DNA of 64,000 nt, from assembly GCA_017404985.1 (NCBI GenBank), contig JAFRBK010000046.1, positions 1 to 64,000 of the forward strand, read 5' to 3'. The notes beneath the pieces were generated by a model. The model saw nothing but the letters and a program-made list of their open reading frames with translations, was not told where the DNA came from and did no database searches. Of this stretch, positions 1 through 64,000 are shown piece after piece (position 1 is the stretch's first letter; the number at the start of each line of letters is the position of its first letter). The translations under genes were made by a program, and so were the position numbers. Source of the DNA: Clostridia bacterium. GTDB lineage: Bacteria > Bacillota > Clostridia > Christensenellales > Aristaeellaceae.

Positions 1-3000
1 ACATAGGTCACACTGTAGTTGCCCTGGCTGGCTGCTCCTGTCGGAATCACATCGTAGTGTCCGGCATTCTCACCGGCTTCACGGCTTACCGTATAGTCAA
101 TCGTATCGCCATTCAGATTGCCGTCCACAGTCGCGGTAAATCCAGCAGGATCTGCTTCGCCGTAAACCTTGCTTCCATCAACGCCTGTCACCGTCACGGC
201 CTTCTGCGTTACGGTTAGTGTACCGTTGGCCGTCACTGGATCAAAGATATTATTCGTCGCCCGCGCTATGTAGTTGACAGTGCCTGCATCAATAATACTC
301 GGCACGGTCTTAGTCCAGGTCGTACCATTGTCTGTGCTGTATTCGATAGTTGTTCCATCTGTCATACTGACAGTAGCGCCGCCATTATGAGCCGCTCCGT
401 CATAGATTCCTTCATAATCTACAGCACTCAGCGTCACCGGTACTTTGTAATACACGTTAATGACGTTCTCGTCTGCATTGTAGCCAATCGTCACAGGACC
501 ATCATCGGAAACCCGTACAACGTTTTTGTATCCTTCTTTGAACGATTCAGCCGAAGCCGCATTCAAAGTGCTTCCGATGAGATCCTTCCCTATCGTATCC
601 TCCGCTACCTTGGTCTCCGTGCCATACAAATAGTGATGGATTGTATATTTACCGTGAGTAGCTTTGGTCAGATACCCCTTATAATCACGATGATATCCGC
701 GCGTATCATTCAGGTCATCATAACCTTCGCTGTCCTTATCGTCCAGATACTTTGCCGACTTACCATCGCTGATTCTGGATTTTACATAGATTCTAATGAA
801 TTCAGTCGTGAAGTAAGAGACTGTGTTATCATATTCAACATTGTCAGGCTTGTATATATAGGTTATGCCGTTCTCTGTATGGGTATAATTCGTAAAGTCG
901 TAGTACGCAGGATCTGCCGGTGCGCCATCCTTGTTCTGTACAACAACATTGTCGTTGTAGGTTGTGTAAGGTTTCCAGGTGTACGTTGTCTTCTTCAGCC
1001 TGTACCAGTGATCTCCGCCCTTGTTAATATCACCAAAGGTAATCATGTTAAACAGGGGCTGTTCAACCATTTCTTCATCACGCTCATATAGCGTAATGGC
1101 AAAATTCCGATGAAAACTGCTGGTCTTGTTTGGATCGGTCGTTGTGTTGTAATTCCGAGGCTCAATCCAGTTATTGCTGTTACTGATCTTGTCCTTGACA
1201 GCAACCAGATAATCATTTTTCCCTTTTTCGTTATAATGCTCATCTACGGTATAATAGTTATCGTTGTTCGGAACACTATCCTTGCCAGTCCAGTACTTGT
1301 AAGTAATCCCTTTGATGGTAATATCGGTAAAGAGGTAATCATCTACGATATATTCTTCCTCGGGGATGATTTTGTTGTCGTTTGTCTTTAAACCTTCCAG
1401 ATAATGTTCAAGTGGATAAGTGGTAAGAATCGTTGTCTTTTGCAGCCGATACCATCCATAATTGCTGCCGTCTGTTGTCTTTACCTCCGCAAGATTGTAC
1501 AACGGCTGGACAGACATCGTAGTTCCAAGCACGAATTTTTCATGGCTGTCATACTCGGCATAACCCGCAACAGATTCGTTCCCGTCGAAATACATGACGT
1601 TCACGCCGTAGGTTTCGCCATCCGCCATACGGAAAGAGCCATCCATTTCCTGAATGAATACTTCCGCGGGCGACGTGCTCAACGTCACGCGATTCTTTTC
1701 AACTTTCAGGTAATTATTGTTTTCGTCCTGAATATAGTACCAGTTGGCCTTTCCAGTCTTCGTGAATGTGAAGGTTGGAATTACAGTCTTTCCGTCTTCA
1801 GCTCTGACAGTACCATTTTCGTTTTTGACATAGGTCACGGTCTTCAGCCGTCCATCGGAATAGGGTTCGGTTGTCAGCGCCTTCTTCGTCTCTGGGTTCA
1901 GGATAACACCGGAAGCGATCGTCGCACCCCACTGCGGTTCTGCGTTGCTGTAAAGGCGCAGATAAACATATCGGTCACCCTCGGTGCTGTGTCCGGTGAA
2001 TGCACCGCCATGCCACCATCCGTCAGTCCGCTTGTTGACCAGATTATAGGTCCACCCATGGGTCTGGGAAGCCATCATAATCTCGTAGCCGGAACCGTTG
2101 GTTCGCACGAGCCAGCTCTTCGGCTCTGTGGAGAGATAAGCACCATTTTCGGACAGGTGCAAATACTGTCCGTCAGAGGATTTAATGTAATACCAGTCTC
2201 TCTTCTCCTGCACAAAGGTCCACTTGGCGTTTTCGTAAACACCCTGCGGAATAATGGTTGTGCTGTTCAGCTCCTTATAGGGTGCCGCAGCCAGATAGCT
2301 TTCATTGCCGGATTTCGCCCAGGGCAGCATGATGTTCCTGTCTCTCCAGGCATCCATGCCATCGCCTTCCACATAGTTGCCGATGTAGAAGCTTCCATCC
2401 TTGATTTCTTTCAGCGTCGTTTCAGAAGTAATCGGCAGTAGCAGCACGTTGGAGGTCGTGTTCGCGGCCTGCATACCCTGTTTCGGGTCACCCCAAGCCG
2501 TATTCAGCCGGTAGCTGTTCGGCGCCATGCCGATTTCATAGTTTCCGTTGTTGGTGTTAAGATAGAGCACCTGAGCGTTGTCACTGAGCGTAACGCCGGT
2601 CTCGGAAATATTCAGATATTGTTCTGTTGCATTCGCCTTAATTTTGTACCAGGTACCGGATACCCACTCGAAGTGCCAGTACCAATCTTCGATATCATCG
2701 TACCAGACATAGCCGTCCTCCACGTCAAGCTTGACATAGTTTTCCATAGATTTGATACGGCCGCCGTCCAGTTGTTCGGGCAGAACGATGCCTTTAGTGC
2801 CAGTGTTGGTCACGATCGCAAGATCTTGGTTGTCCAGCCCAAGGCTTTCAGGTACATTGGGCAGAATATCAATCACAGCAGAAACATGATCCTGTTTTCC
2901 ATTCTTCCAGATAAAATTAATCCGCCGTGTAACGCTGTCATAGGTCCAGCTCAGATCTTCATTACTACCGTCCAGGGCAGTCAGATTCTCCTGTAGTTCA

Positions 3001-5441
3001 TAATACAAAGGATTCTCCGACGGGTATACTACATAGGTGCCCCGCTTCTCCGTGGAATCCAGAACCAGGTGGTTATATGTCGCTGTCGGATCCAGTTCGT
3101 TGACATCCGTAACGATCTTACTGCCGTCTGGATTAGTAATTTGGGCAGTAAAAGTATAATTGCTGTCGGCGATGTTGGGTTCTTCCTGATAATTGCTGTA
3201 GATCTTCATCAACCGCAGCTGGCAATCATTGGAAGTCCTTTGCGGCGATGTAATAAACGCATTATTCCAGGATGCCACATACATCGCGTAAACCTTACCG
3301 CCGGTCAGAATAATTTCATTGCTGTTGTTGCCCTGAATCGCGTAAACCTTGCTGGGTACGGTAGTGACGGAAATCTTGTTATCTGTGATATTCAGATAAC
3401 CCGCTTCGCTCTGGACATAGTACCAGTTTGTTTCTCCAGGTACCTTCGTAAAGGTCCAGCCTACAAGATCATCCTTGTATTCGGGCTTTAAGGTATCTCC
3501 TTCGCCGGGCACTGCCCAGAAGGTATTCAAATTTGTATTGAGGGTATGATATTCCTTCTCGCTCTTCTGCTTGGCAATGACCCAGGTTCCGGTCAGATCG
3601 CTCGTGTTCTCCGTCACCTGTGCATTTTCATAGAAAGTGAAAATGTAGAAATTATTTGTCCAATTTGTCCACCCGGCGAATACATTGTCATCACTTTCCA
3701 GTTCACCGACATGATTCGCCAGTCCTAAACTCTTGCCACCGCCGATATCATCAGTTGCGTAGATGGCGTATTTTCCATTTTGTGTCTTGATAATGACTTC
3801 CTGCTTCTCGGAACTGACGGAAGCAGTTCCATGAGCGAAATTCAGATAGCCGCTCGCTGACCTGATGGCATAGTGGCCCCCTTCAATGTATTCGATTGTC
3901 CACTTCTCATAAAGTCCCTGCGGTCTGATTGTATTGCCATCCACTTCAATATACGGCGCAGCTGACAATGCGGGATGCATTCTTGTCCCGTTGATCGGAT
4001 CAGAGATCAGAATCGTTCCGTTATTGTAAGCGATATAAACTTCCTTGCCGTTCAGCCCCAGTTCATCCATCGGCTTCTTGGCAAGAGGAACATTCACTGT
4101 AAACGTGTTCGGAGCCGTGTTCTCTTTCCAGGTAACAATCAGTTTGCCGTCCTCAACGGTCCAGCGGACGTCATTCGTCTCCCCGCTCGTGGCGTCTTCG
4201 CCGAGTACGAATCCTTCGGGGATCGTAATATCATAGATCATCCGGGTTCTGTTGCCGATTTTGGTTTCCGGATCATCATTGGTGAAATCAACTTTCAGGA
4301 ATACCTGGTCTTCAGTAGTCACAGCCGCCAGTCCTTCCGGAGTCATCGCCGCACCAGCGCTGTTGACAATCGTCTCGACAGACTTCTCGTCTGCTGTGAT
4401 ATTTTTCTGCAGCAGATACTGACTGTAGATGGCCGTATAGGTCGTGTCAGCGTCTGCGTCTTTAATCTCTTTGTCCCATCCCTTATAGATATAGTAATAA
4501 GTTTCATCGTCAGCCTTTGTGGGAGTCATTCCGTCATAGGTAGGCTTAGTTCCTTCTTCAACGTTTTCGTCTGTCTCCAGAGTAGTCCCGTCTTCATTAA
4601 CCCAAGTTATTGTATAACTCTCAGCACCATCATTATTTCCATTAGCATCAAACCAATAATAAAGGTGGGTCGTCGTCTGTTTTGCTTCCAGCCAGTTAAT
4701 CGACGTGCTTGAATTCAGGCTGTCCATCGAGGAATTCCCATCGTATGAATAGCCAATATACTGAATTTTGTAAGGTTTGTAATCTGCACCGTTCTTTGTA
4801 GAATAAACAGTACTATCCAGTTTAATATGATCAAGCGGGATATACAACCCGTCAACTTTATGCGTCTCATTAACAAGGTCAATATCCGGCGCACCTGTTA
4901 TAAATTTTTCTACGTAAAGATCCTCACCGGATTCAAGGCCTGCATGCCGGTTGCTTCCCTTCAAGTCGCCAAAGTTTCTGAGCTGAGTTGAAGTGATATC
5001 TCCCTGTTCATTTCTCACGTAGTAATAGATATGATAGGTCAAATGAATGATCGGTTTGAAATAGAGCGTCAGAACACGGTTCTCGGCATCATAATCAGAA
5101 GTTTTAGGATCCTCCCACTGACCAACTTGGTTGAAAACATCCTTGTAGGGATTATTGTTTCTTTCCTCGTTGATCTTGTTCGGATCCCTCGCCATTACAG
5201 AAGCTGACATTCTGCCTTTTGTGTCGTCCGCGATGCGAACATCCTTTCCGCTGGTCGTATATGTTCCCCTGATCATATACCGAACAACATACTCGTCCGA
5301 TCCAGGCGTTATTGTCTGGTAATTCCCAACCTCATTTGATCCTGCGAGCATTTCAGCCAAAACACTCACCGGGGCAATGTTGAAAACCATCACCAGGGTC
5401 AGCAGCCAGGCGATTACTTTTAAACTGCGCTTATTCATCAT
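1..5441 (-). CDS. Giant secreted adhesin-like protein, C-terminus missing at window edge
   Basis: An open frame starts at a tandem ATG-ATG (5441) behind GGAAG and stays open to base 1, so at least 1813 residues are visible and the end lies outside. Residues 1-30 form a signal peptide (MMNKRSLK, then a hydrophobic stretch to about VLAEM). After a long beta-rich N-terminal part come five divergent repeats of the form WYYIxS...YLNI...VxLS, near residues 520, 680, 940, 1090 and 1240. A MucBP-like segment follows (about 1605-1675, HHYLYGT...), then MBG/YDG-type domains (about 1675 onwards, VYGEADP, NYSVTY). This architecture is usual for cell-wall adhesins; any sortase or wall-binding end would be beyond the window. 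It is last in a minus-strand run behind two smaller secreted proteins, the nearer of which also has an MBG domain. Function as an adhesin is inferred. Confidence 0.8.
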   Translation of the reverse strand, partial: MMNKRSLKVIAWLLTLVMVFNIAPVSVLAEMLAGSNEVGNYQTITPGSDEYVVRYMIRGTYTTSGKDVRIADDTKGRMSASVMARDPNKINEERNNNPYKDVFNQVGQWEDPKTSDYDAENRVLTLYFKPIIHLTYHIYYYVRNEQGDITSTQLRNFGDLKGSNRHAGLESGEDLYVEKFITGAPDIDLVNETHKVDGLYIPLDHIKLDSTVYSTKNGADYKPYKIQYIGYSYDGNSSMDSLNSSTSINWLEAKQTTTHLYYWFDANGNNDGAESYTITWVNEDGTTLETDENVEEGTKPTYDGMTPTKADDETYYYIYKGWDKEIKDADADTTYTAIYSQYLLQKNITADEKSVETIVNSAGAAMTPEGLAAVTTEDQVFLKVDFTNDDPETKIGNRTRMIYDITIPEGFVLGEDATSGETNDVRWTVEDGKLIVTWKENTAPNTFTVNVPLAKKPMDELGLNGKEVYIAYNNGTILISDPINGTRMHPALSAAPYIEVDGNTIRPQGLYEKWTIEYIEGGHYAIRSASGYLNFAHGTASVSSEKQEVIIKTQNGKYAIYATDDIGGGKSLGLANHVGELESDDNVFAGWTNWTNNFYIFTFYENAQVTENTSDLTGTWVIAKQKSEKEYHTLNTNLNTFWAVPGEGDTLKPEYKDDLVGWTFTKVPGETNWYYVQSEAGYLNITDNKISVTTVPSKVYAIQGNNSNEIILTGGKVYAMYVASWNNAFITSPQRTSNDCQLRLMKIYSNYQEEPNIADSNYTFTAQITNPDGSKIVTDVNELDPTATYNHLVLDSTEKRGTYVVYPSENPLYYELQENLTALDGSNEDLSWTYDSVTRRINFIWKNGKQDHVSAVIDILPNVPESLGLDNQDLAIVTNTGTKGIVLPEQLDGGRIKSMENYVKLDVEDGYVWYDDIEDWYWHFEWVSGTWYKIKANATEQYLNISETGVTLSDNAQVLYLNTNNGNYEIGMAPNSYRLNTAWGDPKQGMQAANTTSNVLLLPITSETTLKEIKDGSFYIGNYVEGDGMDAWRDRNIMLPWAKSGNESYLAAAPYKELNSTTIIPQGVYENAKWTFVQEKRDWYYIKSSDGQYLHLSENGAYLSTEPKSWLVRTNGSGYEIMMASQTHGWTYNLVNKRTDGWWHGGAFTGHSTEGDRYVYLRLYSNAEPQWGATIASGVILNPETKKALTTEPYSDGRLKTVTYVKNENGTVRAEDGKTVIPTFTFTKTGKANWYYIQDENNNYLKVEKNRVTLSTSPAEVFIQEMDGSFRMADGETYGVNVMYFDGNESVAGYAEYDSHEKFVLGTTMSVQPLYNLAEVKTTDGSNYGWYRLQKTTILTTYPLEHYLEGLKTNDNKIIPEEEYIVDDYLFTDITIKGITYKYWTGKDSVPNNDNYYTVDEHYNEKGKNDYLVAVKDKISNSNNWIEPRNYNTTTDPNKTSSFHRNFAITLYERDEEMVEQPLFNMITFGDINKGGDHWYRLKKTTYTWKPYTTYNDNVVVQNKDGAPADPAYYDFTNYTHTENGITYIYKPDNVEYDNTVSYFTTEFIRIYVKSRISDGKSAKYLDDKDSEGYDDLNDTRGYHRDYKGYLTKATHGKYTIHHYLYGTETKVAEDTIGKDLIGSTLNAASAESFKEGYKNVVRVSDDGPVTIGYNADENVINVYYKVPVTLSAVDYEGIYDGAAHNGGATVSMTDGTTIEYSTDNGTTWTKTVPSIIDAGTVNYIARATNNIFDPVTANGTLTVTQKAVTVTGVDGSKVYGEADPAGFTATVDGNLNGDTIDYTVSREAGENAGHYDVIPTGAASQGNYSVTY

Positions 5442-5490
5442 GTGGATCTTCCTTTCGTTACGCGGTACTTCGGATTCGCTTTAACCTCGT

Positions 5491-5519
5491 CTGGCGTCCG
5501 GATTTCTCCGGACGCCCAG
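5491..5519 (-). other. Intergenic stem-loop without U-tract
   Basis: CTGGCGTCCGGA pairs with TCCGGACGCC(C)AG around a 4-base loop, between two same-strand secreted-protein genes. No U-tract follows on the minus strand, so it looks like an mRNA-stabilising or processing hairpin rather than a terminator. Confidence 0.45.
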
Positions 5520-5530
5520 ACTGGCTGTTA

Positions 5531-6778
5531 TTATTTCTCCACGGCTTTGGCGATCACACGCCAGGTTCGACCACTATACTCTTCACTCATCCGATATGTG
5601 AAGGTAATTCCGGTTGCACCTTCTTCGTCAACCCAGTTCCCATGACGATCGCGGTACTGCCATTGCAGGGTATAATCCTTGTTTAATTCCATATTATCGA
5701 ATCCGTACAGAGTCGCAGTGTACGTGATTTCTGTACCGTCGGGCGCTGGCTCATCTTCCGGCCAGCTGGAAGTCACACGAATACTCATCTTCGGCGTATC
5801 CTCTACCTCCGTGGTTTCCTCCGCCGGGATAATGTTCATGAATCCATTCACATAATTGATACGGTAGTTCCCCTGAAGCTCCTCGCCGGTCACGGTGATT
5901 CGGTAGGTATCAACCTCTTCACCTTCGTCCCGGGTTAGTGTGTATTCCAGCGTATCCTCCCCGATCGTACCGGTCACGGTAGCAGTCAGTTCCGGATCCT
6001 CGGTTCCCTGAGTCTTTTCCTTATTGTCTGCCTGAACAGTGACCTTCGCAGGCGTAATCTTCATATAACCATCGTTAACAATGAAGATCGCCTTCACGTT
6101 CTCGTCATCATAGCGGAAGTCATTCTCAGTCAGTTTCATCTGATAGTATCCGCATTCAGTTCCGCTGACTTCGATCTCGCGGGTCAGTTGAATCTTTGAC
6201 GAATCAAAATCTTCGAAATTGCTTGTCGCAGTATATCCACCAAAACGCTGCTCCTCACCGGTAAACCTGGTGTTCAGCGTCTCACCGTTGATCACAATGA
6301 CCGCCTTGGTCTTCGCAGCAGTCCCTTCGGCGTTTTCGCCTTCTGCTGTTTCTGTGCCTTCAGTTGTTTCTTCGCCCTTAGCTGTCTCTTCCTCAACGCT
6401 TTCTGGGTTGATGACCGTCAAGGTAAGGACTTTGGTCTGTTCTCCCGAGATCGCGGTGATAGTCGTTTCACCGAAACCAACAGCCTTCACCGTGATGGAG
6501 TGAGTAGCCTCGCTGCTGCCCACAATCTCAGCCACCTCAGGATTGCTGCTGCTCCAGTTCGGCGTGTAGTCCTCATTGGTGGTCAGCGTGACGGTTTCGC
6601 CCGTCAGCATGTAGGAGCCACCTTCGCTGATGATTTCCATCAAATCGCGGAAACCGGCCAGGCTGCCAACCATGACGTTGCTGACATACTCTCCGTCTTC
6701 CATGAAGGCCGGCACTGCCTGGAACACCAATAAAGCCGCAACCAGGCAGGCGATCCATTTCTTCATCTTACCCATCAT
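5531..6778 (-). CDS. Secreted BIG2/MBG Ig-like protein with shared C-terminal module
   Basis: 415-residue exported protein. GGAGG lies six bases before the ATG-ATG at 6778, which rules out the longer frame starting at 6817. Residues 1-25 are a signal peptide (MMGKMKKWIACLVAALLVFQAVPAF). A bacterial Ig-like domain of BIG2 type covers about 40-120 (TNEDYTPNWSSSNPEVAEI, GFGETTITAISG), then an acidic Thr/Glu-rich linker (about 125-155). An MBG-type repeat follows at about 240-320 (DPELTATVTGTIGEDTLEYTL). The last 90 residues form a beta module with paired tryptophans (LQWQYRD, WRVIAKAVE) that resembles the C-termini of the genes at 6839-7411 and 9345-10313. No sortase motif, repeat anchor or catalytic site is visible. 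It probably shares a transcript with the upstream 190-aa gene. A structural surface role is inferred. Confidence 0.75.
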   Translation of the reverse strand: MMGKMKKWIACLVAALLVFQAVPAFMEDGEYVSNVMVGSLAGFRDLMEIISEGGSYMLTGETVTLTTNEDYTPNWSSSNPEVAEIVGSSEATHSITVKAVGFGETTITAISGEQTKVLTLTVINPESVEEETAKGEETTEGTETAEGENAEGTAAKTKAVIVINGETLNTRFTGEEQRFGGYTATSNFEDFDSSKIQLTREIEVSGTECGYYQMKLTENDFRYDDENVKAIFIVNDGYMKITPAKVTVQADNKEKTQGTEDPELTATVTGTIGEDTLEYTLTRDEGEEVDTYRITVTGEELQGNYRINYVNGFMNIIPAEETTEVEDTPKMSIRVTSSWPEDEPAPDGTEITYTATLYGFDNMELNKDYTLQWQYRDRHGNWVDEEGATGITFTYRMSEEYSGRTWRVIAKAVEK

Positions 6779-6838
6779 CTTTATTCCTCCCCGTTCAGTC
6801 GGAATTTTCGTTCCCAATCGGTCAAGGTCACTGCAGGA

Positions 6839-7411
6839 TTATTCGCCTTCAACATCCACGATCAGACGCCAGCTGTACTGGACGGTTTCCCTCGTAGCGA
6901 TGAACACGTGGTAGCTCCGGTCGAGGCCGACATCCTGCCAGCCCTGTCCGTCATTCTTGTCCACCTGCCATCTGTAGTGAACCGTCAGCCCGTCAAAGCC
7001 CACCAGCTTGGCTTCCAGGTAAATCGCATCGCCTTCGGTGACGATTTCCGGCCGGGATGTGGTCACATACACTTTGCGCTGTTCAGGCGGCAGGGGACCT
7101 TTGGGAGTTTCCGGCTCGGCGGGCGTCTCTTCAGGCGTTACATTGCCACCCTCGGTTTCGCCGGGCTGCTCGCCGGTAGGAGTCTCTCCGGTCTCGCCGG
7201 GCTGTTCTCCGGTTTCACCAGATTCTCCGGTCTCGCTGGGCTGTTCCTCAGCGGGTTTTTCAGGGATCAGATCCGCTCCTTCCACACGATTCCGTGGAAT
7301 CTTGTAAGGATCCGAAGTGTAAAGCTTTTCATCCGCCAGTGCGCCGGCTGCCACCAACAGTGCGAGCACGACCATAGCGATCATCACAATGAATTTCTTG
7401 TTTTCCTTCAT
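6839..7411 (-). CDS. Small secreted Pro/Glu/Gly/Thr-rich protein with Ig-like C-terminus
   Basis: 190 residues, first gene of the three-gene secreted-protein run. The start at 7411 has GAGGTG upstream. Residues 1-26 are a signal peptide (ending VAAGALA). Residues about 50-105 are a low-complexity stalk of TGE/PGE/PTGEQ repeats, probably an extended spacer. Residues about 110-190 are a single beta-sandwich-like module (VYVTTSRPEIVTEGD, YRWQVD, YSWRLIVDVEGE) resembling the C-termini of the genes at 5531-6778 and 9345-10313. No enzymatic motif is seen. Its 5' leader is long and repeat-bearing (see 7412-7749). It could be an accessory subunit of the large surface protein at 1-5441; that is inference. 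Confidence 0.7.
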   Translation of the reverse strand: MKENKKFIVMIAMVVLALLVAAGALADEKLYTSDPYKIPRNRVEGADLIPEKPAEEQPSETGESGETGEQPGETGETPTGEQPGETEGGNVTPEETPAEPETPKGPLPPEQRKVYVTTSRPEIVTEGDAIYLEAKLVGFDGLTVHYRWQVDKNDGQGWQDVGLDRSYHVFIATRETVQYSWRLIVDVEGE

Positions 7412-7749
7412 TCTCGTTCACCTCATCAAGTTTCACAGGTCGCAGGGTTTCTGCTTTTCCTTCTATATATATAGGGTTACTTTTGGGGATCCAGCCTTGC
7501 CCTGCTTCAGTTACTTTTGGAGATAACCCCAGCCGGAGGCTTTCCTTGTTCTTTCTCTGTTTCCCCGGAAGGATCCTGCGATTTTTCCGGAGTCACCGAC
7601 CGCCCGAATGTCCTTTTATCGGGCGGGTCGCCAAGTATCGTCCGCTTCCGGACGTCCCCAGGGTCTATATTGCACCCTACTATTATTATACTAATTCAGG
7701 GTCATTTTTCAGTTACATAAATTTCGTTCAGTTCCGGATTTGCGCGTGA
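7412..7749 (-). promoter_or_regulatory. Long leader and promoter region of the secreted-protein operon
   Basis: There is no gene here. A minus-strand promoter is readable: -10 TATAAT at 7685-7690 and a weak -35 ACTGAA at 7708-7713, with ATGTAAC directly abutting the -35. This predicts a leader of roughly 270 nt before the start at 7411. The leader contains a strong stem (CGACCGCCCGA pairing with TCGGGCGGGTCG, about 7596-7634). It also contains two copies of an 11-base direct repeat (gttacttttgg on the plus strand) at 7476-7486 and 7510-7520, 34 bp apart, near an AT-rich stretch at 7463-7473. No known riboswitch class was recognised. Confidence 0.5.
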
Positions 7750-8985
7750 TTATTCAGGAAACTCCGGGATTTTCGGCGTTTCTTCCGCGGGCAGCGGCTG
7801 TGAACTCAGCGGCCCGACACGGTAGTTGAAGACGATATTGCTGTTGGGATAGGACCGGTAGAACACCCGCTTGATCCGCTCCAGCACCATGCCGCCGGTA
7901 TTATAATTGACGGTGGGCAGCAGCAGGGCGAAGATGGTCGGGGCAAACCGGGTAATCGTGTCGCCCTTGCGCAGGTTCTTCCTCAAAATGTCCAGCAGGC
8001 CGGTCATGATGTTATCCTGCCGCATGGAATCAATCTCTTTGTCATTATAGGGGGACACCATAATAATGGCCAGGAACATGGTGGCGCCCAGGCGTTCCAG
8101 GTTCCTCATCTGCAGGTTGAAGATTTCCTTGAACACAGTATATTCGCAGACGAAGGCGCCCCGGCGTTCGCCGCTCTCCCGCAGCTCGTTTCGGATGGAC
8201 TCCAGGTTGAAGTCCAGGGTTTTGCCGGCGGAAACGATCTGCTTGTAGAATTCCTGCAGGTCTTCGCTGGGCTGGACGCCCAGGTAGCGGTAGTTCAGCT
8301 GGACCACATGTTTGTACTGCACCAGGGCTTCGCCCGTCCGGTTGATCTTGATCAGGGCGGACATCAGCTCCATATGAAGCCGGTCGTCAAAGGAGTCCAC
8401 ATCCAGGGCCCTGCGGCAGACGCTGACGATGTCCGCATACTGGGCTTTGGATTTCAGCAGTTCAATATAGGCATAGACCGCCGCCATAAACTTGTTGTGC
8501 ATGGTGGTAGCCTTGGCAAGGGCCCATTCATTCTGCTCGCTGTGCTGCAGCAGGTCGCCGGAATACTTTTCCAGCAGCTGGTTGTACAGCTTCCGCTGTT
8601 CCGGTACGGGCACATTGTTCTCGCTCAGGCGCTCGAAAATCGCGTCGATCTCATACATATCAATGGTCATGTTGTCGAGGCATTTCCAGTGGTATGCACC
8701 GCGGTCCGAAACGATGCAGGCGCCCAGGGCCGGGTCGATCTGGTTCAAAAGCACACGCAGCCGGGAAACCAGCGTCTTCAGCGCGTTTTCCGGGTTGGTG
8801 CTCTTGTCCTCGTCCCACAGGGCAGTCAAGAGCTTCTGGTTCGGCACGGGTTCCCCCGCATTCAGGATCAGATACTGAACCAGCGCAGCGCCCTTCTTCG
8901 ATTTTGCAGCCAGATGGTCCGTCTTCTTTTCGTCAATGAAAATCAGGAAATGGTCCATCATCTGTATTCTGATCGTTTCAGCCAC
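7750..8985 (-). CDS. SARP/BTAD-family transcriptional regulator
   Basis: DNA-binding regulator of about 411 residues. An ATG at 8994 touches GGAGG with no spacing, whereas GTG at 8985 sits nine bases from it, so GTG is preferred. Residues about 5-100 are an OmpR-like winged helix (AALVQYLILNAGEPVPNQKLLTALW, LKTLVSRLRVLL). Residues about 105-250 form an alpha-helical bacterial transcriptional activator (BTAD) repeat region (YSGDLL, LDVDSFDDRLHMELMSALI, RTGEALVQYKHV). The C-terminal third (about 270-400) has a degenerate GGDEF-like alternation of helices and strands (DTITRFAPTIFALLLP) without the GGDEF signature. It lies between secreted-protein genes on the same strand and has its own promoter. 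GTAACY repeats in neighbouring control regions are candidate binding sites. Control of the surface genes is inferred. Confidence 0.8.
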   Translation of the reverse strand: MAETIRIQMMDHFLIFIDEKKTDHLAAKSKKGAALVQYLILNAGEPVPNQKLLTALWDEDKSTNPENALKTLVSRLRVLLNQIDPALGACIVSDRGAYHWKCLDNMTIDMYEIDAIFERLSENNVPVPEQRKLYNQLLEKYSGDLLQHSEQNEWALAKATTMHNKFMAAVYAYIELLKSKAQYADIVSVCRRALDVDSFDDRLHMELMSALIKINRTGEALVQYKHVVQLNYRYLGVQPSEDLQEFYKQIVSAGKTLDFNLESIRNELRESGERRGAFVCEYTVFKEIFNLQMRNLERLGATMFLAIIMVSPYNDKEIDSMRQDNIMTGLLDILRKNLRKGDTITRFAPTIFALLLPTVNYNTGGMVLERIKRVFYRSYPNSNIVFNYRVGPLSSQPLPAEETPKIPEFPE

Positions 8986-9080
8986 TGTTTCCATCCTCCT
9001 TCGGAATGATCGGGATTCTTAAAACAGCCTCTTCAGGCCCCTTTGCTGTCTCTCTTCTTCTCAGTCACATAGGCAACCAC

Positions 9081-9115
9081 GGTTACATTTTAGCAGGTAA
9101 CAACGGGTTTGACAA
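9081..9115 (-). promoter_or_regulatory. Promoter of the SARP-type regulator gene
   Basis: Minus strand -35 TTGTCA (9110-9115), 17-bp spacer, -10 TAAAAT (9087-9092). GTAACC (plus strand ggttac, 9081-9086) abuts the -10 on the transcript side, a position suited to autoregulation by a protein that reads this motif. Confidence 0.65.
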
Positions 9116-9277
9116 GTTTTTTTCATGGGTTTTTCGGCGATTCAAGGGTTTGAGGCATTTTTCTGCCGATTCTGTGTAACCAAAACCTCCGATGCTGTCT
9201 TCCGGAGGCGGAAAGACTGATATAAAACAAAACCCCCGGCAGATTCGGAATGACCACTGCAGGGAGTACAGGCGGGC

Positions 9278-9313
9278 AAAAAGATCCGGTGTGCTCAGAA
9301 CCGAACACACCGG
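9278..9313 (-). terminator. Intrinsic terminator of the Ala/Glu-rich protein gene
   Basis: CCGGTGTG (minus strand) pairs with CACACCGG at 9286-9313 and is followed by ATCTTTTTG. It lies about 30 bases past the stop at 9345. A second stem followed by TTTTGG lies at about 9186-9208. Confidence 0.7.
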
Positions 9314-9344
9314 AAAAGGAGGATAGAATATGAAGAAGTTTCTG

Positions 9345-10313
9345 TTAGTCTACGGTAAAGAGCACCACGCGGTACTCACGGTCCAGGTTGTCCTGTTCCA
9401 GGGTGTACTTATACTCCTCGCCGCTGCCGACGGAGAACCATCCGCGTTTGTCACCGTCATTGGCTTCCCAAACGATCCGGTAGCTCACATCCGCATTGGA
9501 TACCTGGGCGATCAGAGTCACTTCATCTCCGAAATGAAGCATATCAATGTTGCCCAGTTTGATATCGGCACTGCCGCTGAATTCGACTTCCTCGTACAGC
9601 TCGGGATTGTTGAACTGTTCCAGCAACTCACTGGACACGCTGCCGGGATCATCATCGAAGAACTCTTCGAACTCGTCATCACCGAACTCTTCGTCGGTTA
9701 CATCAGATTCGTCATCTTCGTCGTCGTTAGTTACTTCTTCCTCGGTTTGCTCTTCTGTTTCTTCTTCGTCCTTTTTGGCGGCTTCTTCTTCGGCAGCCTT
9801 CCGGGCTTCTTCCTCTTCAGCAGCCTTTCTTGCAGCTTCCTCTTCCGCGGCCTTGCGGGCTTCTTCCTCTTCGGCAGCTTTCCGCGCGGCTTCTTCTTCA
9901 GCAGCCTTGCGTTCGGCTTCTTCCTTGGCTTTGCGCTCTTCCTCTTCCTTGGCTTTCCGTTCAGCTTCTTCTTTCGCTTTGCGTTCCTCTTCGGCTTTCC
10001 GCTCTGCTTCTTCTCTGGCTTTCCGTTCTTCCTCGGCTTTGCGCTCTTCCTCAGCCCTACGGGCCTCTTCTTCCGCCTGGCGCCGTGCTTCTTCTTCCTC
10101 AGCCTGCCGCCGTGCTTCCTCTTCAGCAGCAATCCGTGCAGCTTCTTCGGCTGCGGCCTGTTCCGCCGCTATGCGGGCCGCTTCCTCTGCGGCTGCAATC
10201 TCTTCCGGCGTCGGCCCGCCTTCTTCAGCATATACAAACGGGAACGAGCCCAGAAGCAGGGTCAAGGCGATCATCAGGGCTGCCAGCTTTTTCATCAGGG
10301 AATTCCGTTTCAT
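9345..10313 (-). CDS. Secreted Ala/Glu/Arg-rich helical protein with Ig-like C-terminus
   Basis: 322 residues from ATG 10313, which has AGGAGGGG upstream; the earlier ATG at 10340 has no ribosome-binding site. Residues 1-28 are a signal peptide (MKRNSLMKKLAALMIALTLL...). Residues about 35-205 are a highly charged repeat of the type EEARRKAEEE with near-heptad spacing, predicted as one long single alpha-helix or coiled coil of roughly 25 nm. An Asp/Glu-rich stretch follows (about 205-235). The final 80 residues form a beta module (DEVTLIAQVSNADVSYRIVWEAN, YKYTLEQDNLDREYRVVLFTVD) resembling the ends of the two other small secreted proteins nearby. It has its own promoter with an ATGTAAC element. 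A stalk or spacer role at the cell surface is inferred. Confidence 0.75.
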   Translation of the reverse strand: MKRNSLMKKLAALMIALTLLLGSFPFVYAEEGGPTPEEIAAAEEAARIAAEQAAAEEAARIAAEEEARRQAEEEEARRQAEEEARRAEEERKAEEERKAREEAERKAEEERKAKEEAERKAKEEEERKAKEEAERKAAEEEAARKAAEEEEARKAAEEEAARKAAEEEEARKAAEEEAAKKDEEETEEQTEEEVTNDDEDDESDVTDEEFGDDEFEEFFDDDPGSVSSELLEQFNNPELYEEVEFSGSADIKLGNIDMLHFGDEVTLIAQVSNADVSYRIVWEANDGDKRGWFSVGSGEEYKYTLEQDNLDREYRVVLFTVD

Positions 10314-10374
10314 TTGGAATCGTCCCCTCCTTTCTCTCATTCATAACAGGGTCCTTTTCCCTGTTTGCAAAATT

Positions 10375-10410
10375 ATTGTACCACAAAATAGTTATATAGT
10401 CGGTTACATA
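10375..10410 (-). promoter_or_regulatory. Promoter with GTAAC repeats for the Ala/Glu-rich protein gene
   Basis: Minus strand -10 TACAAT (10375-10380), 17-bp spacer, weak -35 CCGACT (10398-10403). ATGTAAC overlaps the -35 and a related ATATAAC lies 12 bp downstream within the spacer. A weak -35 plus an abutting direct repeat suggests activator dependence. Confidence 0.5.
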
Positions 10411-10466
10411 TGAAAAAAACTTTTATGTATTTTGCGTGATTCTTCTCCGATGCCCTCGGTTTTCAT

Positions 10467-10495
10467 TTGACGTCTGTTTCTTCCTTATATAAAAT
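10467..10495 (+). promoter_or_regulatory. Promoter of tadA
   Basis: -35 TTGACG (10467-10472), 17-bp spacer, -10 TAAAAT (10490-10495). It lies about 25 bases before the tadA start and is divergent from the promoter at 10375-10410. Confidence 0.65.
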
Positions 10496-10519
10496 AGGAT
10501 CAGAAAAACGGAAGGGGGC

Positions 10520-10966
10520 ATGCCCGTGGATGGAATGGCAATGGCGCTGGCTGAGGCGAAAGCCGCCCTGGCAGAAGGCGAAATCCCGGTCGGCGCTGCC
10601 CTTTTTCGGGGGGGTACGCTGGTCTGCTCGGACCATAACCGGCGGGAGCAGCTGCACGATCCCACCGCCCACGCGGAGCTGCTCTGCCTGCGCCGGGGCG
10701 GTGAGATGATTGGCAACTGGCGGCTGTCGGAGTGCACGCTGTATGTAACGCTGGAGCCGTGCCCCATGTGCGCCGGGGCGCTGGTGATGAGCCGCCTCGG
10801 GCTCTGCGTGTTCGGGGCGGAAGATCCTGAGCTCGGCTGCTGCGGGAGCGTGTATGATTTTTGCGGAGACACGGCCCTGCGGTCCGGAACCCGCTGGCAG
10901 CAGGATCTGCTTGCCCGGGAGGAATGCAAAACCCTGCTTGATTCGTTTTTTCAAAGAAAGAGGTGA
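10520..10966 (+). CDS. tadA: tRNA adenosine(34) deaminase
   Basis: Zinc-dependent deaminase that converts A34 to inosine in tRNA-Arg(ACG). The 148 residues match the family length. The zinc site is visible: H51-A-E53 (TAHAE) with the proton-shuttling glutamate, and P80-C-P-M-C84 (PCPMC). The N-terminal helix and EIPVGA are typical. GGAAGGGGG precedes the start; GTG at 10526 is an alternative with better spacing. The metallo-beta-lactamase gene starts seven bases after its stop, suggesting co-transcription. Confidence 0.93.
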   Translation: MPVDGMAMALAEAKAALAEGEIPVGAALFRGGTLVCSDHNRREQLHDPTAHAELLCLRRGGEMIGNWRLSECTLYVTLEPCPMCAGALVMSRLGLCVFGAEDPELGCCGSVYDFCGDTALRSGTRWQQDLLAREECKTLLDSFFQRKR

Positions 10967-10972
10967 TAATGC

Positions 10973-11827
10973 GTGAAACGGTGGATTCGCTGCCTGGCGG
11001 CAGTTCTTTGTCTGAAATGGATAGTTTTCGGTACGGCCTTTGCGGATGCGGAGAATAAAGGAAGCCTCAGCCTGCTGGCCATCAACGTGCGGAAAGCCGA
11101 CTGCCTGCTGCTGCGCAGCGGCAGCAGCGCCTATCTGGTGGATACCGGCTCCAAGGACAGCGTCGACCGGGTGCTGGCTGTGCTGGAAGAGGAAGGGATC
11201 CGCCATTTGGACGGCATCATCCTGACCCACACCCACGCCGACCATACCGGCGGGCTGAAGCAGCTTCTGGCCTCGGACCTGGAGGTTGATACGCTGTACG
11301 CGCCCAAATGGTCTGATAAAGAGGAAGGAAAGCATCCGATTGACAAGGCGCTGAAGAAAAATCCCCAGCGGGAAGGGATCGGCATCGTCCGGCTTTCCTC
11401 CGGGGACAGCCTGCCCCTGGACGGTGGAAGCCTGGAGGTACTCGGACCCCTGGAGGAATCGGACGTCGAGAACTGTAACTCACTGGTGTTGCTGGCATCC
11501 GCTGGCGGCGGGACGATGCTGCTGACGGGAGACATGGAAATTCCGGAAGAGAATTCCCTGCTCTCTGCCAGGCTGATCCCGAAAGTGGATGTAATCAAAA
11601 TCGGGAACCACGGGGAAGGGGACGCGACCGGGCCGGCGCTGATCCGGGCCTGCGAACCGAAGGCAGCCGTCATTTCCACGAACACGGAGGACGAAAAAGA
11701 TACGCCGGACAAGCGGGTGATCCGTCTCCTTCAGCAGTGGAATGTAGCGGTTTACCAGACGCAGGATACAGAAAACGGCGTTCTCGTGACGATTGAAAAC
11801 GGTGAAATCTCTGTCACGGATAAATAG
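10973..11827 (+). CDS. Secreted ComEC-like metallo-beta-lactamase-fold hydrolase
   Basis: 284 residues from a GTG at 10973, seven bases after GAGGTG. Residues 1-25 are a signal peptide (ending FGTAFADA). The rest is a single MBL domain of the ComEC/Rec2 C-terminal type: LAINVRKADCLLLRSG, then VDTGS near 57-60, then the metal motif H86-T-H88-A-D90-H91. TGDME (about 185) and GNHG supply further metal-binding positions. It lacks the competence membrane channel of true ComEC, so it is a stand-alone extracytoplasmic hydrolase. DNA or nucleotide phosphodiesters are plausible substrates, but none can be assigned. It follows tadA and precedes the convergent rnpB terminator. Confidence 0.8.
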   Translation: MKRWIRCLAAVLCLKWIVFGTAFADAENKGSLSLLAINVRKADCLLLRSGSSAYLVDTGSKDSVDRVLAVLEEEGIRHLDGIILTHTHADHTGGLKQLLASDLEVDTLYAPKWSDKEEGKHPIDKALKKNPQREGIGIVRLSSGDSLPLDGGSLEVLGPLEESDVENCNSLVLLASAGGGTMLLTGDMEIPEENSLLSARLIPKVDVIKIGNHGEGDATGPALIRACEPKAAVISTNTEDEKDTPDKRVIRLLQQWNVAVYQTQDTENGVLVTIENGEISVTDK

Positions 11828-11866
11828 GATTCTGTCCGAAAGGGAGCCAGGCCCGCTCAGGGAACG

Positions 11867-11888
11867 AAAAAGCCGCCGGAAAGGCGGC
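11867..11888 (-). terminator. Terminator of rnpB
   Basis: GCCGCC-TTTCC-GGCGGC (minus strand, 11872-11888) is followed by five T. It lies about 15 bases past the 3' end of rnpB and also separates rnpB from the convergent MBL gene. Confidence 0.75.
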
Positions 11889-11903
11889 CTGACTTCAAAA
11901 AAT

Positions 11904-12239
11904 GTGCGAGCGTGACCATAAGCCGGGTTCTGTATTGGACGATCATCTATCCAGGCTTCGCGTCACCGCGAAGCTCAAGCGACAGCGAAGAACGCGGCGG
12001 GCCGCCGGCTTGTCTTCATTGCGTCTTGCACCAGGTGGGGTTTACAGCGACAGCCCGTTACCGGGCTGCGGGTGAGCTCTTACCTCGCCTTTCCACCCTT
12101 ACCGCTTGCGCGGCGGTTTATTTCTGTTGCACTATCCCTGGAGTCGCCTCCGCCGGCCGTTAACCGGCACCCTTGCCCTGTGGTGCCCGGACTTTCCTCA
12201 TACCCCCGAAGGGCACGCGATCGTCTGTTCACCTCGCAC
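11904..12239 (-). ncRNA. rnpB: RNase P RNA (class A-like)
   Basis: Catalytic RNA of RNase P, which matures tRNA 5' ends. Conserved cores are read on the minus strand: GAGGAAAGTCCGGGC near the 5' end, AGGGTGGAAAGGCG and the GACGCAATGAAG region centrally, and ACAGAACCCGGCTTAT near the 3' end. The 5' terminal GTGCGAGGTGA pairs with the 3' terminal TCACGCTCGCAC as helix P1, which fixes the ends to within a few bases. About 336 nt is normal. A consensus promoter sits immediately upstream and a terminator immediately downstream. Confidence 0.95.
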
Positions 12240-12246
12240 GGCGTCC

Positions 12247-12276
12247 ATCTTACATCGAAAGGCTGGAATCTGTCAA
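12247..12276 (-). promoter_or_regulatory. rnpB promoter overlapping the divergent traX-like start
   Basis: Minus strand -35 TTGACA (12271-12276), 18-bp spacer, -10 TAAGAT (12247-12252). Predicted +1 is at about 12240, the P1 end of rnpB. The -35 shares a base with the ATG at 12276 of the opposite-strand gene. Confidence 0.75.
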
Positions 12277-13058
12277 TGACTGTGATCCCGGAACCGGAAT
12301 CGGCTGAACTGAACCCTACCCATGTGCGGCGCGCCCTCGGCGGCAATACTGCCACCGGCATTCTGAAGCTCATCGCGCTGGTCTTCATGATGATTGACCA
12401 CAGCGGAAAGATGGTTTTCCCCGGAATTCCGGAGATGCGGTACCTGGGTCGGATTGCCTTCCCGGTGTATGTCTGGTGCATGATCGTCGGTTTTGAATAC
12501 ACGCGCAGCGTGCCGAAGTATCTGGGGCGGATTCTGCTGGTCGGGCTCGGGTCCCAGCCCCTCTATATGGTGGCCCTGAACCACAAGTGGTATGAGCCGA
12601 ATATTTTTCTGACGCTTTTCCTGGGCCTTTGCGCCCTGTGGGGAATCCGGGAGAAGAAATTCGGAAGCCAGTTCTGGGCGCCGGTGCTGGCGATCCTGCT
12701 CTCCGGGATCCTGAAGGTGGATTACGGGTGGAAGGGCATCCTGTTCATGCTGCTGCTTTATCCGGTCCGGTACCTGCGGTCCGGCATTGCCGCGGTGATG
12801 ATTGCCTATTTCCTGTTTTGGGGCTGTTTCTACTCCCTGACGCCTTCCCTGTTCGGCTGGACCATTCCTTATAATGACATGTTTGAACCCCTGCAGGGAA
12901 TCATGAAGGCGCTGAACCGGTCGGAAGCCTACGGGCTGCTGTCCCTGCCGCTGATTCTGATTCCTTTCCGGAAGGACTGGAAAATGCCCCATTGGCTTTC
13001 CTACGCGTTGTATCCGGCCCATTTGGTCCTTCTCTGGATCATGGAAACACTGAAGTAA
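12276..13058 (+). CDS. TraX-family integral membrane protein
   Basis: 260 residues from the ATG at 12276; the longer frame would run through rnpB and is rejected. The family is named after F-plasmid TraX (pilin N-acetylation) but chromosomal Firmicute members are uncharacterised. The family signature GILKLIALVFMMIDHSGK (about residues 26-43) and YLGRIAFPVYVWCMIVGFEYT (about 52-72) are clear. Seven or so further hydrophobic segments follow to a C-terminal YALYPAHLVLLWIME. No convincing ribosome-binding site precedes the start, so a short change of start is possible. It lies divergently from rnpB and upstream of the tRNA cluster promoter. Confidence 0.75.
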   Translation: MTVIPEPESAELNPTHVRRALGGNTATGILKLIALVFMMIDHSGKMVFPGIPEMRYLGRIAFPVYVWCMIVGFEYTRSVPKYLGRILLVGLGSQPLYMVALNHKWYEPNIFLTLFLGLCALWGIREKKFGSQFWAPVLAILLSGILKVDYGWKGILFMLLLYPVRYLRSGIAAVMIAYFLFWGCFYSLTPSLFGWTIPYNDMFEPLQGIMKALNRSEAYGLLSLPLILIPFRKDWKMPHWLSYALYPAHLVLLWIMETLK

Positions 13059-13088
13059 GAAAATGAAAACGGGGCAGCAAGAAAATCG

Positions 13089-13117
13089 TTGACACGGTTC
13101 GGGAAGCATGGTATAAT
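13089..13117 (+). promoter_or_regulatory. Promoter of the tRNA cluster
   Basis: Perfect consensus -35 TTGACA (13089-13094), 17-bp spacer, -10 TATAAT (13112-13117), about 70 bases before tRNA-Arg. It probably drives all seven tRNAs to the terminator at 13816. Confidence 0.85.
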
Positions 13118-13184
13118 CCCAAATTGTCAGCGGAAAGGATACCGTTTCCGTAGCGCGCGAAAGCCCCTGGGATCGGCCCGGCTT

Positions 13185-13261
13185 GCGCCTGTAGCTCAGT
13201 TGGATAGAGCAACGGCCTTCTAAGCCGTGGGCCGGGGGTTCGAGTCCCTCCAGGCGCGCCA
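13185..13261 (+). tRNA. tRNA-Arg (anticodon TCT)
   Basis: Full cloverleaf. Acceptor GCGCCTG pairs with CAGGCGC, anticodon loop CTTCTAA, T-loop GGTTCGAGTCC. CCA is encoded. First of seven tRNAs. Confidence 0.95.
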
Positions 13262-13266
13262 AACAT

Positions 13267-13341
13267 GGTGGGTATAGCGTAGTTGGTTAACGCGCCAGAT
13301 TGTGGCTCTGGAGAGCGTGGGTTCGAGTCCCACTACTCACC
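13267..13341 (+). tRNA. tRNA-His (anticodon GTG)
   Basis: Acceptor GTGGGTA pairs with TACTCAC with an extra 5' G (G-1) opposite discriminator C, the histidine identity pair. Anticodon loop TTGTGGC. CCA is not encoded. Confidence 0.95.
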
Positions 13342-13378
13342 CGTTTCCCTTTTCCGTTCGTTGGCAGATTACCTACGT

Positions 13379-13450
13379 TGGGGTGTAGCCAAGTGGTAAG
13401 GCACGGGACTTTGACTCCCGCATTCGTAGGTTCGAGCCCTGCCACCCCAG
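13379..13450 (+). tRNA. tRNA-Gln (anticodon TTG)
   Basis: Acceptor TGGGGTG pairs with CACCCCA, anticodon loop CTTTGAC, T-loop GGTTCGAGCC. CCA is not encoded. Confidence 0.95.
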
Positions 13451-13456
13451 CTCTAT

Positions 13457-13529
13457 GACCCATTAGCTCAGTTGGCAGAGCACTTGACTTTTAATCAAGG
13501 TGTCTGGAGTTCGAATCTCCAATGGGTCA
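13457..13529 (+). tRNA. tRNA-Lys (anticodon TTT)
   Basis: Acceptor GACCCAT pairs with ATGGGTC, anticodon loop CTTTTAA, T-loop AGTTCGAATCT. CCA is not encoded. Confidence 0.95.
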
Positions 13530-13557
13530 CTTTCCCCTTTTCTGCTGGTCTGTCTTT

Positions 13558-13638
13558 GCGGGCGTGGCGGAATGGCAGACGCGCCAGACTTAGGATCTGG
13601 TGTCGAAAGGCGTAAGAGTTCGAGTCTCTTCGTCCGCA
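13558..13638 (+). tRNA. tRNA-Leu (anticodon TAG)
   Basis: Class II tRNA with a long variable arm (TGTCGAAAGGCGT). Acceptor GCGGGCG pairs with CGTCCGC, anticodon loop CTTAGGA. CCA is not encoded. Confidence 0.95.
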
Positions 13639-13656
13639 CGGTTTCCTGTCCCTCAT

Positions 13657-13732
13657 GCGGTAGTAGCTCAGTTGGTAGAGTGCCACCTTGCCAAGGTGGA
13701 TGTCGCGGGTCCGAGTCCCGTCTACCGCTCCA
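13657..13732 (+). tRNA. tRNA-Gly (anticodon GCC)
   Basis: Acceptor GCGGTAG pairs with CTACCGC, anticodon loop TTGCCAA. CCA is encoded. Confidence 0.95.
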
Positions 13733-13735
13733 TTC

Positions 13736-13809
13736 GCGGGTGTAGCTCAATGGCAGAGCTCCAGCCTTCCAAGCTGGTAACGTGGGTTCGATTCCCATCA
13801 CCCGCTCCA
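13736..13809 (+). tRNA. tRNA-Gly (anticodon TCC)
   Basis: Acceptor GCGGGTG pairs with CACCCGC, anticodon loop CTTCCAA. CCA is encoded. It starts three bases after the previous tRNA-Gly. Confidence 0.95.
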
Positions 13810-13815
13810 CGAAAA

Positions 13816-13846
13816 CAGCGCTTGCGGAAAGCAGGCGCTGTTTTTT
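13816..13846 (+). terminator. Terminator of the tRNA cluster
   Basis: CAGCGC-TTGC pairs with GCAG-GCGCTG around GGAAA, followed by TTTTTT. It lies seven bases after the last tRNA. Confidence 0.85.
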
Positions 13847-13923
13847 CATATGTTGTTCATCCTGTCTTCACGGGAAACGGATATGATGGTATACTGAAGA
13901 GCGTGTCGGGAGGATGGGGATGT

Positions 13924-14601
13924 ATGACGCTTTTGATTGTGGATGACGAGGCCAGGATTCGCTCGCTGATCGCGAAATATGCCGCCTTCGAGGGATATGA
14001 GACCGAGGAGGCGGCCGACGGCATGCAGGCCGTGGAAATGAGCCGGAAAAAGCATTACGACCTGATCATCATGGACGTGATGATGCCGGAGCTGGACGGC
14101 TTTTCCGCCGTGCGGGAAATCCGCAAAAACGACAGCACCGTGCCGGTAATCATGCTCTCCGCCCGGGGCGAGGAATACGACCGGATCCACGGTTTTGAGC
14201 TCGGGGTGGACGACTATGTCGTCAAGCCTTTCAGCCCGAAGGAGCTGATGATGCGGGTCGGCGCGGTCCTCAAGCGCAGCGGGGTCTCCGGAGACAAGCA
14301 GGAGGAGGAAATCGTCACGCTGGGGGACCTGACGGTGAATTTCACCGCCCGGCGGGTCAGCGTTCAGGGGCAGGAGCTGGACCTGAGCCCCAAGGAATAT
14401 GAGCTTCTTTTCTATATGGTCCGCAACCGGGGCATCGCCCTGTCCCGGGAAAAGCTGATCAGCGAGGTCTGGGGCTACGATTTCTTCGGAGATGACCGGA
14501 CGCTGGATACCCATATTAAACTCCTGCGCCGCCAGCTCGGGCCCTGTGCCGATAAAATCACCACGCTCAGAGGGGTAGGATATCGTTTTGAGAAGGAGTA
14601 G
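13924..14601 (+). CDS. OmpR/PhoB-family response regulator
   Basis: Two-component response regulator of 225 residues. ATG 13924 has GGGAGG ten bases upstream; the longer frame runs through tRNAs and is rejected. The receiver domain (1-115) has the acidic pair D7/D8, phospho-acceptor D51 (IIMDVMMPELDG), S79 and K101 (VVKPFS). The winged-helix DNA-binding domain (about 130-225) has LSPKEYELLFYMVRN, the recognition-helix region DDRTLDTHIKLLRRQL and the terminal GVGYRFE. The histidine kinase gene overlaps its 3' end, so the two are a cognate pair. Co-transcription with a VanY-type carboxypeptidase suggests an envelope role; the signal is unknown. Confidence 0.92.
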   Translation: MTLLIVDDEARIRSLIAKYAAFEGYETEEAADGMQAVEMSRKKHYDLIIMDVMMPELDGFSAVREIRKNDSTVPVIMLSARGEEYDRIHGFELGVDDYVVKPFSPKELMMRVGAVLKRSGVSGDKQEEEIVTLGDLTVNFTARRVSVQGQELDLSPKEYELLFYMVRNRGIALSREKLISEVWGYDFFGDDRTLDTHIKLLRRQLGPCADKITTLRGVGYRFEKE

Positions 14602-15637
14602 GGGCCATCTGGCCTATCGGGAGGAATTCTGGGCGGGCCGTCTCGGCATCCGGGCCAAAATCCTGATCTGGCTGGCTCTGCTGGCCGCTTTCACGATCTT
14701 CACGGTCTGGCTGTTTCAGGGAGCCCTCTTCTACACGATTTACGGCATTCTGATGGCGACGGGCTTCATGGGCTTTATTATGGCCCGCAGCATTTCCGAA
14801 CCGATTATCGAAACCAACCTGGCCGCCCGGGAGCTGAGCCGCAGCCGGTATACCCGCCCGCCCCACAGCGGTGGCTATCGGGAAATCGCCCAGCTGAATG
14901 ATACCCTGGTCCGGGCCGCGGAAGACCTGAACAAGGTGGAAGACCTGCAGCGGGAGCTGATCGCCAATATCTCCCATGACCTCCGGACGCCCCTGACCAT
15001 GATCCAGGGCTATGCCGAAGCCATGCGGGATATTCCGGATGAGGTCACCCCGGAAAACATGCAGATCATCATCGATGAGACGGAACGCCTGTCCACCATG
15101 GTCAGCGAAGTCCTGGATTTCAGCCGCCTGCGCAGCGGCACGCTGGAGATGAATAAAACGGACTTCAACCTGACCCGCCTGATCCGCGGCATCACGGACC
15201 GGGTCAGCAAAATGACGGCGGCGGAAGGCTACACAATCCTTTTTGACCCGGAGGAAGACCTCTGGGTGACCGCGGACAGCGGCCGCATCAGCCAGGTGGT
15301 GTATAATCTGTTAGGGAACGCCCTCACCTATACCGGGGAGGATAAAACGGTAACCATCGCCCAGGCCCGGAAAGGCAGGCAGGCCCGGATCACCATCTCC
15401 GATACCGGAGAAGGCATCTCCCGGGAGGAACTGCCCCTGATCTGGGACCGGTATTACCGCAGCCGGGAAAATCATCGCCGGTCGGTGCTGGGCAGCGGCC
15501 TCGGCCTGAATATCTGCCGGGGCATTCTGGAAAACCACCAGGCGGATTACGGCGCGGACAGCACGCCCGGCCGGGGCACAACCTTCTGGTTCTGCCTGCC
15601 GCTGGCGGATCAATCAGCAAAGGATGAAGTGGAATGA
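14588..15637 (+). CDS. Sensor histidine kinase
   Basis: Membrane histidine kinase of 349 residues from a TTG at 14588, overlapping the regulator by 14 bases. No better ATG or GTG exists before the first membrane helix. Two transmembrane segments (about 24-45 and 49-68) are separated by almost no external loop, so it probably senses within or at the membrane rather than with an extracellular domain. HAMP-like linker about 65-115. HisKA at about 120-185 with phospho-acceptor H130 (NISHDLRTP). HATPase at about 235-345 with N box (NLLGNAL), G1 (DTGEG) and G2 (GSGLGLNI). The start codon remains uncertain. Confidence 0.9.
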   Translation: MRRSRGHLAYREEFWAGRLGIRAKILIWLALLAAFTIFTVWLFQGALFYTIYGILMATGFMGFIMARSISEPIIETNLAARELSRSRYTRPPHSGGYREIAQLNDTLVRAAEDLNKVEDLQRELIANISHDLRTPLTMIQGYAEAMRDIPDEVTPENMQIIIDETERLSTMVSEVLDFSRLRSGTLEMNKTDFNLTRLIRGITDRVSKMTAAEGYTILFDPEEDLWVTADSGRISQVVYNLLGNALTYTGEDKTVTIAQARKGRQARITISDTGEGISREELPLIWDRYYRSRENHRRSVLGSGLGLNICRGILENHQADYGADSTPGRGTTFWFCLPLADQSAKDEVE

Positions 15638-16485
15638 AGAGGTTTTTCTGCAGCCTGTTGTGCCTGATGCTGCTGCTTTCGGCATGTCCGGCCTTCTGCG
15701 AGGATTCCGAAGGCGACCTGTCCGTGGATGAAATCGTGGAAAGCGTAGACCTGGATACGCCTGCGGCAGGAGAATGGAATTTCCCGGTGGCGCTGGAGGA
15801 CATGAATCCGGATTTCGTCCGCCTGGCCAACAAGCACTACCTGCTGGACAAGGATTACTATGCCAAACCGCTGGTGAAGGTGAAGGCGCTGAAGCTGAAA
15901 AACGGAGAAAACAGCAACGGCGGCATCCGCAAAGCCTCCGGCGGCACAATGCAGCTTCAGGAGGACTGTTATCAGGCGCTGGTGGCCCTGTCCGACGCAG
16001 CGCGCGCAGACGGATATAACCTGTACCTCAAGAGCGCTTACCGCTCCTGGCAGACCCAAAACACCATGTATAAAAACCGCCTGAAGAAAAATGGAGGCAA
16101 GGATGACGGATGGGTCTCCAAGGCCGGTGCCAGTGACCACCAGACTGGGCTCGGCTGCGACGTGATCCCGAAAAGCTGGCTGAAAGCATCCGGAATGAAT
16201 TCCAAAATGGCCAAAGAACCGGAGTGCATCTGGATGGCGGAGCACTGCCAGGAATACGGGTTTATCATCCGGTATCCGGCGGATAAGGAAGATGTTACGG
16301 AAATCAATTATGAGCCCTGGCACCTGCGGTATGTGGGTATTCCGGCAGCGACATATATCATGGAAAACGGCCTGTGCCTGGAGGAATTCTGTGAGCAACT
16401 CCAGGCTGCGATCGGGGAATACCTGGAAAACGGCGGGGACCGGAAGAAAGTGGAAAAGTTCATCCAGGAGCCAAACGGAGAATAA
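15634..16485 (+). CDS. VanY-family D-alanyl-D-alanine carboxypeptidase, probable lipoprotein
   Basis: Zinc peptidase of the M15B/VanY type that trims the terminal D-Ala of peptidoglycan stem peptides. 283 residues, start overlapping the kinase stop (ATGA). The N-terminus is a lipoprotein signal with lipobox L-S-A-C18. The catalytic domain (about 100-245) shows SAYRSWQTQ, the metal motif S-D-H-Q-T-G-L-G-C-D (zinc His and Asp) and E-P-W-H-L-R-Y with catalytic Glu and third zinc ligand His. Being third in the operon with a two-component system parallels vanY-type envelope-stress loci. Vancomycin resistance cannot be inferred because vanHAX genes are not in the window. Confidence 0.9.
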   Translation: MKRFFCSLLCLMLLLSACPAFCEDSEGDLSVDEIVESVDLDTPAAGEWNFPVALEDMNPDFVRLANKHYLLDKDYYAKPLVKVKALKLKNGENSNGGIRKASGGTMQLQEDCYQALVALSDAARADGYNLYLKSAYRSWQTQNTMYKNRLKKNGGKDDGWVSKAGASDHQTGLGCDVIPKSWLKASGMNSKMAKEPECIWMAEHCQEYGFIIRYPADKEDVTEINYEPWHLRYVGIPAATYIMENGLCLEEFCEQLQAAIGEYLENGGDRKKVEKFIQEPNGE

Positions 16486-16491
16486 TCAATC

Positions 16492-16522
16492 GGAGCGCGG
16501 CATCTGCCGCGCTCCGTCTTTG
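16492..16522 (+). terminator. Terminator of the two-component/VanY operon
   Basis: GGAGCGCGGCA pairs with TGCCGCGCTCC (16492-16515) and is followed by GTCTTTGTTT. Confidence 0.8.
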
Positions 16523-16588
16523 TTTCGGGTTTTTCTTTTTCAGTGCCCTGTTCGTTGAATGGCTTTGGTCTTCTCAGGAGCTTATTCT

Positions 16589-17350
16589 TTACAAAACCTT
16601 ATTCAGGAAGTCCTTGGTCCGCTGCTCCTTCGGGTTCGAGAAAATCTCCGCCGGGGTGCCCTCCTCGACGATTTTGCCTTCGTCCATGAAGAGGACCCGG
16701 TCGGCAACTTCCCGTGCAAAGCCCATCTCATGGGTCACGCAGACCATGGTCATGCCGCTGCGGGCCAGTTCCTTCATCACATCCAGCACCTCGCCGACCA
16801 TTTCCGGGTCCAGGGCGCTGGTGGGCTCGTCAAAAAGCATCACCTCCGGCTCCATGCACAGGGCGCGGACGATGGCAATCCGCTGCTTCTGGCCGCCGGA
16901 AAGCTGGCTGGGATAAGCGTCCGCCCGGTCCGCCAGGTTGACGCGCTCCAGCAGCCCCCTGGCCTTCTTTTCCGCTTCCTCCTTGCTTTTTTTCAGCAGC
17001 TTCATCGGTGCCAGGGTCATGTTCCGGAGCACGGTCATATGCGGAAAAAGGTTGAAATGCTGGAACACCATGCCCATCTTCTGGCGGTGGATATTGATGT
17101 CCACCGTCGGATCCGTGATATCCACGCCGCCCAGGCTGATCGTGCCGGCAGTCGGCAGTTCCAGCAGGTTCAGGCACCTGAGGAAAGTGGATTTCCCCGA
17201 TCCGGAGGGCCCGATCACGACCACCACCTCCCCCCGGTGAATATCGGCATCCACACCCCGCAGCGCTTTCAGTTCCCCGTCATTGAAATGCTTTTCCAGC
17301 TTCTGGACGGAAATCAGGATGTCGCTTTTCTTCTCAGTGGTCACTTGCAC
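16589..17350 (-). CDS. Polar amino acid ABC transporter ATPase
   Basis: 253-residue ATPase of the GlnQ/HisP family that powers uptake by the adjacent permease and binding protein. Walker [10 protein letters not shown] (about 47-55), Q-loop [14 protein letters not shown], signature LSGGQKQR, Walker [13 protein letters not shown] and switch THEMGFA are all present. GTG start at 17350 with AGGAGG four bases upstream; GTG two codons later is an alternative. It overlaps the permease by 17 bases and is the last gene of the transporter operon. Confidence 0.93.
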
Positions 17351-18134
17351 GCAGCCTCCTTTCCATCCGGCCGATCAGTTTCGTCAGAATCAGCGTCAGC
17401 AGCAGGTACAGGGCGCCGGAAATGATATACGGCGTAAACGCGGAATAGGTTCTCGACCGGATATAGTCACCGGCCTTGGTCAGCTCAGTCAGGGCAATGT
17501 AGGACAGAATGGACGTTTCCTTGATCAGGGCGATAAACTCATTGCACAAACTCGGAAGGGCTGATTTGGCCGCCTGGGGCAGGATGATCCACAGCATCGT
17601 GCTGGGGCCGGAAAAGCCCAGGGAACGCCCTGCCTCGGTCTGGCCTTTATCCACAGACATGATGCCGCCCCGCACAATCTCCGCCACATAGGCGGCGCTG
17701 TTCAGCCCGCAGGCGATCACGCCGATAATAGCCTTTTCGATCCGGATCGATCCGAAAATGCCGAAGTTGATAATCAGGACCTGCAGAAGCAGCGGTGTGC
17801 CGCGGATCAGGTCAATATAGAATTTGGCAAAGCCCGAAAGAAAATGCAGAATGGCGACCCCGATTTTCTTCATGGGATTGGTTCCCCGGTATTTGAGTTC
17901 CGTCACTTCCGGCAGGCGCAGCACCGCCAGGATTGTCCCAAGTGCCGTGCCGGCCAGAATGGCAAAGAAACTCACCTGCAGCGTCACCCACAGGCCATCC
18001 AGATACAGAAGCCACCGGTCGTCCTTGATGGCATTCATGTAGATTTCTTTATAAATATTCTGAAAAAAATTCAGCGGTTCCCGGTTGTCGATCATAGTCT
18101 GGATCGGCAGCCACCATTCTTCAAATATGGACAT
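17334..18134 (-). CDS. Polar amino acid ABC transporter permease
   Basis: 266 residues from ATG 18134, six bases after GGGGAGG; the frame extending to 18164 lacks a ribosome-binding site. HisM/GlnP-type inner-membrane permease with five or so membrane helices, [10 protein letters not shown] (about 110-120) and the EAA loop [28 protein letters not shown] that contacts the ATPase. An unusually long N-terminal stretch (about 45 residues) precedes the first helix. Separated from the binding-protein gene by a stem-loop that may lower its expression. Confidence 0.92.
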
Positions 18135-18166
18135 ATGCGTCCTCCCCTGTCCAAATGACGCCAAAA

Positions 18167-18191
18167 CCGTAGAGAGGGAACCTCTCTACGG
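18167..18191 (-). terminator. Attenuating stem-loop between binding-protein and permease genes
   Basis: CCGTAGAGAGG pairs perfectly with CCTCTCTACGG around GAA, followed on the minus strand by TTTTGG. The short U-tract suggests partial termination or 3'-end protection of the binding-protein mRNA. Confidence 0.6.
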
Positions 18192-18214
18192 TGTAAGGCT
18201 CAGGTATCGGATGA

Positions 18215-18964
18215 TTATTCCGCCTTGGCTTCCTCTTCGGTGCTGAAGTACTTCACAGCCAGCTCCTCATAGAAACCGGCAGCTTCCAGTTCCTTCAGGG
18301 CGGCGTTGATCTTCTCGAGCAGTTCGGGGTTGTCCTTGTTCACTTCGATGCCGTACCAGTCAGCCTGCAGGCCCATGTCCACGATTTCCAGGCTGTCGTC
18401 CTTCAGGGAAGCCAGAATCGCCATGCCGACGGGCTTGTCGACGATGACCGCGTCCACCTTGTCGCCCTGCAGGTCCATGATGGCGGACAGGAAGGTCTTG
18501 TACTGGGCCACGTTGCTCTGCCCGGTGATTTCCTCAGCCGCGAAATCGCTGGTGGTTCCCAGCTGGACGCCGATGGTCTTTCCCTTCAGGTCGTCTGTGG
18601 TGGCATAGCCGCTGTCCTTCTTGATGATAACGATCAGGCCGGCGTTGATGTAGCCGTCGGAGAAGTCCACGCTCAGCTTCCGCTCTTCGGTGATGCTGAT
18701 GCCGGAAACGCCGATGGTGTTCTTGTTGGTCTGCACGGCGGCGATGACCGCGTCAAAGTCCATGGCTTCAAACTCGATTTCAAAGCCGGCCTTTTCAGCC
18801 ACGGCTTTGATCAGGTCCACGTCGTATCCCACATATTCTTTGCCATCCACGCTCTCAAAGGGCGGGTATTCCGGGTTAAAGGCAACGGTAATGGTTTCCG
18901 CGGCAGCCATGGCCACAGACAGGGCCAGCATCAGCGCCAGCATCAGGGCAACAATCTTTTTCAT
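18215..18964 (-). CDS. Polar amino acid ABC transporter substrate-binding protein
   Basis: Extracellular solute-binding protein family 3, 249 residues. Residues 1-22 are an export signal, MKKIVALMLALMLALSVAMAAA. There is no lipobox cysteine, odd for a Gram-positive binding protein. Family signatures are PEYPPFESVDGKEYVGYDVDLIKAVAEKAG (about 30-60) and GKTIGVQLGTTSDF. First gene of the ABC operon, with a consensus promoter. An ArgR-box-like sequence upstream hints at arginine or another basic amino acid as substrate; ligand identity is inference. Confidence 0.9.
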   Translation of the reverse strand: MKKIVALMLALMLALSVAMAAAETITVAFNPEYPPFESVDGKEYVGYDVDLIKAVAEKAGFEIEFEAMDFDAVIAAVQTNKNTIGVSGISITEERKLSVDFSDGYINAGLIVIIKKDSGYATTDDLKGKTIGVQLGTTSDFAAEEITGQSNVAQYKTFLSAIMDLQGDKVDAVIVDKPVGMAILASLKDDSLEIVDMGLQADWYGIEVNKDNPELLEKINAALKELEAAGFYEELAVKYFSTEEEAKAE

Positions 18965-19009
18965 ATTCAGGTTCCTCCTCTTTCTCGTGTTCCGTTTCGG
19001 AATGGGGCA

Positions 19010-19080
19010 AGTATAGCACGCCGGCGGGGCAGTGTCAAGCGCCTTAATGCATTTTTATTCATTATTTTTGCATTTATAAA
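19010..19080 (-). promoter_or_regulatory. Promoter and ARG-box-like operator of the amino acid ABC operon
   Basis: Minus strand -35 TTGACA (19033-19038), 17-bp spacer, -10 TATACT (19010-19015). Ten bases upstream of the -35 is TGCAT-TTTT-ATTCA (plus strand, 19048-19061), one mismatch from the ArgR/AhrC consensus TGAAT-N4-ATTCA. A partial copy lies at 19069-19080. Confidence 0.6.
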
Positions 19081-19127
19081 GGAATTATTCGTTTTATTAT
19101 GCATAATATACTGTATATTCTCTGTAT

Positions 19128-19883
19128 TTATACATTTCGAAGGTCGGTTTCCCTGTCCAGGCGGGAAAGGGTCTCCTTCCGGACGCCGGGCGTCAGCCGG
19201 TAGCGGGTCGGGTCCCAGGCCGGATCGGCGCCGGTTTTGCGGAAAATGCCGAATTTGATCGGGATGCCGGCTTCGGTATATTTCTGCTCATGTTCGGAGA
19301 TGTAGTTCGGCTGAAACCCCGCCGCGTGCAGGTCATGGACCAGATAAACCGTTTCAAATCCGCAGATGTCGAAATACACCAGGGAATCCAGAAAGAGGGT
19401 ATCGTCATCCGTCTTGAACCAGATTTCCCCGCCATCCTTCAGGAAAGAACGGTATTGCACCAGCTGGCGTGGATGGGTCAGGCGGCGCTTGGCATGCTTT
19501 GGATGCTCGGTCCAGGGGTTGCAGAAGCTGATGATGATCCTGTCCGCGGCATCCTCTTCCCCGAAGACGCGGTCAATGAAGCAGATATCCGCCTGCAGCA
19601 GAATCAGGTTGCCGGGATGCTCCCCGAGCGCTGCCGCGGCATTGCGCCTTGCGCATCCAAGCACGTCCGCGCTCAGGTCCGCGGCCACATAGTTGGTCCC
19701 GGGATTGTCCGCCGCCATCAGGGCGGTGCTGACGCCTTTTCCGCATCCCATTTCCAGGTGCAGCGGATGTTCCGGGTGGTCGAACGCCTGCCGCCAGCAG
19801 TTTCTCCGGCTTTCCCCGTCCTCCGTATACCAGGCGCAGGCTGCCAGTTCCGGCCGGGCCCATTTTTTCTTCCGCATATGCAT
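19128..19883 (-). CDS. trmB: tRNA (guanine-N7-)-methyltransferase
   Basis: SAM-dependent methylation of G46 in tRNA. 251 residues, slightly longer than usual. SAM motif I EMGCGKGVST (about 44-53), AADLSADVLGCARRNA, and the family block FCNPWTEHPKHAKRRL in place of FPDPWPKKRHxKRRL. C-terminal YTEAGIPIKFGIFRK corresponds to TExExRFxxxGxPI of the family. The start at 19883 has GAGGG upstream. It is last in a three-gene run with the CE12-type esterase and BIG2 genes, which gives no functional link. Confidence 0.88.
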   Translation of the reverse strand: MHMRKKKWARPELAACAWYTEDGESRRNCWRQAFDHPEHPLHLEMGCGKGVSTALMAADNPGTNYVAADLSADVLGCARRNAAAALGEHPGNLILLQADICFIDRVFGEEDAADRIIISFCNPWTEHPKHAKRRLTHPRQLVQYRSFLKDGGEIWFKTDDDTLFLDSLVYFDICGFETVYLVHDLHAAGFQPNYISEHEQKYTEAGIPIKFGIFRKTGADPAWDPTRYRLTPGVRKETLSRLDRETDLRNV

Positions 19884-19919
19884 GGCATCAGCCCTCTCTG
19901 TGTTCCTGCTGCCGGCCGG

Positions 19920-20567
19920 TCAGGCCAGCTCCTTTTCCTTCAGCCATTGCGCAGCAATCCCTGCCCAGGTTTCCGCGCCTTCCCTGCGGAAATGGGTATC
20001 ATCCTCTTTTCCTTCCGGCCAGGCGGGGAATTCCCCCGGCGCCAGATGCATATACAGCGCCAGGCTCTTCTCCGCTCCCAGGCCGCTGACCACCCGCCGG
20101 CTTTCCGCGTACAGGTCCATGAGGGGCAGGCTCCGCTCCTCCGCCAGCTGCCGGATCACCCGGGGATATTCCCCGAGAGTGTCCTGCAGAACGCCGTCAG
20201 CAAAAATACGCTGGCAGAGCGGCGTCACCATCACAGGCTGCGCCTCTTTCTTCAGCGCGGTATCAATAAATATATTAAGATTGTCCCTGAAAGAAGTCCA
20301 TGGGTCGGTATGCCGTTCCGGCTTATCATTCATATCATTATGGGTAAACTGAACCAGCAGCAGGTCCCCTGGCCGGATTTCCTCCTCAATAGCCTGCAGC
20401 CTCCCCTCCGCCAGAAAGGATTTTGTGCTGCGCCCGGCCACTGCCCGGTTTTCAACCCGTACGCCGGGAAGCAGCTTCCCCAGCATCTGACCCCAGCCGG
20501 TCATGGGCGCCTGGTCCGGCGAATAGGAAGCCATCGTGGAATCCCCGCAGAGGTACAGTGTTTTCAT
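19920..20567 (-). CDS. SGNH-fold carbohydrate acetylesterase (rhamnogalacturonan acetylesterase-like)
   Basis: 215 residues, SGNH hydrolase resembling family CE12. Block I G-D-S-T (residues 8-11, nucleophile Ser10), block II GRSTKSF, block III THND with the oxyanion Asn, block V DDTHF with catalytic Asp and His. The absence of a signal peptide indicates a cytoplasmic enzyme, so it probably de-acetylates imported oligosaccharides. Its start overlaps the stop of the upstream BIG2 gene (ATGA). Confidence 0.8.
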   Translation of the reverse strand: MKTLYLCGDSTMASYSPDQAPMTGWGQMLGKLLPGVRVENRAVAGRSTKSFLAEGRLQAIEEEIRPGDLLLVQFTHNDMNDKPERHTDPWTSFRDNLNIFIDTALKKEAQPVMVTPLCQRIFADGVLQDTLGEYPRVIRQLAEERSLPLMDLYAESRRVVSGLGAEKSLALYMHLAPGEFPAWPEGKEDDTHFRREGAETWAGIAAQWLKEKELA

Positions 20568-22024
20568 TCCGCCTTTTTCTCCGTTCCCTCAACCTGCGCT
20601 TCCACCAACGGCACAGTCAGCGTTACCGTAGCTTCAATGGGCTCCGGTGCGCCGACCGCCCTGCAGGTCACCGTAATCTCCGTTCCCGGTTCCGCGTCTT
20701 TCGCAATTTTCAGCTGGCCGTTCTCATTGATCGTTGCCACGTTCTCCGGAGCATCCGTTGACCATTCCACGGTTTTGTTTCCGGCCTTTTCAGGCTCGAG
20801 AGCGCACTTGATCGCCACGGTTTTCCCAGGTTTCGGCTCACCTTTGGCCGAAAGAGTCACGGAAGTGACGGGATATATGACCTTGACCGCCGTATTGGCC
20901 AGCATATTCACGGATTCCATCACGGTAATCGTGGTTTTTCCCGGGCCGACCGGGCGTACCAGCGCGATGCCGCCTTCTCCGGGTTCCACCGTTGCCACGG
21001 ATTCCTTGTGTGATTTCCAGGTCAGGCCTTCCGGCGGAATGATTTCCGGCGTCACAGTCACCTTCACTTCCTGGGGTTCATCCGTCCCGACATAGAAGGT
21101 CAGGGATTTCGGTTCCAGCGTCAGGCTGGTGACCGGCGGCATGATGATCAGCGGCCAGGAGTCGGAAGTCCCGAAGGTTTTCGATACTGCCGTAATCGTA
21201 ATATTCAGAACCCCTTTGATCCCCTTGCCCACCGTCAGCTGGCCGGTTTCGCTGATCTTCAGGCCGTCCGGGGTATCCCCGTCCTCATCCGTCACCAGCC
21301 AGATGATTTTATCGTTTTTCTCTTTTTCATTCACGACCGTCGTATCGTTGAACGCCGCCTTCATTTGCAGCTTCTGGCCCGCGTTCAGCGTTTTCACGTC
21401 ATTTTTCGCTGTCAGCTTCAGGCCGACCGGTGACTCGCTTTCGTCATACTTCAGGCTCCGTGCCATTTCAATCAGCTCGTCCAGGCTCATCTGTACCGCA
21501 ACCGGCCCGTCTGTCACCGATTCGGGATAGATACTGTAGATCATCCGGTATTCCCGTGTCCCCCGGACATACCGGATTTCGCCCACCATGCCTTCGCCGC
21601 GGGTTTTCAGGGTGCTGGCATGGCAGTATACCATGACCGGCCATTTGGTATATCCTTCTCCCAGGTCAAAAACCTCATACCGGGTCCGTTCCCCGGGGAA
21701 GTAGTATTTCAGCTGGCTGAGTACCTTCTGGTAGAAATCGGATGCGGCATCTTTTCCCGCTGTGTATCCAAGCTCTTCCGGCTTCTCCATCTCCTGAATG
21801 TAGATGCATCCATCCGCATGCTTCTCCCGATACAGCGCATAGCCGGCAACATCCGCCGATTTCCAGCCTTCTCCTTCCATCACGGGCACGGTCAGCAGAT
21901 CCAGCTGCTGCGTGGCCATTTCCCCCTGTTCCGTCAGCCGGGCTCCTCCCTCCGCCAAAACGGGAAATGCCAAAGCCGCCAGCAGCAATATGACCAAACC
22001 GAACCATCCGAGCTTTCTGCACAT
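20564..22024 (-). CDS. Secreted BIG2-repeat protein
   Basis: 486 residues with signal peptide (MCRKLGWFGLVILLLAALAFPVLA). Residues about 30-195 form a unique alpha/beta domain (YALYREKHADGCIYIQEM, EIRYVRGTREYRMIYSIYP) that I do not recognise. Residues about 200-475 hold three bacterial Ig-like type 2 repeats (SLTLEPKSLTFYVGTDEP, VTSVTLSAKGEPKPGKTVAIKCAL, WSTDAPENVATINENGQL). GGAGG lies nine bases before ATG 22024. The C-terminus is Glu/Lys-rich without an LPXTG motif. Surface-associated structural or binding role is inferred. Confidence 0.72.
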   Translation of the reverse strand: MCRKLGWFGLVILLLAALAFPVLAEGGARLTEQGEMATQQLDLLTVPVMEGEGWKSADVAGYALYREKHADGCIYIQEMEKPEELGYTAGKDAASDFYQKVLSQLKYYFPGERTRYEVFDLGEGYTKWPVMVYCHASTLKTRGEGMVGEIRYVRGTREYRMIYSIYPESVTDGPVAVQMSLDELIEMARSLKYDESESPVGLKLTAKNDVKTLNAGQKLQMKAAFNDTTVVNEKEKNDKIIWLVTDEDGDTPDGLKISETGQLTVGKGIKGVLNITITAVSKTFGTSDSWPLIIMPPVTSLTLEPKSLTFYVGTDEPQEVKVTVTPEIIPPEGLTWKSHKESVATVEPGEGGIALVRPVGPGKTTITVMESVNMLANTAVKVIYPVTSVTLSAKGEPKPGKTVAIKCALEPEKAGNKTVEWSTDAPENVATINENGQLKIAKDAEPGTEITVTCRAVGAPEPIEATVTLTVPLVEAQVEGTEKKAE

Positions 22025-22067
22025 GGGTGGAAACCTCCGTCATTCTTTTCCTTGCTTTCTTTATTCC

Positions 22068-22095
22068 ATTATAAGTCCTTGCCCCGGATTGTCAA
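22068..22095 (-). promoter_or_regulatory. Promoter of the BIG2/esterase/trmB operon
   Basis: Minus strand -35 TTGACA (22090-22095), 16-bp spacer, -10 TATAAT (22068-22073), about 40 bases before the ATG at 22024. Confidence 0.75.
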
Positions 22096-22100
22096 GAACA

Positions 22101-22131
22101 GGAAAAGCCCCGGAAACCCGTCTGTTCCCGG
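22101..22131 (-). terminator. Terminator after tRNA-Leu
   Basis: CCGGGAA pairs with TTTCCGG (22110-22131, minus strand), then GGCTTTTCC. A moderate terminator directly after tRNA-Leu(CAA). Confidence 0.5.
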
Positions 22132-22141
22132 AGCCTGACCG

Positions 22142-22224
22142 TGCCGAAGGCGGGACTTGAACCCGCACGCTTTTAAGGGCAACGGATTTTGAGTCCGCCG
22201 CGTCTGCCATTCCGCCACTTCGGC
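22142..22224 (-). tRNA. tRNA-Leu (anticodon CAA)
   Basis: Class II tRNA with long variable arm. Acceptor GCCGAAG pairs with CTTCGGC, anticodon loop CTCAAAA, T-loop GGTTCAAGTCC. CCA is not encoded. It lies about 40 bases past the VanW gene stop. Confidence 0.95.
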
Positions 22225-22265
22225 GTCGAAAAGGATTATAGCATATTCCTTCCCCTGTTTGCAAG

Positions 22266-24053
22266 CTACCTTGGATTATATTCCATGGTTTCCTGGTAGG
22301 CTTTGTATGTGGTTTTGAACAGCAGCTCCCGTTTGGTTTCCCGGTTTCCCTGGTACCACACCTTCCACGTTTCCACCACATAGCCTTTCCGGCCGGTCAC
22401 GGTCTTTTTGGTTTCTCCCGGTTTCAGGCTGGTATTGACCACATAGTTGACCCCTTCCGGCTGCGGAATCACCTGCGTGGTGTTGCTTTCCAGATCGATA
22501 TGCACGTCCGCCCCGAGGCTCATGCCGTAAAGGTTCACTGTCACCTTCCGTTTGCTGTAGCCCGCGAGGATAAAAATCGGCCAGTCGGTGTTGTTTTTGA
22601 ACTTGAAATCCAGCCCCGGCCAGTTGACAGTGGCGTCAAACCCTTTTTCCACGTAGCTGGAAGGCCAGGCATGCGGATTGCGCTCAACGATTTCCAGGTC
22701 CGCCCTGGCAACAGCGTTGAACAGCGTCGAACTGGTCTGGCATACGCCGCCGCCGATCTCATCCTTGCTCTGCCCGCCGGAGATCGCTGCGGCTTCCTTG
22801 TACCCCTTGGCCGCGGTGCGTTCTCCGGTCGCCTGGTTAAAGGAGAACGTTTCTCCGGGCATTACAGTCAGGCCGTTGATCGCCTGGGCGCTGAGCTGGA
22901 TGTTGGTATTCCTGTTCTCGTTCTTCGTGGTTTCCGTGGTATAGGCGGAAATCAGGCCGAAGCGGTTCATCATTTCCGTCTTCGTCATCACAGCCAGGAC
23001 TTTTTCCGGCACAACCCGCAGGGTTTTCCGGGTTTCTCCGGCATCCAGCAGGTCCGCCACCTGGTTGAACAGGCTGTCCCCGTCCAGCCGTGCCCCGGGC
23101 CGGTCTTCGGTAAACGTGAAGGTCTTCGTATTGAAATCGAAGCTTTCCACCGTGCTGTTGACGGGATCCCGGTTCACATAATTGACGATGCCGTCCACCA
23201 TGGCACGCAGGGCGTCGTGGTCCCAGTCCACCTGGCTCTGCCAGGACACCGGCGTGGAGCGCATCGCGGACACCCGGTCAATCCGGTCCTGAAAAGGAGT
23301 GATGCCGGACGCTTTCAGGTCCTCTGAATTCGTACGTCCCATAGCCCAGGCCTTCTCCACCAGTTCGTGGGTATTCCGGGAAACCGGCACCCGCTCCGTA
23401 TTGACGTGCCACGATTCGTTGCCGACAGCAATCTCGATGTCAAAAGAACGGTCCACGCTCTCATGGACAGCGTCCACCGCCGCAGCAGCCTCATCCTTCG
23501 TCATTCCGCCCACATGCACATTGTCGATATAGATGCCCTGGTAAATCCGGTCTGTGAAGATTTCCTCCCGGCAGAGGGCAAACGTTTCCGTTTTCTGCGG
23601 GTCCAGGGAGATCAGGTTTCCGTTGACCAGGGCCAGGTTCGGTAAAAATTTGTACCGGATGCCGGCTACCTGCGGCAGCGCCGCCAGCACCAGTGCTGCC
23701 AGCACCAGGGCAAAAAACACTGCCACCGCGGCCCAGGCCCCACGATGGGGATCCCTCCGCCGGGAACGCGGCCGGGGTTCGCGGACCGGTGCCGGCTTGT
23801 CGAAGCGGTCCAGGTCATCAAAAACGGTGGAGGGGGCGCCGAGACCGTCGTCTTCCTCGTTCCGGGCGAAGTACCGCTTTCTCTGCCGCTGTTCCTCCTG
23901 CCGCCGGTTCCATTCATCCCGCTCCTGCAGTTCCCGGTCCCGGCCCAGGGGTTGTTTTCCGGGAAGCGATGCACCGTATCCGGAATCCTGTTCCGGATCC
24001 CGGATCACTTCCCCGTCCCCTTCATACAGGTCATAGCGTTTCATTCTGCCCAT
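22266..24053 (-). CDS. VanW-family envelope protein with PG-binding-like repeats
   Basis: 595-residue single-pass membrane protein. Residues 1-105 are a charged cytoplasmic tail, then one transmembrane helix (about 107-128, AAVAVFFALVLAALVLAALP). Residues about 165-365 contain two YoaR-type peptidoglycan-binding-like domains (YIDNVHVGGMTKDEAAAAVD). VanW domain at about 375-505, with the diagnostic GGGVCQTSSTLFNA and NPHAWPSSYVEKGFDATVNW. The C-terminal about 90 residues resemble a G5-type beta domain (SLKPGETKKTVTGRKGYVVETWK). Despite the name it does not by itself indicate glycopeptide resistance. GGAG lies seven bases before ATG 24053. It follows mltG and U32 genes, which supports a cell-wall role. 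Confidence 0.85.
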   Translation of the reverse strand: MGRMKRYDLYEGDGEVIRDPEQDSGYGASLPGKQPLGRDRELQERDEWNRRQEEQRQRKRYFARNEEDDGLGAPSTVFDDLDRFDKPAPVREPRPRSRRRDPHRGAWAAVAVFFALVLAALVLAALPQVAGIRYKFLPNLALVNGNLISLDPQKTETFALCREEIFTDRIYQGIYIDNVHVGGMTKDEAAAAVDAVHESVDRSFDIEIAVGNESWHVNTERVPVSRNTHELVEKAWAMGRTNSEDLKASGITPFQDRIDRVSAMRSTPVSWQSQVDWDHDALRAMVDGIVNYVNRDPVNSTVESFDFNTKTFTFTEDRPGARLDGDSLFNQVADLLDAGETRKTLRVVPEKVLAVMTKTEMMNRFGLISAYTTETTKNENRNTNIQLSAQAINGLTVMPGETFSFNQATGERTAAKGYKEAAAISGGQSKDEIGGGVCQTSSTLFNAVARADLEIVERNPHAWPSSYVEKGFDATVNWPGLDFKFKNNTDWPIFILAGYSKRKVTVNLYGMSLGADVHIDLESNTTQVIPQPEGVNYVVNTSLKPGETKKTVTGRKGYVVETWKVWYQGNRETKRELLFKTTYKAYQETMEYNPR

Positions 24054-24076
24054 GTTGTTACTCCAATAAACCCCTT

Positions 24077-25303
24077 TTATCTTCTGTGGTTGCGTACGGG
24101 GCCCCGAAGCATGTCGCCCGGCGTACAGTCTCCCAGCGGCATCCGGATCGTTTCTCCCGCGATGCCCAGGGTTTCCAGCGTTTCCCCGGTTTTCTCCCGC
24201 AGAAACGGAGCCGCGGTAACCTTGCGGATTCCGCCGGGCGTCATCAGCTCCAGCTCCTCACCGGCAAAAAAGCGGTTCTTGAGCAGCAGCCGGGCCCTTC
24301 CGTCCTCCCCCTGCCCTTCGATGACCCGGGCGCAGTATTCCCGCTCCTGATGGAAGCCCTCCGCTTCCCCGGGCACGGCAGGGGCGCCCAGCATAAACCC
24401 CGTATCGCTTTCCCGATGGCTGGCACAGCGGAGTTCCGCTATCAGTTCCGGCAGGGCCCGGTCAAACGCTTCCCTGCCCTGCGCCAGCAGGTCCAGCCCC
24501 CGGCGGTATGCACCGGTAACGACCGCCACATAGTATTCCGTCTTCATCCGCCCTTCGATTTTCAGGCTGCTGACGCCGGCTTCCTGCAGATCCGGTAAAA
24601 GCGGCATCAGGCATAAATCCCGGGCAGAAAAAAGATAGGTCCCGCGACCATCCTCCTCCACCGGCATATATTCTCCCGGGCGTTTCTGCTCCACCACGGC
24701 ATATTGCCAGCGGCAGGGCTGGGCACACTCCCCCCGGTTTCCGCTGCGTCCCGCCAGGTAGGCGGACAGAAGGCATCGGCCGGAATAGGACATGCAGCTG
24801 GCGCCGTGGACGAACACCTCCAGCTCCGGGCTGTCCCCCAGCGCCTGTTTCATCCGGCGGATCCGCTGAAGGCCCACCTCCCGGGCAAGGATGACCCGTG
24901 AGCAGCCCATCTCCCGGTACATTTCCGCCGCGGGCGTGTTCAGGGTGTTCGCCTGGGTGCTGACGTGCAGCGCCAGGCCCGGCACCTCTCTCCGGAGAGT
25001 CCGGATGGCGCCCGGGTCGCTGACGATGGCCGCATCCACGCCGGCTTCCACGGCAGTGAGCGCGGCAACAACAAACCCCTCCATCTCATCGTCGAAGGGA
25101 AAGATATTCATGGTGACATAGAATTTTTTCCCGGCCCGGTGCGTGGCCTGGACGGCCTCCCGGAGTTCTTCCGGGCCGAAATTGCCCGCATATGCCCGCA
25201 GGCCGTATTGTTTCATGGCGCCGTATACCGCGTCCGCCCCGAAGTGCAGCGCGGCTTCCAGCGCTTCCCGGTTTCCCGCCGGGCACAGCAGTTCCGGCAT
25301 CAT
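24077..25303 (-). CDS. Peptidase U32 family protein (tRNA-hydroxylation type)
   Basis: 408 residues. U32 signature E-x-F-x-H-G-A-x-C-x-S-x-S-G-x-C (VFVHGASCMSYSGRCLLS, about 168-185) and further Cys (NRGECAQPCRWQY) that in characterised relatives hold an Fe-S cluster. N-terminal TIM-barrel-like part (ELLCPAGNREALEAAL, GADAVYGAMKQYGLRAYAGNF). Family members TrhP/RlhA act in prephenate-dependent 5-hydroxyuridine formation in tRNA or rRNA hydroxylation; others are called collagenase-like. Its start overlaps the mltG stop. The mltG-U32 order recalls the Bacillus yrrL-yrrM-yrrN-yrrO block with one gene fewer, which supports the RNA-modification reading. Confidence 0.85.
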   Translation of the reverse strand: MMPELLCPAGNREALEAALHFGADAVYGAMKQYGLRAYAGNFGPEELREAVQATHRAGKKFYVTMNIFPFDDEMEGFVVAALTAVEAGVDAAIVSDPGAIRTLRREVPGLALHVSTQANTLNTPAAEMYREMGCSRVILAREVGLQRIRRMKQALGDSPELEVFVHGASCMSYSGRCLLSAYLAGRSGNRGECAQPCRWQYAVVEQKRPGEYMPVEEDGRGTYLFSARDLCLMPLLPDLQEAGVSSLKIEGRMKTEYYVAVVTGAYRRGLDLLAQGREAFDRALPELIAELRCASHRESDTGFMLGAPAVPGEAEGFHQEREYCARVIEGQGEDGRARLLLKNRFFAGEELELMTPGGIRKVTAAPFLREKTGETLETLGIAGETIRMPLGDCTPGDMLRGPVRNHRR

Positions 25304-26499
25304 TCCTGAATCCCCCTGGACTGGTCATAGGCCTTCCACAGCGGCGCATACACCGCCACGGCCCGTTCGTGCTCCGCCAGCGTGCGGGAGAAATACAGCT
25401 CGCCGCTTTCCGGTTCCTTGGCGCAGAAGAACAGGTAGTTTTCCGCAATCATGGCTTCGTCCGGATACAGGGCGGCCCGGATGGCCTTGGCCGAAGGGTT
25501 GCAGATGGGGCCAACCGGCAGTCCGGAATAAAGATAGGTGTTGTACAGGCTGTCCTTTTTGATGTCCTGGTTTGTCAGGGCCATCTTGCGCACGCCGGTA
25601 ATATAATGGATGGTAACATCGCTCTCCAGTTTCATCTTGGCCTTCAGCCGGTTATGGAACACTGCGCTGACCCGGGCAAAGTCGCTTTCCCCGGCTTCCT
25701 TTTCGATCAGGCTGGCCATTGTCAGTACCTGGTCCATGGTCATCCCCAGGGACTGGGCCCGCTCCTGTTCCTCCGCCGGGAACGCCGCTTCGGTCTGGCT
25801 CAGCAGTTTCCGGATGATTTCCTCCGGCGTCGCGCTGGTATAAACCTCATAAGTGTTCGGCGCCAGGTATCCTTCCAGCACGTATTTCCGCTCCTTCGGG
25901 CGCCCCGAAGTCAGCACGTCGGCCACATAGTAGTAATCCTTGAAGGCTTCCCCGGTCCGGCACAGCTCCAGGAAGGAAGCCGCGTCCTCCAGCGTCCCGT
26001 CCTTAACCAGCTTTGCCGCAAAGGCTTCCACGGTTTCGCCCGGAATCAGGGTGATATTTCGGACCAGCGGGTTTCCGTCTCCGGACGTCAGCTTTTCCGC
26101 GATCTCCGTCATGCTCATATCCTTCCGGAGTGCGTACGTCCCCACCTGGATCTTCTGGGCCATGCCCGCGAAGTCGCAGTAATACTTGAACACGGATTTG
26201 GAGCGGATCAGGTCCGCTTCCTCCAGGTTCCCCGCGACCCGGTTCAGGCTCTGGCCGCTTGATATTTCAAAGGAGATTTCTGCGGAATCGTTCGTGTCCA
26301 CGGGCGCGAAAAAGGATCCGTATACCTTGTCGTATACGGTATAGCCGATTCCCCCGACAATCACGGCCACCGTCAGCGCCACCAGCAGGGGCCGCAGCAC
26401 ATGCCAGAGGCCGGAGTACCAGAAGAATCCGTATTCACGCTCATCCCGCATCGTGCGGTACGTAATCCGCCTTTCCTCTTTCAAAGCAAGCCCCTTCAA
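25300..26499 (-). CDS. mltG: Endolytic murein transglycosylase MltG
   Basis: Membrane-anchored lytic transglycosylase that cleaves nascent glycan strands and sets their length. 399 residues from a TTG at 26499 (AAGGG upstream); TTG at 26484 is an equal alternative. One transmembrane helix at about 37-60. A LysM-like region (about 75-135, FEISSGQSLNRVAGNLEEADLI) and the YceG catalytic domain with catalytic Glu in MASLIEKEAG, KLESDVTIHY, YNTYLYSGLPVGPICNPS. Four bases after the ylbF stop. Confidence 0.93.
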   Translation of the reverse strand: MKGLALKEERRITYRTMRDEREYGFFWYSGLWHVLRPLLVALTVAVIVGGIGYTVYDKVYGSFFAPVDTNDSAEISFEISSGQSLNRVAGNLEEADLIRSKSVFKYYCDFAGMAQKIQVGTYALRKDMSMTEIAEKLTSGDGNPLVRNITLIPGETVEAFAAKLVKDGTLEDAASFLELCRTGEAFKDYYYVADVLTSGRPKERKYVLEGYLAPNTYEVYTSATPEEIIRKLLSQTEAAFPAEEQERAQSLGMTMDQVLTMASLIEKEAGESDFARVSAVFHNRLKAKMKLESDVTIHYITGVRKMALTNQDIKKDSLYNTYLYSGLPVGPICNPSAKAIRAALYPDEAMIAENYLFFCAKEPESGELYFSRTLAEHERAVAVYAPLWKAYDQSRGIQE

Positions 26500-26502
26500 T
26501 GG

Positions 26503-26853
26503 TTACCCTTCTGCGCCCGGAATGCCCATGTCCACATCCGCCGCTTCGGTCACAATCTTGAAAATATCGGCCAGCGCCTGCTGCAGGCGCATTTCCGACA
26601 GCAGGAACTGGCTCACCTCCGGTTTGGAGAAAAGCAGGGTGGAGATGCCGGAAAAGCGCTGCTGGTCCTCGGCGTCCGAGGCTTGGCCGGACATGGCCGC
26701 CATCTGAATGGAAACCTGCAGCTTGCGGTATTCCTTGATCAGCGCAGCGGTGGTCTCGTCTGCCATCACTTCTTTTTTCAGGTCATGGTAGGTTTTGTAT
26801 TCTTCGCTGTCACGGATATCCTGCGCCAGTTTGTAGGTTGATGAATAATCCAT
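26503..26853 (-). CDS. YlbF/YmcA-family protein
   Basis: 116-residue all-helical protein of the YlbF/YmcA (DUF964) family. In Bacillus these form a complex with YaaT that acts with RNase Y in mRNA processing and affects sporulation, competence and biofilm. Signature YKLAQDIRDSEEYKTYHDLKKEVMADE and FLLSEMRLQQALADIFKIV. AAGGAG lies nine bases before ATG. First gene of the ylbF-mltG-U32-VanW operon. It sits next to the RNase J gene but has its own promoter. Confidence 0.85.
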   Translation of the reverse strand: MDYSSTYKLAQDIRDSEEYKTYHDLKKEVMADETTAALIKEYRKLQVSIQMAAMSGQASDAEDQQRFSGISTLLFSKPEVSQFLLSEMRLQQALADIFKIVTEAADVDMGIPGAEG

Positions 26854-26887
26854 ATCGTCCTCTCCTTCGGCCTTTCATGCAATAAAC

Positions 26888-26947
26888 GAACGGGGAAGAA
26901 GTTTCCTTCCTCCCCGATATTATACTGATTTTACAATTTTTCTTCAA
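26888..26947 (-). promoter_or_regulatory. Promoter and leader hairpin of the ylbF-mltG operon
   Basis: Minus strand -35 TTGAAG (26942-26947), 17-bp spacer, -10 TATAAT (26919-26924). The predicted RNA begins with a strong stem, CGGGGAGGAAG pairing with CTTCTTCCCCG around GAAA (about 26890-26916), followed by TTCGTTTATT. It may protect the 5' end, attenuate, or terminate read-through from rnj. Confidence 0.65.
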
Positions 26948-27026
26948 GCTGAAAGCGCAGCATCCGGAAAGCGGAAAATGCCGGCTGAAAATGCCGTATC
27001 CGGAAAGAAGCATTCGGCATCAGGCA

Positions 27027-28703
27027 TCAGACATCCAGAATGATCGGCAGGATCATCGGGTTCCGTTTGATCTTCTCGAAGATGAAGCGGTGCACTTCGT
27101 CCTTGATCGTGTTCTTCAGGTCCGCCCAGTTTTCCCCGTCCAGGCTCTGGGATGCCAGGATTTCCTGCACCAGCATCTGGGTATTGTCGATAATATCCTC
27201 GTTCTCCTTCACATAGATGAATCCGCGGCTGACGATATCCGGGCCGCTGACCAGCTTCGCCTGGTCCCGGTCGATGGCCATAACCACGATCAGCAGGCCG
27301 TCCTGGCTCAGATGCTTCCTGTCCCGCAGTACGACGTTCCCCACATCGCCCACGCCGAGGCCGTCCACCAGCACGCCGCCCACCGGCACCATCTCGCCCA
27401 GGGCCAGCGTGTTCTCGTTCATCTCGATCACCTGTCCCAGCTCGGGAATCACGATATTCTGGCTCGGCACGCCCATGGATTCCGCCAGGATGGCGTGCTG
27501 CCACATCATGCGGTATTCCCCGTGGACGGGAATGAAGTACTTCGGCCTCACCAGGGCGTGCAGCAGCTTCAGCTCTTCCTTGCAGGCATGGCCGGAAACG
27601 TGCACCTCGGCCATGGCGCTGTATACCACCTGGGCGCCCAGGCGGTACAGCTGGTTGATCACGCGGCTGATAAACCGCTCATTGCCGGGAATCGGCGTAG
27701 CGGAAATAATGACCATGTCGCTTTGGCGGATCTGCAGTTTCCGGTGTTCGGCATAGGCCATCCGGGTCAGGCCGGCCATGGGCTCGCCCTGGCTTCCGGT
27801 GGTCATGACCAGCACCTCGTTATCCGGATACTGGTCCAGCACATCCATATCGATCAGGTATCCTTCCGGAATCTGCAGTTCCCCGATCGCCATGGCTACC
27901 CGGCTGACATTCACCATGCTGCGCCCGATAAAGCAGACTCTCCTGCCATAGCGCATAGCTGCCTCGATGATCATCTGCATCCGGTGGATATTGCTGGCAA
28001 ACATTGCCACGATCACGCGGCCCTGGGCCTCGGAAAACAGCTTCTCAAAGGTTTCTCCCACTTTGAGCTCGCTCATGGTGTAGCCCGGGCGTTCCACGTT
28101 GGTGGACTCGCACAGGAAAGCCATCACGCCGCGCTCCCCATACTTGGCAAACGTCTGCAGGTCCGTCACCTGGCCGTCAAAGGGCGTGTAGTCCACCTTG
28201 AAGTCGCCGCTGCAGATCACCGTACCCGCCGGGCAGGTGATTGCGATGGCGCAGGCGCCCGCGATGGAATGGCTGACATGGATGAACTGGCAGCTGAACT
28301 GTCCCAGCTGGACCGTATCCCGGGGCTGCACCACATGCATGGGGATATTTTCCACCCGGTATTCCTTCAGCTTCAGGTCCACCAGCGCCAGGGTCAGTTT
28401 GGTGCCGTATACATGGGAAGGGGCCTGGCGGAGAATATACGGTGTCGCACCGATATGGTCCTCGTGGCCGTGGGTGAAGAGATAGCCGCGGATGTGGTCC
28501 CGTTTTCCCATCAGGTAGGTGATATCCGGAATCACCAGGTCAACCCCGAGCATGTCTTCTTTCGGAAAAACGCTGCCGCAGTCCACAACGATGATGTCAT
28601 CCTCGTACTCGAAGACATACATGTTTTTGCCGATTTCATCCACACCGCCCAGGGATACAATCCTGAGCTTGCCCGGTTCTTTCTGTGTTGCTTTTGCGCT
28701 CAC
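27027..28703 (-). CDS. rnj: Ribonuclease J
   Basis: Dual endo/5'-3' exoribonuclease central to Gram-positive mRNA decay. 558 residues from GTG 28703 (AAAGGAGG six bases upstream); the frame to 28748 is not used. Beta-lactamase core with FTHGHEDHIGA (about 64-74, metal ligands), SHSIAGACAIAI, CSGDFKVDYTP; beta-CASP insert about 210-355 (STNVERPGYTMSE); then VHVSGHACKEELKLL and FIPVHGEYRM. The C-terminal dimerisation domain ends RNPMILPIILDV. Length matches RNase J1/J2. Confidence 0.95.
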   Translation of the reverse strand: MSAKATQKEPGKLRIVSLGGVDEIGKNMYVFEYEDDIIVVDCGSVFPKEDMLGVDLVIPDITYLMGKRDHIRGYLFTHGHEDHIGATPYILRQAPSHVYGTKLTLALVDLKLKEYRVENIPMHVVQPRDTVQLGQFSCQFIHVSHSIAGACAIAITCPAGTVICSGDFKVDYTPFDGQVTDLQTFAKYGERGVMAFLCESTNVERPGYTMSELKVGETFEKLFSEAQGRVIVAMFASNIHRMQMIIEAAMRYGRRVCFIGRSMVNVSRVAMAIGELQIPEGYLIDMDVLDQYPDNEVLVMTTGSQGEPMAGLTRMAYAEHRKLQIRQSDMVIISATPIPGNERFISRVINQLYRLGAQVVYSAMAEVHVSGHACKEELKLLHALVRPKYFIPVHGEYRMMWQHAILAESMGVPSQNIVIPELGQVIEMNENTLALGEMVPVGGVLVDGLGVGDVGNVVLRDRKHLSQDGLLIVVMAIDRDQAKLVSGPDIVSRGFIYVKENEDIIDNTQMLVQEILASQSLDGENWADLKNTIKDEVHRFIFEKIKRNPMILPIILDV

Positions 28704-28813
28704 GACGGACCTCCTTTCAGTCACGAAAATAAACAGGGGAAAAGGCATAAAAATGCCATCGTTTTTTTCCTCGCGCGAATCTCAAACTAAATATGAAGCT
28801 CACACTTATGGAA

Positions 28814-28822
28814 AGTATAACA
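28814..28822 (-). promoter_or_regulatory. Extended -10 promoter of rnj
   Basis: TGT-TATACT on the minus strand, -10 hexamer at 28814-28819. No good -35 lies 17 bp upstream, so the TGn extension is probably important. The leader is about 105 nt. Confidence 0.5.
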
Positions 28823-28934
28823 CATTTTCCGGCAGAAAGCTATAGCCAAACCGCCTTTTTTGCCCATAAAAATCCAGCAAAAATACAAAAATTTCCAAAA
28901 AGTGATCACATTTGTACTATAGATAACCCGAAAG

Positions 28935-28968
28935 GCAAAACAAACGGCAGGGATGCTTGTCCCTGCCG
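28935..28968 (-). terminator. Terminator of glyA
   Basis: CGGCAGGGA pairs with TCCCTGCCG (28945-28968, minus strand), then TTTGTTTTG. It lies about 30 bases after the glyA stop. Confidence 0.75.
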
Positions 28969-29000
28969 AAAGAGTCAGCCGGATTTCCGGACGGTTGTTC

Positions 29001-30236
29001 TCAGGTATAGAGGGGGTAGTTTTTCATCAGGGCTTCGACTTCCGCCTTGACTGGGAGCACGGCTGCCTCGCCCTCCCGCAGAACCCGGGCGATCCAGGAG
29101 GCCACCTGGGCCATTTCCTTTTCCTTCAGCCCCCGGGTAGTGGCCGCAGGGGTCCCGACCCGGATGCCGCTGGTCACGAAGGGGCTGCGCGTTTCATTGG
29201 GCACGGTATTCTTGTTCACGGTGATATTGGCATCCTCCAGCAGGTTCTCCATCTGCTTTCCGGTCATCTCCGTCCCGGTGAAGTCCAGCAGGAGCAGGTG
29301 GTTGTCCGTGCCGCCGGACACCATGCGGACGCCTTCCTCCCGGAAGGTCCGCTCCATCGCCTTGGCATTGAGGATAATCTGATGCTGGTAGGACTTGAAT
29401 CCCTCCTTCAGGGCTTCCCCGAAGCAGACCGCTTTGCCGGCAATCACGTGTTCCAGCGGACCGCCCTGGGTTCCGGGGAAAATCGCCTTGTCGATCGCCT
29501 TGGCATATTCCTCTCTGCAAAGGATCATGCCGCCCCGCGGGCCCCGCAGGGTTTTGTGCGTCGTCGTGGTGACAAAATCAGCAAAAGGCACGGGATTCGG
29601 ATGTTCCCCTGCGGCGACCAGCCCTGCGATATGGGCCATATCCACCATCAGCATGGCGCCGGCTTCGTCCGCGATCTCCCGGAGCGTTTTGAAGTCAATC
29701 ACCCGGGGATAGGCGGAAGCGCCCGCCACAATCAGTTTCGGATGGCACTCCAGCGCGAGCCGGCGGACCTCCGTGTAGTCGATCACTTCGGTTTCCGGGG
29801 AAACGCCGTAGGGCACAAAGCGATAATAGGATCCGGAAAGGTTAACCGGGCTGCCGTGGGTCAGGTGGCCGCCGTGGGACAGGCTCATTCCCATCACGGT
29901 GTCTCCGGGTTTCAGCATGGCGAAATACACCGCGGTATTTGCCTGGGCGCCGCTGTGGGGCTGGACGTTGGCGTGTTCCGCGCCGAACAGCCTGCATGCC
30001 CGGTCCCTTGCCAGGTTTTCAACGATATCGACGCATTCGCATCCGCCGTAATAGCGCTTTCCCGGATATCCTTCGGCATATTTGTTGGTCAGGCAGGTTC
30101 CCATCGCTGCCATGACCGCGGGCGAGACAAAATTCTCGCTGGCAATCAGCTCAATGTGCGTACGCTGGCGGTCCAGCTCCGCTTCAATTGCATCCGCCAC
30201 CTCGGGATCCGCTGCCCGAATCAGTTCCAGCTCCAT
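29001..30236 (-). CDS. glyA: Serine hydroxymethyltransferase
   Basis: PLP enzyme interconverting serine + THF and glycine + methylene-THF, the main one-carbon source. 411 residues from ATG 30236 (GGAGG ten bases upstream); the frame to 30281 covers the promoter and is rejected. Visible signatures: [49 protein letters not shown], and the PLP-lysine in [14 protein letters not shown] (about residue 225). Single-gene unit with its own promoter and terminator. Confidence 0.96.
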
Positions 30237-30271
30237 ATCTCTCAATCCTCCGTCCGAGTTCTTTCCTGACC

Positions 30272-30300
30272 AGTATACCAACCTGCGCCGCGCTGCACAA
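30272..30300 (-). promoter_or_regulatory. Promoter of glyA
   Basis: Minus strand -10 TATACT (30272-30277), 17-bp spacer, -35 TTGTGC (30295-30300). Leader is about 30 nt. Confidence 0.55.
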
Positions 30301-30319
30301 GGCGCGAACAGAAAAAAAA

Positions 30320-30445
30320 CCGCCTGCGCTCAGACCGGGCAACCCCGCAGCACATCCAGCAAACGCTTACTGCTGCTTCCGTCAGGACCTGACAGGGTTC
30401 ACGCCGAAGGATCGCACAGGACCCAATCTTCATCGCGCAAACGGC
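30320..30445 (-). ncRNA. ffs: Signal recognition particle RNA, small type
   Basis: 4.5S-like SRP RNA that partners Ffh in membrane targeting. The conserved domain IV apex is read on the minus strand: GTCAGGTCCTGACGGAAGCA followed by GCAGTAAGC. The 5' end CCGTTTGCGC (30435-30444) pairs with the 3' end GCGCAGGCGG (30320-30329) using G-U wobbles. That closing helix plus eight T (30312-30319) forms the terminator. About 126 nt with no room for an Alu domain, unlike Bacillus scRNA. Confidence 0.9.
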
Positions 30446-30451
30446 TTGTAC

Positions 30452-30480
30452 AGTATACCCTGTATCAATCCAAAAAGCAA
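30452..30480 (-). promoter_or_regulatory. Promoter of ffs
   Basis: Minus strand -10 TATACT (30452-30457), 17-bp spacer, -35 TTGCTT (30475-30480). Predicted +1 at about 30445 coincides with the 5' strand of the closing helix. Confidence 0.65.
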
Positions 30481-30512
30481 GGTCTCTGCTTTGTTTTTTC
30501 CCATTTTTTCCC

Positions 30513-30541
30513 TTGACCGGACAGGGCGGACCGGATAAAAT
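30513..30541 (+). promoter_or_regulatory. Promoter of the DUF1846 gene
   Basis: -35 TTGACC (30513-30518), 17-bp spacer, -10 TAAAAT (30536-30541). Divergent from ffs. Confidence 0.6.
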
Positions 30542-30576
30542 ATGTCTGTTTGTTTTAAGGCACAGGAGGGAGCGCC

Positions 30577-32058
30577 ATGAAGATCGGTTTTGATCATGAT
30601 AAATATACGCGGATGCAGTCTGAACGCATTCTGGAGCGCATTGGTGAATTCGGCGGAAAGCTGTATCTCGAGCTGGGCGGCAAGCTCTTTGATGACTACC
30701 ACGCCAGCCGCGTCCTCCCGGGCTTCCGGCCGGACAGCAAAGTGCAGATGCTGCTGAAGATGAAGGACCAGGAAGAGATCCTGATCGTCCTGAACGCGGA
30801 CGATATTGAGAAAAGTAAGGTCCGGGGCGACCTGGGAATCACCTATGACCTGGATACGCTTCGGCTGATTGACGCCTTCCGCGGCATCGGCCTCTACGTA
30901 GGCTCCGTGGTGCTGACCCGCTTTCAGGGCCAGCCGGCGGCGGTTTCCTTTGAGCAGCTGCTGAATGCCCAGGGTGTCCGGACCTACCGGCACTATCCCA
31001 TCGCCGGGTACCCCACGGATATCGACCACATTGTCAGTGATGAAGGGTTCGGCAGGAATGATTATGTCGAAACCACCCGGCCGCTGGTGCTGGTGACTGC
31101 TCCCGGCCCCGGAAGCGGCAAAATGGCCACCTGCCTCAGCCAGGTGTATCAGGAAAACCGCCGCGGCATCAAAGCCGGCTATGCCAAGTTTGAAACCTTC
31201 CCGATCTGGAACCTGCCCCTGAAGCACCCTGTCAACGTCGCTTATGAAGCCGCCACCGCCGACCTTTCCGACGTCAACATGATCGACCCCTTCCACCTGG
31301 AAGCCTATGGGGTTACCACCGTCAACTATAACCGGGATATTGAAATTTTTCCCGTGCTGAATGCGCTCTTCGAGCATGTCTGGGGAAAGTCTCCCTACCG
31401 GAGCCCCACGGACATGGGCGTCAACATGGTCGGCATGTGTATCACGGACGATGAAGCCTGCTGCAGCGCGGCAAAAAAGGAAATCCTCCGCCGGTATTAC
31501 ACGGCCCGCTGTTCTTTCCTTCAGGGCCATGCTGCCAAAGAAGAAGCGGAAAAAATCCGCCTCCTGATGAAAGGCCTGAACCTGGACGATTCCATCCGCC
31601 CGGTGATTGCCGCCGCCCGGGAGCGGGCCGGGGAAACCGGGAACCCCTCCCTGGCGATTGAACTGCCGAACGGGGAAATCGTCACCGGCAAGACGACGGA
31701 CCTGCTGGGGCCCTCTGCCGCCGTTATTCTGAACGCGGTGAAGCGGCTGGGAGGCATTCCCAAGCAGACCCATCTGATTCCCCCGGAGGTCATTGAGCCT
31801 GTCCAGGAGCTGAAATGCAAATACCTGGGGAACCACAACCCCCGGCTTCATTCCGACGAGGTGCTGGTCGCCCTGTCCGTGTCCGCCGCCTCAGACCCGA
31901 ATGCCGCCAGAGCCCTGAGCATGCTGCCGATGCTGAAAAACTGCGAGGCGCACTCCACGGTGATCCTTCCCGCGGTGGACGATAACACCTTCCGCCGGCT
32001 GGAGCTGAACCTGACCTGCGATCCGTCGTACCAGAGCCATAAGCTGTACCACAAGTAA
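30577..32058 (+). CDS. DUF1846 (UPF0371) family protein
   Basis: 493 residues, full family length. Members are widespread in Firmicutes, structurally known but of unproven function. Conserved stretches MKIGFDHDKYTRMQSERILERI at the start, LELGGKLFDDYHASRVLPGF, a glycine-rich nucleotide-binding-like loop APGPGSGKMATCLSQ (about 175-190), and MGVNMVGMCITDD. C-terminal half is helical with SLAIELPNGEIVTGKTTDLLGPSAAVILNA. CAGGAGGGAG precedes the ATG. A single-gene unit between ffs and a bidirectional terminator, so context gives no clue. Confidence 0.88.
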   Translation: MKIGFDHDKYTRMQSERILERIGEFGGKLYLELGGKLFDDYHASRVLPGFRPDSKVQMLLKMKDQEEILIVLNADDIEKSKVRGDLGITYDLDTLRLIDAFRGIGLYVGSVVLTRFQGQPAAVSFEQLLNAQGVRTYRHYPIAGYPTDIDHIVSDEGFGRNDYVETTRPLVLVTAPGPGSGKMATCLSQVYQENRRGIKAGYAKFETFPIWNLPLKHPVNVAYEAATADLSDVNMIDPFHLEAYGVTTVNYNRDIEIFPVLNALFEHVWGKSPYRSPTDMGVNMVGMCITDDEACCSAAKKEILRRYYTARCSFLQGHAAKEEAEKIRLLMKGLNLDDSIRPVIAAARERAGETGNPSLAIELPNGEIVTGKTTDLLGPSAAVILNAVKRLGGIPKQTHLIPPEVIEPVQELKCKYLGNHNPRLHSDEVLVALSVSAASDPNAARALSMLPMLKNCEAHSTVILPAVDDNTFRRLELNLTCDPSYQSHKLYHK

Positions 32059-32067
32059 ACGCAAAGC

Positions 32068-32100
32068 AAAAAAGGAGCCGACCCTCATGGCTCCTTTTTT
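32068..32100 (+). terminator. Bidirectional terminator between the DUF1846 and queT genes
   Basis: AAAAAAGGAGCC pairs with GGCTCCTTTTTT around a nine-base loop. It serves the convergent gene ends at 32058 and 32116. Confidence 0.85.
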
Positions 32101-32115
32101 GATGGCTTCATTCCA

Positions 32116-32589
32116 TTATTTGATCACACGGGAGGCCGGCTTGTACAGCATCAGGCCCAGCAGGCCGCAGCTGATCAGCTCGCCGGCTCCGACGGTCAGA
32201 ACCAGGAACCACAGGGCATCCGGCACGCCGTACACCTTTTGGAGCACAATGGGAACGATCACCGCATTGGAGATAACCGGGGGAATCCAGGCCAGCTGGG
32301 GCTTTTTCCGCAGGCACCATGTGCCGATGGCGCCGATCAGGGTCGCCAGGCTCCCGAACACCACGTCCCATGCAGCACATCCGGTCAGCAGGTTCGCCAG
32401 CACGCAGCCGATGGTCAGTCCCGGCACCGCAGCCACCGTCAGCGTTGGCAGAATGGTCAGGGCTTCGGACAGGCGCACCTGAATCACGCCGCTGGCCAGG
32501 CCGAAAATGCTGGCAATATAGGTCAGAACAACATAGAGGGCAGCAATCACGCCGCCGATGGCCAGGTCTTTCGCAGTCAGTTTCTTCAT
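32116..32589 (-). CDS. queT: QueT-family queuosine-precursor transporter
   Basis: 157-residue membrane S-component of an ECF transporter for preQ1/preQ0-type precursors. Five or so hydrophobic helices; family signatures IGGVIAALYVVLTYI, VQVRLSEALTILP (here VIQVRLSEALTILPTL) and GCAAWDVVFGSLATLIGA. ECF energising proteins are not in the window. The upstream leader resembles a preQ1-I riboswitch, matching the assigned substrate. Confidence 0.9.
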   Translation of the reverse strand: MKKLTAKDLAIGGVIAALYVVLTYIASIFGLASGVIQVRLSEALTILPTLTVAAVPGLTIGCVLANLLTGCAAWDVVFGSLATLIGAIGTWCLRKKPQLAWIPPVISNAVIVPIVLQKVYGVPDALWFLVLTVGAGELISCGLLGLMLYKPASRVIK

Positions 32590-32597
32590 TATATTGA

Positions 32598-32645
32598 TCC
32601 ATCCTTTAGTTTTGTTTTAGGTGAGGAAGGTCTCGAACTCACCGG
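32598..32645 (-). promoter_or_regulatory. preQ1-I-like riboswitch of queT
   Basis: Minus strand stem GGTGAG/CTCACC (32638-32643 with 32620-32625) enclosing a 12-base loop TTCGAGACCTTC that ends in C at the ligand-binding cytosine position. The A-rich tail TAAAACAAAACTAAAGG closely resembles the Thermoanaerobacter preQ1-I aptamer tail and runs into the Shine-Dalgarno region. Loop CCTT can pair with AAGG of the tail, which would hide the ribosome-binding site, so translational control is expected. Confidence 0.7.
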
Positions 32646-32671
32646 CGCACTCTGAAAAGCGCGACCTTGGC

Positions 32672-32700
32672 AGTATATCTTATTCCGGAGCGTTTTTCAA
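32672..32700 (-). promoter_or_regulatory. Promoter of queT
   Basis: Minus strand -35 TTGAAA (32695-32700), 17-bp spacer, -10 TATACT (32672-32677), about 20 bases before the preQ1-I-like stem. Confidence 0.7.
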
Positions 32701-32754
32701 GCATTGCGCGCAAGTTTTGTGTCGTGTTTTTTTCGTTTTCTTCTGCGCTGCTTT

Positions 32755-32783
32755 TTGCTTTTTGTTTTCCGCTGTGGTATACT
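32755..32783 (+). promoter_or_regulatory. Promoter of the sensor-GGDEF-EAL gene
   Basis: -35 TTGCTT (32755-32760), 17-bp spacer, -10 TATACT (32778-32783). These are the same hexamers as ffs. This places the RNA start at about 32790 and so excludes the in-frame ATG at 32667. Confidence 0.6.
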
Positions 32784-32846
32784 TTTTTCGTATATATTCT
32801 GAAAAAGAATCTTCCTGCCATCACCCGGAAAGGACGCTTCACCATT

Positions 32847-35800
32847 ATGGTTATCGGAGTCTGCCTGTCGGAGCTGCATAATTATCTGAACACCGGTTAT
32901 GTGGCGGAGCTGGACCGCGCCGCCCGGAAATGCGGAAGCGAACTGATTGTGTTTAACAGTTCGCTGGATTTCCACTGGTATCAGAAAGACAGCCGGGTCG
33001 CCCGGAGTATTTTCCATGCCATCAGCTACGACCTGTTTGCCGGGCTGGTGGTTATTTCGAACAGCTTCCATGATGAAGAACTCTTTGATGAAATCGTCTC
33101 CAACGCCGCTGCGCACCATGTGCCCGTTGTCAGCGTCGGCCTGCCTCATGCGGGTTGCTACAATATCGTCAACGACCCGGGAAACGCTTTCAAAACACTG
33201 CTTCGCCATGTAATCAGGGATCACGGCGCCCGGGATACCTTTTTCATCACCGGGCAGGAAGGAGAGGAAAACTCCGAGTTCCGCCTCCGGTGCTACCGGG
33301 AGGTGCTCGCGGAATTCGGCCTGCCTTTTCTGGAGGAGAACGTCGCCTCCGGCAAGTATTGGGCCCAGCCGGCCGCAGCCATCACGCTGCAGCTGATTCA
33401 GGAGCGGGAAAAGCTGCCCGACGCCATTTTCTGCGCCAATGACATCATGGCCATTTCCGTCTGCGACACCCTGAAGGAAAACGGATACCGGGTGCCGGAG
33501 GATGTCATTGTCACCGGTTTTGACGGCATTCCTGCCGCCGGCCTGGTGAATCCCCGGCTGGCGACGGTCAGCGATAATCAGGAGGAGCTGGCTGAGCAGA
33601 CGGTGGATCTGATCGCTCGGCTGTCCCGGGGGGAAGAAGTGGATCATACGCTGACCCATCCCTTCCGGGCCGTCTTCTCTGAATCCTGCGGCTGCCATGT
33701 GGAGGACAACCGACGTTATGATGCCCTGGCGATGCTCCGGATGCTGGATTCAGAGCATGACCATGAAAACCAGCTGTACCACACGGTGGAGCGGATGCTG
33801 ATGCAGACCGATTCGAAAGAGTTTGCCCGGATTCTGTCCCATTCTCTTCCCGCCAACTCTGCCGTCTGCCTGAACCGGAGCTGCATGGGCGTATACGAGG
33901 GAAAAGATTATACCGCAACCGAAATTGAGGAGGACCTGCTCCGGATTCCCCGAACCGTTCCCCCGGAGGAACCGGATCTGCAATATACCCGTCTGCACGC
34001 GAATTCACCGGTTTCCCGCATACGCAGCGGGGTCACGCTGGTTTCCGCCATCCATTCCGATACCGCCGTGTTCGGATACTTTTCCGCCCAGACCCAGAAC
34101 CTGCGCCAGGATTCCCAGCTGCTGAAGCGCATGTCGGACGTGCTGAACCTGGTTTTTACGATTCATCTGGGAAACCTCCGGCAGCGGAATCTGATCAGCC
34201 ATATCGAGCAGAGCCAGTATCAGGATTCCCTGACCGGGCTGGCGAATCTGAAAGGCCTGACCCAGTGGTTCAGCCGTTTCGAATCCGATCCGGACAACCA
34301 TCGGCTCTGCATTGCACTGTCTGTTTATGAAGTCAGCCGCTACTCGTATATTTATGAAACTTCCGGCATTGAGGAAACGGAATCTGTCATCAGTCAGATC
34401 ACCGGCGCGTTGATCACTGCCAACCCCGACGCCGCAAAGCTGGCCCGGATCAGTGAAAACCAGTTTGTGGTTTTCGACTGTGCCGTCAGCGACTCCGTGC
34501 TCAGCCGGAAGATTGATGCCACCGTGGCGGATTTTTACCGGACGGTAGAAAGCTACAACGCCGAAAGCGATAATGACTACTTTGTGGAAATTCACGCCGG
34601 CTGCACGACAATGAGCAGCGGCTGGAACGCCGCCGGGCTGGAAAACCTGATCCGGCTGGCTACCGGCGAAATGTATCTGAACCGGCTGCGTTCCGAAAAT
34701 CATGAAGCCGTCCGGGATACCCATATTACCGCGGAACTGTATAACACCTTCAGCCTGCTGATGGAGAAGAATCTTTTCCGGTATCACTTCCAGCCCATTG
34801 TGGATGCAAAAACCGGCCTGATTGTTGCCTATGAGGCGCTGATGCGTACGGATAATCTGATCAGCCTGTCGCCGATGCAGATTCTGGCCATCGCCCGGGA
34901 ATACAACCGGCTTGATGAAGTGGAAAAAACAACGATCTTCGGCATCATGGAGCGCTTTGTCCACGATTTCAGTTCCTTCAACGGCTCCAAAATTTTCATC
35001 AATACGATCCCCGGCCATTTTCTGAGCGTGGCGGACTGCGCGGAAGTCATGGAACGCTTCGGCAACTATCTGGACTGCTTTGTCTTTGAACTGACCGAGC
35101 AGGATACCACTTCCGACGGGGAACTGGGCCGGCTCAAGCGCCTCTGCAAGCCCGGTACTCAGACCCAGATTGCCATTGATGACTATGGTACCGGCCACAG
35201 CAACATGGTCAACGTGCTTCGCTACTCGCCCCAGATCATCAAAATTGACCGGGAGCTGATCTGCGGTATCGAAGGCGACAGCAACAAGCAGCTTTTCGTC
35301 CGCAACACGATCGACTTTGCTCACCGGAACGGCATCAAGGCCCTGGCGGAAGGGGTGGAAACCAGGGATGAGCTGCTGACGGTCATCGGTTTCGGCATCG
35401 ACCTGATTCAGGGATTTTATACCGGCCGTCCCTCGGACCGCCCGCTTCGGGAACTTCCCGAAAATATCCGCCGGACCATCGCTGAGGAGAACCTGCGGCT
35501 GGCCAGTTTCGACAATGACCGCATGTCGTATACGGCGCGGAATGGGGAGACGGTGGACCTTTTCGATCTCGCCCTTCATCAGTTCGCCTATCTGGATATT
35601 CCGGAAGGAACTGTCACGCTGCACGGCCAGCCCGGCATCACCGTGGATATGACGGTCCGGCTCGCCTCCGATGCCCGGATCACCCTGATTCTGGACAATG
35701 CTGACATCAAAGGAAGCAACGAACCAACCCTGCAGCTCGGCAGCAACACCGAGGTGACGCTGGAGCTCCGGAACGAAAACGCCCTGCGGAAAGACGGCAT

Positions 35801-36701
35801 CCAGGTGCCCGGCAATGCGTCGCTGCGTGTGGCCGGGAGTGGAAACCTGCTGGTGGACAGCACCCGCAACTATTCCACCGGGATCGGCGGCAACTTCAAT
35901 GATTCCTACGGCACCATTCTCTTTGACCTGGACGGCCGGGTGGAAGTACGGGTTTCCGGGGATAAGTCCATCTGCGTCGGCGGCCGGAACAGCTCAGGCA
36001 GCGGCATCACGCTGAAGCGTGGCGAACTCATACTGAACGCCAACGGCATCAATGCGCTGGGCATGGGCAGCGCTGCGGGCAACACCGTCATCCGGCTGGA
36101 GGGCGGCAGCCTGCACTGCCATGTCCAGGGGAATGACGGCGTCAGCATCGGAACCCTGACGGGATATGCTTCCCTGGAGTCCGCTGCGGACCTGGACGTC
36201 GTCACGGACTGTGAGCGGTCCGTCGGCATCGGCACCCAGACCGGCACCATGGACCTTCGCTTTGTGGGCGGCACGGTCCGGTCGTTGCTCCACTGTGATG
36301 CGGGCGCCTGCATCGGCAGCCTTAGCGGCGAGGGAACCACCCGCATTCGCGGCGCCGCGGTCCATGTGCATGGCGAGGGCAACCTGGTAGCCGGCTACGG
36401 CAGCGTGAAAGGTGCCTGCGACACCCGTGTGGAGGGTGGCTTCGTCGGCGGGGAACTGCTGGCGGCCCAGCGAATGCTGCTCGGCAATGAAAACTCCCGC
36501 ATGGTCATCACCGGCGGCAACATCCGGCTGTATCCTGAGGACAATAAAGTTCCTGTCAGCCCGGACGGAACCCCGCTGTTCCTGCTGGATCCCAAAGGGG
36601 ACACTTTTGAAAACACCTTCCGGGACAAGCGGGCGGTTTGGAATTACAGGGCAGTCCGGTCGGCGGACGGCCATCTGAATGTCTGGATTCCCGGACAGTG
36701 A
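32847..36701 (+). CDS. LacI-type sensor / degenerate GGDEF / EAL / beta-helix-like c-di-GMP phosphodiesterase
   Basis: 1284 residues from ATG 32847. Residues about 1-285 are a LacI/GalR-type periplasmic-binding-protein fold without the HTH (DAIFCANDIMAISVCDTLKENGYRVPEDVIVTGFDGIP). About 290-450 is GAF-like. GGDEF domain at about 455-620 (SLTGLANLKGL) has ISENQF in place of GGDEF, so no cyclase activity is expected. EAL domain about 625-875 keeps EAL (YEALMR, 661), the Asn of FINTIPGHF, ELTEQD, DDYGTGHSN (778), KIDREL and EGVET (836), so it should hydrolyse c-di-GMP. About 885-1284 is a Gly-rich right-handed beta-helix-like repeat (ITLILDNADI, GSGNLLVDS) resembling Cthe_2159-type carbohydrate-binding proteins. 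No signal peptide: predicted cytoplasmic. A sugar-responsive phosphodiesterase is inferred. Confidence 0.85.
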   Translation: MVIGVCLSELHNYLNTGYVAELDRAARKCGSELIVFNSSLDFHWYQKDSRVARSIFHAISYDLFAGLVVISNSFHDEELFDEIVSNAAAHHVPVVSVGLPHAGCYNIVNDPGNAFKTLLRHVIRDHGARDTFFITGQEGEENSEFRLRCYREVLAEFGLPFLEENVASGKYWAQPAAAITLQLIQEREKLPDAIFCANDIMAISVCDTLKENGYRVPEDVIVTGFDGIPAAGLVNPRLATVSDNQEELAEQTVDLIARLSRGEEVDHTLTHPFRAVFSESCGCHVEDNRRYDALAMLRMLDSEHDHENQLYHTVERMLMQTDSKEFARILSHSLPANSAVCLNRSCMGVYEGKDYTATEIEEDLLRIPRTVPPEEPDLQYTRLHANSPVSRIRSGVTLVSAIHSDTAVFGYFSAQTQNLRQDSQLLKRMSDVLNLVFTIHLGNLRQRNLISHIEQSQYQDSLTGLANLKGLTQWFSRFESDPDNHRLCIALSVYEVSRYSYIYETSGIEETESVISQITGALITANPDAAKLARISENQFVVFDCAVSDSVLSRKIDATVADFYRTVESYNAESDNDYFVEIHAGCTTMSSGWNAAGLENLIRLATGEMYLNRLRSENHEAVRDTHITAELYNTFSLLMEKNLFRYHFQPIVDAKTGLIVAYEALMRTDNLISLSPMQILAIAREYNRLDEVEKTTIFGIMERFVHDFSSFNGSKIFINTIPGHFLSVADCAEVMERFGNYLDCFVFELTEQDTTSDGELGRLKRLCKPGTQTQIAIDDYGTGHSNMVNVLRYSPQIIKIDRELICGIEGDSNKQLFVRNTIDFAHRNGIKALAEGVETRDELLTVIGFGIDLIQGFYTGRPSDRPLRELPENIRRTIAEENLRLASFDNDRMSYTARNGETVDLFDLALHQFAYLDIPEGTVTLHGQPGITVDMTVRLASDARITLILDNADIKGSNEPTLQLGSNTEVTLELRNENALRKDGIQVPGNASLRVAGSGNLLVDSTRNYSTGIGGNFNDSYGTILFDLDGRVEVRVSGDKSICVGGRNSSGSGITLKRGELILNANGINALGMGSAAGNTVIRLEGGSLHCHVQGNDGVSIGTLTGYASLESAADLDVVTDCERSVGIGTQTGTMDLRFVGGTVRSLLHCDAGACIGSLSGEGTTRIRGAAVHVHGEGNLVAGYGSVKGACDTRVEGGFVGGELLAAQRMLLGNENSRMVITGGNIRLYPEDNKVPVSPDGTPLFLLDPKGDTFENTFRDKRAVWNYRAVRSADGHLNVWIPGQ

Positions 36702-36710
36702 GGCATACGA

Positions 36711-36747
36711 AACGGGGGAGGCGGTTTTGTCTCCCCCGTTCTTTTTT
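36711..36747 (+). terminator. Terminator between convergent genes
   Basis: AACGGGGGAG pairs with CTCCCCCGTT (36711-36740) and is followed by CTTTTTT. It lies ten bases after the stop at 36701 and at the end of the minus-strand gene at 36746. Confidence 0.8.
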
Positions 36748-37789
36748 ATTCTTCCCGAAGTCCGAATACGATCAGGCTTCCGACATTGCGGGTTTTTTTG
36801 AGGTTGCTCAGGTCCCCCTGAATGATCATCTTGCCCATGAAGGACATGTACAGCGTGGCGCCGCCGTCCAGGTTCAGCGCTTCCGTGCACCCGTACTCCT
36901 GCAGTTTCTCCGCCAGGAAGCGCAGCTTGACGCCGGTGTATTTGTTGTCCGGCCGCCCGGTTCCGGCAATGATCACATAATGCCGGGGCTCCACCATGCC
37001 CATCGCGATCCGGGAATCGCTGGACGGATAGTATTTCTCGTTCAGCAGGGCCGGATTGATTTCGCCCTCCGAGATCAGCCATGGGCCGAAAGCGAACACG
37101 TGGAGCGCGCCCTCTTCCAGGTATTCCTCCGCGGTTTTCGCATCCGATACATAGGTCTTCAGGCTGCCGTCGGCATACACCGCCATGGCATCCAGGTTGG
37201 GCCAGGGGCGCTTGTCCTTTTTCCCCTCCTCCGGGCTTTTCCGGGTCTTGGTAGCCATGACTTCACCATAGCGGATCACGACCCCGTGGTAATCATATTT
37301 CGTCTTTCCGCCGCCCACCGGCATGATTCTCAATCCGTACATGTCGTCGGAAACCGCGAATACGGCCGGCTGTTTTTCCAGCAGCTTCACCGGTGAATCC
37401 TGCCGGGTGCCGGCATGGTCGTATTTCCCCGGCTCTGTCATAATGGCGTCCATCGGATTCTTTTCCCGGGTCCGGATCTCCGCCACGACGTATTCGTTGG
37501 TCCGTTTTTTTACTTTTTCCCGGTACCGGCGGATCGTGATGGCCAGCGTCTTTGAGGCATACTGCCATACGCCTTTTTCCTCGTCCTCCAGCACATATTC
37601 CGGTCCGGGGTTTTCCCCGCACAGGAAGCCCTCCGCGTCCAGCGAATACCCGGTATCCGTCACGGTTGCCGCCGGGGCCTCCTCCGTTTCTTCCTCAATC
37701 ATCAGGTCATCCTCGGCCAGGGAGCAGGCCGGCATCAGCGCAAACGCCGCCAGAAGGGCCGCCAGGGCAGCCGCGATCCGTTTCATCAT
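36746..37789 (-). CDS. Secreted phosphodiester glycosidase (NAGPA-domain) protein
   Basis: 347 residues with signal peptide (MMKRIAAALAALLAAFALMPACSLA). An NAGPA domain of the type found in the uncovering enzyme N-acetylglucosamine-1-phosphodiester glycosidase covers about 90-345: FAVSDDMYGLRIMP, HVFAFGPWLISEGE, RIAMGMVEPRHYVIIAGTG and the family hallmark ALNLDGGATLYM. Bacterial homologues occur near exopolysaccharide and phosphoglycan genes. The start overlaps the SDR stop (ATGA) and GGAGG lies eight bases upstream. With the GT2 gene two genes upstream, action on a glycosyl-phosphodiester surface polymer is a reasonable inference. Confidence 0.82.
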   Translation of the reverse strand: MMKRIAAALAALLAAFALMPACSLAEDDLMIEEETEEAPAATVTDTGYSLDAEGFLCGENPGPEYVLEDEEKGVWQYASKTLAITIRRYREKVKKRTNEYVVAEIRTREKNPMDAIMTEPGKYDHAGTRQDSPVKLLEKQPAVFAVSDDMYGLRIMPVGGGKTKYDYHGVVIRYGEVMATKTRKSPEEGKKDKRPWPNLDAMAVYADGSLKTYVSDAKTAEEYLEEGALHVFAFGPWLISEGEINPALLNEKYYPSSDSRIAMGMVEPRHYVIIAGTGRPDNKYTGVKLRFLAEKLQEYGCTEALNLDGGATLYMSFMGKMIIQGDLSNLKKTRNVGSLIVFGLREE

Positions 37790-38637
37790 TCAGGTTTCCT
37801 CCGTATATAATATCCTGTCAGGATCCGCTCATTCAGCCGGCCCGGCAGCAGCTTGTGGAGGATCGCCGCCAGGTGCTGGTCCGGGCTCGCAATCCGTTTT
37901 CTCAGCGGCAGCCGTTTCCGGTCCAGTGCCCGGGCCACCTTCCGCCCCAGCACGTCCGGGTCCGATCCGCCTGTTTCGTCGCGGTGAATCACTTTCGTCG
38001 CGCTGTCATAGGCCGCGGCATAGGGGGATTCCCCCGTCATGGCCGCCGCGTGCGGCCTGTATTTCTCGCTGCCGCTCCGATGGTCCCCGGGCTCCACCAG
38101 CATCACCTGGATCCCGAAGGGTTTCACTTCCATCGACAGGCACTCCGCATAGCCCTCAATCGCGTGCTTGCTGGCGGTATAGGCGCTCTGGAAGGGAATC
38201 CCCAGCAGCCCGTTGATCGAGGAAAACATCACGATCTTCCCGCCGCCCTGCCGGCGCATGATCGGCAGCACTTCCCGGTTGACCCGGACCATGCCCAGAT
38301 AATTGGTGTTGATGACCCGGAGGAATTCCTCTTCCGAGGTCTCCTCGCAGGAGCCCAGCACCAGCATCCCCGCGCACTGCACCAGTGCGTCCACCCGGGG
38401 AGTAATTCCCAGCGCCTTTTCGCAGAAGGCCTTCACGCTTGCCTCGTTCGTCACGTCCAGCGGCAGCCGGATGATCCCGTCTTCGCCCGGCTCCGGCCCT
38501 TCCGTCCGTCCGGATTCCGCAAAGCTTCGGGCCCCGGCAATCACCTGCCAGCCGTCCGCCCTGAGCGCCATGGCCGTGTGCAGTCCCAGCCCGCTGGAAG
38601 CGCCGGTCACCCACACCGTTTTTCCCCCGGTTGCCAT
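37786..38637 (-). CDS. Short-chain dehydrogenase/reductase
   Basis: 283 residues from ATG 38637 (GGAGGGG five bases upstream). Classical SDR: cofactor loop T-G-A-S-S-G-L-G (about residues 11-18), R in GARSF, LDVTNEASV, NTNYLG, active-site Ser in FSSINGLLG and Y-x-x-x-K in SAYTASKHAIEGYAECL. Substrate not predictable. Middle gene of the GT2-SDR-NAGPA operon, separated from GT2 by a stem-loop. Confidence 0.85.
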   Translation of the reverse strand: MATGGKTVWVTGASSGLGLHTAMALRADGWQVIAGARSFAESGRTEGPEPGEDGIIRLPLDVTNEASVKAFCEKALGITPRVDALVQCAGMLVLGSCEETSEEEFLRVINTNYLGMVRVNREVLPIMRRQGGGKIVMFSSINGLLGIPFQSAYTASKHAIEGYAECLSMEVKPFGIQVMLVEPGDHRSGSEKYRPHAAAMTGESPYAAAYDSATKVIHRDETGGSDPDVLGRKVARALDRKRLPLRKRIASPDQHLAAILHKLLPGRLNERILTGYYIRRKPE

Positions 38638-38660
38638 CTTTTCCCCTCCAGACAAAACAT

Positions 38661-38679
38661 GCCGGCTGAATCAGCCGGC
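38661..38679 (-). terminator. Attenuating stem-loop between GT2 and SDR genes
   Basis: GCCGGCTGA/TCAGCCGGC palindrome, followed on the minus strand by ATGTTTTGT. The weak U-tract suggests partial termination that lowers SDR and NAGPA expression. Confidence 0.5.
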
Positions 38680-38693
38680 AAGGAAAAAGCTTC

Positions 38694-40010
38694 TCAGGCC
38701 GCCTTGGACGGCAGCTGGATCGTATTCGCGCCGGCCAGCGTCTGGGCCGCGCCGATGGCGTGTTCCGTCTTCGCCCAGTGCTGCTGGTCGCCGCAGCGGA
38801 TCAGGCCCACCACCTGGTTGAAGGCACCCACGATCATATTGGCCACAAAACCGGCAAACATCACCGGCAGCGTTTTCACGCTGAAACGGATCCCGTTGTC
38901 CATCCAGTCCGCCAGATAGAACAGGAACAGATAGCTGTAGGTAAACAGCAGGGCGCCCCACGCCAGCCCTTCCAGCGAGAAATTCATCAGCGGTTTTCCG
39001 GGCGTCAGCGCGGCAAGCCCCAGCGAAGCCACCAGCTGCAGGATGGTCACCACATAGACGGACAGGCTGTACATATAGGTCAGCAGGCTCATGAATTCCC
39101 CGAAACCGATGGTTCCGTTTTTCAGTGCCCGGAACAGCTTGCCGGTATTCCGCAGCGCCACATACCAGTGGCCCTGCCCCCAGCGGATCTTCTGGCGGAT
39201 CGAAGCGCGCATGGAAGTCGGCTTCTCGTCGTATACGCGGGTGTAGTGGTTCCACAGGATCCGGCGGCCTTCCAGCGTCGCCTCCACCTGGATTTCGAAG
39301 TCCTCCGTCAGGGACATGGTGGTCCAGCCGCCGCGCTTGTACAGATAGGCGGTGGACATGGCGAACCCGGTTCCCCCGATGGCAACGTTCAGCCCCAGGC
39401 GGTGCTTGGCCAGGTCGAAGAAGCGGTTGGTCAGCGTATAGCCGGTATAGTAGAACCAGGCCACCACGCCTTTCTTGTTTTTCGCTCCCAGGTAGCACTG
39501 GATGAAGTCCGGCTTGCCCTTGTCCAGATACTGGCTGTTCACCTCGCGGAACATGTTGGTATCCATCAGGTTGTCCGCGTCAAAGATCATCATCAGGTCG
39601 TAGCGGTTCTGATAATCCCCCAGGCTCTGCAGCGCCTTCCGCAGGGCAATCGGCTTCCCGGTGGGGCTGTCTTCCGATTCCTTCCGGGTCTCGATCACCT
39701 TCGCGCCCAGTTTCCGGGCTTCTTCCGCGGTATGGTCCGTGCAGTTGTCGGCAATAATATAGAAATCGTACAGTTCCTTCGGATAGTCCATCTGCTGCAG
39801 GTTCCGGACAATATCCCCGATCACCTTTTCCTCATTATGGGCCGGCACGAGCACCAGAAAGCGGGATTCGGGATCATGGTCCTGATAATCCTTCCCTTTC
39901 CGTTTAAAGCCGAAAATGCTCAGCCCCATCTGATAAATCATCATCAGCCCCAGCCAGGCCGCAGACACCCCTGCCACCACCTGAAGCAAGCTCCTCAGAA
40001 ACGGTTCCAT
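38694..40010 (-). CDS. Membrane glycosyltransferase family 2
   Basis: 438-residue processive-type GT2. N-terminal membrane helix (about 8-33), catalytic domain with LVLVPAHNEEKVIGDI (about 52-67), DNCTDHT, the D-x-D motif FDADNLMD (about 143-150), TEDFE acceptor Asp region, and Q-x-x-R-W (IRQKIRWGQGHW, about 270-280), which is typical of processive enzymes such as hyaluronan or cellulose synthase relatives. Three or four C-terminal membrane helices follow. GGAGG precedes ATG 40010. Sugar donor and product are unknown. Confidence 0.85.
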   Translation of the reverse strand: MEPFLRSLLQVVAGVSAAWLGLMMIYQMGLSIFGFKRKGKDYQDHDPESRFLVLVPAHNEEKVIGDIVRNLQQMDYPKELYDFYIIADNCTDHTAEEARKLGAKVIETRKESEDSPTGKPIALRKALQSLGDYQNRYDLMMIFDADNLMDTNMFREVNSQYLDKGKPDFIQCYLGAKNKKGVVAWFYYTGYTLTNRFFDLAKHRLGLNVAIGGTGFAMSTAYLYKRGGWTTMSLTEDFEIQVEATLEGRRILWNHYTRVYDEKPTSMRASIRQKIRWGQGHWYVALRNTGKLFRALKNGTIGFGEFMSLLTYMYSLSVYVVTILQLVASLGLAALTPGKPLMNFSLEGLAWGALLFTYSYLFLFYLADWMDNGIRFSVKTLPVMFAGFVANMIVGAFNQVVGLIRCGDQQHWAKTEHAIGAAQTLAGANTIQLPSKAA

Positions 40011-40067
40011 GCCACATCCTCCAACGCCGGGACCTTCCCGGCCCTCTCATAAACACGCAACAGGCCT

Positions 40068-40096
40068 ATTAAACAACACAAGCGGGCTTTTGTCAA
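40068..40096 (-). promoter_or_regulatory. Promoter of the GT2-SDR-NAGPA operon
   Basis: Minus strand -35 TTGACA (40091-40096), 17-bp spacer, -10 TTTAAT (40068-40073), about 55 bases before ATG 40010. Confidence 0.7.
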
Positions 40097-40165
40097 GCAA
40101 ACGCCCGCCTGTATCGCTTTATTTTTCTGCTTTTTTCAGCTTTTTGGCTGTTTTTCGGCTGTTTC

Positions 40166-40636
40166 TCAGCGCAGCCGTTCTCTCCCGTTCAGCACGGCTT
40201 CCAGCAGTCGGTCCCCGCTGTACACCAGCTTCAGCGAAAAGAACGGTTTCCCTTCCTCCAGCAGCCGCAGAAAGATCCGGTCCCCTTCCCACTGGGGCAG
40301 CTTTCCCAGGTCCTCCTTCCGGATCCATTCCGGGTCTCCCTCGTCGCAGGGAATCATCTCCCCGGTAAAGCCGTCCGCGGTGAACAGATGCATGAATTCC
40401 GTCTCGCAGATGTCGTTGACAAAGGTAACGATGCCCCGGTACCGCCAGGAGGTCAGGGTCAGGCCGGTTTCCTCCTTCACCTCGCGCAGCACGCAGTCCT
40501 CCGGGCTTTCCCCGTCCTCAAACTTGCCGCCCAGGCCGATCCACTTGTCGTGGTTGATGTCGTCCTTCTTCCGGGTCCGGTGCAGCATCAGCACCTCGTC
40601 TCCCCGGGTGATATAGCACAGCGTGGTATTGATCAC
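40166..40636 (-). CDS. Nudix hydrolase (8-oxo-dGTP diphosphatase-like)
   Basis: 156 residues, GTG start overlapping the synthetase stop (GTGA). Nudix box G-x5-E-x7-REUxEExGU is intact: GGKFEDGESPEDCVLREVKEETGL (about residues 36-59). MLHRTRKKDDINHDKWIGLGGK resembles the YtkD/MutT group that sanitises oxidised nucleotides; YRGIVTFVND and WIRKEDLGKLPQWEGDRIF fit too. Its translational coupling to an acyl-CoA synthetase is unusual, so an acyl-CoA or related diphosphate substrate is possible. Confidence 0.88.
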   Translation of the reverse strand: MINTTLCYITRGDEVLMLHRTRKKDDINHDKWIGLGGKFEDGESPEDCVLREVKEETGLTLTSWRYRGIVTFVNDICETEFMHLFTADGFTGEMIPCDEGDPEWIRKEDLGKLPQWEGDRIFLRLLEEGKPFFSLKLVYSGDRLLEAVLNGRERLR

Positions 40637-42930
40637 AGCAGCGCCCTCTGAATCTTGCCGGAAACGGTCTTGGGCAGTTCCGTGCGGAACACCACGATCC
40701 GGGGATACTTGTATGGGGCGGTATGCTGCTTCACGTAGTTCTGGATTTCCTTTTTCAGCTCCTCGCTGGGTTCCGTTCCCGGTGTCAGCACGATGCTCGC
40801 CTTGACCACCTGGCCGCGGATTTCATCCGGCGCGGCGCTGACGCCGCACTCCAGCACGTAGGGCAGTTCCATGATCACGCTCTCGATTTCGAACGGCCCG
40901 ATGCGGTATCCGCTGGACTTGATCACGTCGTCTGCCCGGCCCACGTACCAGTAGAAGCCGTCTTCGTCGCACCAGGCCACGTCCCCGGTGTGGTACCAGC
41001 CGTCGTGCATAGCCTCCCGGGTCTTCTCCTCATCCCGGTAGTATTCGTGGAAAAGGCCGATCGGGATCCCCTCCGAAATATCCACGCAGATTTCGCCGGA
41101 AGTGCCGGGGGCCACGGGCTTCCCGTCGCTGTCCAGCAGCGCCACCTTGTAGATCGGGGCCACTTTGCCCATGGATCCCAGCTTGTGGGGCGCGCCGGCC
41201 AGGTTGCCGATGATCATCGTGCTCTCCGTCTGGCCGAAGCCTTCCATCACCTGCAGCCCCGTCTGCTTTTCAATCTGGCGGAAAACCTCCGGGTTCAGTG
41301 CCTCGCCCGCGCTGGACGCGTGGGTCACGGAGGACAGGTCGTACTGGCTCAGGTCCTGCTTGATCAGCATGCGGTACATGGTGGGCGGCGCGCAGAAGGT
41401 GGTGATGTGGTATTTCGCGAACATCGGCAGGATGTCCGCCGCGTCGAAGCGGTCAAAGTCGTATACGAAGATCGCCGCCTCGCAGAGCCACTGGCCGTAG
41501 ATCTTTCCCCAGCCGGCCTTGGCCCATCCGGTGTCGGAAATGGTCAGGTGCAGGCCGTTGGGATTTACGCAGTGCCAGTATTTGGCGGTATGCAGATGCC
41601 CCAGCGGATGGGTATAGGTATGGGCGGCAATCTTGGGGTAGCCCGTGGTACCCGAGGTGAAATACATCAGCATCAGGTCGTTGCCGCAGGGCGTGTCCTC
41701 CGTGCGGTTGAAGTGGGTGGAATACATCAGGTATTCCTCGTCGAAGTTGTGCCACCCCAGCCGATTGCCGTTCACGATCAGCTTCAGCTCCACGCTGGGC
41801 GCGTCCTTCGCCGCCAGCTCCGCCTGGCGGGCGGTGTCCCCGTCCGCGGTGCAGATAATCGCTTTCACGCCCGCGGCGTTGAACCGGTATTCGAAGTCGT
41901 GCTCCTGCAGCTGGCAGGTAGCGGGAATCGCAATCGCCCCGATCTTCTCCAGCGCCAGGATCGAGAACCAGAACTGGTAGTGCCGTTTCAGCACCAGCAT
42001 CACCCGGTCCCCCTTCCGGATGCCCAGGGCCCGGAAATAGTTGGCGCACCGGTTGGAAGCCCGCCGGATGTCGTTGAAGGTGAACCGGCGCTCGTTCTTT
42101 TCCCGGTCCACATGCAGCATGGCCAGCTTGTTCGGCACCTCCGCCGCGATGGCGTCCATCACGTCGAAGGCAAAGTTGAACTTCTCGGTATTCTTGAAGG
42201 TAATCTTCACCGGGGTGCCGTTTTCGTCTTTTTCCACGTCGGCAAACCGGTGCCATACGCGGGTGCGGCCGTTCTCCGCCGGGAACTCCTCCAGCTGGGT
42301 GCCGGGCATGACCTTCTCCGGCGTCAGTTCCGGAATCGGCGCGCCGGTGGGATTCAGCACGATGGCATAAAACAGGCAGTCCTTCCCGCCCACGGCGATC
42401 ATTCCGTGGGGCGTGCCGCTGTCGTAATAGATGGAGTCTCCGGGGTTCAGCACACTGATATGCTCGCCGACCTGCACCTTCAGCTGTCCCTCGATCACGA
42501 TATCGCACTCCTGCCCCTCGTGGGTCGTGAGCTTGATGTCCTCTTTTTCCGCTTCCGCGCTGTAGGCTGCCTGGACATACAGGGGCTCGGCGATCCGGTT
42601 CCGGAAGGAAGCCGCCATGTTGTAATAGATCATGTCGTGGGCTTCCTCAATCCGCTGCCCTTCCCCTTGGCGGGTCACGGTGAAGGAGTTCAGGTTCGGG
42701 CTGGAACCTTCGATAATGTCCCCCACGTCGACGCCGAACGCCAGCGCGCACCGGTACAGGAACGCGAAGTTCAGGTCGGACCTTCCCATTTCGCAGTCAA
42801 TGTATTCTTGTTCGGTAATGCCGGTCTTGTTCGCCATCTCCGCGATGGTGAACCCTTCAATCTCGCGCAGCTCGCGGATCCGGTGTGCCATCTCCTGAAT
42901 TTTGTAGTTCAGCCCTGTCATCTGTGCCAT
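40633..42930 (-). CDS. XRE-HTH / cupin / acyl-CoA synthetase fusion protein
   Basis: 765 residues from ATG 42930 (GGAGGG eight bases upstream). Residues about 5-65 are an XRE helix-turn-helix (IRELREIEGFTIAEMANKTGITEQEYIDCEMG). About 100-185 is a cupin barrel (ECDIVIEGQLKVQVGEHISVLNPGDSIYYDSGTPHG). About 225-765 is a complete adenylate-forming ligase of the medium-chain acyl-CoA synthetase type: P-loop LMYFTSGTTGYPK, GFGQTES, YHTGDVAWCDEDGFYWYVGRADDVIKSSGYRIGPFEIE and the catalytic C-terminal Lys in LPKTVSGKIQRALL. The fusion could let the enzyme sense its substrate and bind DNA. Preceded by a T-box leader, so expression should respond to an uncharged tRNA. The acid substrate is not known. 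Confidence 0.88.
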   Translation of the reverse strand: MAQMTGLNYKIQEMAHRIRELREIEGFTIAEMANKTGITEQEYIDCEMGRSDLNFAFLYRCALAFGVDVGDIIEGSSPNLNSFTVTRQGEGQRIEEAHDMIYYNMAASFRNRIAEPLYVQAAYSAEAEKEDIKLTTHEGQECDIVIEGQLKVQVGEHISVLNPGDSIYYDSGTPHGMIAVGGKDCLFYAIVLNPTGAPIPELTPEKVMPGTQLEEFPAENGRTRVWHRFADVEKDENGTPVKITFKNTEKFNFAFDVMDAIAAEVPNKLAMLHVDREKNERRFTFNDIRRASNRCANYFRALGIRKGDRVMLVLKRHYQFWFSILALEKIGAIAIPATCQLQEHDFEYRFNAAGVKAIICTADGDTARQAELAAKDAPSVELKLIVNGNRLGWHNFDEEYLMYSTHFNRTEDTPCGNDLMLMYFTSGTTGYPKIAAHTYTHPLGHLHTAKYWHCVNPNGLHLTISDTGWAKAGWGKIYGQWLCEAAIFVYDFDRFDAADILPMFAKYHITTFCAPPTMYRMLIKQDLSQYDLSSVTHASSAGEALNPEVFRQIEKQTGLQVMEGFGQTESTMIIGNLAGAPHKLGSMGKVAPIYKVALLDSDGKPVAPGTSGEICVDISEGIPIGLFHEYYRDEEKTREAMHDGWYHTGDVAWCDEDGFYWYVGRADDVIKSSGYRIGPFEIESVIMELPYVLECGVSAAPDEIRGQVVKASIVLTPGTEPSEELKKEIQNYVKQHTAPYKYPRIVVFRTELPKTVSGKIQRALL

Positions 42931-42955
42931 GATGTGTTCCCTCCGTTGCGATCGG

Positions 42956-43223
42956 AAAAATAAAACCCGTCCCAAAGGTTTGCTTTGAGACGAGCATGAA
43001 ATCATACCCGCGGTACCACTCAAATTGCGGATTCCTCCGCCGCTTCAGGCTCACGCTTCCGGAAGCCCTGTGCATTCACGCAGCCGTCACGGGGAGGTTC
43101 TACTGGCCCGAAAGCGTTCTTCCTCCCGGCTCCGGAGCTACAGCGAACTGGGTCTTCCCGCGGCTCGCACCACCCGCCGCGTCTCTGAAGCCGAACCCGG
43201 CCGCACTCTCCTTCACAGCCATT
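42956..43223 (-). promoter_or_regulatory. T-box leader of the XRE-cupin-acyl-CoA synthetase gene
   Basis: tRNA-sensing leader of about 265 nt. The T-box antiterminator sequence AATTTGAGTGGTACCGCGGG is at 43007-43026 with the UGGU bulge that pairs with tRNA NCCA. A terminator follows: CGTCTCAAAG pairs with CTTTGGGACG (42969-42992), then GGTTTTATTTTT. Stem I is recognisable, with base GGCT/AGCC and GGAG/CTCC, distal GCGGC/GCCGC around GGGTGGTGCGA. The 3' side of the predicted specifier loop reads AGTTCGCTGTAG; TTC (Phe) is a candidate codon but not proven. Confidence 0.85.
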
Positions 43224-43229
43224 GCGGAG

Positions 43230-43259
43230 ATTTTACCCCTTTTCTCGATGGTTTGTCAA
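43230..43259 (-). promoter_or_regulatory. Promoter of the T-box operon
   Basis: Minus strand -35 TTGACA (43254-43259), 18-bp spacer, -10 TAAAAT (43230-43235). It overlaps the 3' end of the upstream esterase gene. Confidence 0.75.
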
Positions 43260-44788
43260 CCGTCCCGCCGTTTTTCCTTTGTTTCCAGCCGGAAAGGTTC
43301 CAGGGGCAGCCCGTTTTTCCCGAAAAGGTTCACCTGGTCCGAGTAATCCGTCCACGCATAGCGGACCGAAACCGGGCGCCGGATCTCCGGGTTCCGGATC
43401 TTCAGGCAGCCGTCCTCCGGCCATCCCTCCGCCGGGCGGAACGCCCCGTCCTCTCCGGCGATCTCCAGCAGGCGCGGCGCCTGCCCGTCCCGGGTTTCCA
43501 CCGGGGCGGAAAGCGCCACAAGGGCGGTATCCCCTTCCATGCGAACGCCCGTTGCCCGGGGAGAAATCTCCCCCCCGCCGTACAGCATCTCCGCCGCCAG
43601 TTCGTACAGCCGGTCGCCCACAGGCTTCTTGTTGGTCGGATGAATGTTGCCGTATTCGCCCTGGTCCAGCAGGCAGACCATGCCGGTTCCGGGCACCGCG
43701 TCCCGCACCGCTGCCTGCTGCAGGCGCAGGGCCGGCCAGCGGAAGGTGTCCTCCTTGCCAAAGTCCACCCACATTGGCAGCTGCACGAACAGGAAGGGCA
43801 GTTCCGGATCCCGGAACAGCTCCCGCCACCGGCGGATCAGCAGGATCATCAGCTCGTCGTACCGGTCGGTTTTGTCCGCGTCCTCCTCCCCCTGGTACCA
43901 GAGGATCCCGGTCAGGGTCGCGGGTGCCGCGGCATGCACCATGGGCTCTGCCAGCCCGGCCGGCCGGTAGGGCGACCCCGGGCCCGCCGGCGGGTTCCAC
44001 GGGCACGGGCCGCAGGCCTCCGTCACCGCGTTCCAGTCCGCCCCGGGGTGGCTTTGTTTGAACCGGTCCACCTGCCGGTTCCAGGCATCCAGGGTTTCGA
44101 AGAAGGTTTTCTCTTCCTTCAGGTAGGTCTCCAGCGTGATTCCCCCGGTTTTCTCCGCGTATTCCTTCAGGTAGCGCCGTCCCTCCTCCGAGGTCTCCAG
44201 CACGCTTTCCTCCAGCCAGCAGGTAATGGAGGTTCCGCCCCAGTAGCAGTCGATCATCCCAACCGGCAGCTCCGGTTCCGCCGCGCGCAGCCGGCAGGCA
44301 AAGAAATAGGCCACCGCGCTGTTTTCCCCGCCGCGGCCGGGAGAAACCGCCTCCCATCGGGCCGCGTCCACGGCCTCCTGCTGTTCCGGGCATACCCGTG
44401 CCATTTTGGGCACGTTGAAAAACCGGAGCAGCGGATCGCGGTGCTCCCGGATCCGTTCCGGGCCGCCGTCCGCGTTGGCCAGTGCCAGCTCCATGTTGCT
44501 CTGCCCGCCGGCCAGGAACACCTCGCCGATCGCGATATCCCGGGCCGTCGCGTGTTCTCCGCCAGCCCGGATCTCCAGCGTGCAGCCGTCCTGCGCCTCC
44601 TGGGGCGCCAGGCAGGCTTCAAAGCGCCCGCCCGCTGCCAGGGCGCAGCCCTCCGCCAGCAGGCGCCCGTCCGCCGCCGTCAGCCGTACACAAACCTCGT
44701 TCCCATCCGCCGCCTCACCAAACACACGGATTTCCTTCCGTCTGCACAGCACCGCGCCGTCCGTAAACAGAGAAGCTGGTTTCAGCAT
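43256..44788 (-). CDS. Sialate O-acetylesterase-like SGNH esterase
   Basis: 510 residues from ATG 44788; an in-frame TTG at 44809 has no ribosome-binding site. No signal peptide, so cytoplasmic. Nucleophile motif G-G-Q-S-N-M-E (about 92-98), ILWYQGEED (about 300), and a C-terminal DQGEYGNIHPTNKKPVGDRL that supplies the catalytic Asp/His. Annotated homologues are called sialate O-acetylesterases, but their position in mannan operons points to removal of acetyl groups from manno-oligosaccharides. Last gene of the mannan operon. Confidence 0.82.
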   Translation of the reverse strand: MLKPASLFTDGAVLCRRKEIRVFGEAADGNEVCVRLTAADGRLLAEGCALAAGGRFEACLAPQEAQDGCTLEIRAGGEHATARDIAIGEVFLAGGQSNMELALANADGGPERIREHRDPLLRFFNVPKMARVCPEQQEAVDAARWEAVSPGRGGENSAVAYFFACRLRAAEPELPVGMIDCYWGGTSITCWLEESVLETSEEGRRYLKEYAEKTGGITLETYLKEEKTFFETLDAWNRQVDRFKQSHPGADWNAVTEACGPCPWNPPAGPGSPYRPAGLAEPMVHAAAPATLTGILWYQGEEDADKTDRYDELMILLIRRWRELFRDPELPFLFVQLPMWVDFGKEDTFRWPALRLQQAAVRDAVPGTGMVCLLDQGEYGNIHPTNKKPVGDRLYELAAEMLYGGGEISPRATGVRMEGDTALVALSAPVETRDGQAPRLLEIAGEDGAFRPAEGWPEDGCLKIRNPEIRRPVSVRYAWTDYSDQVNLFGKNGLPLEPFRLETKEKRRDG

Positions 44789-44818
44789 CCTTTTCGCCCC
44801 GTTCCCCAACTCTATAGC

Positions 44819-45997
44819 TCAACTCTTAACTCTTAAATAGTCCAAATTTTTCCGAATCATCTCCGCCCGCTGGCGCACGCAGTCCGGGCTCCGCAGCGGG
44901 TCTTCCGGCGTATTGAACACATAATCGGTCAGCCGGGCGATATCCGTCTCCGCCACATGCATCCGGGTGTCGGAGGCCGCGTAGTACAGATAAACTTTCC
45001 CGTCGTCGTCCGCGATGGCGCCGTTGGTGAAGACCACGTTGGACACATCGCCCACGCGCTCATGCCCCAGCGGCCCCAGCAGCATGCCGGAGGGCTCGGC
45101 GATGATCTTCGCCGGATCCTGCAGGTCCGTGGCAAAGGCATACAGCACATAGCGCAGGCCTGCCGCCGTATTCCGGACGCCGTGGGCCAGGTGGATCCAG
45201 CCCCGTTCAGTTTTGATCGGCACCGCGCCGGCCCCGTTCTTGGCTTCGGTGATCGTATGGTATTTCCGGCGGCTCAGGATTTTCTCCTCGTCCACCACCG
45301 GGTGCATAATATCCTCGCACAGCCCGAATCCGATGCCCCCGCCGGATCCCGTGTCAATAAAGTCGTCCATGGGGCGGGTGTAGAAGGCATATTTCCCCTC
45401 CACAAATTCCGGATGCAGCACCACGTTGCGCTGCTGCGGGGAGCGCAGGGTGACCAGGTTCGGCAGCCGCTCCCAGTTCTCCAGGTCCTTCGTGCGCACG
45501 ATGCCGGCTGCCGCCACCGCCGCGGACAGGTCCGGATTGCTTTCGTCCTTGCTTTCGGAGCAGAACACGCCGTAGATCCAGCCGTCCTCGTGCTTCGTCA
45601 GCCGCATGTCGTATACGTTGGTTTCCTGCTTTTCCGTGTCCGGCAAAATTACCGGAAGGTCCCGGAAGCGGAAGCCTTCCGTGGGCTGGTCGCTCTCCGC
45701 CACGGCGAAGAAGCTCTTCCGGTCCGCGCCCTCCACCCGCACCAGCAGGCAGTATTTGCCATTCACCTTCAGGGCCCCGCTGTTCAGCGTCGCGTTCACG
45801 CCCAGGCGCTGCATCATGAAAGGGTTGGTTTCCGGGTTCACGTCATACATCCAGAAGGGAGGAATATGCTCCCGGGTCAGCACCGGATTCCGGTACCGCT
45901 GGAACAGGCCGTTGTAGAAATGCTCGTCTGCCGGATTCGGGCGGGCCAGCAGCCGCTCATAGTTTTCCATCAGGGAGTCAAAGCTTCGGATGAACAT
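44819..45997 (-). CDS. GH130 4-O-beta-D-mannosyl-D-glucose phosphorylase-type enzyme
   Basis: 392 residues, the usual size for GH130 subfamily 1. It phosphorolyses beta-1,4-mannosyl-glucose to mannose 1-phosphate and glucose. Five-bladed propeller features: [68 protein letters not shown] (catalytic Asp region), [55 protein letters not shown]. Placement between GH130_2 and the esterase and in the same operon as cellobiose 2-epimerase is the classical Ruminococcus RaMP1 context. Confidence 0.92.
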
Positions 45998-46013
45998 GGT
46001 TCTTTCTTTCCTT

Positions 46014-47042
46014 TCAATAGTTGTGAACGGCTTCGTCGTCGCCTGCGTGCAGCACGCTGTGGGCCTTGATGTAGTCCACGATTTCGTCCGCCGTCGTGAA
46101 CGCCAGCCCCACGTTGGTGTCCGCCGCGCCGTAATAGATCGCGATCCGCCCGGTGTCCCCGTCCTGCAGCGTCGCGCAGGGGAACACCACGTTCGGCACG
46201 AAGCCGGTCGTTTCGTAGTCCTCTTCGGGCGTCAGCAGGTGGTTTTCGCACCGGTACAGCACCCGGCTCGGCTCATCGGTATCCAGGATCGCCGCGCCCA
46301 TTGAATATACAAACCCGTTGCAGGTGGTGGCCACGCCGTGGTAGAACATCAGCCATCCTTCGCTGGTTTCAATCGGCGCCGCCCCGGCCCCGATCTTGAC
46401 GCTCTGCCACCATTCCCCGCCGCTGCCCATCACATGGCGGTGTTTTCCCCAGTATACCATGTCCGGGGATTCGGAAATGAAAATATCCCCAAAGGGCGTG
46501 TGCCCGCTGTCGGAGGGCCGGGAAAGCAGCCGGTAGGTGCCGCCGATCTTCCGGGGAAAGAGCACCGCGTTGCGGTTGAAGGGAATAAAGGGGTTCTCAA
46601 TCCGGGTGAACGTCCGGAAATCCTTCGTCTTCGCCATCCCGATGGAGGCGCCGTAAAAATCCCCGCACCAGATAATGTAGTAGGTATCCTCCACCTTCAC
46701 CAGCCGGGGATCATAGGCGTAGTGCGGCATTTTCGGGTTCCCCGCCTCGTCGGTGAAGGGCACCTTCTCCTGTTCCACGTCCCAGTGGATGCCGTCCTTC
46801 GAGTGTCCCAGGTACACGTAGGGCACGCCGTTGACCTGCTCGCCGCGCAGCACTGCGATGAACCCGTCCTCCCACGGCACCACCGCGCTGTTGAAAATCC
46901 GGGCAATCGCCGGTGTGGGGTTCCGGCCCATGACCGGGTTGCCGCTGTAGCGCCAGACGGGGCTCTCCGTTTTCAGTCCCGCCGGCCGCTCCTGCCAGGG
47001 AATATTGGGAAGGGGGTTCACATTTTTCAGCTTCACAGCCAT
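46014..47042 (-). CDS. GH130 beta-1,4-mannooligosaccharide phosphorylase-type enzyme
   Basis: 342 residues from ATG 47042 (AAGGAG nine bases upstream). GH130 subfamily 2-like; removes mannose from beta-1,4-mannooligosaccharide ends by phosphorolysis. Motifs: [63 protein letters not shown] (catalytic Asp region), [32 protein letters not shown] and [31 protein letters not shown]. Seventeen bases upstream of the other GH130 gene. Confidence 0.92.
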
Positions 47043-47103
47043 ATCAGCATTCTCCTTTTGATTTGCTTTTTCCTGCCTGCCGTTTTCGGCATGCACGAAA
47101 GGG

Positions 47104-48120
47104 TTATGGTTCTCCGTTCAGGGCCCGCTCGGAATCCCGGTAGATCGGCATCCCGCTGACCACCACCCGCTTGAAGGGCCGGTCCACGCCGGAGCAGCGC
47201 TCCACCATGCTTTTCACCGCCAGGTCGACCATGGTGTCCATGTCCACCCGGAAGGTGCTCAGGGCCGGCAGCACTTCCTGCCCGCCGGTAAAATCGTCGA
47301 ACCCGGTCACCGAGATATCCTCGGGCACACGCAGCCCCCGCCGGTTCAGGGCTTCAATCATCATCCTGGCCGTCAGGTCGCAGTTGCATACGAAGGCGGT
47401 CGGCAGGTTTTCCGGCAGCCGCGGTTCCTCGATCAGGGAGTCGCCTTCCTCCCGGTCGTTCAGGATCCACTCCTCCCGCACCGGCAGGTTGTTCACCAGC
47501 ATCGCCCGGTAGAAGCCCAGATAGCGGTCCATGATGCTGCCGGTCGCCCGGCGGTTCCCGACGAACCCGATCCGGGTATGCCCCCGGCGGATCAGATGGC
47601 TGGTCAGCCGGTAGGAGCCGTAGCTGTTGTCGCCGACCACGCAGTCCGCCTTGCCCTGCTCGTCGTAAAAATCCAGAAACACTTTGGGGATGTCCGTCTG
47701 GCTCGTCATCCGGTAGTAGGCCTTGGTCGGCTCGCCCAGCAGGATCAGCCCCTGGGCCCGCCCGGACCGCACCAGGTTCGGCAGGGTCAGGCTTGCCTCG
47801 TCCCCGGCTTTCAGAATCTCCAGCAGCCCGAAATGGCCGTATTCCGACAGCTTCAGGATCAGCTTCTTGTAGATCACGGAATAGAAGGACTCCTCCTGGA
47901 AGTACCGGTCCGGGATCAGGATCCCGATGTCCAGGTGCTCCGGCGCCGGCAGGGAGGTCCTGCCCGCGTAGTGATAGCCCATCTCCTCCGCCTTCCGCAG
48001 AATTCTGCCGCGGAGCTTTTCGCTCATGCCGGGTTTGCCAGCCAGCGCCTTGGACACCGTGACCGCGCTGGTCCCGACGGCCTTGGCAATGTCCCGCATG
48101 GTTGGCTTCTTCAATCCCAT
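47104..48120 (-). CDS. LacI-family transcriptional regulator of the mannan operon
   Basis: 338 residues from ATG 48120 (GGGAGG five bases upstream). N-terminal LacI HTH (MRDIAKAVGTSAVTVSKALAGKPGMSEKLRGRILRKAEEMGYHY) and a periplasmic-binding-like ligand domain (about 65-335, VVGDNSYGSYRLTSHLIRRGHTRIGFVG, GLRVPEDISVTGFDDF). Encoded inside the operon, so it is probably autoregulated. A 23-bp palindrome at the operon promoter (52661-52683) is its likely operator. A mannobiose-related sugar is the likely ligand by context. Confidence 0.9.
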   Translation of the reverse strand: MGLKKPTMRDIAKAVGTSAVTVSKALAGKPGMSEKLRGRILRKAEEMGYHYAGRTSLPAPEHLDIGILIPDRYFQEESFYSVIYKKLILKLSEYGHFGLLEILKAGDEASLTLPNLVRSGRAQGLILLGEPTKAYYRMTSQTDIPKVFLDFYDEQGKADCVVGDNSYGSYRLTSHLIRRGHTRIGFVGNRRATGSIMDRYLGFYRAMLVNNLPVREEWILNDREEGDSLIEEPRLPENLPTAFVCNCDLTARMMIEALNRRGLRVPEDISVTGFDDFTGGQEVLPALSTFRVDMDTMVDLAVKSMVERCSGVDRPFKRVVVSGMPIYRDSERALNGEP

Positions 48121-48146
48121 CGTTTCCTCCCGCGTGTATTGTCTGC

Positions 48147-49310
48147 TTATGCCGGCAGGTCCGCCCCGATCAGGCGCAGGCACATTCTCCCGTTGTGATA
48201 GGGGCATTTCCATTCCTCCACCATCGGCTTGCCGAGTGATGTGCCGTCCTCCCGGAGCTCATTGAACCATTCGCTCCCCTCCCGGAGGTCCACGACGGCG
48301 TTTTTCACATATGCCCACTGGGTTGTCAACCGCTCGGCCCATGCCGGGTCCTTCGTCATCTCCCATCCGAAGGCAAATCCCAGCATCGCCTCCGCCTGGG
48401 GCCACCAGGCCCGGGTGGTGTTAAGTTCGCCGTTCACGATTTCGTAGTGCAGGCCGTGGTCCGTGAAGGCGCGCTCCGTCGGGCTTGTCAGCAGGTCCAG
48501 GCACATCCCGCGCCATTTTTCTGCCCCCGCTTCTCCCGCGAAGGCAATGGCCGCGTCGTACAAAAGCCAGCTTCCCTCAATGTCGTGCCCATAGCTCTGC
48601 ATGTCCAGAATCGGCCGGAAATCATCGTCAAAAAAGACCTCCATCCGCCGCTTTTCCGGATTGTAGATGGTGTCCAGCGCCTGTTCCATTCCCCGGAGCC
48701 CCGCCGCGCGCACCGCCTCATCCGGGCAGGCCCGTTCCAGCTCCGCGTATGCTTCAATCACGTGCAGCAGCGTGTTCATGGTCCGGGAGGCCATGATGCC
48801 GTTCTCGCTCAGCTTCTCGTTGCTTTCCGGGCTGAAGTCCGCCTTCAGCGCTTCCAGGTATCCCTTCCCGTCCCGGCATTTTCCCTCGATGGTCCGGAAC
48901 AGGCCCCTGGCGGTTTCCAGTGCCTCCGCCTTCCCGGTCAGCCGGTAGTAGGCCGCCAGCCCGTAGACCGCGAACGCCTGGCAGTATGTGTGCTTGGTCG
49001 TGTCCGCCGGTTTCCCGTCAAAGGTCACGGACCAGAAAACCCCGCCGTTGTCCGGATCCTGAAACTTTTTCAGGAAATCGTAGGCCCGGTCCGCGTACGG
49101 AACCAGGTCCTTCCGGTCCAGCACCCGGGCCGCCGTGGCGAAGGTCCACAGGATCCTGCTGTTCAGGATGCAGCCCTTGTCCGCCTCTTTGTCCAGCTTC
49201 AGGTCTTCGTCCATGAAGCCGTAATATCCACCGAAGTCCTCGTCCTTCAGCGCCATCCAGAAAGGCAGGATTTTCTCCTCCAGGTGGGCTCTCAGCTCGT
49301 CTCTCAGCAT
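48147..49310 (-). CDS. Cellobiose 2-epimerase (mannobiose epimerase)
   Basis: 387 residues, AGE-superfamily alpha6/alpha6 barrel. Epimerises the reducing-end residue of beta-1,4-mannobiose to mannosyl-glucose (and cellobiose to glucosyl-mannose), feeding GH130_1. Conserved: FWMALKDEDFGGYYGFMDEDL, NSRILWTFATAAR, KHTYCQAFAVYGLAAYYRLTG, MNTLLHVIEAYAEL, YGHDIEGSWLLYDA, TTRAWWPQAEAMLGF, EEWKCPYHNGRMCLRLI, including the catalytic His residues of the family. GGAGGGAGAACC precedes ATG. Confidence 0.92.
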   Translation of the reverse strand: MLRDELRAHLEEKILPFWMALKDEDFGGYYGFMDEDLKLDKEADKGCILNSRILWTFATAARVLDRKDLVPYADRAYDFLKKFQDPDNGGVFWSVTFDGKPADTTKHTYCQAFAVYGLAAYYRLTGKAEALETARGLFRTIEGKCRDGKGYLEALKADFSPESNEKLSENGIMASRTMNTLLHVIEAYAELERACPDEAVRAAGLRGMEQALDTIYNPEKRRMEVFFDDDFRPILDMQSYGHDIEGSWLLYDAAIAFAGEAGAEKWRGMCLDLLTSPTERAFTDHGLHYEIVNGELNTTRAWWPQAEAMLGFAFGWEMTKDPAWAERLTTQWAYVKNAVVDLREGSEWFNELREDGTSLGKPMVEEWKCPYHNGRMCLRLIGADLPA

Positions 49311-49326
49311 GGTTCTCCCTCCATTT

Positions 49327-50199
49327 TCAGCCCTTGACGGAGCCGCTGGCCAGCCCGGCGTATACCTGTTTCTGGAAGAACAGGAAGATGATCAGCGACG
49401 GAATCAGCGTCAGCAGCACGCCGGCGCAGATAATGTTGTAGCTGCTCTTGAAGGGGCCGGAGAAGGAATACAGCGCCGTGGAAATCGTCCGCCAGCTGTT
49501 GGACTGCAGGTACAGGTTGGCGTTGTAATATTCGTTGTAGACCCCAACGCCCTTGAGAACCGCCACGGTAATGATGGCCGGCTTGGTCAGGGGCAGCAGA
49601 ATCTTGAAGAATACCCCGAAATACGTGCATCCTTCCAGCACGGCGGATTCATCCAGCGCCACATCCAGGTTCTCAAAATACTGCAGGAAAATATAGATGG
49701 AAATGACGTCTGTCCCGCTCATCAGGATGGCGTATCCGACAATCGAGTTCAGGAAACCCAGGTCCTTCATGATCTGGTAGGTGGTCACCTGCATGGCGAT
49801 GCCGGGAATCAGCGTCGCGATCATGAACATGTTCCGGATCAGGTTATTGCCGGGAAAGCGGAACCGGTTCAGCACGTAGGCCAGCATGGACCCCATCATC
49901 ACGGAAACGGCCACCACGACCACCACCACGCCCCCGGATGTCAGAAAGGCCCGGGGCATGTCGCCGTCGTTCCATACCTGGACGTAGTTCCCGAAGTTCA
50001 GCCAGTTCACCGGCGGGGTCATCGCGTTGGTGCTGCCGTATTCCTCCGCCGTCTTGAAGGAAATCATGAAGGAGGACACCAGGGGAAGCAGGGCGATGAA
50101 CGTAGCCAGCAGCAGCGCGAAGTATTCCAGCGCTTTGATGATAAACCGCTTCGTCCGCGCGGAGGAATTGCTGGGCATCACGGATGTCAGGTTGCTCAT
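49327..50199 (-). CDS. Carbohydrate ABC transporter permease, MalG type
   Basis: 290 residues, six predicted helices starting with a long N-terminal helix (about 20-46). The EAA cytoplasmic loop reads ESAVLEGCTYFGVFFKILLPLTKPAI, and the C-terminus FFQKQVYAGLASGSVKG is typical of CUT1 permeases. GGGGAGG precedes ATG. Seventeen bases after the MalF-type gene. No MalK-type ATPase is encoded in the operon, so it must use a shared ATPase encoded elsewhere. Confidence 0.92.
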   Translation of the reverse strand: MSNLTSVMPSNSSARTKRFIIKALEYFALLLATFIALLPLVSSFMISFKTAEEYGSTNAMTPPVNWLNFGNYVQVWNDGDMPRAFLTSGGVVVVVVAVSVMMGSMLAYVLNRFRFPGNNLIRNMFMIATLIPGIAMQVTTYQIMKDLGFLNSIVGYAILMSGTDVISIYIFLQYFENLDVALDESAVLEGCTYFGVFFKILLPLTKPAIITVAVLKGVGVYNEYYNANLYLQSNSWRTISTALYSFSGPFKSSYNIICAGVLLTLIPSLIIFLFFQKQVYAGLASGSVKG

Positions 50200-50215
50200 G
50201 TCTCTTCCTCCCCTC

Positions 50216-51181
50216 TTACCACAGCGCCTTGGCCTTGTTGGACTTGGCGTTGAAGGTATTGTCGGAATCCTTCATTACATACCGGAAGAACAGCCGCTGT
50301 CCCGCCGTGAAGATCAGGATCAGCGCCATCAGCACCATCGCCATGGCGCAGGCCTGGCCGACTTTGCCGGTCACGTGCGCCATCTGGTGAATCTTGATGA
50401 AGAAGGTCGCCGTGCCGTTGGCGCCCATGCTGCCCACCACGTAGGCCGGCTCAAAAGCGGACAGGGAGCCGGTGATGGACAGGATCAGGTTCAGCATGAA
50501 CACGGTCTTGATCCCCGGCAGAATGATGGCCTTGAACTGCTGCCACCGGTTCGCCCCGTCGATCGTCGCCGCCTCGTACAGCGTGGGGTCGATGGAGGCA
50601 ATGGCGCCGATGAACAGCACCATGTTCTGCCCGCAGTATTTCCACACTGAGGTGAACACCAGGGACCAGTTGTTGATGCTCTGGTCCCGCAGCCAGTACG
50701 GCAGGCTGTCCAGCGGGAACCCGATGGCCTGCAGCACGCTGTCCAGCACAAACCCCCGGGTGAAGAAGAACTTGAAGATGTAGCCGATGGCGATGCCGTT
50801 TACCAGGAAGGGAAAGAACATCGCCGCTTTGAATACCCCGGCGCCCCGGATTTTTTCCAGGCTCAGGATGGAGGCGAAGAACAGCGCCAGCGCCAGCTGG
50901 ACCACCGCGCCGGCCATGTAGTACAGGCTCAGCAGCATCGCGTCCACGTATTCTGACTTTGTGAAAATGCGCAGGTAGTTATCCAGGCCCACAAAGCCCT
51001 TGTTCTTGGTGTAGCTCATGTTGTAGAAGCTGAACTGGATCATCTTCACAAACGGAACATAGGTGAACAGAATCAGCAGGAACATGGGCACGGCGGCAAA
51101 CAGCGTGATCACCGCCACTTTCTGCCAGTTGATTTTCTTCTTCCGAAGATCGGGCTGAATGGGTTTGGCAAGGGTTGTCAT
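50216..51181 (-). CDS. Carbohydrate ABC transporter permease, MalF type
   Basis: 321 residues, six helices, EAA loop YEAATIDGANRWQQFKAIILPGIK. GGAGGTG lies seven bases before ATG 51181. Partners the MalG-type permease and the binding protein at 51301-52644. Separated from the latter by a strong hairpin that may set the usual binding-protein excess. Confidence 0.92.
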   Translation of the reverse strand: MTTLAKPIQPDLRKKKINWQKVAVITLFAAVPMFLLILFTYVPFVKMIQFSFYNMSYTKNKGFVGLDNYLRIFTKSEYVDAMLLSLYYMAGAVVQLALALFFASILSLEKIRGAGVFKAAMFFPFLVNGIAIGYIFKFFFTRGFVLDSVLQAIGFPLDSLPYWLRDQSINNWSLVFTSVWKYCGQNMVLFIGAIASIDPTLYEAATIDGANRWQQFKAIILPGIKTVFMLNLILSITGSLSAFEPAYVVGSMGANGTATFFIKIHQMAHVTGKVGQACAMAMVLMALILIFTAGQRLFFRYVMKDSDNTFNAKSNKAKALW

Positions 51182-51225
51182 ACGGCTTCACCTCCGGAGT
51201 CGTGGGGGGAAAAAGGGTAAAACAA

Positions 51226-51256
51226 GCGGGGCCGGGAGCCAGGCTCCGGGCCCCGC
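51226..51256 (-). terminator. Strong attenuating hairpin after the sugar-binding-protein gene
   Basis: GCGGGGCC-GGGAGCC pairs with GGCTCC-GGGCCCCGC around a two-base turn. On the minus strand it is followed by TTGTTTTACC. It probably gives partial termination and 3' protection of the binding-protein mRNA. Confidence 0.65.
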
Positions 51257-51300
51257 AGGGTGCGTTTTTCAGAATATGGCTTAAATGGTTTGTTTTCCGA

Positions 51301-52644
51301 TTACTTTACTTCAACCTTCAGGGTTTCCTGCGCATCGCTCCAGGCCTTGTTCCACTCAGCCATGATGTCGTCGAATTCCTTGTCGTGGTTGAAAGCGTGC
51401 TCGACGATCTGCTGAACCTTCACGTTGCCGCCGTTGTTGATATTCAGTTCGGATTCCTGGTTCAGCTCGCTCAGCAGGGTCGCTTCTCCGGGCAGCGCGT
51501 CCGCGTCAGCCACCATGTCGATGCCGTCGAAGGCCGCATACAGGTCCGGATATTCGCCGTCCTTGGCAATCGGCACGCCGCCTTCGCTGTAGGCGAATCC
51601 GCTCTTCTCAGTCAGCCACTTCAGGTAGTACAGGCTGGCCAGCTTCTCTTCCTTGCTCGCCTGCACGTTGATGCCGAAGCAGTAGTCGGGGCCGGCGGGG
51701 GCGTACTGTTTTCCGTCGATGGTGATCGGGAACGCCATGTAGCCGACATCTTCCGGATGCTCGCCGCCCTCGGCGTCACGCATCTGGGTGAAAGCCCAGG
51801 AGCCCAGCACCATGGTGGCAATTTCGCCGTTGTTGAACCGCGGCTTGCAGCTTTCCCAGTCGGTGGTGGTGTAGTCTTCTTCGATCAGGCCTTCCGCCGC
51901 TGCGTCGTACAGAATCTTGTACACGGCATAGGCGCCGGTGCCGTTGCCCTGGTTGGCGAAGGGATCCTTCGCATGGGGCAGTTCCTGGTTCATGTAGGTG
52001 GCTTTGCCGGTGGCGGCGACGCCGATGTAGGCATCCCAGGCGCCCATGGTCCAGCCGGCCGCGTAGTTGGTGTACAGCGGGATCGCGTTGGTCTTTTCCT
52101 TCACAGCCTTCAGGGCGGCGATGAATTCATCGGGGGTCTTGGGCAGCTCGGTCACGCCGGCTTCCGCGAAGATCCGCTTGTTGTACAGCAGGCCGTTGGC
52201 GTTGCCGGTGGAAGGAACGCCGTAGCAGATGCCGTCATAGGCCCAGGCGCTCATGAAGTTGTACTGCTTGTCCAGGTCTTCGAGGGTTCCCAGCGGCACG
52301 AAGTACTTGCTCAGCTCATCCTTCTGCACGGTCGGAATGCCCATCATGGTCCAGTCATTGTTGCCGATCCGCAGCAGGGCGTTTTCGGCGAAGTCCGTGA
52401 TCAGTTCGTATTCGATCTCGATGTTGGGATAGGTCTTCTGGAATTCCTTCACGTATCCGGCCAGTTTTCCGTCGTCGCCGGCCAGGTCGGTCCGGTGGTA
52501 GGTGAAGTGGATCTTCGCGGCCAGGTCGGTGTTCTCGCCCAGAACGATCTTGTCAAGGGTAGGCAGCTCATCCTCCGCGGAAGCGAAGGAAACCAGGCTC
52601 AGCGCCAGGCACAGTGCCAGAATCAGGGATACCAGTTTCTTCAT
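51301..52644 (-). CDS. Extracellular sugar-binding protein of the mannan ABC transporter
   Basis: 447 residues, family 1 solute-binding protein. Residues 1-23 are a signal (MKKLVSLILALCLALSLVSFASA); there is no lipobox cysteine at the cleavage site (C12 lies inside the hydrophobic core). Characteristic blocks: YVKEFQKTYPNIEIEYELITDF, YDGICYGVPSTGNANGLLYNKRIFAEAGVTELPKTPDEFIAALKAVK, NNGEIATMVLGSWAF, YCFGINVQASKEEKLASLYYLKWL. First gene of the operon and directly behind the palindromic operator. Manno-oligosaccharide specificity is inferred from the operon. Confidence 0.92.
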   Translation of the reverse strand: MKKLVSLILALCLALSLVSFASAEDELPTLDKIVLGENTDLAAKIHFTYHRTDLAGDDGKLAGYVKEFQKTYPNIEIEYELITDFAENALLRIGNNDWTMMGIPTVQKDELSKYFVPLGTLEDLDKQYNFMSAWAYDGICYGVPSTGNANGLLYNKRIFAEAGVTELPKTPDEFIAALKAVKEKTNAIPLYTNYAAGWTMGAWDAYIGVAATGKATYMNQELPHAKDPFANQGNGTGAYAVYKILYDAAAEGLIEEDYTTTDWESCKPRFNNGEIATMVLGSWAFTQMRDAEGGEHPEDVGYMAFPITIDGKQYAPAGPDYCFGINVQASKEEKLASLYYLKWLTEKSGFAYSEGGVPIAKDGEYPDLYAAFDGIDMVADADALPGEATLLSELNQESELNINNGGNVKVQQIVEHAFNHDKEFDDIMAEWNKAWSDAQETLKVEVK

Positions 52645-52660
52645 AATGTGCTCCTCCTTT

Positions 52661-52726
52661 AAGTTTGTTAACTTAACAAACTTTATTTGTTAATCGGATT
52701 ATAAACCGAAAATAAACCCTTGTCAA
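52661..52726 (-). promoter_or_regulatory. Mannan operon promoter with LacI-type operator O1
   Basis: Minus strand perfect consensus -35 TTGACA (52721-52726), 17-bp spacer, -10 TATAAT (52698-52703). Downstream of +1 is a perfect palindrome at 52661-52683, two 11-bp arms AAGTTTGTTAA around one central C. An extra half-site TTTGTTAA at 52686-52693 covers the transcription start. This layout fits steric repression by the operon's LacI protein. Confidence 0.85.
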
Positions 52727-52822
52727 CAGTTTTTTTGTTTCCATTATTTGGTTTTCGGGAAATATTCGGACATTTTGCACATGGTTTCACGCGGGATGAT
52801 GCTTTGCTTTTCGGCCGTTTAG

Positions 52823-52844
52823 ATTAACAATTAAGTTAACAAAA
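52823..52844. promoter_or_regulatory. Second operator-like site O2
   Basis: Contains the 13-base core TTTGTTAACTTAA (on the minus strand) identical to half of O1, followed by a degenerate arm. It is centred about 160 bp from O1, upstream of the promoter and about 75 bp upstream of the guaA -35, a spacing compatible with repressor looping. Confidence 0.55.
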
Positions 52845-52909
52845 GAAAGCCCAGGCCAAAAATTATTTTTTTTGAAAAAAAGCCTTCATCTTTTCGTCAT
52901 GTTTTCTGA

Positions 52910-52938
52910 TTGACACTTTTCCCCTCTTTTTCTATCCT
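52910..52938 (+). promoter_or_regulatory. Promoter of guaA
   Basis: -35 TTGACA (52910-52915), 17-bp spacer, -10 TATCCT (52933-52938), about 35 bases before the ATG at 52974. Confidence 0.65.
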
Positions 52939-52973
52939 ATGAGTATTCCTGAAAAGATGGAGGATGAAGAATC

Positions 52974-53954
52974 ATGGAGAATAACAAGCGTCCCGAGAAC
53001 ATGGAACGGATCACCACCCCGGCCCTGGCCGCCGCCTTCATTGAGGAGCAGGTTGCCGCGATCCGGCAGCAGGTCGGCGATAAGAAAGTGCTGCTGGCTC
53101 TTTCCGGCGGAGTGGACAGCTCCGTTGTGGCCGCCCTGCTGATTAAGGCCATCGGCCGGCAGCTGGTGGCGGTGCATGTCAATCACGGCCTTCTGCGCCA
53201 GGGAGAACCGGAGCAGGTCGTGGAGGTGTTCCGCAACCAGATGAACGCCAACCTGGTCTATGTGGACGCTGTGGACCGTTTCCTGGATAAGCTGGCCGGC
53301 GTCTCCGCCCCCGAGCAGAAGCGGAAGATCATCGGTGCCGAGTTTATCCGCGTCTTTGAGGAGGAAGCCCGCAAGCAGCACGGCATCCATTTCCTCGCCC
53401 AGGGAACCATTTATCCCGATATTCTGGAAAGCGGCCCCGTCAAGGCCCATCATAATGTGGGCGGCCTGCCGGAGGATCTGGACTTTGAGCTGGTGGAGCC
53501 CCTGAAGTTCCTCTTTAAAGATGAAGTCCGCGTCGTCGGCGTGGAGCTCGGCCTTCCCTATGGCATGGTCTACCGCCAGCCCTTCCCCGGCCCCGGCCTC
53601 GGCGTCCGCTGCCTGGGAGCGATCACGCGGGACCGGCTGGAAGCCGTCCGCGAAAGCGATGCGATCCTTCGGGAGGAGTTCCTGAAAAACGGGCTGCAGG
53701 ATACGGTCTGGCAGTATTTCACCGTGATCCCCGACCTGAAGAGCGTCGGCGTCCGGGATAACCGCCGCTGCGAGGAGTGGCCCGTCATCATCCGCGCCGT
53801 CAATACCAGGGACGCCATGACCGCCACGGTCGAAAACATTCCCTTCGACCTGATGCAGCATATCGTCAAACGCATCATCACCGAAGTAAAAGGCGTCAAC
53901 CGCGTCCTCTACGACTATACGCCCAAGCCTACTGGAACTATTGAGTGGGAATGA
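52974..53954 (+). CDS. guaA: GMP synthase, ATP-pyrophosphatase/dimerisation part only
   Basis: 326 residues; full bacterial GuaA is about 510-525. Only the XMP-aminating half is present: PP-loop [16 protein letters not shown] (about 41-56), [37 protein letters not shown], and the dimerisation domain with [13 protein letters not shown] and the C-terminal KPTGTIEWE. The N-terminal class I glutamine amidotransferase domain is absent, and GGAGG ten bases before ATG 52974 shows this is a genuine start. It must use ammonia or a separate glutaminase subunit, as in archaeal two-subunit GMP synthases. Not part of the mannan operon. Confidence 0.9.
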
Positions 53955-54134
53955 GTGCCGGAATGGCAAAAACCCTTATGCCACAACGCTTTCAGCCATC
54001 TCCAAAGTGACTCTGATAAAGAAATGATAAAGTTTTCCGGAAAAAGGTCACATCGTCCCCATGTCTGGTGGTTGTGGGGTTGAGAGGCTGAAAACGGAAA
54101 ACGGAATCAGAAAAACTACAGATTTGTATGATTC

Positions 54135-54179
54135 AGCCCTCCGCTGTGGATCCATCATCCGCAGATCGGAGGGCTTTTT
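54135..54179 (+). terminator. Terminator after guaA
   Basis: AGCCCTCCG pairs with CGGAGGGCT (54135-54175), followed by TTTTTG. It lies about 180 bases after the guaA stop and just before the XRE gene end. The 53955-54134 stretch has no gene. Confidence 0.65.
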
Positions 54180-54182
54180 GTG

Positions 54183-54710
54183 TCAGTCTTTATTCTTCGG
54201 TTTTCTGCCCCGTTTGGAACGGGTGGGTTCTTCTGTTGGGATCGGTACTCGGATACTGGTATCGTCAAAATCAGGGTAGTGATAACGCCAGCGGTCGTAA
54301 TCCTCTTTTGTGATTTCTCCTGCTTTCAGCTTAGCGGCTTGTTCCTGCCAGGCACGGAGACGCTGCTCCAGATCAGCGGCGTGCACACCGCCGTCAAAGA
54401 TCTCCGCGCGGAGGCAGATCAGCCCATCTGCATTCGTGATACGAAGCAGCTTGCGATCCTCCAATGCGAAAAGTGTGTGCATCAGTCCGTCCATGGTGTC
54501 GATATCCGGCACAGCGATCGCTTTGGGAGACACATCCAGAGCTTCCGCCAGTTGAACTGTCAGATCAGCCTTAGGCGTACGGTCCTCAGATTCATACTGG
54601 GCCAGTCGGACATCAGCCGAGTTGTCGGGAAAGCCCAGCATAAGTCCCAGATACTTCTGTGTCATCCCCCGTAAGGTGCGGAAGAACCGGATGCGTTCGC
54701 CAGTTGCCAT
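54183..54710 (-). CDS. XRE-family repressor of the mobile element
   Basis: 175 residues from ATG 54710 (AGAGGTGG five bases upstream); the longer frame lies over the promoter. HTH at about 4-65 (GERIRFFRTLRGMTQKYLGLMLGFPDNSADVRLAQYESEDRTPKADLTVQLAEALDV). About 70-135 is a small unrecognised domain, then a basic Lys/Arg-rich tail (RSKRGRKPKNKD). It is transcribed divergently from xis-int, and identical operator-like repeats lie in both promoter spacers, so it probably represses both. Confidence 0.85.
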   Translation of the reverse strand: MATGERIRFFRTLRGMTQKYLGLMLGFPDNSADVRLAQYESEDRTPKADLTVQLAEALDVSPKAIAVPDIDTMDGLMHTLFALEDRKLLRITNADGLICLRAEIFDGGVHAADLEQRLRAWQEQAAKLKAGEITKEDYDRWRYHYPDFDDTSIRVPIPTEEPTRSKRGRKPKNKD

Positions 54711-54738
54711 CAAAACCACCTCTTGAAAATGATGATTT

Positions 54739-54767
54739 ATTATAGCAAATGCGTTTAAGATGGTCAA
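54739..54767 (-). promoter_or_regulatory. Promoter of the XRE regulator with operator
   Basis: Minus strand -35 TTGACC (54762-54767), 17-bp spacer, -10 TATAAT (54739-54744). The spacer contains GCAAATGCGTTTAA (plus strand, 54745-54758), a near copy of the site in the xis promoter. Confidence 0.75.
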
Positions 54768-54811
54768 GAGGAAGTTTAACAAAAAAAGTTAGTAAATGTT
54801 TCCTGCAGGTG

Positions 54812-54840
54812 TTGACATAAGCAATTGCGTTTAGTATAAT
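54812..54840 (+). promoter_or_regulatory. Promoter of xis-int with operator
   Basis: Consensus -35 TTGACA (54812-54817), 17-bp spacer, -10 TATAAT (54835-54840). The spacer holds GCAATTGCGTTTAG (54821-54834), matching the site in the divergent promoter at 12 of 14 positions. Confidence 0.8.
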
Positions 54841-54896
54841 GAGGATGTAGTTAAGCGGCAATGCTTAATACAAGTACAGGAGAAAGGGACTAACGA

Positions 54897-55100
54897 ATGG
54901 CAAACCAGTTTATGAGAGCAGATGAGGTGGCAAAGGAACTTGGAATCTCGAGATCCTATGCCTACAAGCTGATCCGGCAGCTCAATCAGGAACTCAAAGA
55001 GCGGGGTTTCCTGACCATCGCAGGAAGGATCAACCGGGATTATTTAAGGGAAAGGCTCTATACAGCAGAAAGTGGGGTGAAACAGAATGTCGGTCTATAA
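54897..55100 (+). CDS. xis: Excisionase-like HTH protein
   Basis: 67-residue MerR-like small DNA-binding protein (MRADEVAKELGISRSYAYKLIRQLNQELKERGFLTIAGRINRDYLRERLY), the usual partner of Tn916-type integrases that directs excision. AGGAGAAAGGG precedes ATG. Its 3' end overlaps the integrase start by 14 bases, so translation is coupled. Confidence 0.85.
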   Translation: MANQFMRADEVAKELGISRSYAYKLIRQLNQELKERGFLTIAGRINRDYLRERLYTAESGVKQNVGL

Positions 55101-56178
55101 GGACGAAAAAACCGGGAAATGGTATGCGCTGGCCTGGTATCACGACTGGAAGGGCGAAGGTCGCCAGAAATGCAAGCGCGGCTTTGAAACCAAAAAAGAG
55201 GCGCAGGATTGGGAGCGGAGCTATGTACAGCAGAATACAACCGGTATCGATATGACCTTCGAAGCCTTCTGCGGACTCTACGAAAAGGATCGGAGGCCAC
55301 GCCTGAAGGAAAGCACCTGGCTGACAAAGGAAAACATCATCAAAAACAGGCTGCTCCCGACCTTTGGGAAGATGATGATAAGTGAAATTGAAACCAAGCA
55401 CGTCATCGCCTGGCAGAATGAGCTGCTGGCTTATCGGGATGAATTCAAAAAACCGTACTCGGCTACCTACCTGAAAACGGTACATAACCAGCTGGTGGCG
55501 ATCCTGAACCATGCGGTACGGCACTATGGGCTGAAAAGCAATCCGGCCTCCAAGGTAGGCTGCATCGGCAGCAAAGAACGAGAAGAAATGAACTTCTGGA
55601 CGAAGGAGGAGTACATGAAGTTTGCGGAAGCAATTATGGACAAGCCGATGTCCTACTACGCCTTCGAAATGTTGTACTGGTGCGGGATCCGGGAGGGAGA
55701 AATGCTGGCACTCACCCCGGCGGACTTCAACTTTACGAAGAAAACAGTAAGGATCAACAAAACATATCAGCGGATTCACGGTCAGGATCTGATTACATCG
55801 CCAAAGACGAAAAAGAGCGTGCGAACAGTTGAGATGCCGGACTTCCTCTGCGATGAAATGCAGGATTACATCAAGAGCCTCTACAAGGTGCAGAAGAATG
55901 ACCGGATCTTCCCCATCACCAAGAGCTATTTGCAGCATGAGATGAGGCGGGGCTCAGCAGAAGCAGGTGTAAAGCGCATCAGGATCCACGATTTGAGGCA
56001 CAGCCATATATCACTTTTGATCGACATGGGGTTCAGCGCGGTAGCGATTGCGGATCGTGTTGGGCACGAGAGCATCGATATCACCTTCCGCTACGCGCAC
56101 ATGTTCCCCTCCCGTCAGGTGGATATGGCGCAGCGGCTGAATAATGAAAGAATGGAGGGACAAGCAAATGTCAGCTAA
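55087..56178 (+). CDS. int: Tyrosine recombinase / integrase
   Basis: 363 residues. N-terminal AP2-like DNA-binding part (about 1-55, VYKDEKTGKWYALAWYHDWKGEGRQKCKRGFETKKEAQDWE), SAM-like core-binding domain (about 60-165), catalytic domain (about 175-350). Catalytic residues visible: Arg in CGIREGEMLAL, Lys in SPKTKKSVRTVEM, H-x-x-R in IHDLRHSHISLL, His in VGHES and nucleophile Tyr in ITFRYAHMF. Family as in Tn916/phage-like elements. The target site is not evident from the flanks. Confidence 0.93.
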   Translation: MSVYKDEKTGKWYALAWYHDWKGEGRQKCKRGFETKKEAQDWERSYVQQNTTGIDMTFEAFCGLYEKDRRPRLKESTWLTKENIIKNRLLPTFGKMMISEIETKHVIAWQNELLAYRDEFKKPYSATYLKTVHNQLVAILNHAVRHYGLKSNPASKVGCIGSKEREEMNFWTKEEYMKFAEAIMDKPMSYYAFEMLYWCGIREGEMLALTPADFNFTKKTVRINKTYQRIHGQDLITSPKTKKSVRTVEMPDFLCDEMQDYIKSLYKVQKNDRIFPITKSYLQHEMRRGSAEAGVKRIRIHDLRHSHISLLIDMGFSAVAIADRVGHESIDITFRYAHMFPSRQVDMAQRLNNERMEGQANVS

Positions 56179-56494
56179 AAACGTAGACCGGCGCAACCGT
56201 TTCCGGAGCATCACGGTGGGTTTCCGGGTATCCCCGGAAGAAAACGAACAGCTTAACCGGGCAGTGGCTCTGTCAGGGCTTCCGAAGCAGGAATACTGTT
56301 ACCGGAAATGCATGAACCGGGATATCACCGTCACCCCGAATCCCCGGATATTCAAAATGATGAATATCCACATGAAGGACATCCTGATGGAACTTCAGCG
56401 GCTTGTCCAGGGAGAAAACCCCAGCCAGGAGCTGCTTGAAGATATCGCACTAATCACCAAAATGCTGAACGACATGAAGGAGGAAAGAAAATGA
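56168..56494 (+). CDS. MobC-like ribbon-helix-helix mobilisation protein
   Basis: 108 residues from ATG 56168 (GGAGGG eight bases upstream), overlapping the integrase by 11 bases. RHH-like N-terminus (RSITVGFRVSPEENEQLNRAVALSGLPKQEYCYRKCM) as in plasmid MobC accessory proteins that help relaxases at oriT; C-terminal half is helical. No relaxase gene is in the element, so it may assist a relaxase in trans or have another DNA-binding role. Confidence 0.65.
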   Translation: MSAKNVDRRNRFRSITVGFRVSPEENEQLNRAVALSGLPKQEYCYRKCMNRDITVTPNPRIFKMMNIHMKDILMELQRLVQGENPSQELLEDIALITKMLNDMKEERK

Positions 56495-56868
56495 ACAGCA
56501 TCTTTGAAGAACGCGGCGGTACCTACACCCTTGGAGCAGACGGCATGCTCTACCCGAACCTGATCCTGGAACCCCAGGAGCACCGCCCCATCGGAAGATG
56601 GGGACGGATGCACCGGGCATACCTGGAAGCGGAGCATCCTGGACTCTATGAGCGGCTGATTCTGAACGGAACCCTGGACCGGCATCTGGCGGATGCGGAG
56701 GAGCGAGCTGGAATGATGCTGGATCAGCTGAGCCGGCAGATGGCACTGCAGGAAGGCATCACGGAGAGCCTGAAAGCGGCAGACCAGATGGAATGGGTTC
56801 AGAGGATGAACAGCATCCGCAGCCGGGCAGAAGAAACCGTCCGGGAAGAAATCATCAATACCCTGTAA
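56491..56868 (+). CDS. tnpV: TnpV-family transposon-encoded protein
   Basis: 125 residues, start overlapping the previous stop (ATGA). Matches the TnpV family seen in Tn4451-like and other Clostridial elements: LYPNLILEPQEHRPIGRWGRMHRAYLEAEHPGLYERLILNG and ESLKAADQMEWVQRMNSIRSRAEE. The biochemical function of TnpV is unknown; it is a good marker of mobile DNA. Confidence 0.85.
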   Translation: MNSIFEERGGTYTLGADGMLYPNLILEPQEHRPIGRWGRMHRAYLEAEHPGLYERLILNGTLDRHLADAEERAGMMLDQLSRQMALQEGITESLKAADQMEWVQRMNSIRSRAEETVREEIINTL

Positions 56869-56905
56869 CACGACAGCGCCGCATGAGCGGCAGAAAGAGA
56901 GGATT

Positions 56906-57847
56906 ATGCTTACCAATACGAACCCCATCACCAAGAATCCCACCGTAGTCATCGGGATCGACCACGGCTACGGCAACATCAAGACGGCCAACACCTGCTT
57001 CCGGGCAGGTGTGACCGCCTATGACAAAGAGCCATTCTTCATCATCGGATCACTTCAATACAACGGCAAGTGGTACGGCATTGGCGAGGATCACAAAGAG
57101 TTCATCCCGGACAAGATGACGGATCAGGACTACTACATCCTGACGCTTGCCGCCATCGCCCGGGAAATGGATCTGGCGCATATGACCAGCGCCGACATCC
57201 ACCTGGCTGTCGGACTGCCCCTGACCTGGGTGTCAGAGCAGAAAGACCGCTTCCGTAAATATCTGATCCAGCGGAAGGACGTGAAGTTCAGCTTCGATGG
57301 CGTTGCCTACAGCATCCGGATTGTCGGCTGCGATGTCTTCCCTCAGGGCTTCGCAGCTGTCGCAGATAAACTGGCGGAGTTCAAAGGCACGACCATGTTG
57401 TGTGATATCGGCAACGGCACCATGAACATCATGACCATCAGCAACGGGAAACCTAATCCGCAGAAATGTTATACAGAGAAGTATGGAACCTACCAGTGCA
57501 TGCTGTCTATCCGGGAGCAGCTCATGCGGAAGTTCGGTACGGCCATCGATGATGATGTGATCGACGATGCGCTCAGGTACGGCACTGCGGATATCGGCGA
57601 AAAATACCTGACAGTGATCCGGGAAGTCGCCCAGCAGTATGTGGCTGGGATCATGCGCCGGCTGCGTGAGCATGAGTACAATCCGGAGCTGATGAAACTG
57701 TACATCGTCGGAGGCGGCGGGTGCCTGATACGGAATTTCGGCGAATATGATCCCAATCGGGTAACGATCAATGACGATATCTGCGCCACAGCAAAGGGAT
57801 ATGAGTTCCTGGCCAATCTGAAGTTGAAGAAGGCGAACGCGGCATGA
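56906..57847 (+). CDS. parM: ParM/StbA-family actin-like protein
   Basis: 313 residues of actin fold. Phosphate-1 loop VVIGIDHGYGNIKTA (about 14-28), VGLPLTWVSEQKDRF, phosphate-2 loop TMLCDIGNGTMNIM (about 163-176), adenosine motif LYIVGGGGCLIRNF (about 268-281). Polymerising segregation ATPases of this kind push plasmid copies apart. In an integrated element it would act on an excised circular form or form filaments for transfer. Four-base overlap with the next gene suggests a parM-parR pair. Confidence 0.85.
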   Translation: MLTNTNPITKNPTVVIGIDHGYGNIKTANTCFRAGVTAYDKEPFFIIGSLQYNGKWYGIGEDHKEFIPDKMTDQDYYILTLAAIAREMDLAHMTSADIHLAVGLPLTWVSEQKDRFRKYLIQRKDVKFSFDGVAYSIRIVGCDVFPQGFAAVADKLAEFKGTTMLCDIGNGTMNIMTISNGKPNPQKCYTEKYGTYQCMLSIREQLMRKFGTAIDDDVIDDALRYGTADIGEKYLTVIREVAQQYVAGIMRRLREHEYNPELMKLYIVGGGGCLIRNFGEYDPNRVTINDDICATAKGYEFLANLKLKKANAA

Positions 57848-58215
57848 ACAAGAAGGAAAACCTTTTCACCACAACCCTGCGGCTGAACCTGAACAATACA
57901 CAGGACATGGAGGCTTGGAACAACCTGATGAGCACCGACAGAAACCAGCCGGAATACAGCTCATACAGCCGAACAATCGTCACCGCCATCAACGATCACT
58001 TTGCCCGGCAGGACCGCATGGAGGAGCAACAGGAATGGGAAGAAGTGCTACTGAAAAAGATCGAGGCTACGATCCGGGAAACGTTCATCAGCTGCATGAA
58101 AGAGTTCCAAATCACCGCTGCGCCACCGACAGCAGAGAAATCTGAGCCGCCGGCGCAATCTGATCCGCCCGATGAAACAGAAGCGAACATCGAAGCCTTC
58201 CTGGACTGCTTCTGA
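57844..58215 (+). CDS. ParR-like partition adaptor
   Basis: 123 residues, start overlapping the parM stop (ATGA). N-terminal RHH-like segment (TTTLRLNLNNTQDMEAWNNLMSTDRNQPEYSSYSRTIVTAINDHF), helical middle (about 55-85), and a Pro/Glu-rich tail ending in hydrophobic-acidic ANIEAFLDCF, which recalls the C-terminal peptide by which ParR binds ParM filament ends. Assignment rests mainly on gene order and size. Confidence 0.6.
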   Translation: MNKKENLFTTTLRLNLNNTQDMEAWNNLMSTDRNQPEYSSYSRTIVTAINDHFARQDRMEEQQEWEEVLLKKIEATIRETFISCMKEFQITAAPPTAEKSEPPAQSDPPDETEANIEAFLDCF

Positions 58216-58558
58216 GGGGTGCACCACAAGTGGTATCACGACGGGCTGAAAAATGATACCACTTGTAATACCAACCCAAGATGCAAAAAGCCAACGGCAT
58301 AAATTGGAAGGCTCGCCTTAAGCCGGAAAATGAATCATCACCCGAAACCAAGTTAATACCAATAGAGCACCAAACCCCTGCACCTGAAAAGTTGGTATCA
58401 CAAACCAACCAACAGGCGCAGGGGGTTTTCTTTATCATTCAGCGTTTGCTGAACCGTGGTGATACCAAAGGTTCACCACACAACCACAGCACAAAGTGCT
58501 GGCATGAGGGGCTTGGGGGCGGAGCCCTCAACAAGCTTTTTGCAAAATGTATTAACTT
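58216..58558. repeat. Candidate centromere region with GGTATCA repeats
   Basis: No convincing gene. A perfect 13-bp inverted repeat ACAAGTGGTATCA/TGATACCACTTGT lies at 58226-58238 and 58254-58266. The heptamer GGTATCA/TGATACC occurs at 58232, 58254, 58394 and 58460, with two further ATACC half-copies near 58269 and 58356. Immediately after parM-parR this is a natural place for parC. A G/C-rich stretch with repeated TTTGCA (58505-58565) follows and might be an origin of transfer; that is speculative. Confidence 0.45.
58373..58440 (+). terminator. Probable terminator of the parM-parR transcript
   Basis: CCCCTGC (58375-58381) pairs with GCAGGGG (58428-58434) across a long loop and is followed by GGTTTTC. 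The loop contains one GGTATCA copy. Confidence 0.4.
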
Positions 58559-58916
58559 TGCATTGCTTGCTACTATCGTGTCGCCCGTGACTGATTAGCG
58601 TAAAAAAAGCGAAAAATCGATATGGCAGACGAAAGCTTTGTCATAAATGTATATCGGAAATTATGGAGATCGTCCCAGAGGAAACAGAAGAGAAAAAGGG
58701 AGAGGTTGCGGTTCATGGATAATCAGTCCATCAAGAAATCATCGCAAGAGCAGGCCGAGATCAACCTTCCTGATGATCTCAGCCTGAGATACGATTTGTC
58801 ATGTGGCATTAATAGAGGCATGGCCGGCTGAAATAGTTGTACTTGCCCGACTTAATGCGTTTCATGCAATAATTGCGTGAGGCAGTGCGACATAAGATTG
58901 AATCGTGAAAAAGGCT
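58559..58916. other. Apparently non-coding right end of the mobile element
   Basis: Only short frames without family features (the longest is 69 codons at 58622-58831). Near 58853-58880 are sequences resembling the element operator (TTAATGCGTTT and AATTGCGT), which hint that element DNA continues to about 58916. Confidence 0.35.
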
Positions 58917-59645
58917 TTAGATGCCGCCTTCCATGGCGGCACGTGTAACCATCGTGATTCCGCTAACAGTCATATACTCCATATGTTTTTTCTTGCTCTT
59001 GGCCAGTATTCCTGCGCGCTCATAGCCAACATCAAAAGGCAAGTTCTGTAAAAAATCAATATCTCCGTTTCTTACAGCATCCATAACCGATTGCTCAAAT
59101 TGCCTACTGATACGATGGGTTTCGTTTTCACTGTTTGAAAAGCGGTATTGATCTATCTCCGTTTCCTGTATCGAAAATGAACTATCCAGAGAAAATGTTG
59201 CGCGAATGATATCTTCTTGTCTTAGTTGTCTGCCCGTAAGAAAGAGAAAAACAATTTCCATTTCAGTTATCAAACGAAACAAAGAAGCTGTGGGGAGATA
59301 AAGGCTTCTCGCTTTAAGTCCATACCTTTCCATGATTTGATGAAGCTCTGTTATATTGATTGGCGTTTCTGAAAACGGACCCCAAATACAAAACACATCA
59401 TCCACGCCTACGAAGCCAAATGTCATGCCATATTCATCTTGTAGCACACATGGTAAATTCGCCCGTCTCCAGTGCTCAATAAAAGGCCCCACCATTTCAT
59501 GCGTTAAGGTCATAATGCTGTCAGCACTTTTCTGCGCAGAGGAAAACAGAAGTTCCCCACTTCGATTGTAAATATACATGGGAGTACCATCTAACTCTGC
59601 GACTTTACTCATCAGGTATTCAATGCCAGTCACAATCCTTCTCAC
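58917..59645 (-). pseudogene. Truncated AraC-type regulator (sensor domain only)
   Basis: 242 residues, GTG start at 59645 uncertain (ATG 59612 possible). It resembles the N-terminal sensor half of Firmicute AraC-family regulators: PMYIYNRSGELLFSS, ANLPCVLQDEYGMTFGFVGVDDVFCIWGPF, RSLYLPTASLFRLITEMEIVFLFLTG, and a final MTVSGITMVTRAAMEGGI that in intact relatives precedes the two-helix-turn-helix AraC domain. Here a stop follows directly and no HTH remains in any frame downstream. The break coincides with the end of mobile-element sequence. It would have controlled the adjacent carbohydrate genes. That it is truncated is based on family recall and needs an alignment. Confidence 0.55.
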
Positions 59646-59709
59646 CTTCTATTCACCGTGACTTACTGAAAATATTTTTGTTTGTTTTGCCTTTCATTCA
59701 TACTGAACA

Positions 59710-61917
59710 TTATTTTGTTTTCAGATAAAACCAGCAATACAGCACCCATGCATGGGGATGCGCACAATAAACGGGAATGTTGGCATAGGAAAGGGATTGA
59801 TCAGGCAATCCCACTTCCGGGATCAGGGAAGATTCCACTTGATCCGCCGCAGACCAATAGGAGGTCCAATACTGCGGGTACGCTTCGGACAGGCGACGCA
59901 GGGTCATTTGGTGAAGCAGGCGATCAGCTTCAGCAGGATCAAACTGAGACACCCCGATGATCACCGGCCCATTCAATGCCCACCAGAAGCCGCCGTTTTC
60001 CCGGGAGCCTTTATCAAATTCTGGATCGTCAAATTCCGGCTGCTCCTGCTCACGGGCACCAAGCGTTTCTCCCTGATACAGCCGCTTTTGCATTTCCTGG
60101 AATAAATGGCGCTTGGCACTTGCGGGAATTTCCGCAATTTGCAGTGTAAAACCCATCGGCTCCAGGAACATATTGGTTTCGCCGTAGGCTTTTCCGTTAA
60201 AGTACATTCTGCGGGGAAAGGCACGCTCGCCCATATCGGCCAAATACGCATTGAGGATACGGGTGCGATACTGCTCCATACTGGCCGCCAATCTGCGCAA
60301 AGCCTCTGATTGCTCTGACAGCGCGTCCGCCGCGCTTTGAAGCTGCGGTATCAGCGTTTGCAATATGGCAATCGCCATCGCGGAATTCATATGGGATTCT
60401 CCCGTCAGGACGACATTGTTGTACGGTACTTTTTCGATGTAGTAGACCGCGTCGTTCCAATCCGAATTCAATAGACGGATCAGGCCATGGCTGCCGGTGT
60501 CCACGGTATCCCGCAGGAAGATAAAGCACTTTTCCGCCAATTCAGCCACCTGCATGGGTGCCATATCCCGCACGGGATAGGGTTGCACCGTTTCCGAAAG
60601 GAAGGTGACGTCCTCCGTAACCCTTAAATATTCCGAGAGGAGCAGCAGGAAAAACAGCTGCTGATCGCTGGTGAAATACCGCTCGTTGTCCGCATATCCA
60701 TTTCCATATTCGATGAGCCGGATCTCCCCAAAGGGCGTGGTGCGCTTGAGCATATATCTGAGCACGCTCTTCGCCAGCTGCTGATTGTAATACACCAGCG
60801 GCAAGGCGTGTTGAAAATTATCACGCGCGCTGGCGTGAACGCCCCAATCATAATCGTATATTGTTCCCTGGGGGATCTTGGTTTCATCATAATATTCGCT
60901 GTAGGTGGCCATAGCCTCCAGGCAGTATGCGTGCCAGCGAAGCTCCTGCCGGAGCATTTCATCGGGCTCATTTTCCAGGCGGGGAAGCGCTTTCAGCCAA
61001 TCTTCCGAAAACGCGCCACCCATCCCATCCATTGTTTTTCCGTTCAGTAATTCCTGGCAGATGCGATCCTGCGTGGAAACGCCCTCCTCAAAGGAAAACC
61101 CGATCACCATTTGAAGCTGTTTTGTTTCCTGAGGCGCTAAAGCAAAGGTGCATTGGGCTGCGAGCCGATGCGGATCGCAGGTCAATGTGATCGCCTCATC
61201 CGCCGCATGGAGAAAGACCTCGGGCGGAAAACCGTCGATCACGGCCATCGCTTTCCGTTCTGGGATCAGCAGCGGGTCATCGCTTTCTGCACAAATGTGG
61301 ACGCTCACGGTGCGCCCATCGGGGCTTTGCCGATCATCATAGCGATAACGCAGCGGCAGGTTTTCTTCCGGCTGCGTTTGATGCCGGATTTCTGCGAAAT
61401 GAACGCCGATAGATTCCTGATAAACGCATTGAATGGCAGCCGTCCCTTGGTTTTTCACCTCAACCGTCAGCAAAAAGCCCGACGCACCCTGATAGGGATC
61501 AGTGGACGGCTTTGCCGAGAGCTTACGGGTGACGGCAACCTCCCTGATCTGATAGGCATAAGAGGCAAAACCGCAGCCGAAAATGCGCTGGCAAACATTT
61601 GGTTCAGCGGCGAGGGACTTGAGCCCTGTCAGCTCCTTGGGTTCCCCATTGATGGAAATGGAGGCTGCATTCATACCGCTGTTGCGCCCGTTTCCCTGAT
61701 TCAGCCGTGCCCAGGAGCGCTGGCCAGAAATCAGTTCGTATTCCCCGCTAACGTGGGCAAATAATGTCATGCGATAATTTCCCAGCAGAAACCAGGGGTC
61801 CTCCGGCAATTTCACGGGTTTGCCGTTTTCTAATGCAGCCTGATAAGGCAAATGCCCCGTATATTCAAAGCACGGCAGACCTGCCGAATCATTCCTCCAG
61901 ACGCCCAGCTGATTCAT
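59710..61917 (-). CDS. GH94-like disaccharide phosphorylase
   Basis: 735 residues, shorter than typical cellobiose phosphorylase (about 810). Inverting phosphorylases of this family release glucose 1-phosphate (or GlcNAc 1-phosphate) from beta-disaccharides. N-terminal beta-sandwich (about 1-270, WFLLGNYRMTLFAHVSGEYELISGQRSWARLNQGNGRN). The alpha/alpha barrel follows, with YDYDWGVHASARDNFQHALPLVYYNQ, EIRLIEYGNGYADNERYFTSDQQLFFLLLLSEYLRVTEDVTFL and the D-W-N-D-A segment (LLNSDWNDAVYYIEKV) that carries the family's catalytic Asp. C-terminal ENGGFWWALNGPVIIG, YPQYWTSYWSAADQVESSL. AGAGGG precedes ATG. Substrate not assignable. Confidence 0.78.
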   Translation of the reverse strand: MNQLGVWRNDSAGLPCFEYTGHLPYQAALENGKPVKLPEDPWFLLGNYRMTLFAHVSGEYELISGQRSWARLNQGNGRNSGMNAASISINGEPKELTGLKSLAAEPNVCQRIFGCGFASYAYQIREVAVTRKLSAKPSTDPYQGASGFLLTVEVKNQGTAAIQCVYQESIGVHFAEIRHQTQPEENLPLRYRYDDRQSPDGRTVSVHICAESDDPLLIPERKAMAVIDGFPPEVFLHAADEAITLTCDPHRLAAQCTFALAPQETKQLQMVIGFSFEEGVSTQDRICQELLNGKTMDGMGGAFSEDWLKALPRLENEPDEMLRQELRWHAYCLEAMATYSEYYDETKIPQGTIYDYDWGVHASARDNFQHALPLVYYNQQLAKSVLRYMLKRTTPFGEIRLIEYGNGYADNERYFTSDQQLFFLLLLSEYLRVTEDVTFLSETVQPYPVRDMAPMQVAELAEKCFIFLRDTVDTGSHGLIRLLNSDWNDAVYYIEKVPYNNVVLTGESHMNSAMAIAILQTLIPQLQSAADALSEQSEALRRLAASMEQYRTRILNAYLADMGERAFPRRMYFNGKAYGETNMFLEPMGFTLQIAEIPASAKRHLFQEMQKRLYQGETLGAREQEQPEFDDPEFDKGSRENGGFWWALNGPVIIGVSQFDPAEADRLLHQMTLRRLSEAYPQYWTSYWSAADQVESSLIPEVGLPDQSLSYANIPVYCAHPHAWVLYCWFYLKTK

Positions 61918-62522
61918 GTTGTTTCCCTCTTGATTCTTTCAATTTCCCGCGCAGCCTGCTGCTGATTTTGAAATACGATCCCATGCAGCCCCACCGATAT
62001 TGCGGCAGCCACATTGACAGTGGAATCATCCAGAAATACACATTCTTCGGCCCGAAGCTGGTAGCGAACCAGCAGCAGGCGATAGATCGCGGGATCGGGC
62101 TTGATCATCCGCTCCAGCCAAGACAATACTTTGCCATCTACGAGGTGTAGAAAGCCCAATTCGCTTTGACAACCGTTGTAAATCAGATCAGAAATGTTGG
62201 ACAGACAGAACACCCGGAATCCTTCCGTCTGCAAAGATCGAATCCAGCTTTCAGCATAAGGATAGGCCACGATGAAATCAGCAGCGTCCTGAAATACGGT
62301 GCGCAGGATTTCTTCATCCTGAGAATCGTTTTCGACAAAAGCGTCCAAAATCCTTTCAAAAGGCCATACGCCCCGGTCCAGTTCCCGCCATGCAGGGCTG
62401 AAAAAGGTAGCGTTGGCTACCCGATTCGCTGTTTCCCCGTCCAGGCCCTTCCGCTGGAAGAAAGCCTGATAATTGGATTTCACCAGCACGTCGCCAATAT
62501 CCAGAATGATGTTTTTGATCAT
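61914..62522 (-). CDS. HAD-family hydrolase (YihX-like sugar-phosphate phosphatase)
   Basis: 202 residues. HAD motif I IILDIGDVLV (Asp nucleophile), motif II CLSNIS, motif III Lys in MIKPDPAIYRLLL, motif IV FLDDSTVNVAAAISVGL; small cap domain of four helices. Overall closest by eye to E. coli YihX, an alpha-D-glucose-1-phosphate phosphatase. That would fit a neighbour that makes glucose 1-phosphate. The stop overlaps the GH94-like start by four bases. Confidence 0.82.
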   Translation of the reverse strand: MIKNIILDIGDVLVKSNYQAFFQRKGLDGETANRVANATFFSPAWRELDRGVWPFERILDAFVENDSQDEEILRTVFQDAADFIVAYPYAESWIRSLQTEGFRVFCLSNISDLIYNGCQSELGFLHLVDGKVLSWLERMIKPDPAIYRLLLVRYQLRAEECVFLDDSTVNVAAAISVGLHGIVFQNQQQAAREIERIKRETT

Positions 62523-62534
62523 TGCGTTTCCTCC

Positions 62535-63443
62535 CTATCCGCCGATGGTGACGATCAGCCCCAGCTTTCTTCCCATATCCGCATAAGACTGGAGCGTTTC
62601 CGGGGAAAGGCTTTTTTTCTCAGGGAATGGGTAATCCTGGCCCAACTGGGCGTACTTGGTCATGCCCAGGGTGTGGTAAGGCAGCAGATCCACCCGGGAA
62701 ATGCCCAGGCGCAGCGCCACATCCAGAATGGCCCGGATTTCATTCTCCGTATGATTGAGCGTTGGAATCACCGGCACCCGGACGACGAGCTTCTGCGCGT
62801 CATACTTTGCGATGATCTTCAGGTTTTTCAGCACCAGTTCCAGGCTTCCGCCAGTAAATCGCCGGAATTTTTCAGCGTCCGCCGTTTTCACGTCGAACAG
62901 GAATCGTTCCGTCCAGGGCAGCGCTTTTTCGATCGCTTCGGCGGGCACATGACCGCAGGTTTCAAAATCCACTGGGATTTGATGGGCTTTACAATCCTGC
63001 AAAAGCGGCAGCAGCGCCTTGATATGCAGCAGCGCTTCTCCGCCGGAAAGCGTCAGCCCCCCATGGGTCTGCTTGTAATAATCCGCGTCCCGAACGACGA
63101 TCGCAAATATTTCATCGGCTGTCATCCATTGGCCGCTGATTTTCAGCGCCGCCTGGGGGCATGCTGCTGCGCAGGCACCGCAACGGACGCAGCTGCCACG
63201 GTCGATCTGCGCATGGCCGTCCTCCAAAGAAACAGCGTGCTGCGGGCAGCACTGTACGCACGTCCCGCAGCCAACGCATTTCTTTGGGAGGAACATCAAT
63301 TTTTTGCCGATCACCTGAGATTCCGGGTTGGCGCACCAGGGACAACGCAGGGGGCAGCCCTGAAGAAAAACGGCCGTGCGGATGCCTTCGCCGTCATGGA
63401 TGGCGAAACGCTCGATGTTAAATACCGGCAGCTTTTCCGTCAT
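62535..63443 (-). CDS. Glycyl radical enzyme activase
   Basis: 302 residues from ATG 63443, overlapping the GRE stop (ATGA); a GTG at 63452 is an alternative. Radical SAM enzyme that installs the glycyl radical. C-x3-C-x2-C motif in GCPLRCPWC (about 29-37 counted from ATG). An inserted ferredoxin-like segment carries two four-cysteine clusters (KCVGCGTCVQCCP, SCVRCGACAAACP), typical of activases for non-PFL glycyl radical enzymes. GGLTLSGGE and DFETCGHVP bind SAM. It should act on the enzyme encoded directly upstream. Confidence 0.93.
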   Translation of the reverse strand: MTEKLPVFNIERFAIHDGEGIRTAVFLQGCPLRCPWCANPESQVIGKKLMFLPKKCVGCGTCVQCCPQHAVSLEDGHAQIDRGSCVRCGACAAACPQAALKISGQWMTADEIFAIVVRDADYYKQTHGGLTLSGGEALLHIKALLPLLQDCKAHQIPVDFETCGHVPAEAIEKALPWTERFLFDVKTADAEKFRRFTGGSLELVLKNLKIIAKYDAQKLVVRVPVIPTLNHTENEIRAILDVALRLGISRVDLLPYHTLGMTKYAQLGQDYPFPEKKSLSPETLQSYADMGRKLGLIVTIGG

Positions 63444-64000
63444 GCGAAGCACCTTTCCTCGTCATACAAACTGCGGCTGAGCAATTCCTCCTGTACCGTC
63501 CGATCTAGGTTGACGAACACCGCGGAATAACCGGCCACCCGGACAATAAGATCGGGATATTTTTCCGGGTGGATTATGGCGTCCTCCAACTGGCCTTTAT
63601 CCACCACGGTCACCATCAGGTGGCAGCCCCCCTTGGCGAAATAGACCTTGAAAAGCTGCTCGATCAGCGCTTTGTTGCCATTGAACATAGAACGGGAGAA
63701 CTTGATATTCTGTACGGAACCGGCATGGTATTTGGCGTCGAAGGTGGACAGGGAATTGAGCAGCGCCGTGGGACCGCCTTTGTCCGCACCGCCTTGGGGA
63801 TTGTTGGCGGGGTTCATGTACATCCCGCTGAGCCGTCCATCCGGGGAGGCGGAGGTACGCAGGCCCCATTCGGTGTTCAGTGAATTGTTGCTGATCACGA
63901 TCAGGAAATACTGCATCCCGATGGAGATACCCCGATCCCGGATGCCCTTGGACACAAATTCGTACAGATCATTAGCCATGCCGTCCGCCGTATCCAGATC
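63440..64000 (-). CDS. Glycyl radical enzyme, C-terminal part only (start beyond window)
   Basis: The frame is open to base 64000, giving the last about 186 residues; the ATG at 63979 is internal. Glycyl radical loop R-V-A-G-Y-S-A (VRVAGYSAVFVNL) is about 25 residues from the end. Preceding block ASPDGRLSGMYMNPANNPQGGADKGGPTALLNSLSTFD corresponds to the substrate-pocket region of the family but does not match the lyase, dehydratase or decarboxylase signatures I know. The active-site Cys and Glu lie outside the window. Encoded with its activase, a HAD phosphatase and a GH94-like phosphorylase. Confidence 0.9.
   Translation of the reverse strand, partial: DLDTADGMANDLYEFVSKGIRDRGISIGMQYFLIVISNNSLNTEWGLRTSASPDGRLSGMYMNPANNPQGGADKGGPTALLNSLSTFDAKYHAGSVQNIKFSRSMFNGNKALIEQLFKVYFAKGGCHLMVTVVDKGQLEDAIIHPEKYPDLIVRVAGYSAVFVNLDRTVQEELLSRSLYDEERCFA

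Follow-up and report, generated by a model that had tools for sequence, protein, structure and literature searches.

It has been known for decades that branched volatile acids serve as rumen precursors of valine, leucine and isoleucine, and the formation of valine from isobutyrate and of isoleucine from 2-methylbutyrate is classical rumen biochemistry (PMC7356843). These isoacids also serve as a feed additive for ruminants (PMC12272956). Macs from Methanosarcina acetivorans (structure 3ETC) is a 2-methylbutyryl-CoA synthetase that prefers 2-methylbutyrate and accepts several acids (PMC10455477). MbcS from Staphylococcus aureus acts on 2-methylbutyrate and isobutyrate, likewise accepts several acids and feeds FabH (PMC10026030); this single enzyme handles both acids in the service of fatty acid synthesis. 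Transcriptional T-box leaders (RF00230) allow transcription to continue upon binding of uncharged tRNA (PMC7778990). Their usual targets are an aminoacyl-tRNA synthetase, a transporter or a classical biosynthetic enzyme, whereas the gene controlled here codes for an acyl-CoA synthetase. We propose, with an estimated probability of about 0.86, that this locus combines a valine T-box with an isobutyryl-CoA synthetase whose product is turned into valine via reductive carboxylation, and that a paralog does likewise for isoleucine. The overall conversion that we predict is the same as in the rumen synthesis of valine and isoleucine from branched volatile fatty acids described by Allison and co-workers; what differs is that genes and an amino-acid-specific control are proposed here. 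In the open-licence literature, we found no paper that links the rumen branched-acid route to such genes and control.

The window, a stretch of 64,000 nucleotides from a Clostridia bacterium, was first interpreted in a sequence-only reading as containing, between 40166 and 43259, a T-box sequence, a terminator and a consensus promoter upstream of a ligase with its own DNA-binding and cupin domains. The T-box, the promoter, the terminator and the XRE-cupin-acyl-CoA synthetase fusion are confirmed as real, and a NUDIX hydrolase gene downstream of the ligase (40166..40636, minus strand, by Pfam) falls within the same range. All other features of this range lie on the minus strand as well. A sigma-70-type promoter (TTGACA-18 nt-TAAAAT, 43230..43259) matches 11 of 12 consensus bases (shuffles: mean 0.0). 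It is followed by a full-length T-box leader RNA at 42983..43225, which the covariance model aligns over positions 1–219 of 219 with 69.4 bits (E = 5.5e-15, 601 bases searched). The T-box sequence UGGUACCGCG (43009..43018), read from the DNA and the RF00230 alignment, contains UGGU at 43015–43018, in agreement with the UGGN that a T-box requires for pairing with the acceptor end of the tRNA. UGGU would suit a tRNA whose discriminator base is A, the usual base in tRNA-Val. An intrinsic terminator with 13 pairs and a T tail lies at 42965..42995 (one found, against a shuffle mean of 0.5 with an sd of 0.8). It overlaps the leader in its 3' part and the antiterminator region, as expected for a T-box. 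The leader thus shares the specifier loop, UGGU, overlapping terminator and full-length match with known transcriptional T-boxes, but scores below the Rfam gathering cut-off of 93. For this reason a scan of the window at the gathering threshold misses the T-box, and a relaxed scan recovers it. A genome-wide search returned eight T-box matches, six of them under the gathering score, including that of the window (E = 6.5e-15). Since 10 of 14 control genomes also yield some RF00230 match at E values up to 10, weak matches carry no meaning. Single-sequence folding was uninformative, as the leader folds hardly better than its shuffles (z-score −1.04, with 30 of 200 shuffles equally good or better).

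The covariance-model alignment places the specifier codon GUA (Val) at 43139..43141; next come a G and CUCC, a strand of the basal helix. Judged by this codon, the leader of the window is a valine-specific T-box. Orthologs of the ligase are called type A, and the paralog type B. All 66 aligned type A leaders carry a valine codon (44 GUA, 19 GUC, 3 GUG) followed by a purine, and all 64 aligned type B leaders carry AUC (Ile). The specifier keeps its position ahead of the basal helix of Stem I, and its amino acid is conserved. These readings come from unfiltered MAFFT columns of leaders of 230 bases or more, and 34 of the 66 type A leaders belong to the genus of the window. An earlier filtered reading, which kept only candidates starting with GT or AT, comprised 157 rows; eight duplicate rows had been removed before both counts. 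Among its 72 type A rows, 66 were read, two were cut at a contig end and four lacked the T-box motif; the 85 rows of type B or deeper included 66 with AUC, 18 without the motif and one with a distant motif only. For L140, L152 and L154 the specifier was assigned by visual inspection.

A second set, which overlaps the first in part, gave 60 GUN and 37 AUC unambiguous specifiers and no other codon. Its 79 type A rows consist of the 60 unambiguous cases, ten without a T-box motif (two of these because upstream sequence is missing) and nine that the script left unread, of which seven are GUN by eye (L212, L224, L225, L228, L233, L245 and L246) and two are not readable (L216 and L251). The 50 type B rows divide into 37 unambiguous cases, eight without the motif and five with two candidates, one being AUC. 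In one type A leader of this set the base after the specifier is C. Mapped onto a protein tree (n = 275), the specifier changed once between Val and Ile versus 12 third-base, synonymous changes within Val. The 1,500 bases upstream of the type A genes L040, L088 and L090, and of 8 of the 79 type A rows in the second set, gave no T-box motif. As the tandem at L040 has none, T-boxes do not precede both genes in all tandems. A variant T-box sequence lies upstream of the type B gene at L043.

The ligase gene (type A, 40633..42930) codes for 765 residues from ATG. Pfam matches above cut-off assign HTH_19 and HTH_3 (residues 17–73), Cupin_2 (131–190), AMP-binding (262–617) and AMP-binding_C (681–759). 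The nearest solved structure is 3ETC (606 bits; runner-up 358 bits), which matches residues 248–763 and thus the synthetase part only. Trp474 (codon 41509..41511) aligns with the acyl-pocket Trp259 of 3ETC, and identical counterparts are also found for the Gly that replaces Trp416 of Acs and for Tyr460, Arg490, Tyr525 and Tyr527, the last four from the CoA pocket. The roles of these pocket residues were taken from PMC10455477, with the numbering converted via the YHTGD motif, and the same columns are invariant among 16 proteins. In contrast to 3ETC, which has Gly at this position, the Val-type enzymes have Ala at position 470 (codon 41521..41523), four residues from the pocket Trp. The best NCBIfam match is MbcS (NF047394), whose substrates include isobutyrate, but the score of 436.5 bits is far from the equivalog cut-off of 850 bits, and the ligase is not classed as MbcS. 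As to the XRE domain, inspection by eye of the sequences upstream of the T-boxes at L009–L104 for a shared operator revealed only promoter-like elements. At L055 an Ile T-box is followed by a separate 191-residue XRE-cupin gene and a separate synthetase gene.

The start of the NUDIX gene overlaps the stop of the ligase gene by 4 nt. Of 35 type A loci examined in the genus, 24 have a NUDIX gene after the ligase. In relatives, type B and type A genes often stand in tandem upstream of genes for 2-oxoisovalerate:ferredoxin oxidoreductase (VOR). Among 45 loci with both paralogs, drawn from 64 loci of at least 9 kb out of 80, VOR alpha and beta genes lie on the same strand in 43, and together with ilvE in 36; loci with type B alone have a same-strand VOR in 1 of 62. 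Within the genus of the window the ligase gene is not adjacent to vor or ilvE; among its 24 loci that span 9 kb or more, only one (L065, a type B locus) has vor nearby. Not all source titles of the 80 loci name a herbivore.

The de novo route through IlvC and IlvD, whose absence would fit valine formation by reductive carboxylation, is missing from the genus of the window. A search that detected ilvC in 14 of 14 controls gave none in 45 genomes of the genus; ilvD was absent above cut-off from the same 45, with weaker superfamily matches in seven. VorB is present in 41 of the 45 (one a fragment), including the genome of the window, and is encoded elsewhere in these genomes, away from the ligase. 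Across 391 genomes of the class, ilvC occurs in 2 of the 27 that carry a fused type A gene versus 206 of 364 others (p = 2.9e-7). These counts are not phylogenetically independent, and for 22 of the 52 B-only genomes the type was assigned solely from identity to A. The two exceptions are G204 and, by a partial match, G319. At the level of genera, 4 of the 17 with type A have ilvC versus 124 of 206 others (p = 0.004) if any genome of a genus counts, and 2 of the 17 if only type A genomes count (p = 1.4e-4). Many of these genomes are incomplete, that of the window being 85% complete. The latter also contains paralog B at another site behind an Ile T-box, and a further T-box with the specifier CUG (Leu) upstream of a gene for a LeuA-like protein that scores under the leuA cut-off.

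The sequence-only reading had assigned the T-box to phenylalanine and the ligase to phenylacetate, as a source of phenylalanine. This proposal drew on a UUC triplet (43145..43147) with a purine after it, located close to the specifier loop on the 3' strand, and an IOR alpha gene, for which that reading had suggested to look, is indeed present in the genome. The gene decides nothing, because VorB and prephenate dehydratase, the latter a part of the ordinary route to phenylalanine, are encoded there as well. The triplet lies off the specifier position, the register of the covariance model gives GUA, and the corresponding columns read TTC in only 2 of 66 type A leaders. The link to phenylalanine falls because the specifier codes for another amino acid, the very outcome that the sequence-only reading had named as speaking against it. 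A phenylalanine specifier is therefore refuted at the level of sequence, and an assignment to phenylalanine synthesis can for practical purposes be set aside. From the valine specifier and the VOR and IlvE neighbors in relatives, we infer that phenylacetate is the wrong substrate. The broader notion, a T-box on a ligase that probably activates an acid for reductive carboxylation, was right in kind and wrong in the amino acid, so that the first interpretation is partly supported.

The remaining alternatives concern what the ligase does. A role in the fermentation of branched-chain amino acids could be argued from VOR, which is reversible and common among amino-acid fermenters, but AMP-forming synthetases spend ATP. 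Moreover, T-boxes allow transcription to proceed on binding of uncharged tRNA (PMC7778990), the reverse of what catabolism needs, and we consider this role very improbable. Isobutyryl-CoA may also be made mainly to prime branched-chain fatty acid synthesis, as suggested by the match to MbcS, which feeds FabH (PMC10026030). The Val and Ile specifiers, the tandem arrangement beside VOR and IlvE genes and the scarcity of ilvC point to amino acids instead and make this main use improbable, although both uses of isobutyryl-CoA can exist side by side. It is rather unlikely, yet a possibility to be taken seriously, that the ligase acts broadly on short branched acids and that the paralogs differ in regulation while sharing substrates. 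Both 3ETC and MbcS take several acids (PMC10455477, PMC10026030). Against this stands position 470 near the pocket Trp, where all 125 Val-labelled proteins have Ala and all 106 Ile-labelled proteins have Gly, with the 2-methylbutyrate enzyme 3ETC sharing the Gly. Fixed differences are to be expected anyway, however, since the two types form two clades.

In the preferred reading, valine synthesis from isobutyrate, a shortage of valine would allow uncharged tRNA-Val (anticodon UAC for GUA) to bind the leader, the terminator would not form and the ligase would be made. The enzyme would convert isobutyrate, an acid of rumen fermentation, to isobutyryl-CoA; VOR in the reductive direction would add CO2 to it, and the resulting 2-oxoisovalerate would be converted to valine by a branched-chain aminotransferase. 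The paralog behind the Ile T-box would use 2-methylbutyrate likewise to make isoleucine, and the Leu T-box on the LeuA-like gene would let 2-oxoisovalerate serve leucine synthesis in this genome. We infer the response to tRNA, the substrates of the enzymes, the direction of VOR, the function of the LeuA-like protein and any regulatory role of the XRE-cupin part. An extended version of this scheme for Clostridia without IlvC is tentative, and we regard it as possible but doubtful: Val, Ile and Leu T-boxes would control the isobutyryl-CoA synthetase, the 2-methylbutyryl-CoA synthetase and the LeuA-like gene, respectively, and XRE-cupin would form a ligand-specific second layer of control, such that each fusion is a trigger enzyme that makes acyl-CoA and also regulates DNA or its own activity. 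Four positions (97, 100, 117 and 470) separate Val-labelled from Ile-labelled proteins perfectly; the first three fall in the stretch that links the HTH to the Pfam cupin match, and 470 sits beside the acyl pocket.

This gut bacterium appears to turn on the activation of a short branched acid from its environment when it lacks valine, and a twin gene appears to serve isoleucine in the same way. Proposed here are the synthetases that start the branched-acid route and the way each is tied to its own amino acid, and acyl-CoA synthetases join the list of T-box-controlled genes. Since the T-box codon names the amino acid, the acid activated by each paralog becomes predictable. If this is true, the branched-acid route would be readable from genomes, which would help to predict gut bacteria that depend on branched acids. 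The finding points to how some bacteria of the herbivore gut may build valine and isoleucine without the usual pathway.

On the minus strand of the window, a promoter (43259-43230) is followed in turn by a T-box leader matching the RF00230 covariance model at full length (43225-42983), by a terminator (42995-42965) and by an ORF of 765 codons (42930-40633). Matches to an XRE-type HTH, a cupin and the two AMP-binding domains in this ORF exceed the Pfam cut-offs. The leader, terminator and promoter that the sequence-only reading had described before an XRE-cupin-acyl-CoA synthetase fusion could thus all be located. Because this T-box scores 69.4 bits, below the Rfam gathering score of 93, it is absent from a default Rfam scan; two of the eight T-box matches in the window's genome reach that score. 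Since the same search with E up to 10 returned some T-box match in 10 of 14 control genomes, we counted strong matches only; the window T-box has E = 6.5e-15 in this genome search with controls. A NUDIX gene follows the ORF with a 4-base overlap, and one lies downstream in 24 of the 35 loci examined in the window's genus that carry an ortholog of the fusion (type A).

Other features of the window are noted here for completeness. A mannoside-type cluster upstream of the T-box locus (43256-50199, minus strand) encodes a SASA esterase-like protein, two GH130 phosphorylase-like proteins, a LacI regulator, an N-acylglucosamine 2-epimerase-like protein and, by eye, a putative ABC permease (49327-50199, minus). 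In a protein of about 1,300 residues (32667-36701, plus), GGDEF and EAL domains are joined to a periplasmic-binding-protein-like sensor; no Pfam family matched its C-terminal 400 or so residues at E up to 1e-5. The RNase P RNA (11903-12236, minus), the large SRP RNA (30309-30503, minus) and a seven-gene tRNA cluster (13185-13809, plus) are ordinary.

To which amino acid does the leader respond? In the covariance-model alignment, the specifier columns of the window leader hold GUA; the next base is G, and then comes the basal CUCC. The same genome encodes a paralog (type B, gene 24691-26946) that is 63% identical to the window protein and has its own T-box (G000:C48:24389-24626). We assigned relatives to either type from protein identity alone and aligned 130 leaders with MAFFT, unfiltered (66 type A, 34 of them from the window's own genus, and 64 type B). 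The type A specifier columns read GUA (44), GUC (19) or GUG (3), followed by G or A in all 66 leaders; type B leaders read AUC in 64 of 64, followed by A (29), C (22), G (11) or U (2). In a second set of named MAG records (best 80 of 571 relatives), which overlaps the first in part, the unambiguous readings were GUN in 60 leaders and AUC in 37, with no further codon among them. When 275 proteins labelled from both sets are placed on a tree, valine and isoleucine interchange once, and the third base changes 12 times within valine codons. The specifier codon drifts while the amino acid is kept, which fixes valine about as firmly as sequence allows.

The UUC (Phe) specifier proposed earlier does not survive this comparison: its columns hold TTC in just 2 of 66 type A leaders, and the covariance model gives GUA. 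Covariance-model alignments of five of the six other T-boxes of this genome (L001, L002, L003, L004 and L007) read one CUG, one UAC and three UGG, and no Phe specifier occurs among those read. By eye, the UAC (Tyr) T-box precedes a class I aminotransferase-like gene and one UGG (Trp) T-box an ABC substrate-binding-protein-like gene. Prephenate dehydratase is present, and phenylalanine may accordingly be made by the usual route. The CUG (Leu) T-box precedes a LeuA-like gene, and a leucine branch from 2-oxoisovalerate would therefore have its own switch; because the LeuA-like protein scores below the leuA cut-off, we infer its function. The form of the original logic holds once valine is substituted for phenylalanine and, probably, isobutyrate for phenylacetate.

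None of 45 genomes of the window's genus, including that of the window, contains ilvC by a search that was positive in 14 of 14 control genomes, and none has ilvD over the cut-off (weaker superfamily matches in 7). Across 391 sampled genomes of the class, ilvC occurs in 2 of the 27 that carry a fused type A gene (among the matches listed) versus 206 of 364 others (p = 2.9e-7). The contrast is weaker by genus, with 4 of 17 type A genera (among the matches listed) versus 124 of 206 others when any genome counts (p = 0.004), and 2 of 17 (among the matches listed) when type A genomes alone count (p = 1.4e-4). Genomes with a B-like fused gene alone have ilvC in 16 of 52 cases (among the matches listed), 22 of the 52 being typed by identity to A alone. 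Four fused B-like enzymes (L153, L156, L158 and L159) come from genomes with ilvC (G351, G249, G203 and G114), and the motif search found no T-box before their genes. A fused gene of either type occurs in at least 79 of the 391 genomes, with two candidates scored per genome and including G171, whose gene is interrupted by stops.

At one locus of a relative (L041), the order is LeuA-like gene, TIM-barrel-synthetase fusion, T-box and B, T-box and A, IlvE, a small NTPase-like gene, VorB and two more oxidoreductase subunits. The branched-chain aminotransferase scores over the IlvE cut-off, and NCBIfam names VorB, here the alpha subunit of 2-oxoisovalerate:ferredoxin oxidoreductase (VOR), over its cut-off. 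The fusion, in which a xylose-isomerase-like TIM barrel is joined to an acyl-CoA synthetase (L041:3538-6018), adjoins the LeuA-like gene near the tandem, and its type recurs at other loci. Among the best 80 of 571 relatives, 64 loci are at least 9 kb long, and both paralogs occur at 45 of these 64; VOR alpha and beta lie on the same strand at 43 of the 45, joined by IlvE at 36, versus VOR at 2 of 19 A-alone loci. In a separate group of 80 loci of at least 9 kb, VOR accompanies 9 of 11 with both paralogs, 1 of 7 with A alone and 1 of 62 with B alone. The corresponding genes are dispersed in the window's own genus: vor lies nearby at 1 of 24 loci, and VorB is encoded at some place in the genome in 41 of 45 cases (one a fragment).

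The best structure match of the synthetase part is PDB 3ETC (606 bits; next structure 358 bits), the enzyme Macs, whose preferred substrate is 2-methylbutyrate according to an excerpt of PMC10455477. With residue numbers converted via the YHTGD motif, alignment gives identical counterparts in the window protein for Trp259, the Gly replacing the Acs Trp, Tyr460, Arg490, Tyr525 and Tyr527, as named in that excerpt. MbcS, which takes 2-methylbutyrate and isobutyrate (excerpt of PMC10026030), is the best NCBIfam match for the window protein and for B, far below its cut-off. Positions 97, 100, 117 and 470 perfectly separate 125 Val-labelled from 106 Ile-labelled proteins. Residue 470, four before the pocket Trp474, distinguishes the types as Ala (Val type) or Gly (Ile type), and 3ETC has Gly at its counterpart, as the Ile type does. 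The direction is as expected, in that the larger side chain would be paired with the smaller acid; since the two types are two clades, this difference serves as a lead, not as a test. L153 has Ala at 470 though it is not clearly type A.

The XRE-cupin part is conserved among the relatives compared and could sense a ligand and act on the enzyme or on DNA. Positions 97, 100 and 117 lie after the HTH and before the cupin match and would fit a type-specific ligand or contact; clade history explains them equally well. By eye, no shared operator was seen in the DNA upstream of the T-boxes at loci L009-L104. Relatives without the fusion or without the T-box exist, and at L055 an Ile T-box precedes separate XRE-cupin and synthetase genes. 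The motif search, which covered 1,500 bases upstream, found no T-box for the A genes at L040, L088 and L090 or, in the second set, at L197, L198, L204, L211, L219, L234, L239 and L256; control is therefore common, not universal, in samples where many genomes are incomplete.

A plant-eating mammal is named as host for 41 of the best 80 of 571 relatives; the rest name no host. The individual parts are ordinary, and their combination is apparently undescribed, as we found no account of Val and Ile T-boxes with such synthetases in the open-licence literature. The valine T-box and its isoleucine twin precede putative branched short-chain acyl-CoA synthetases of a probable reductive-carboxylation route.
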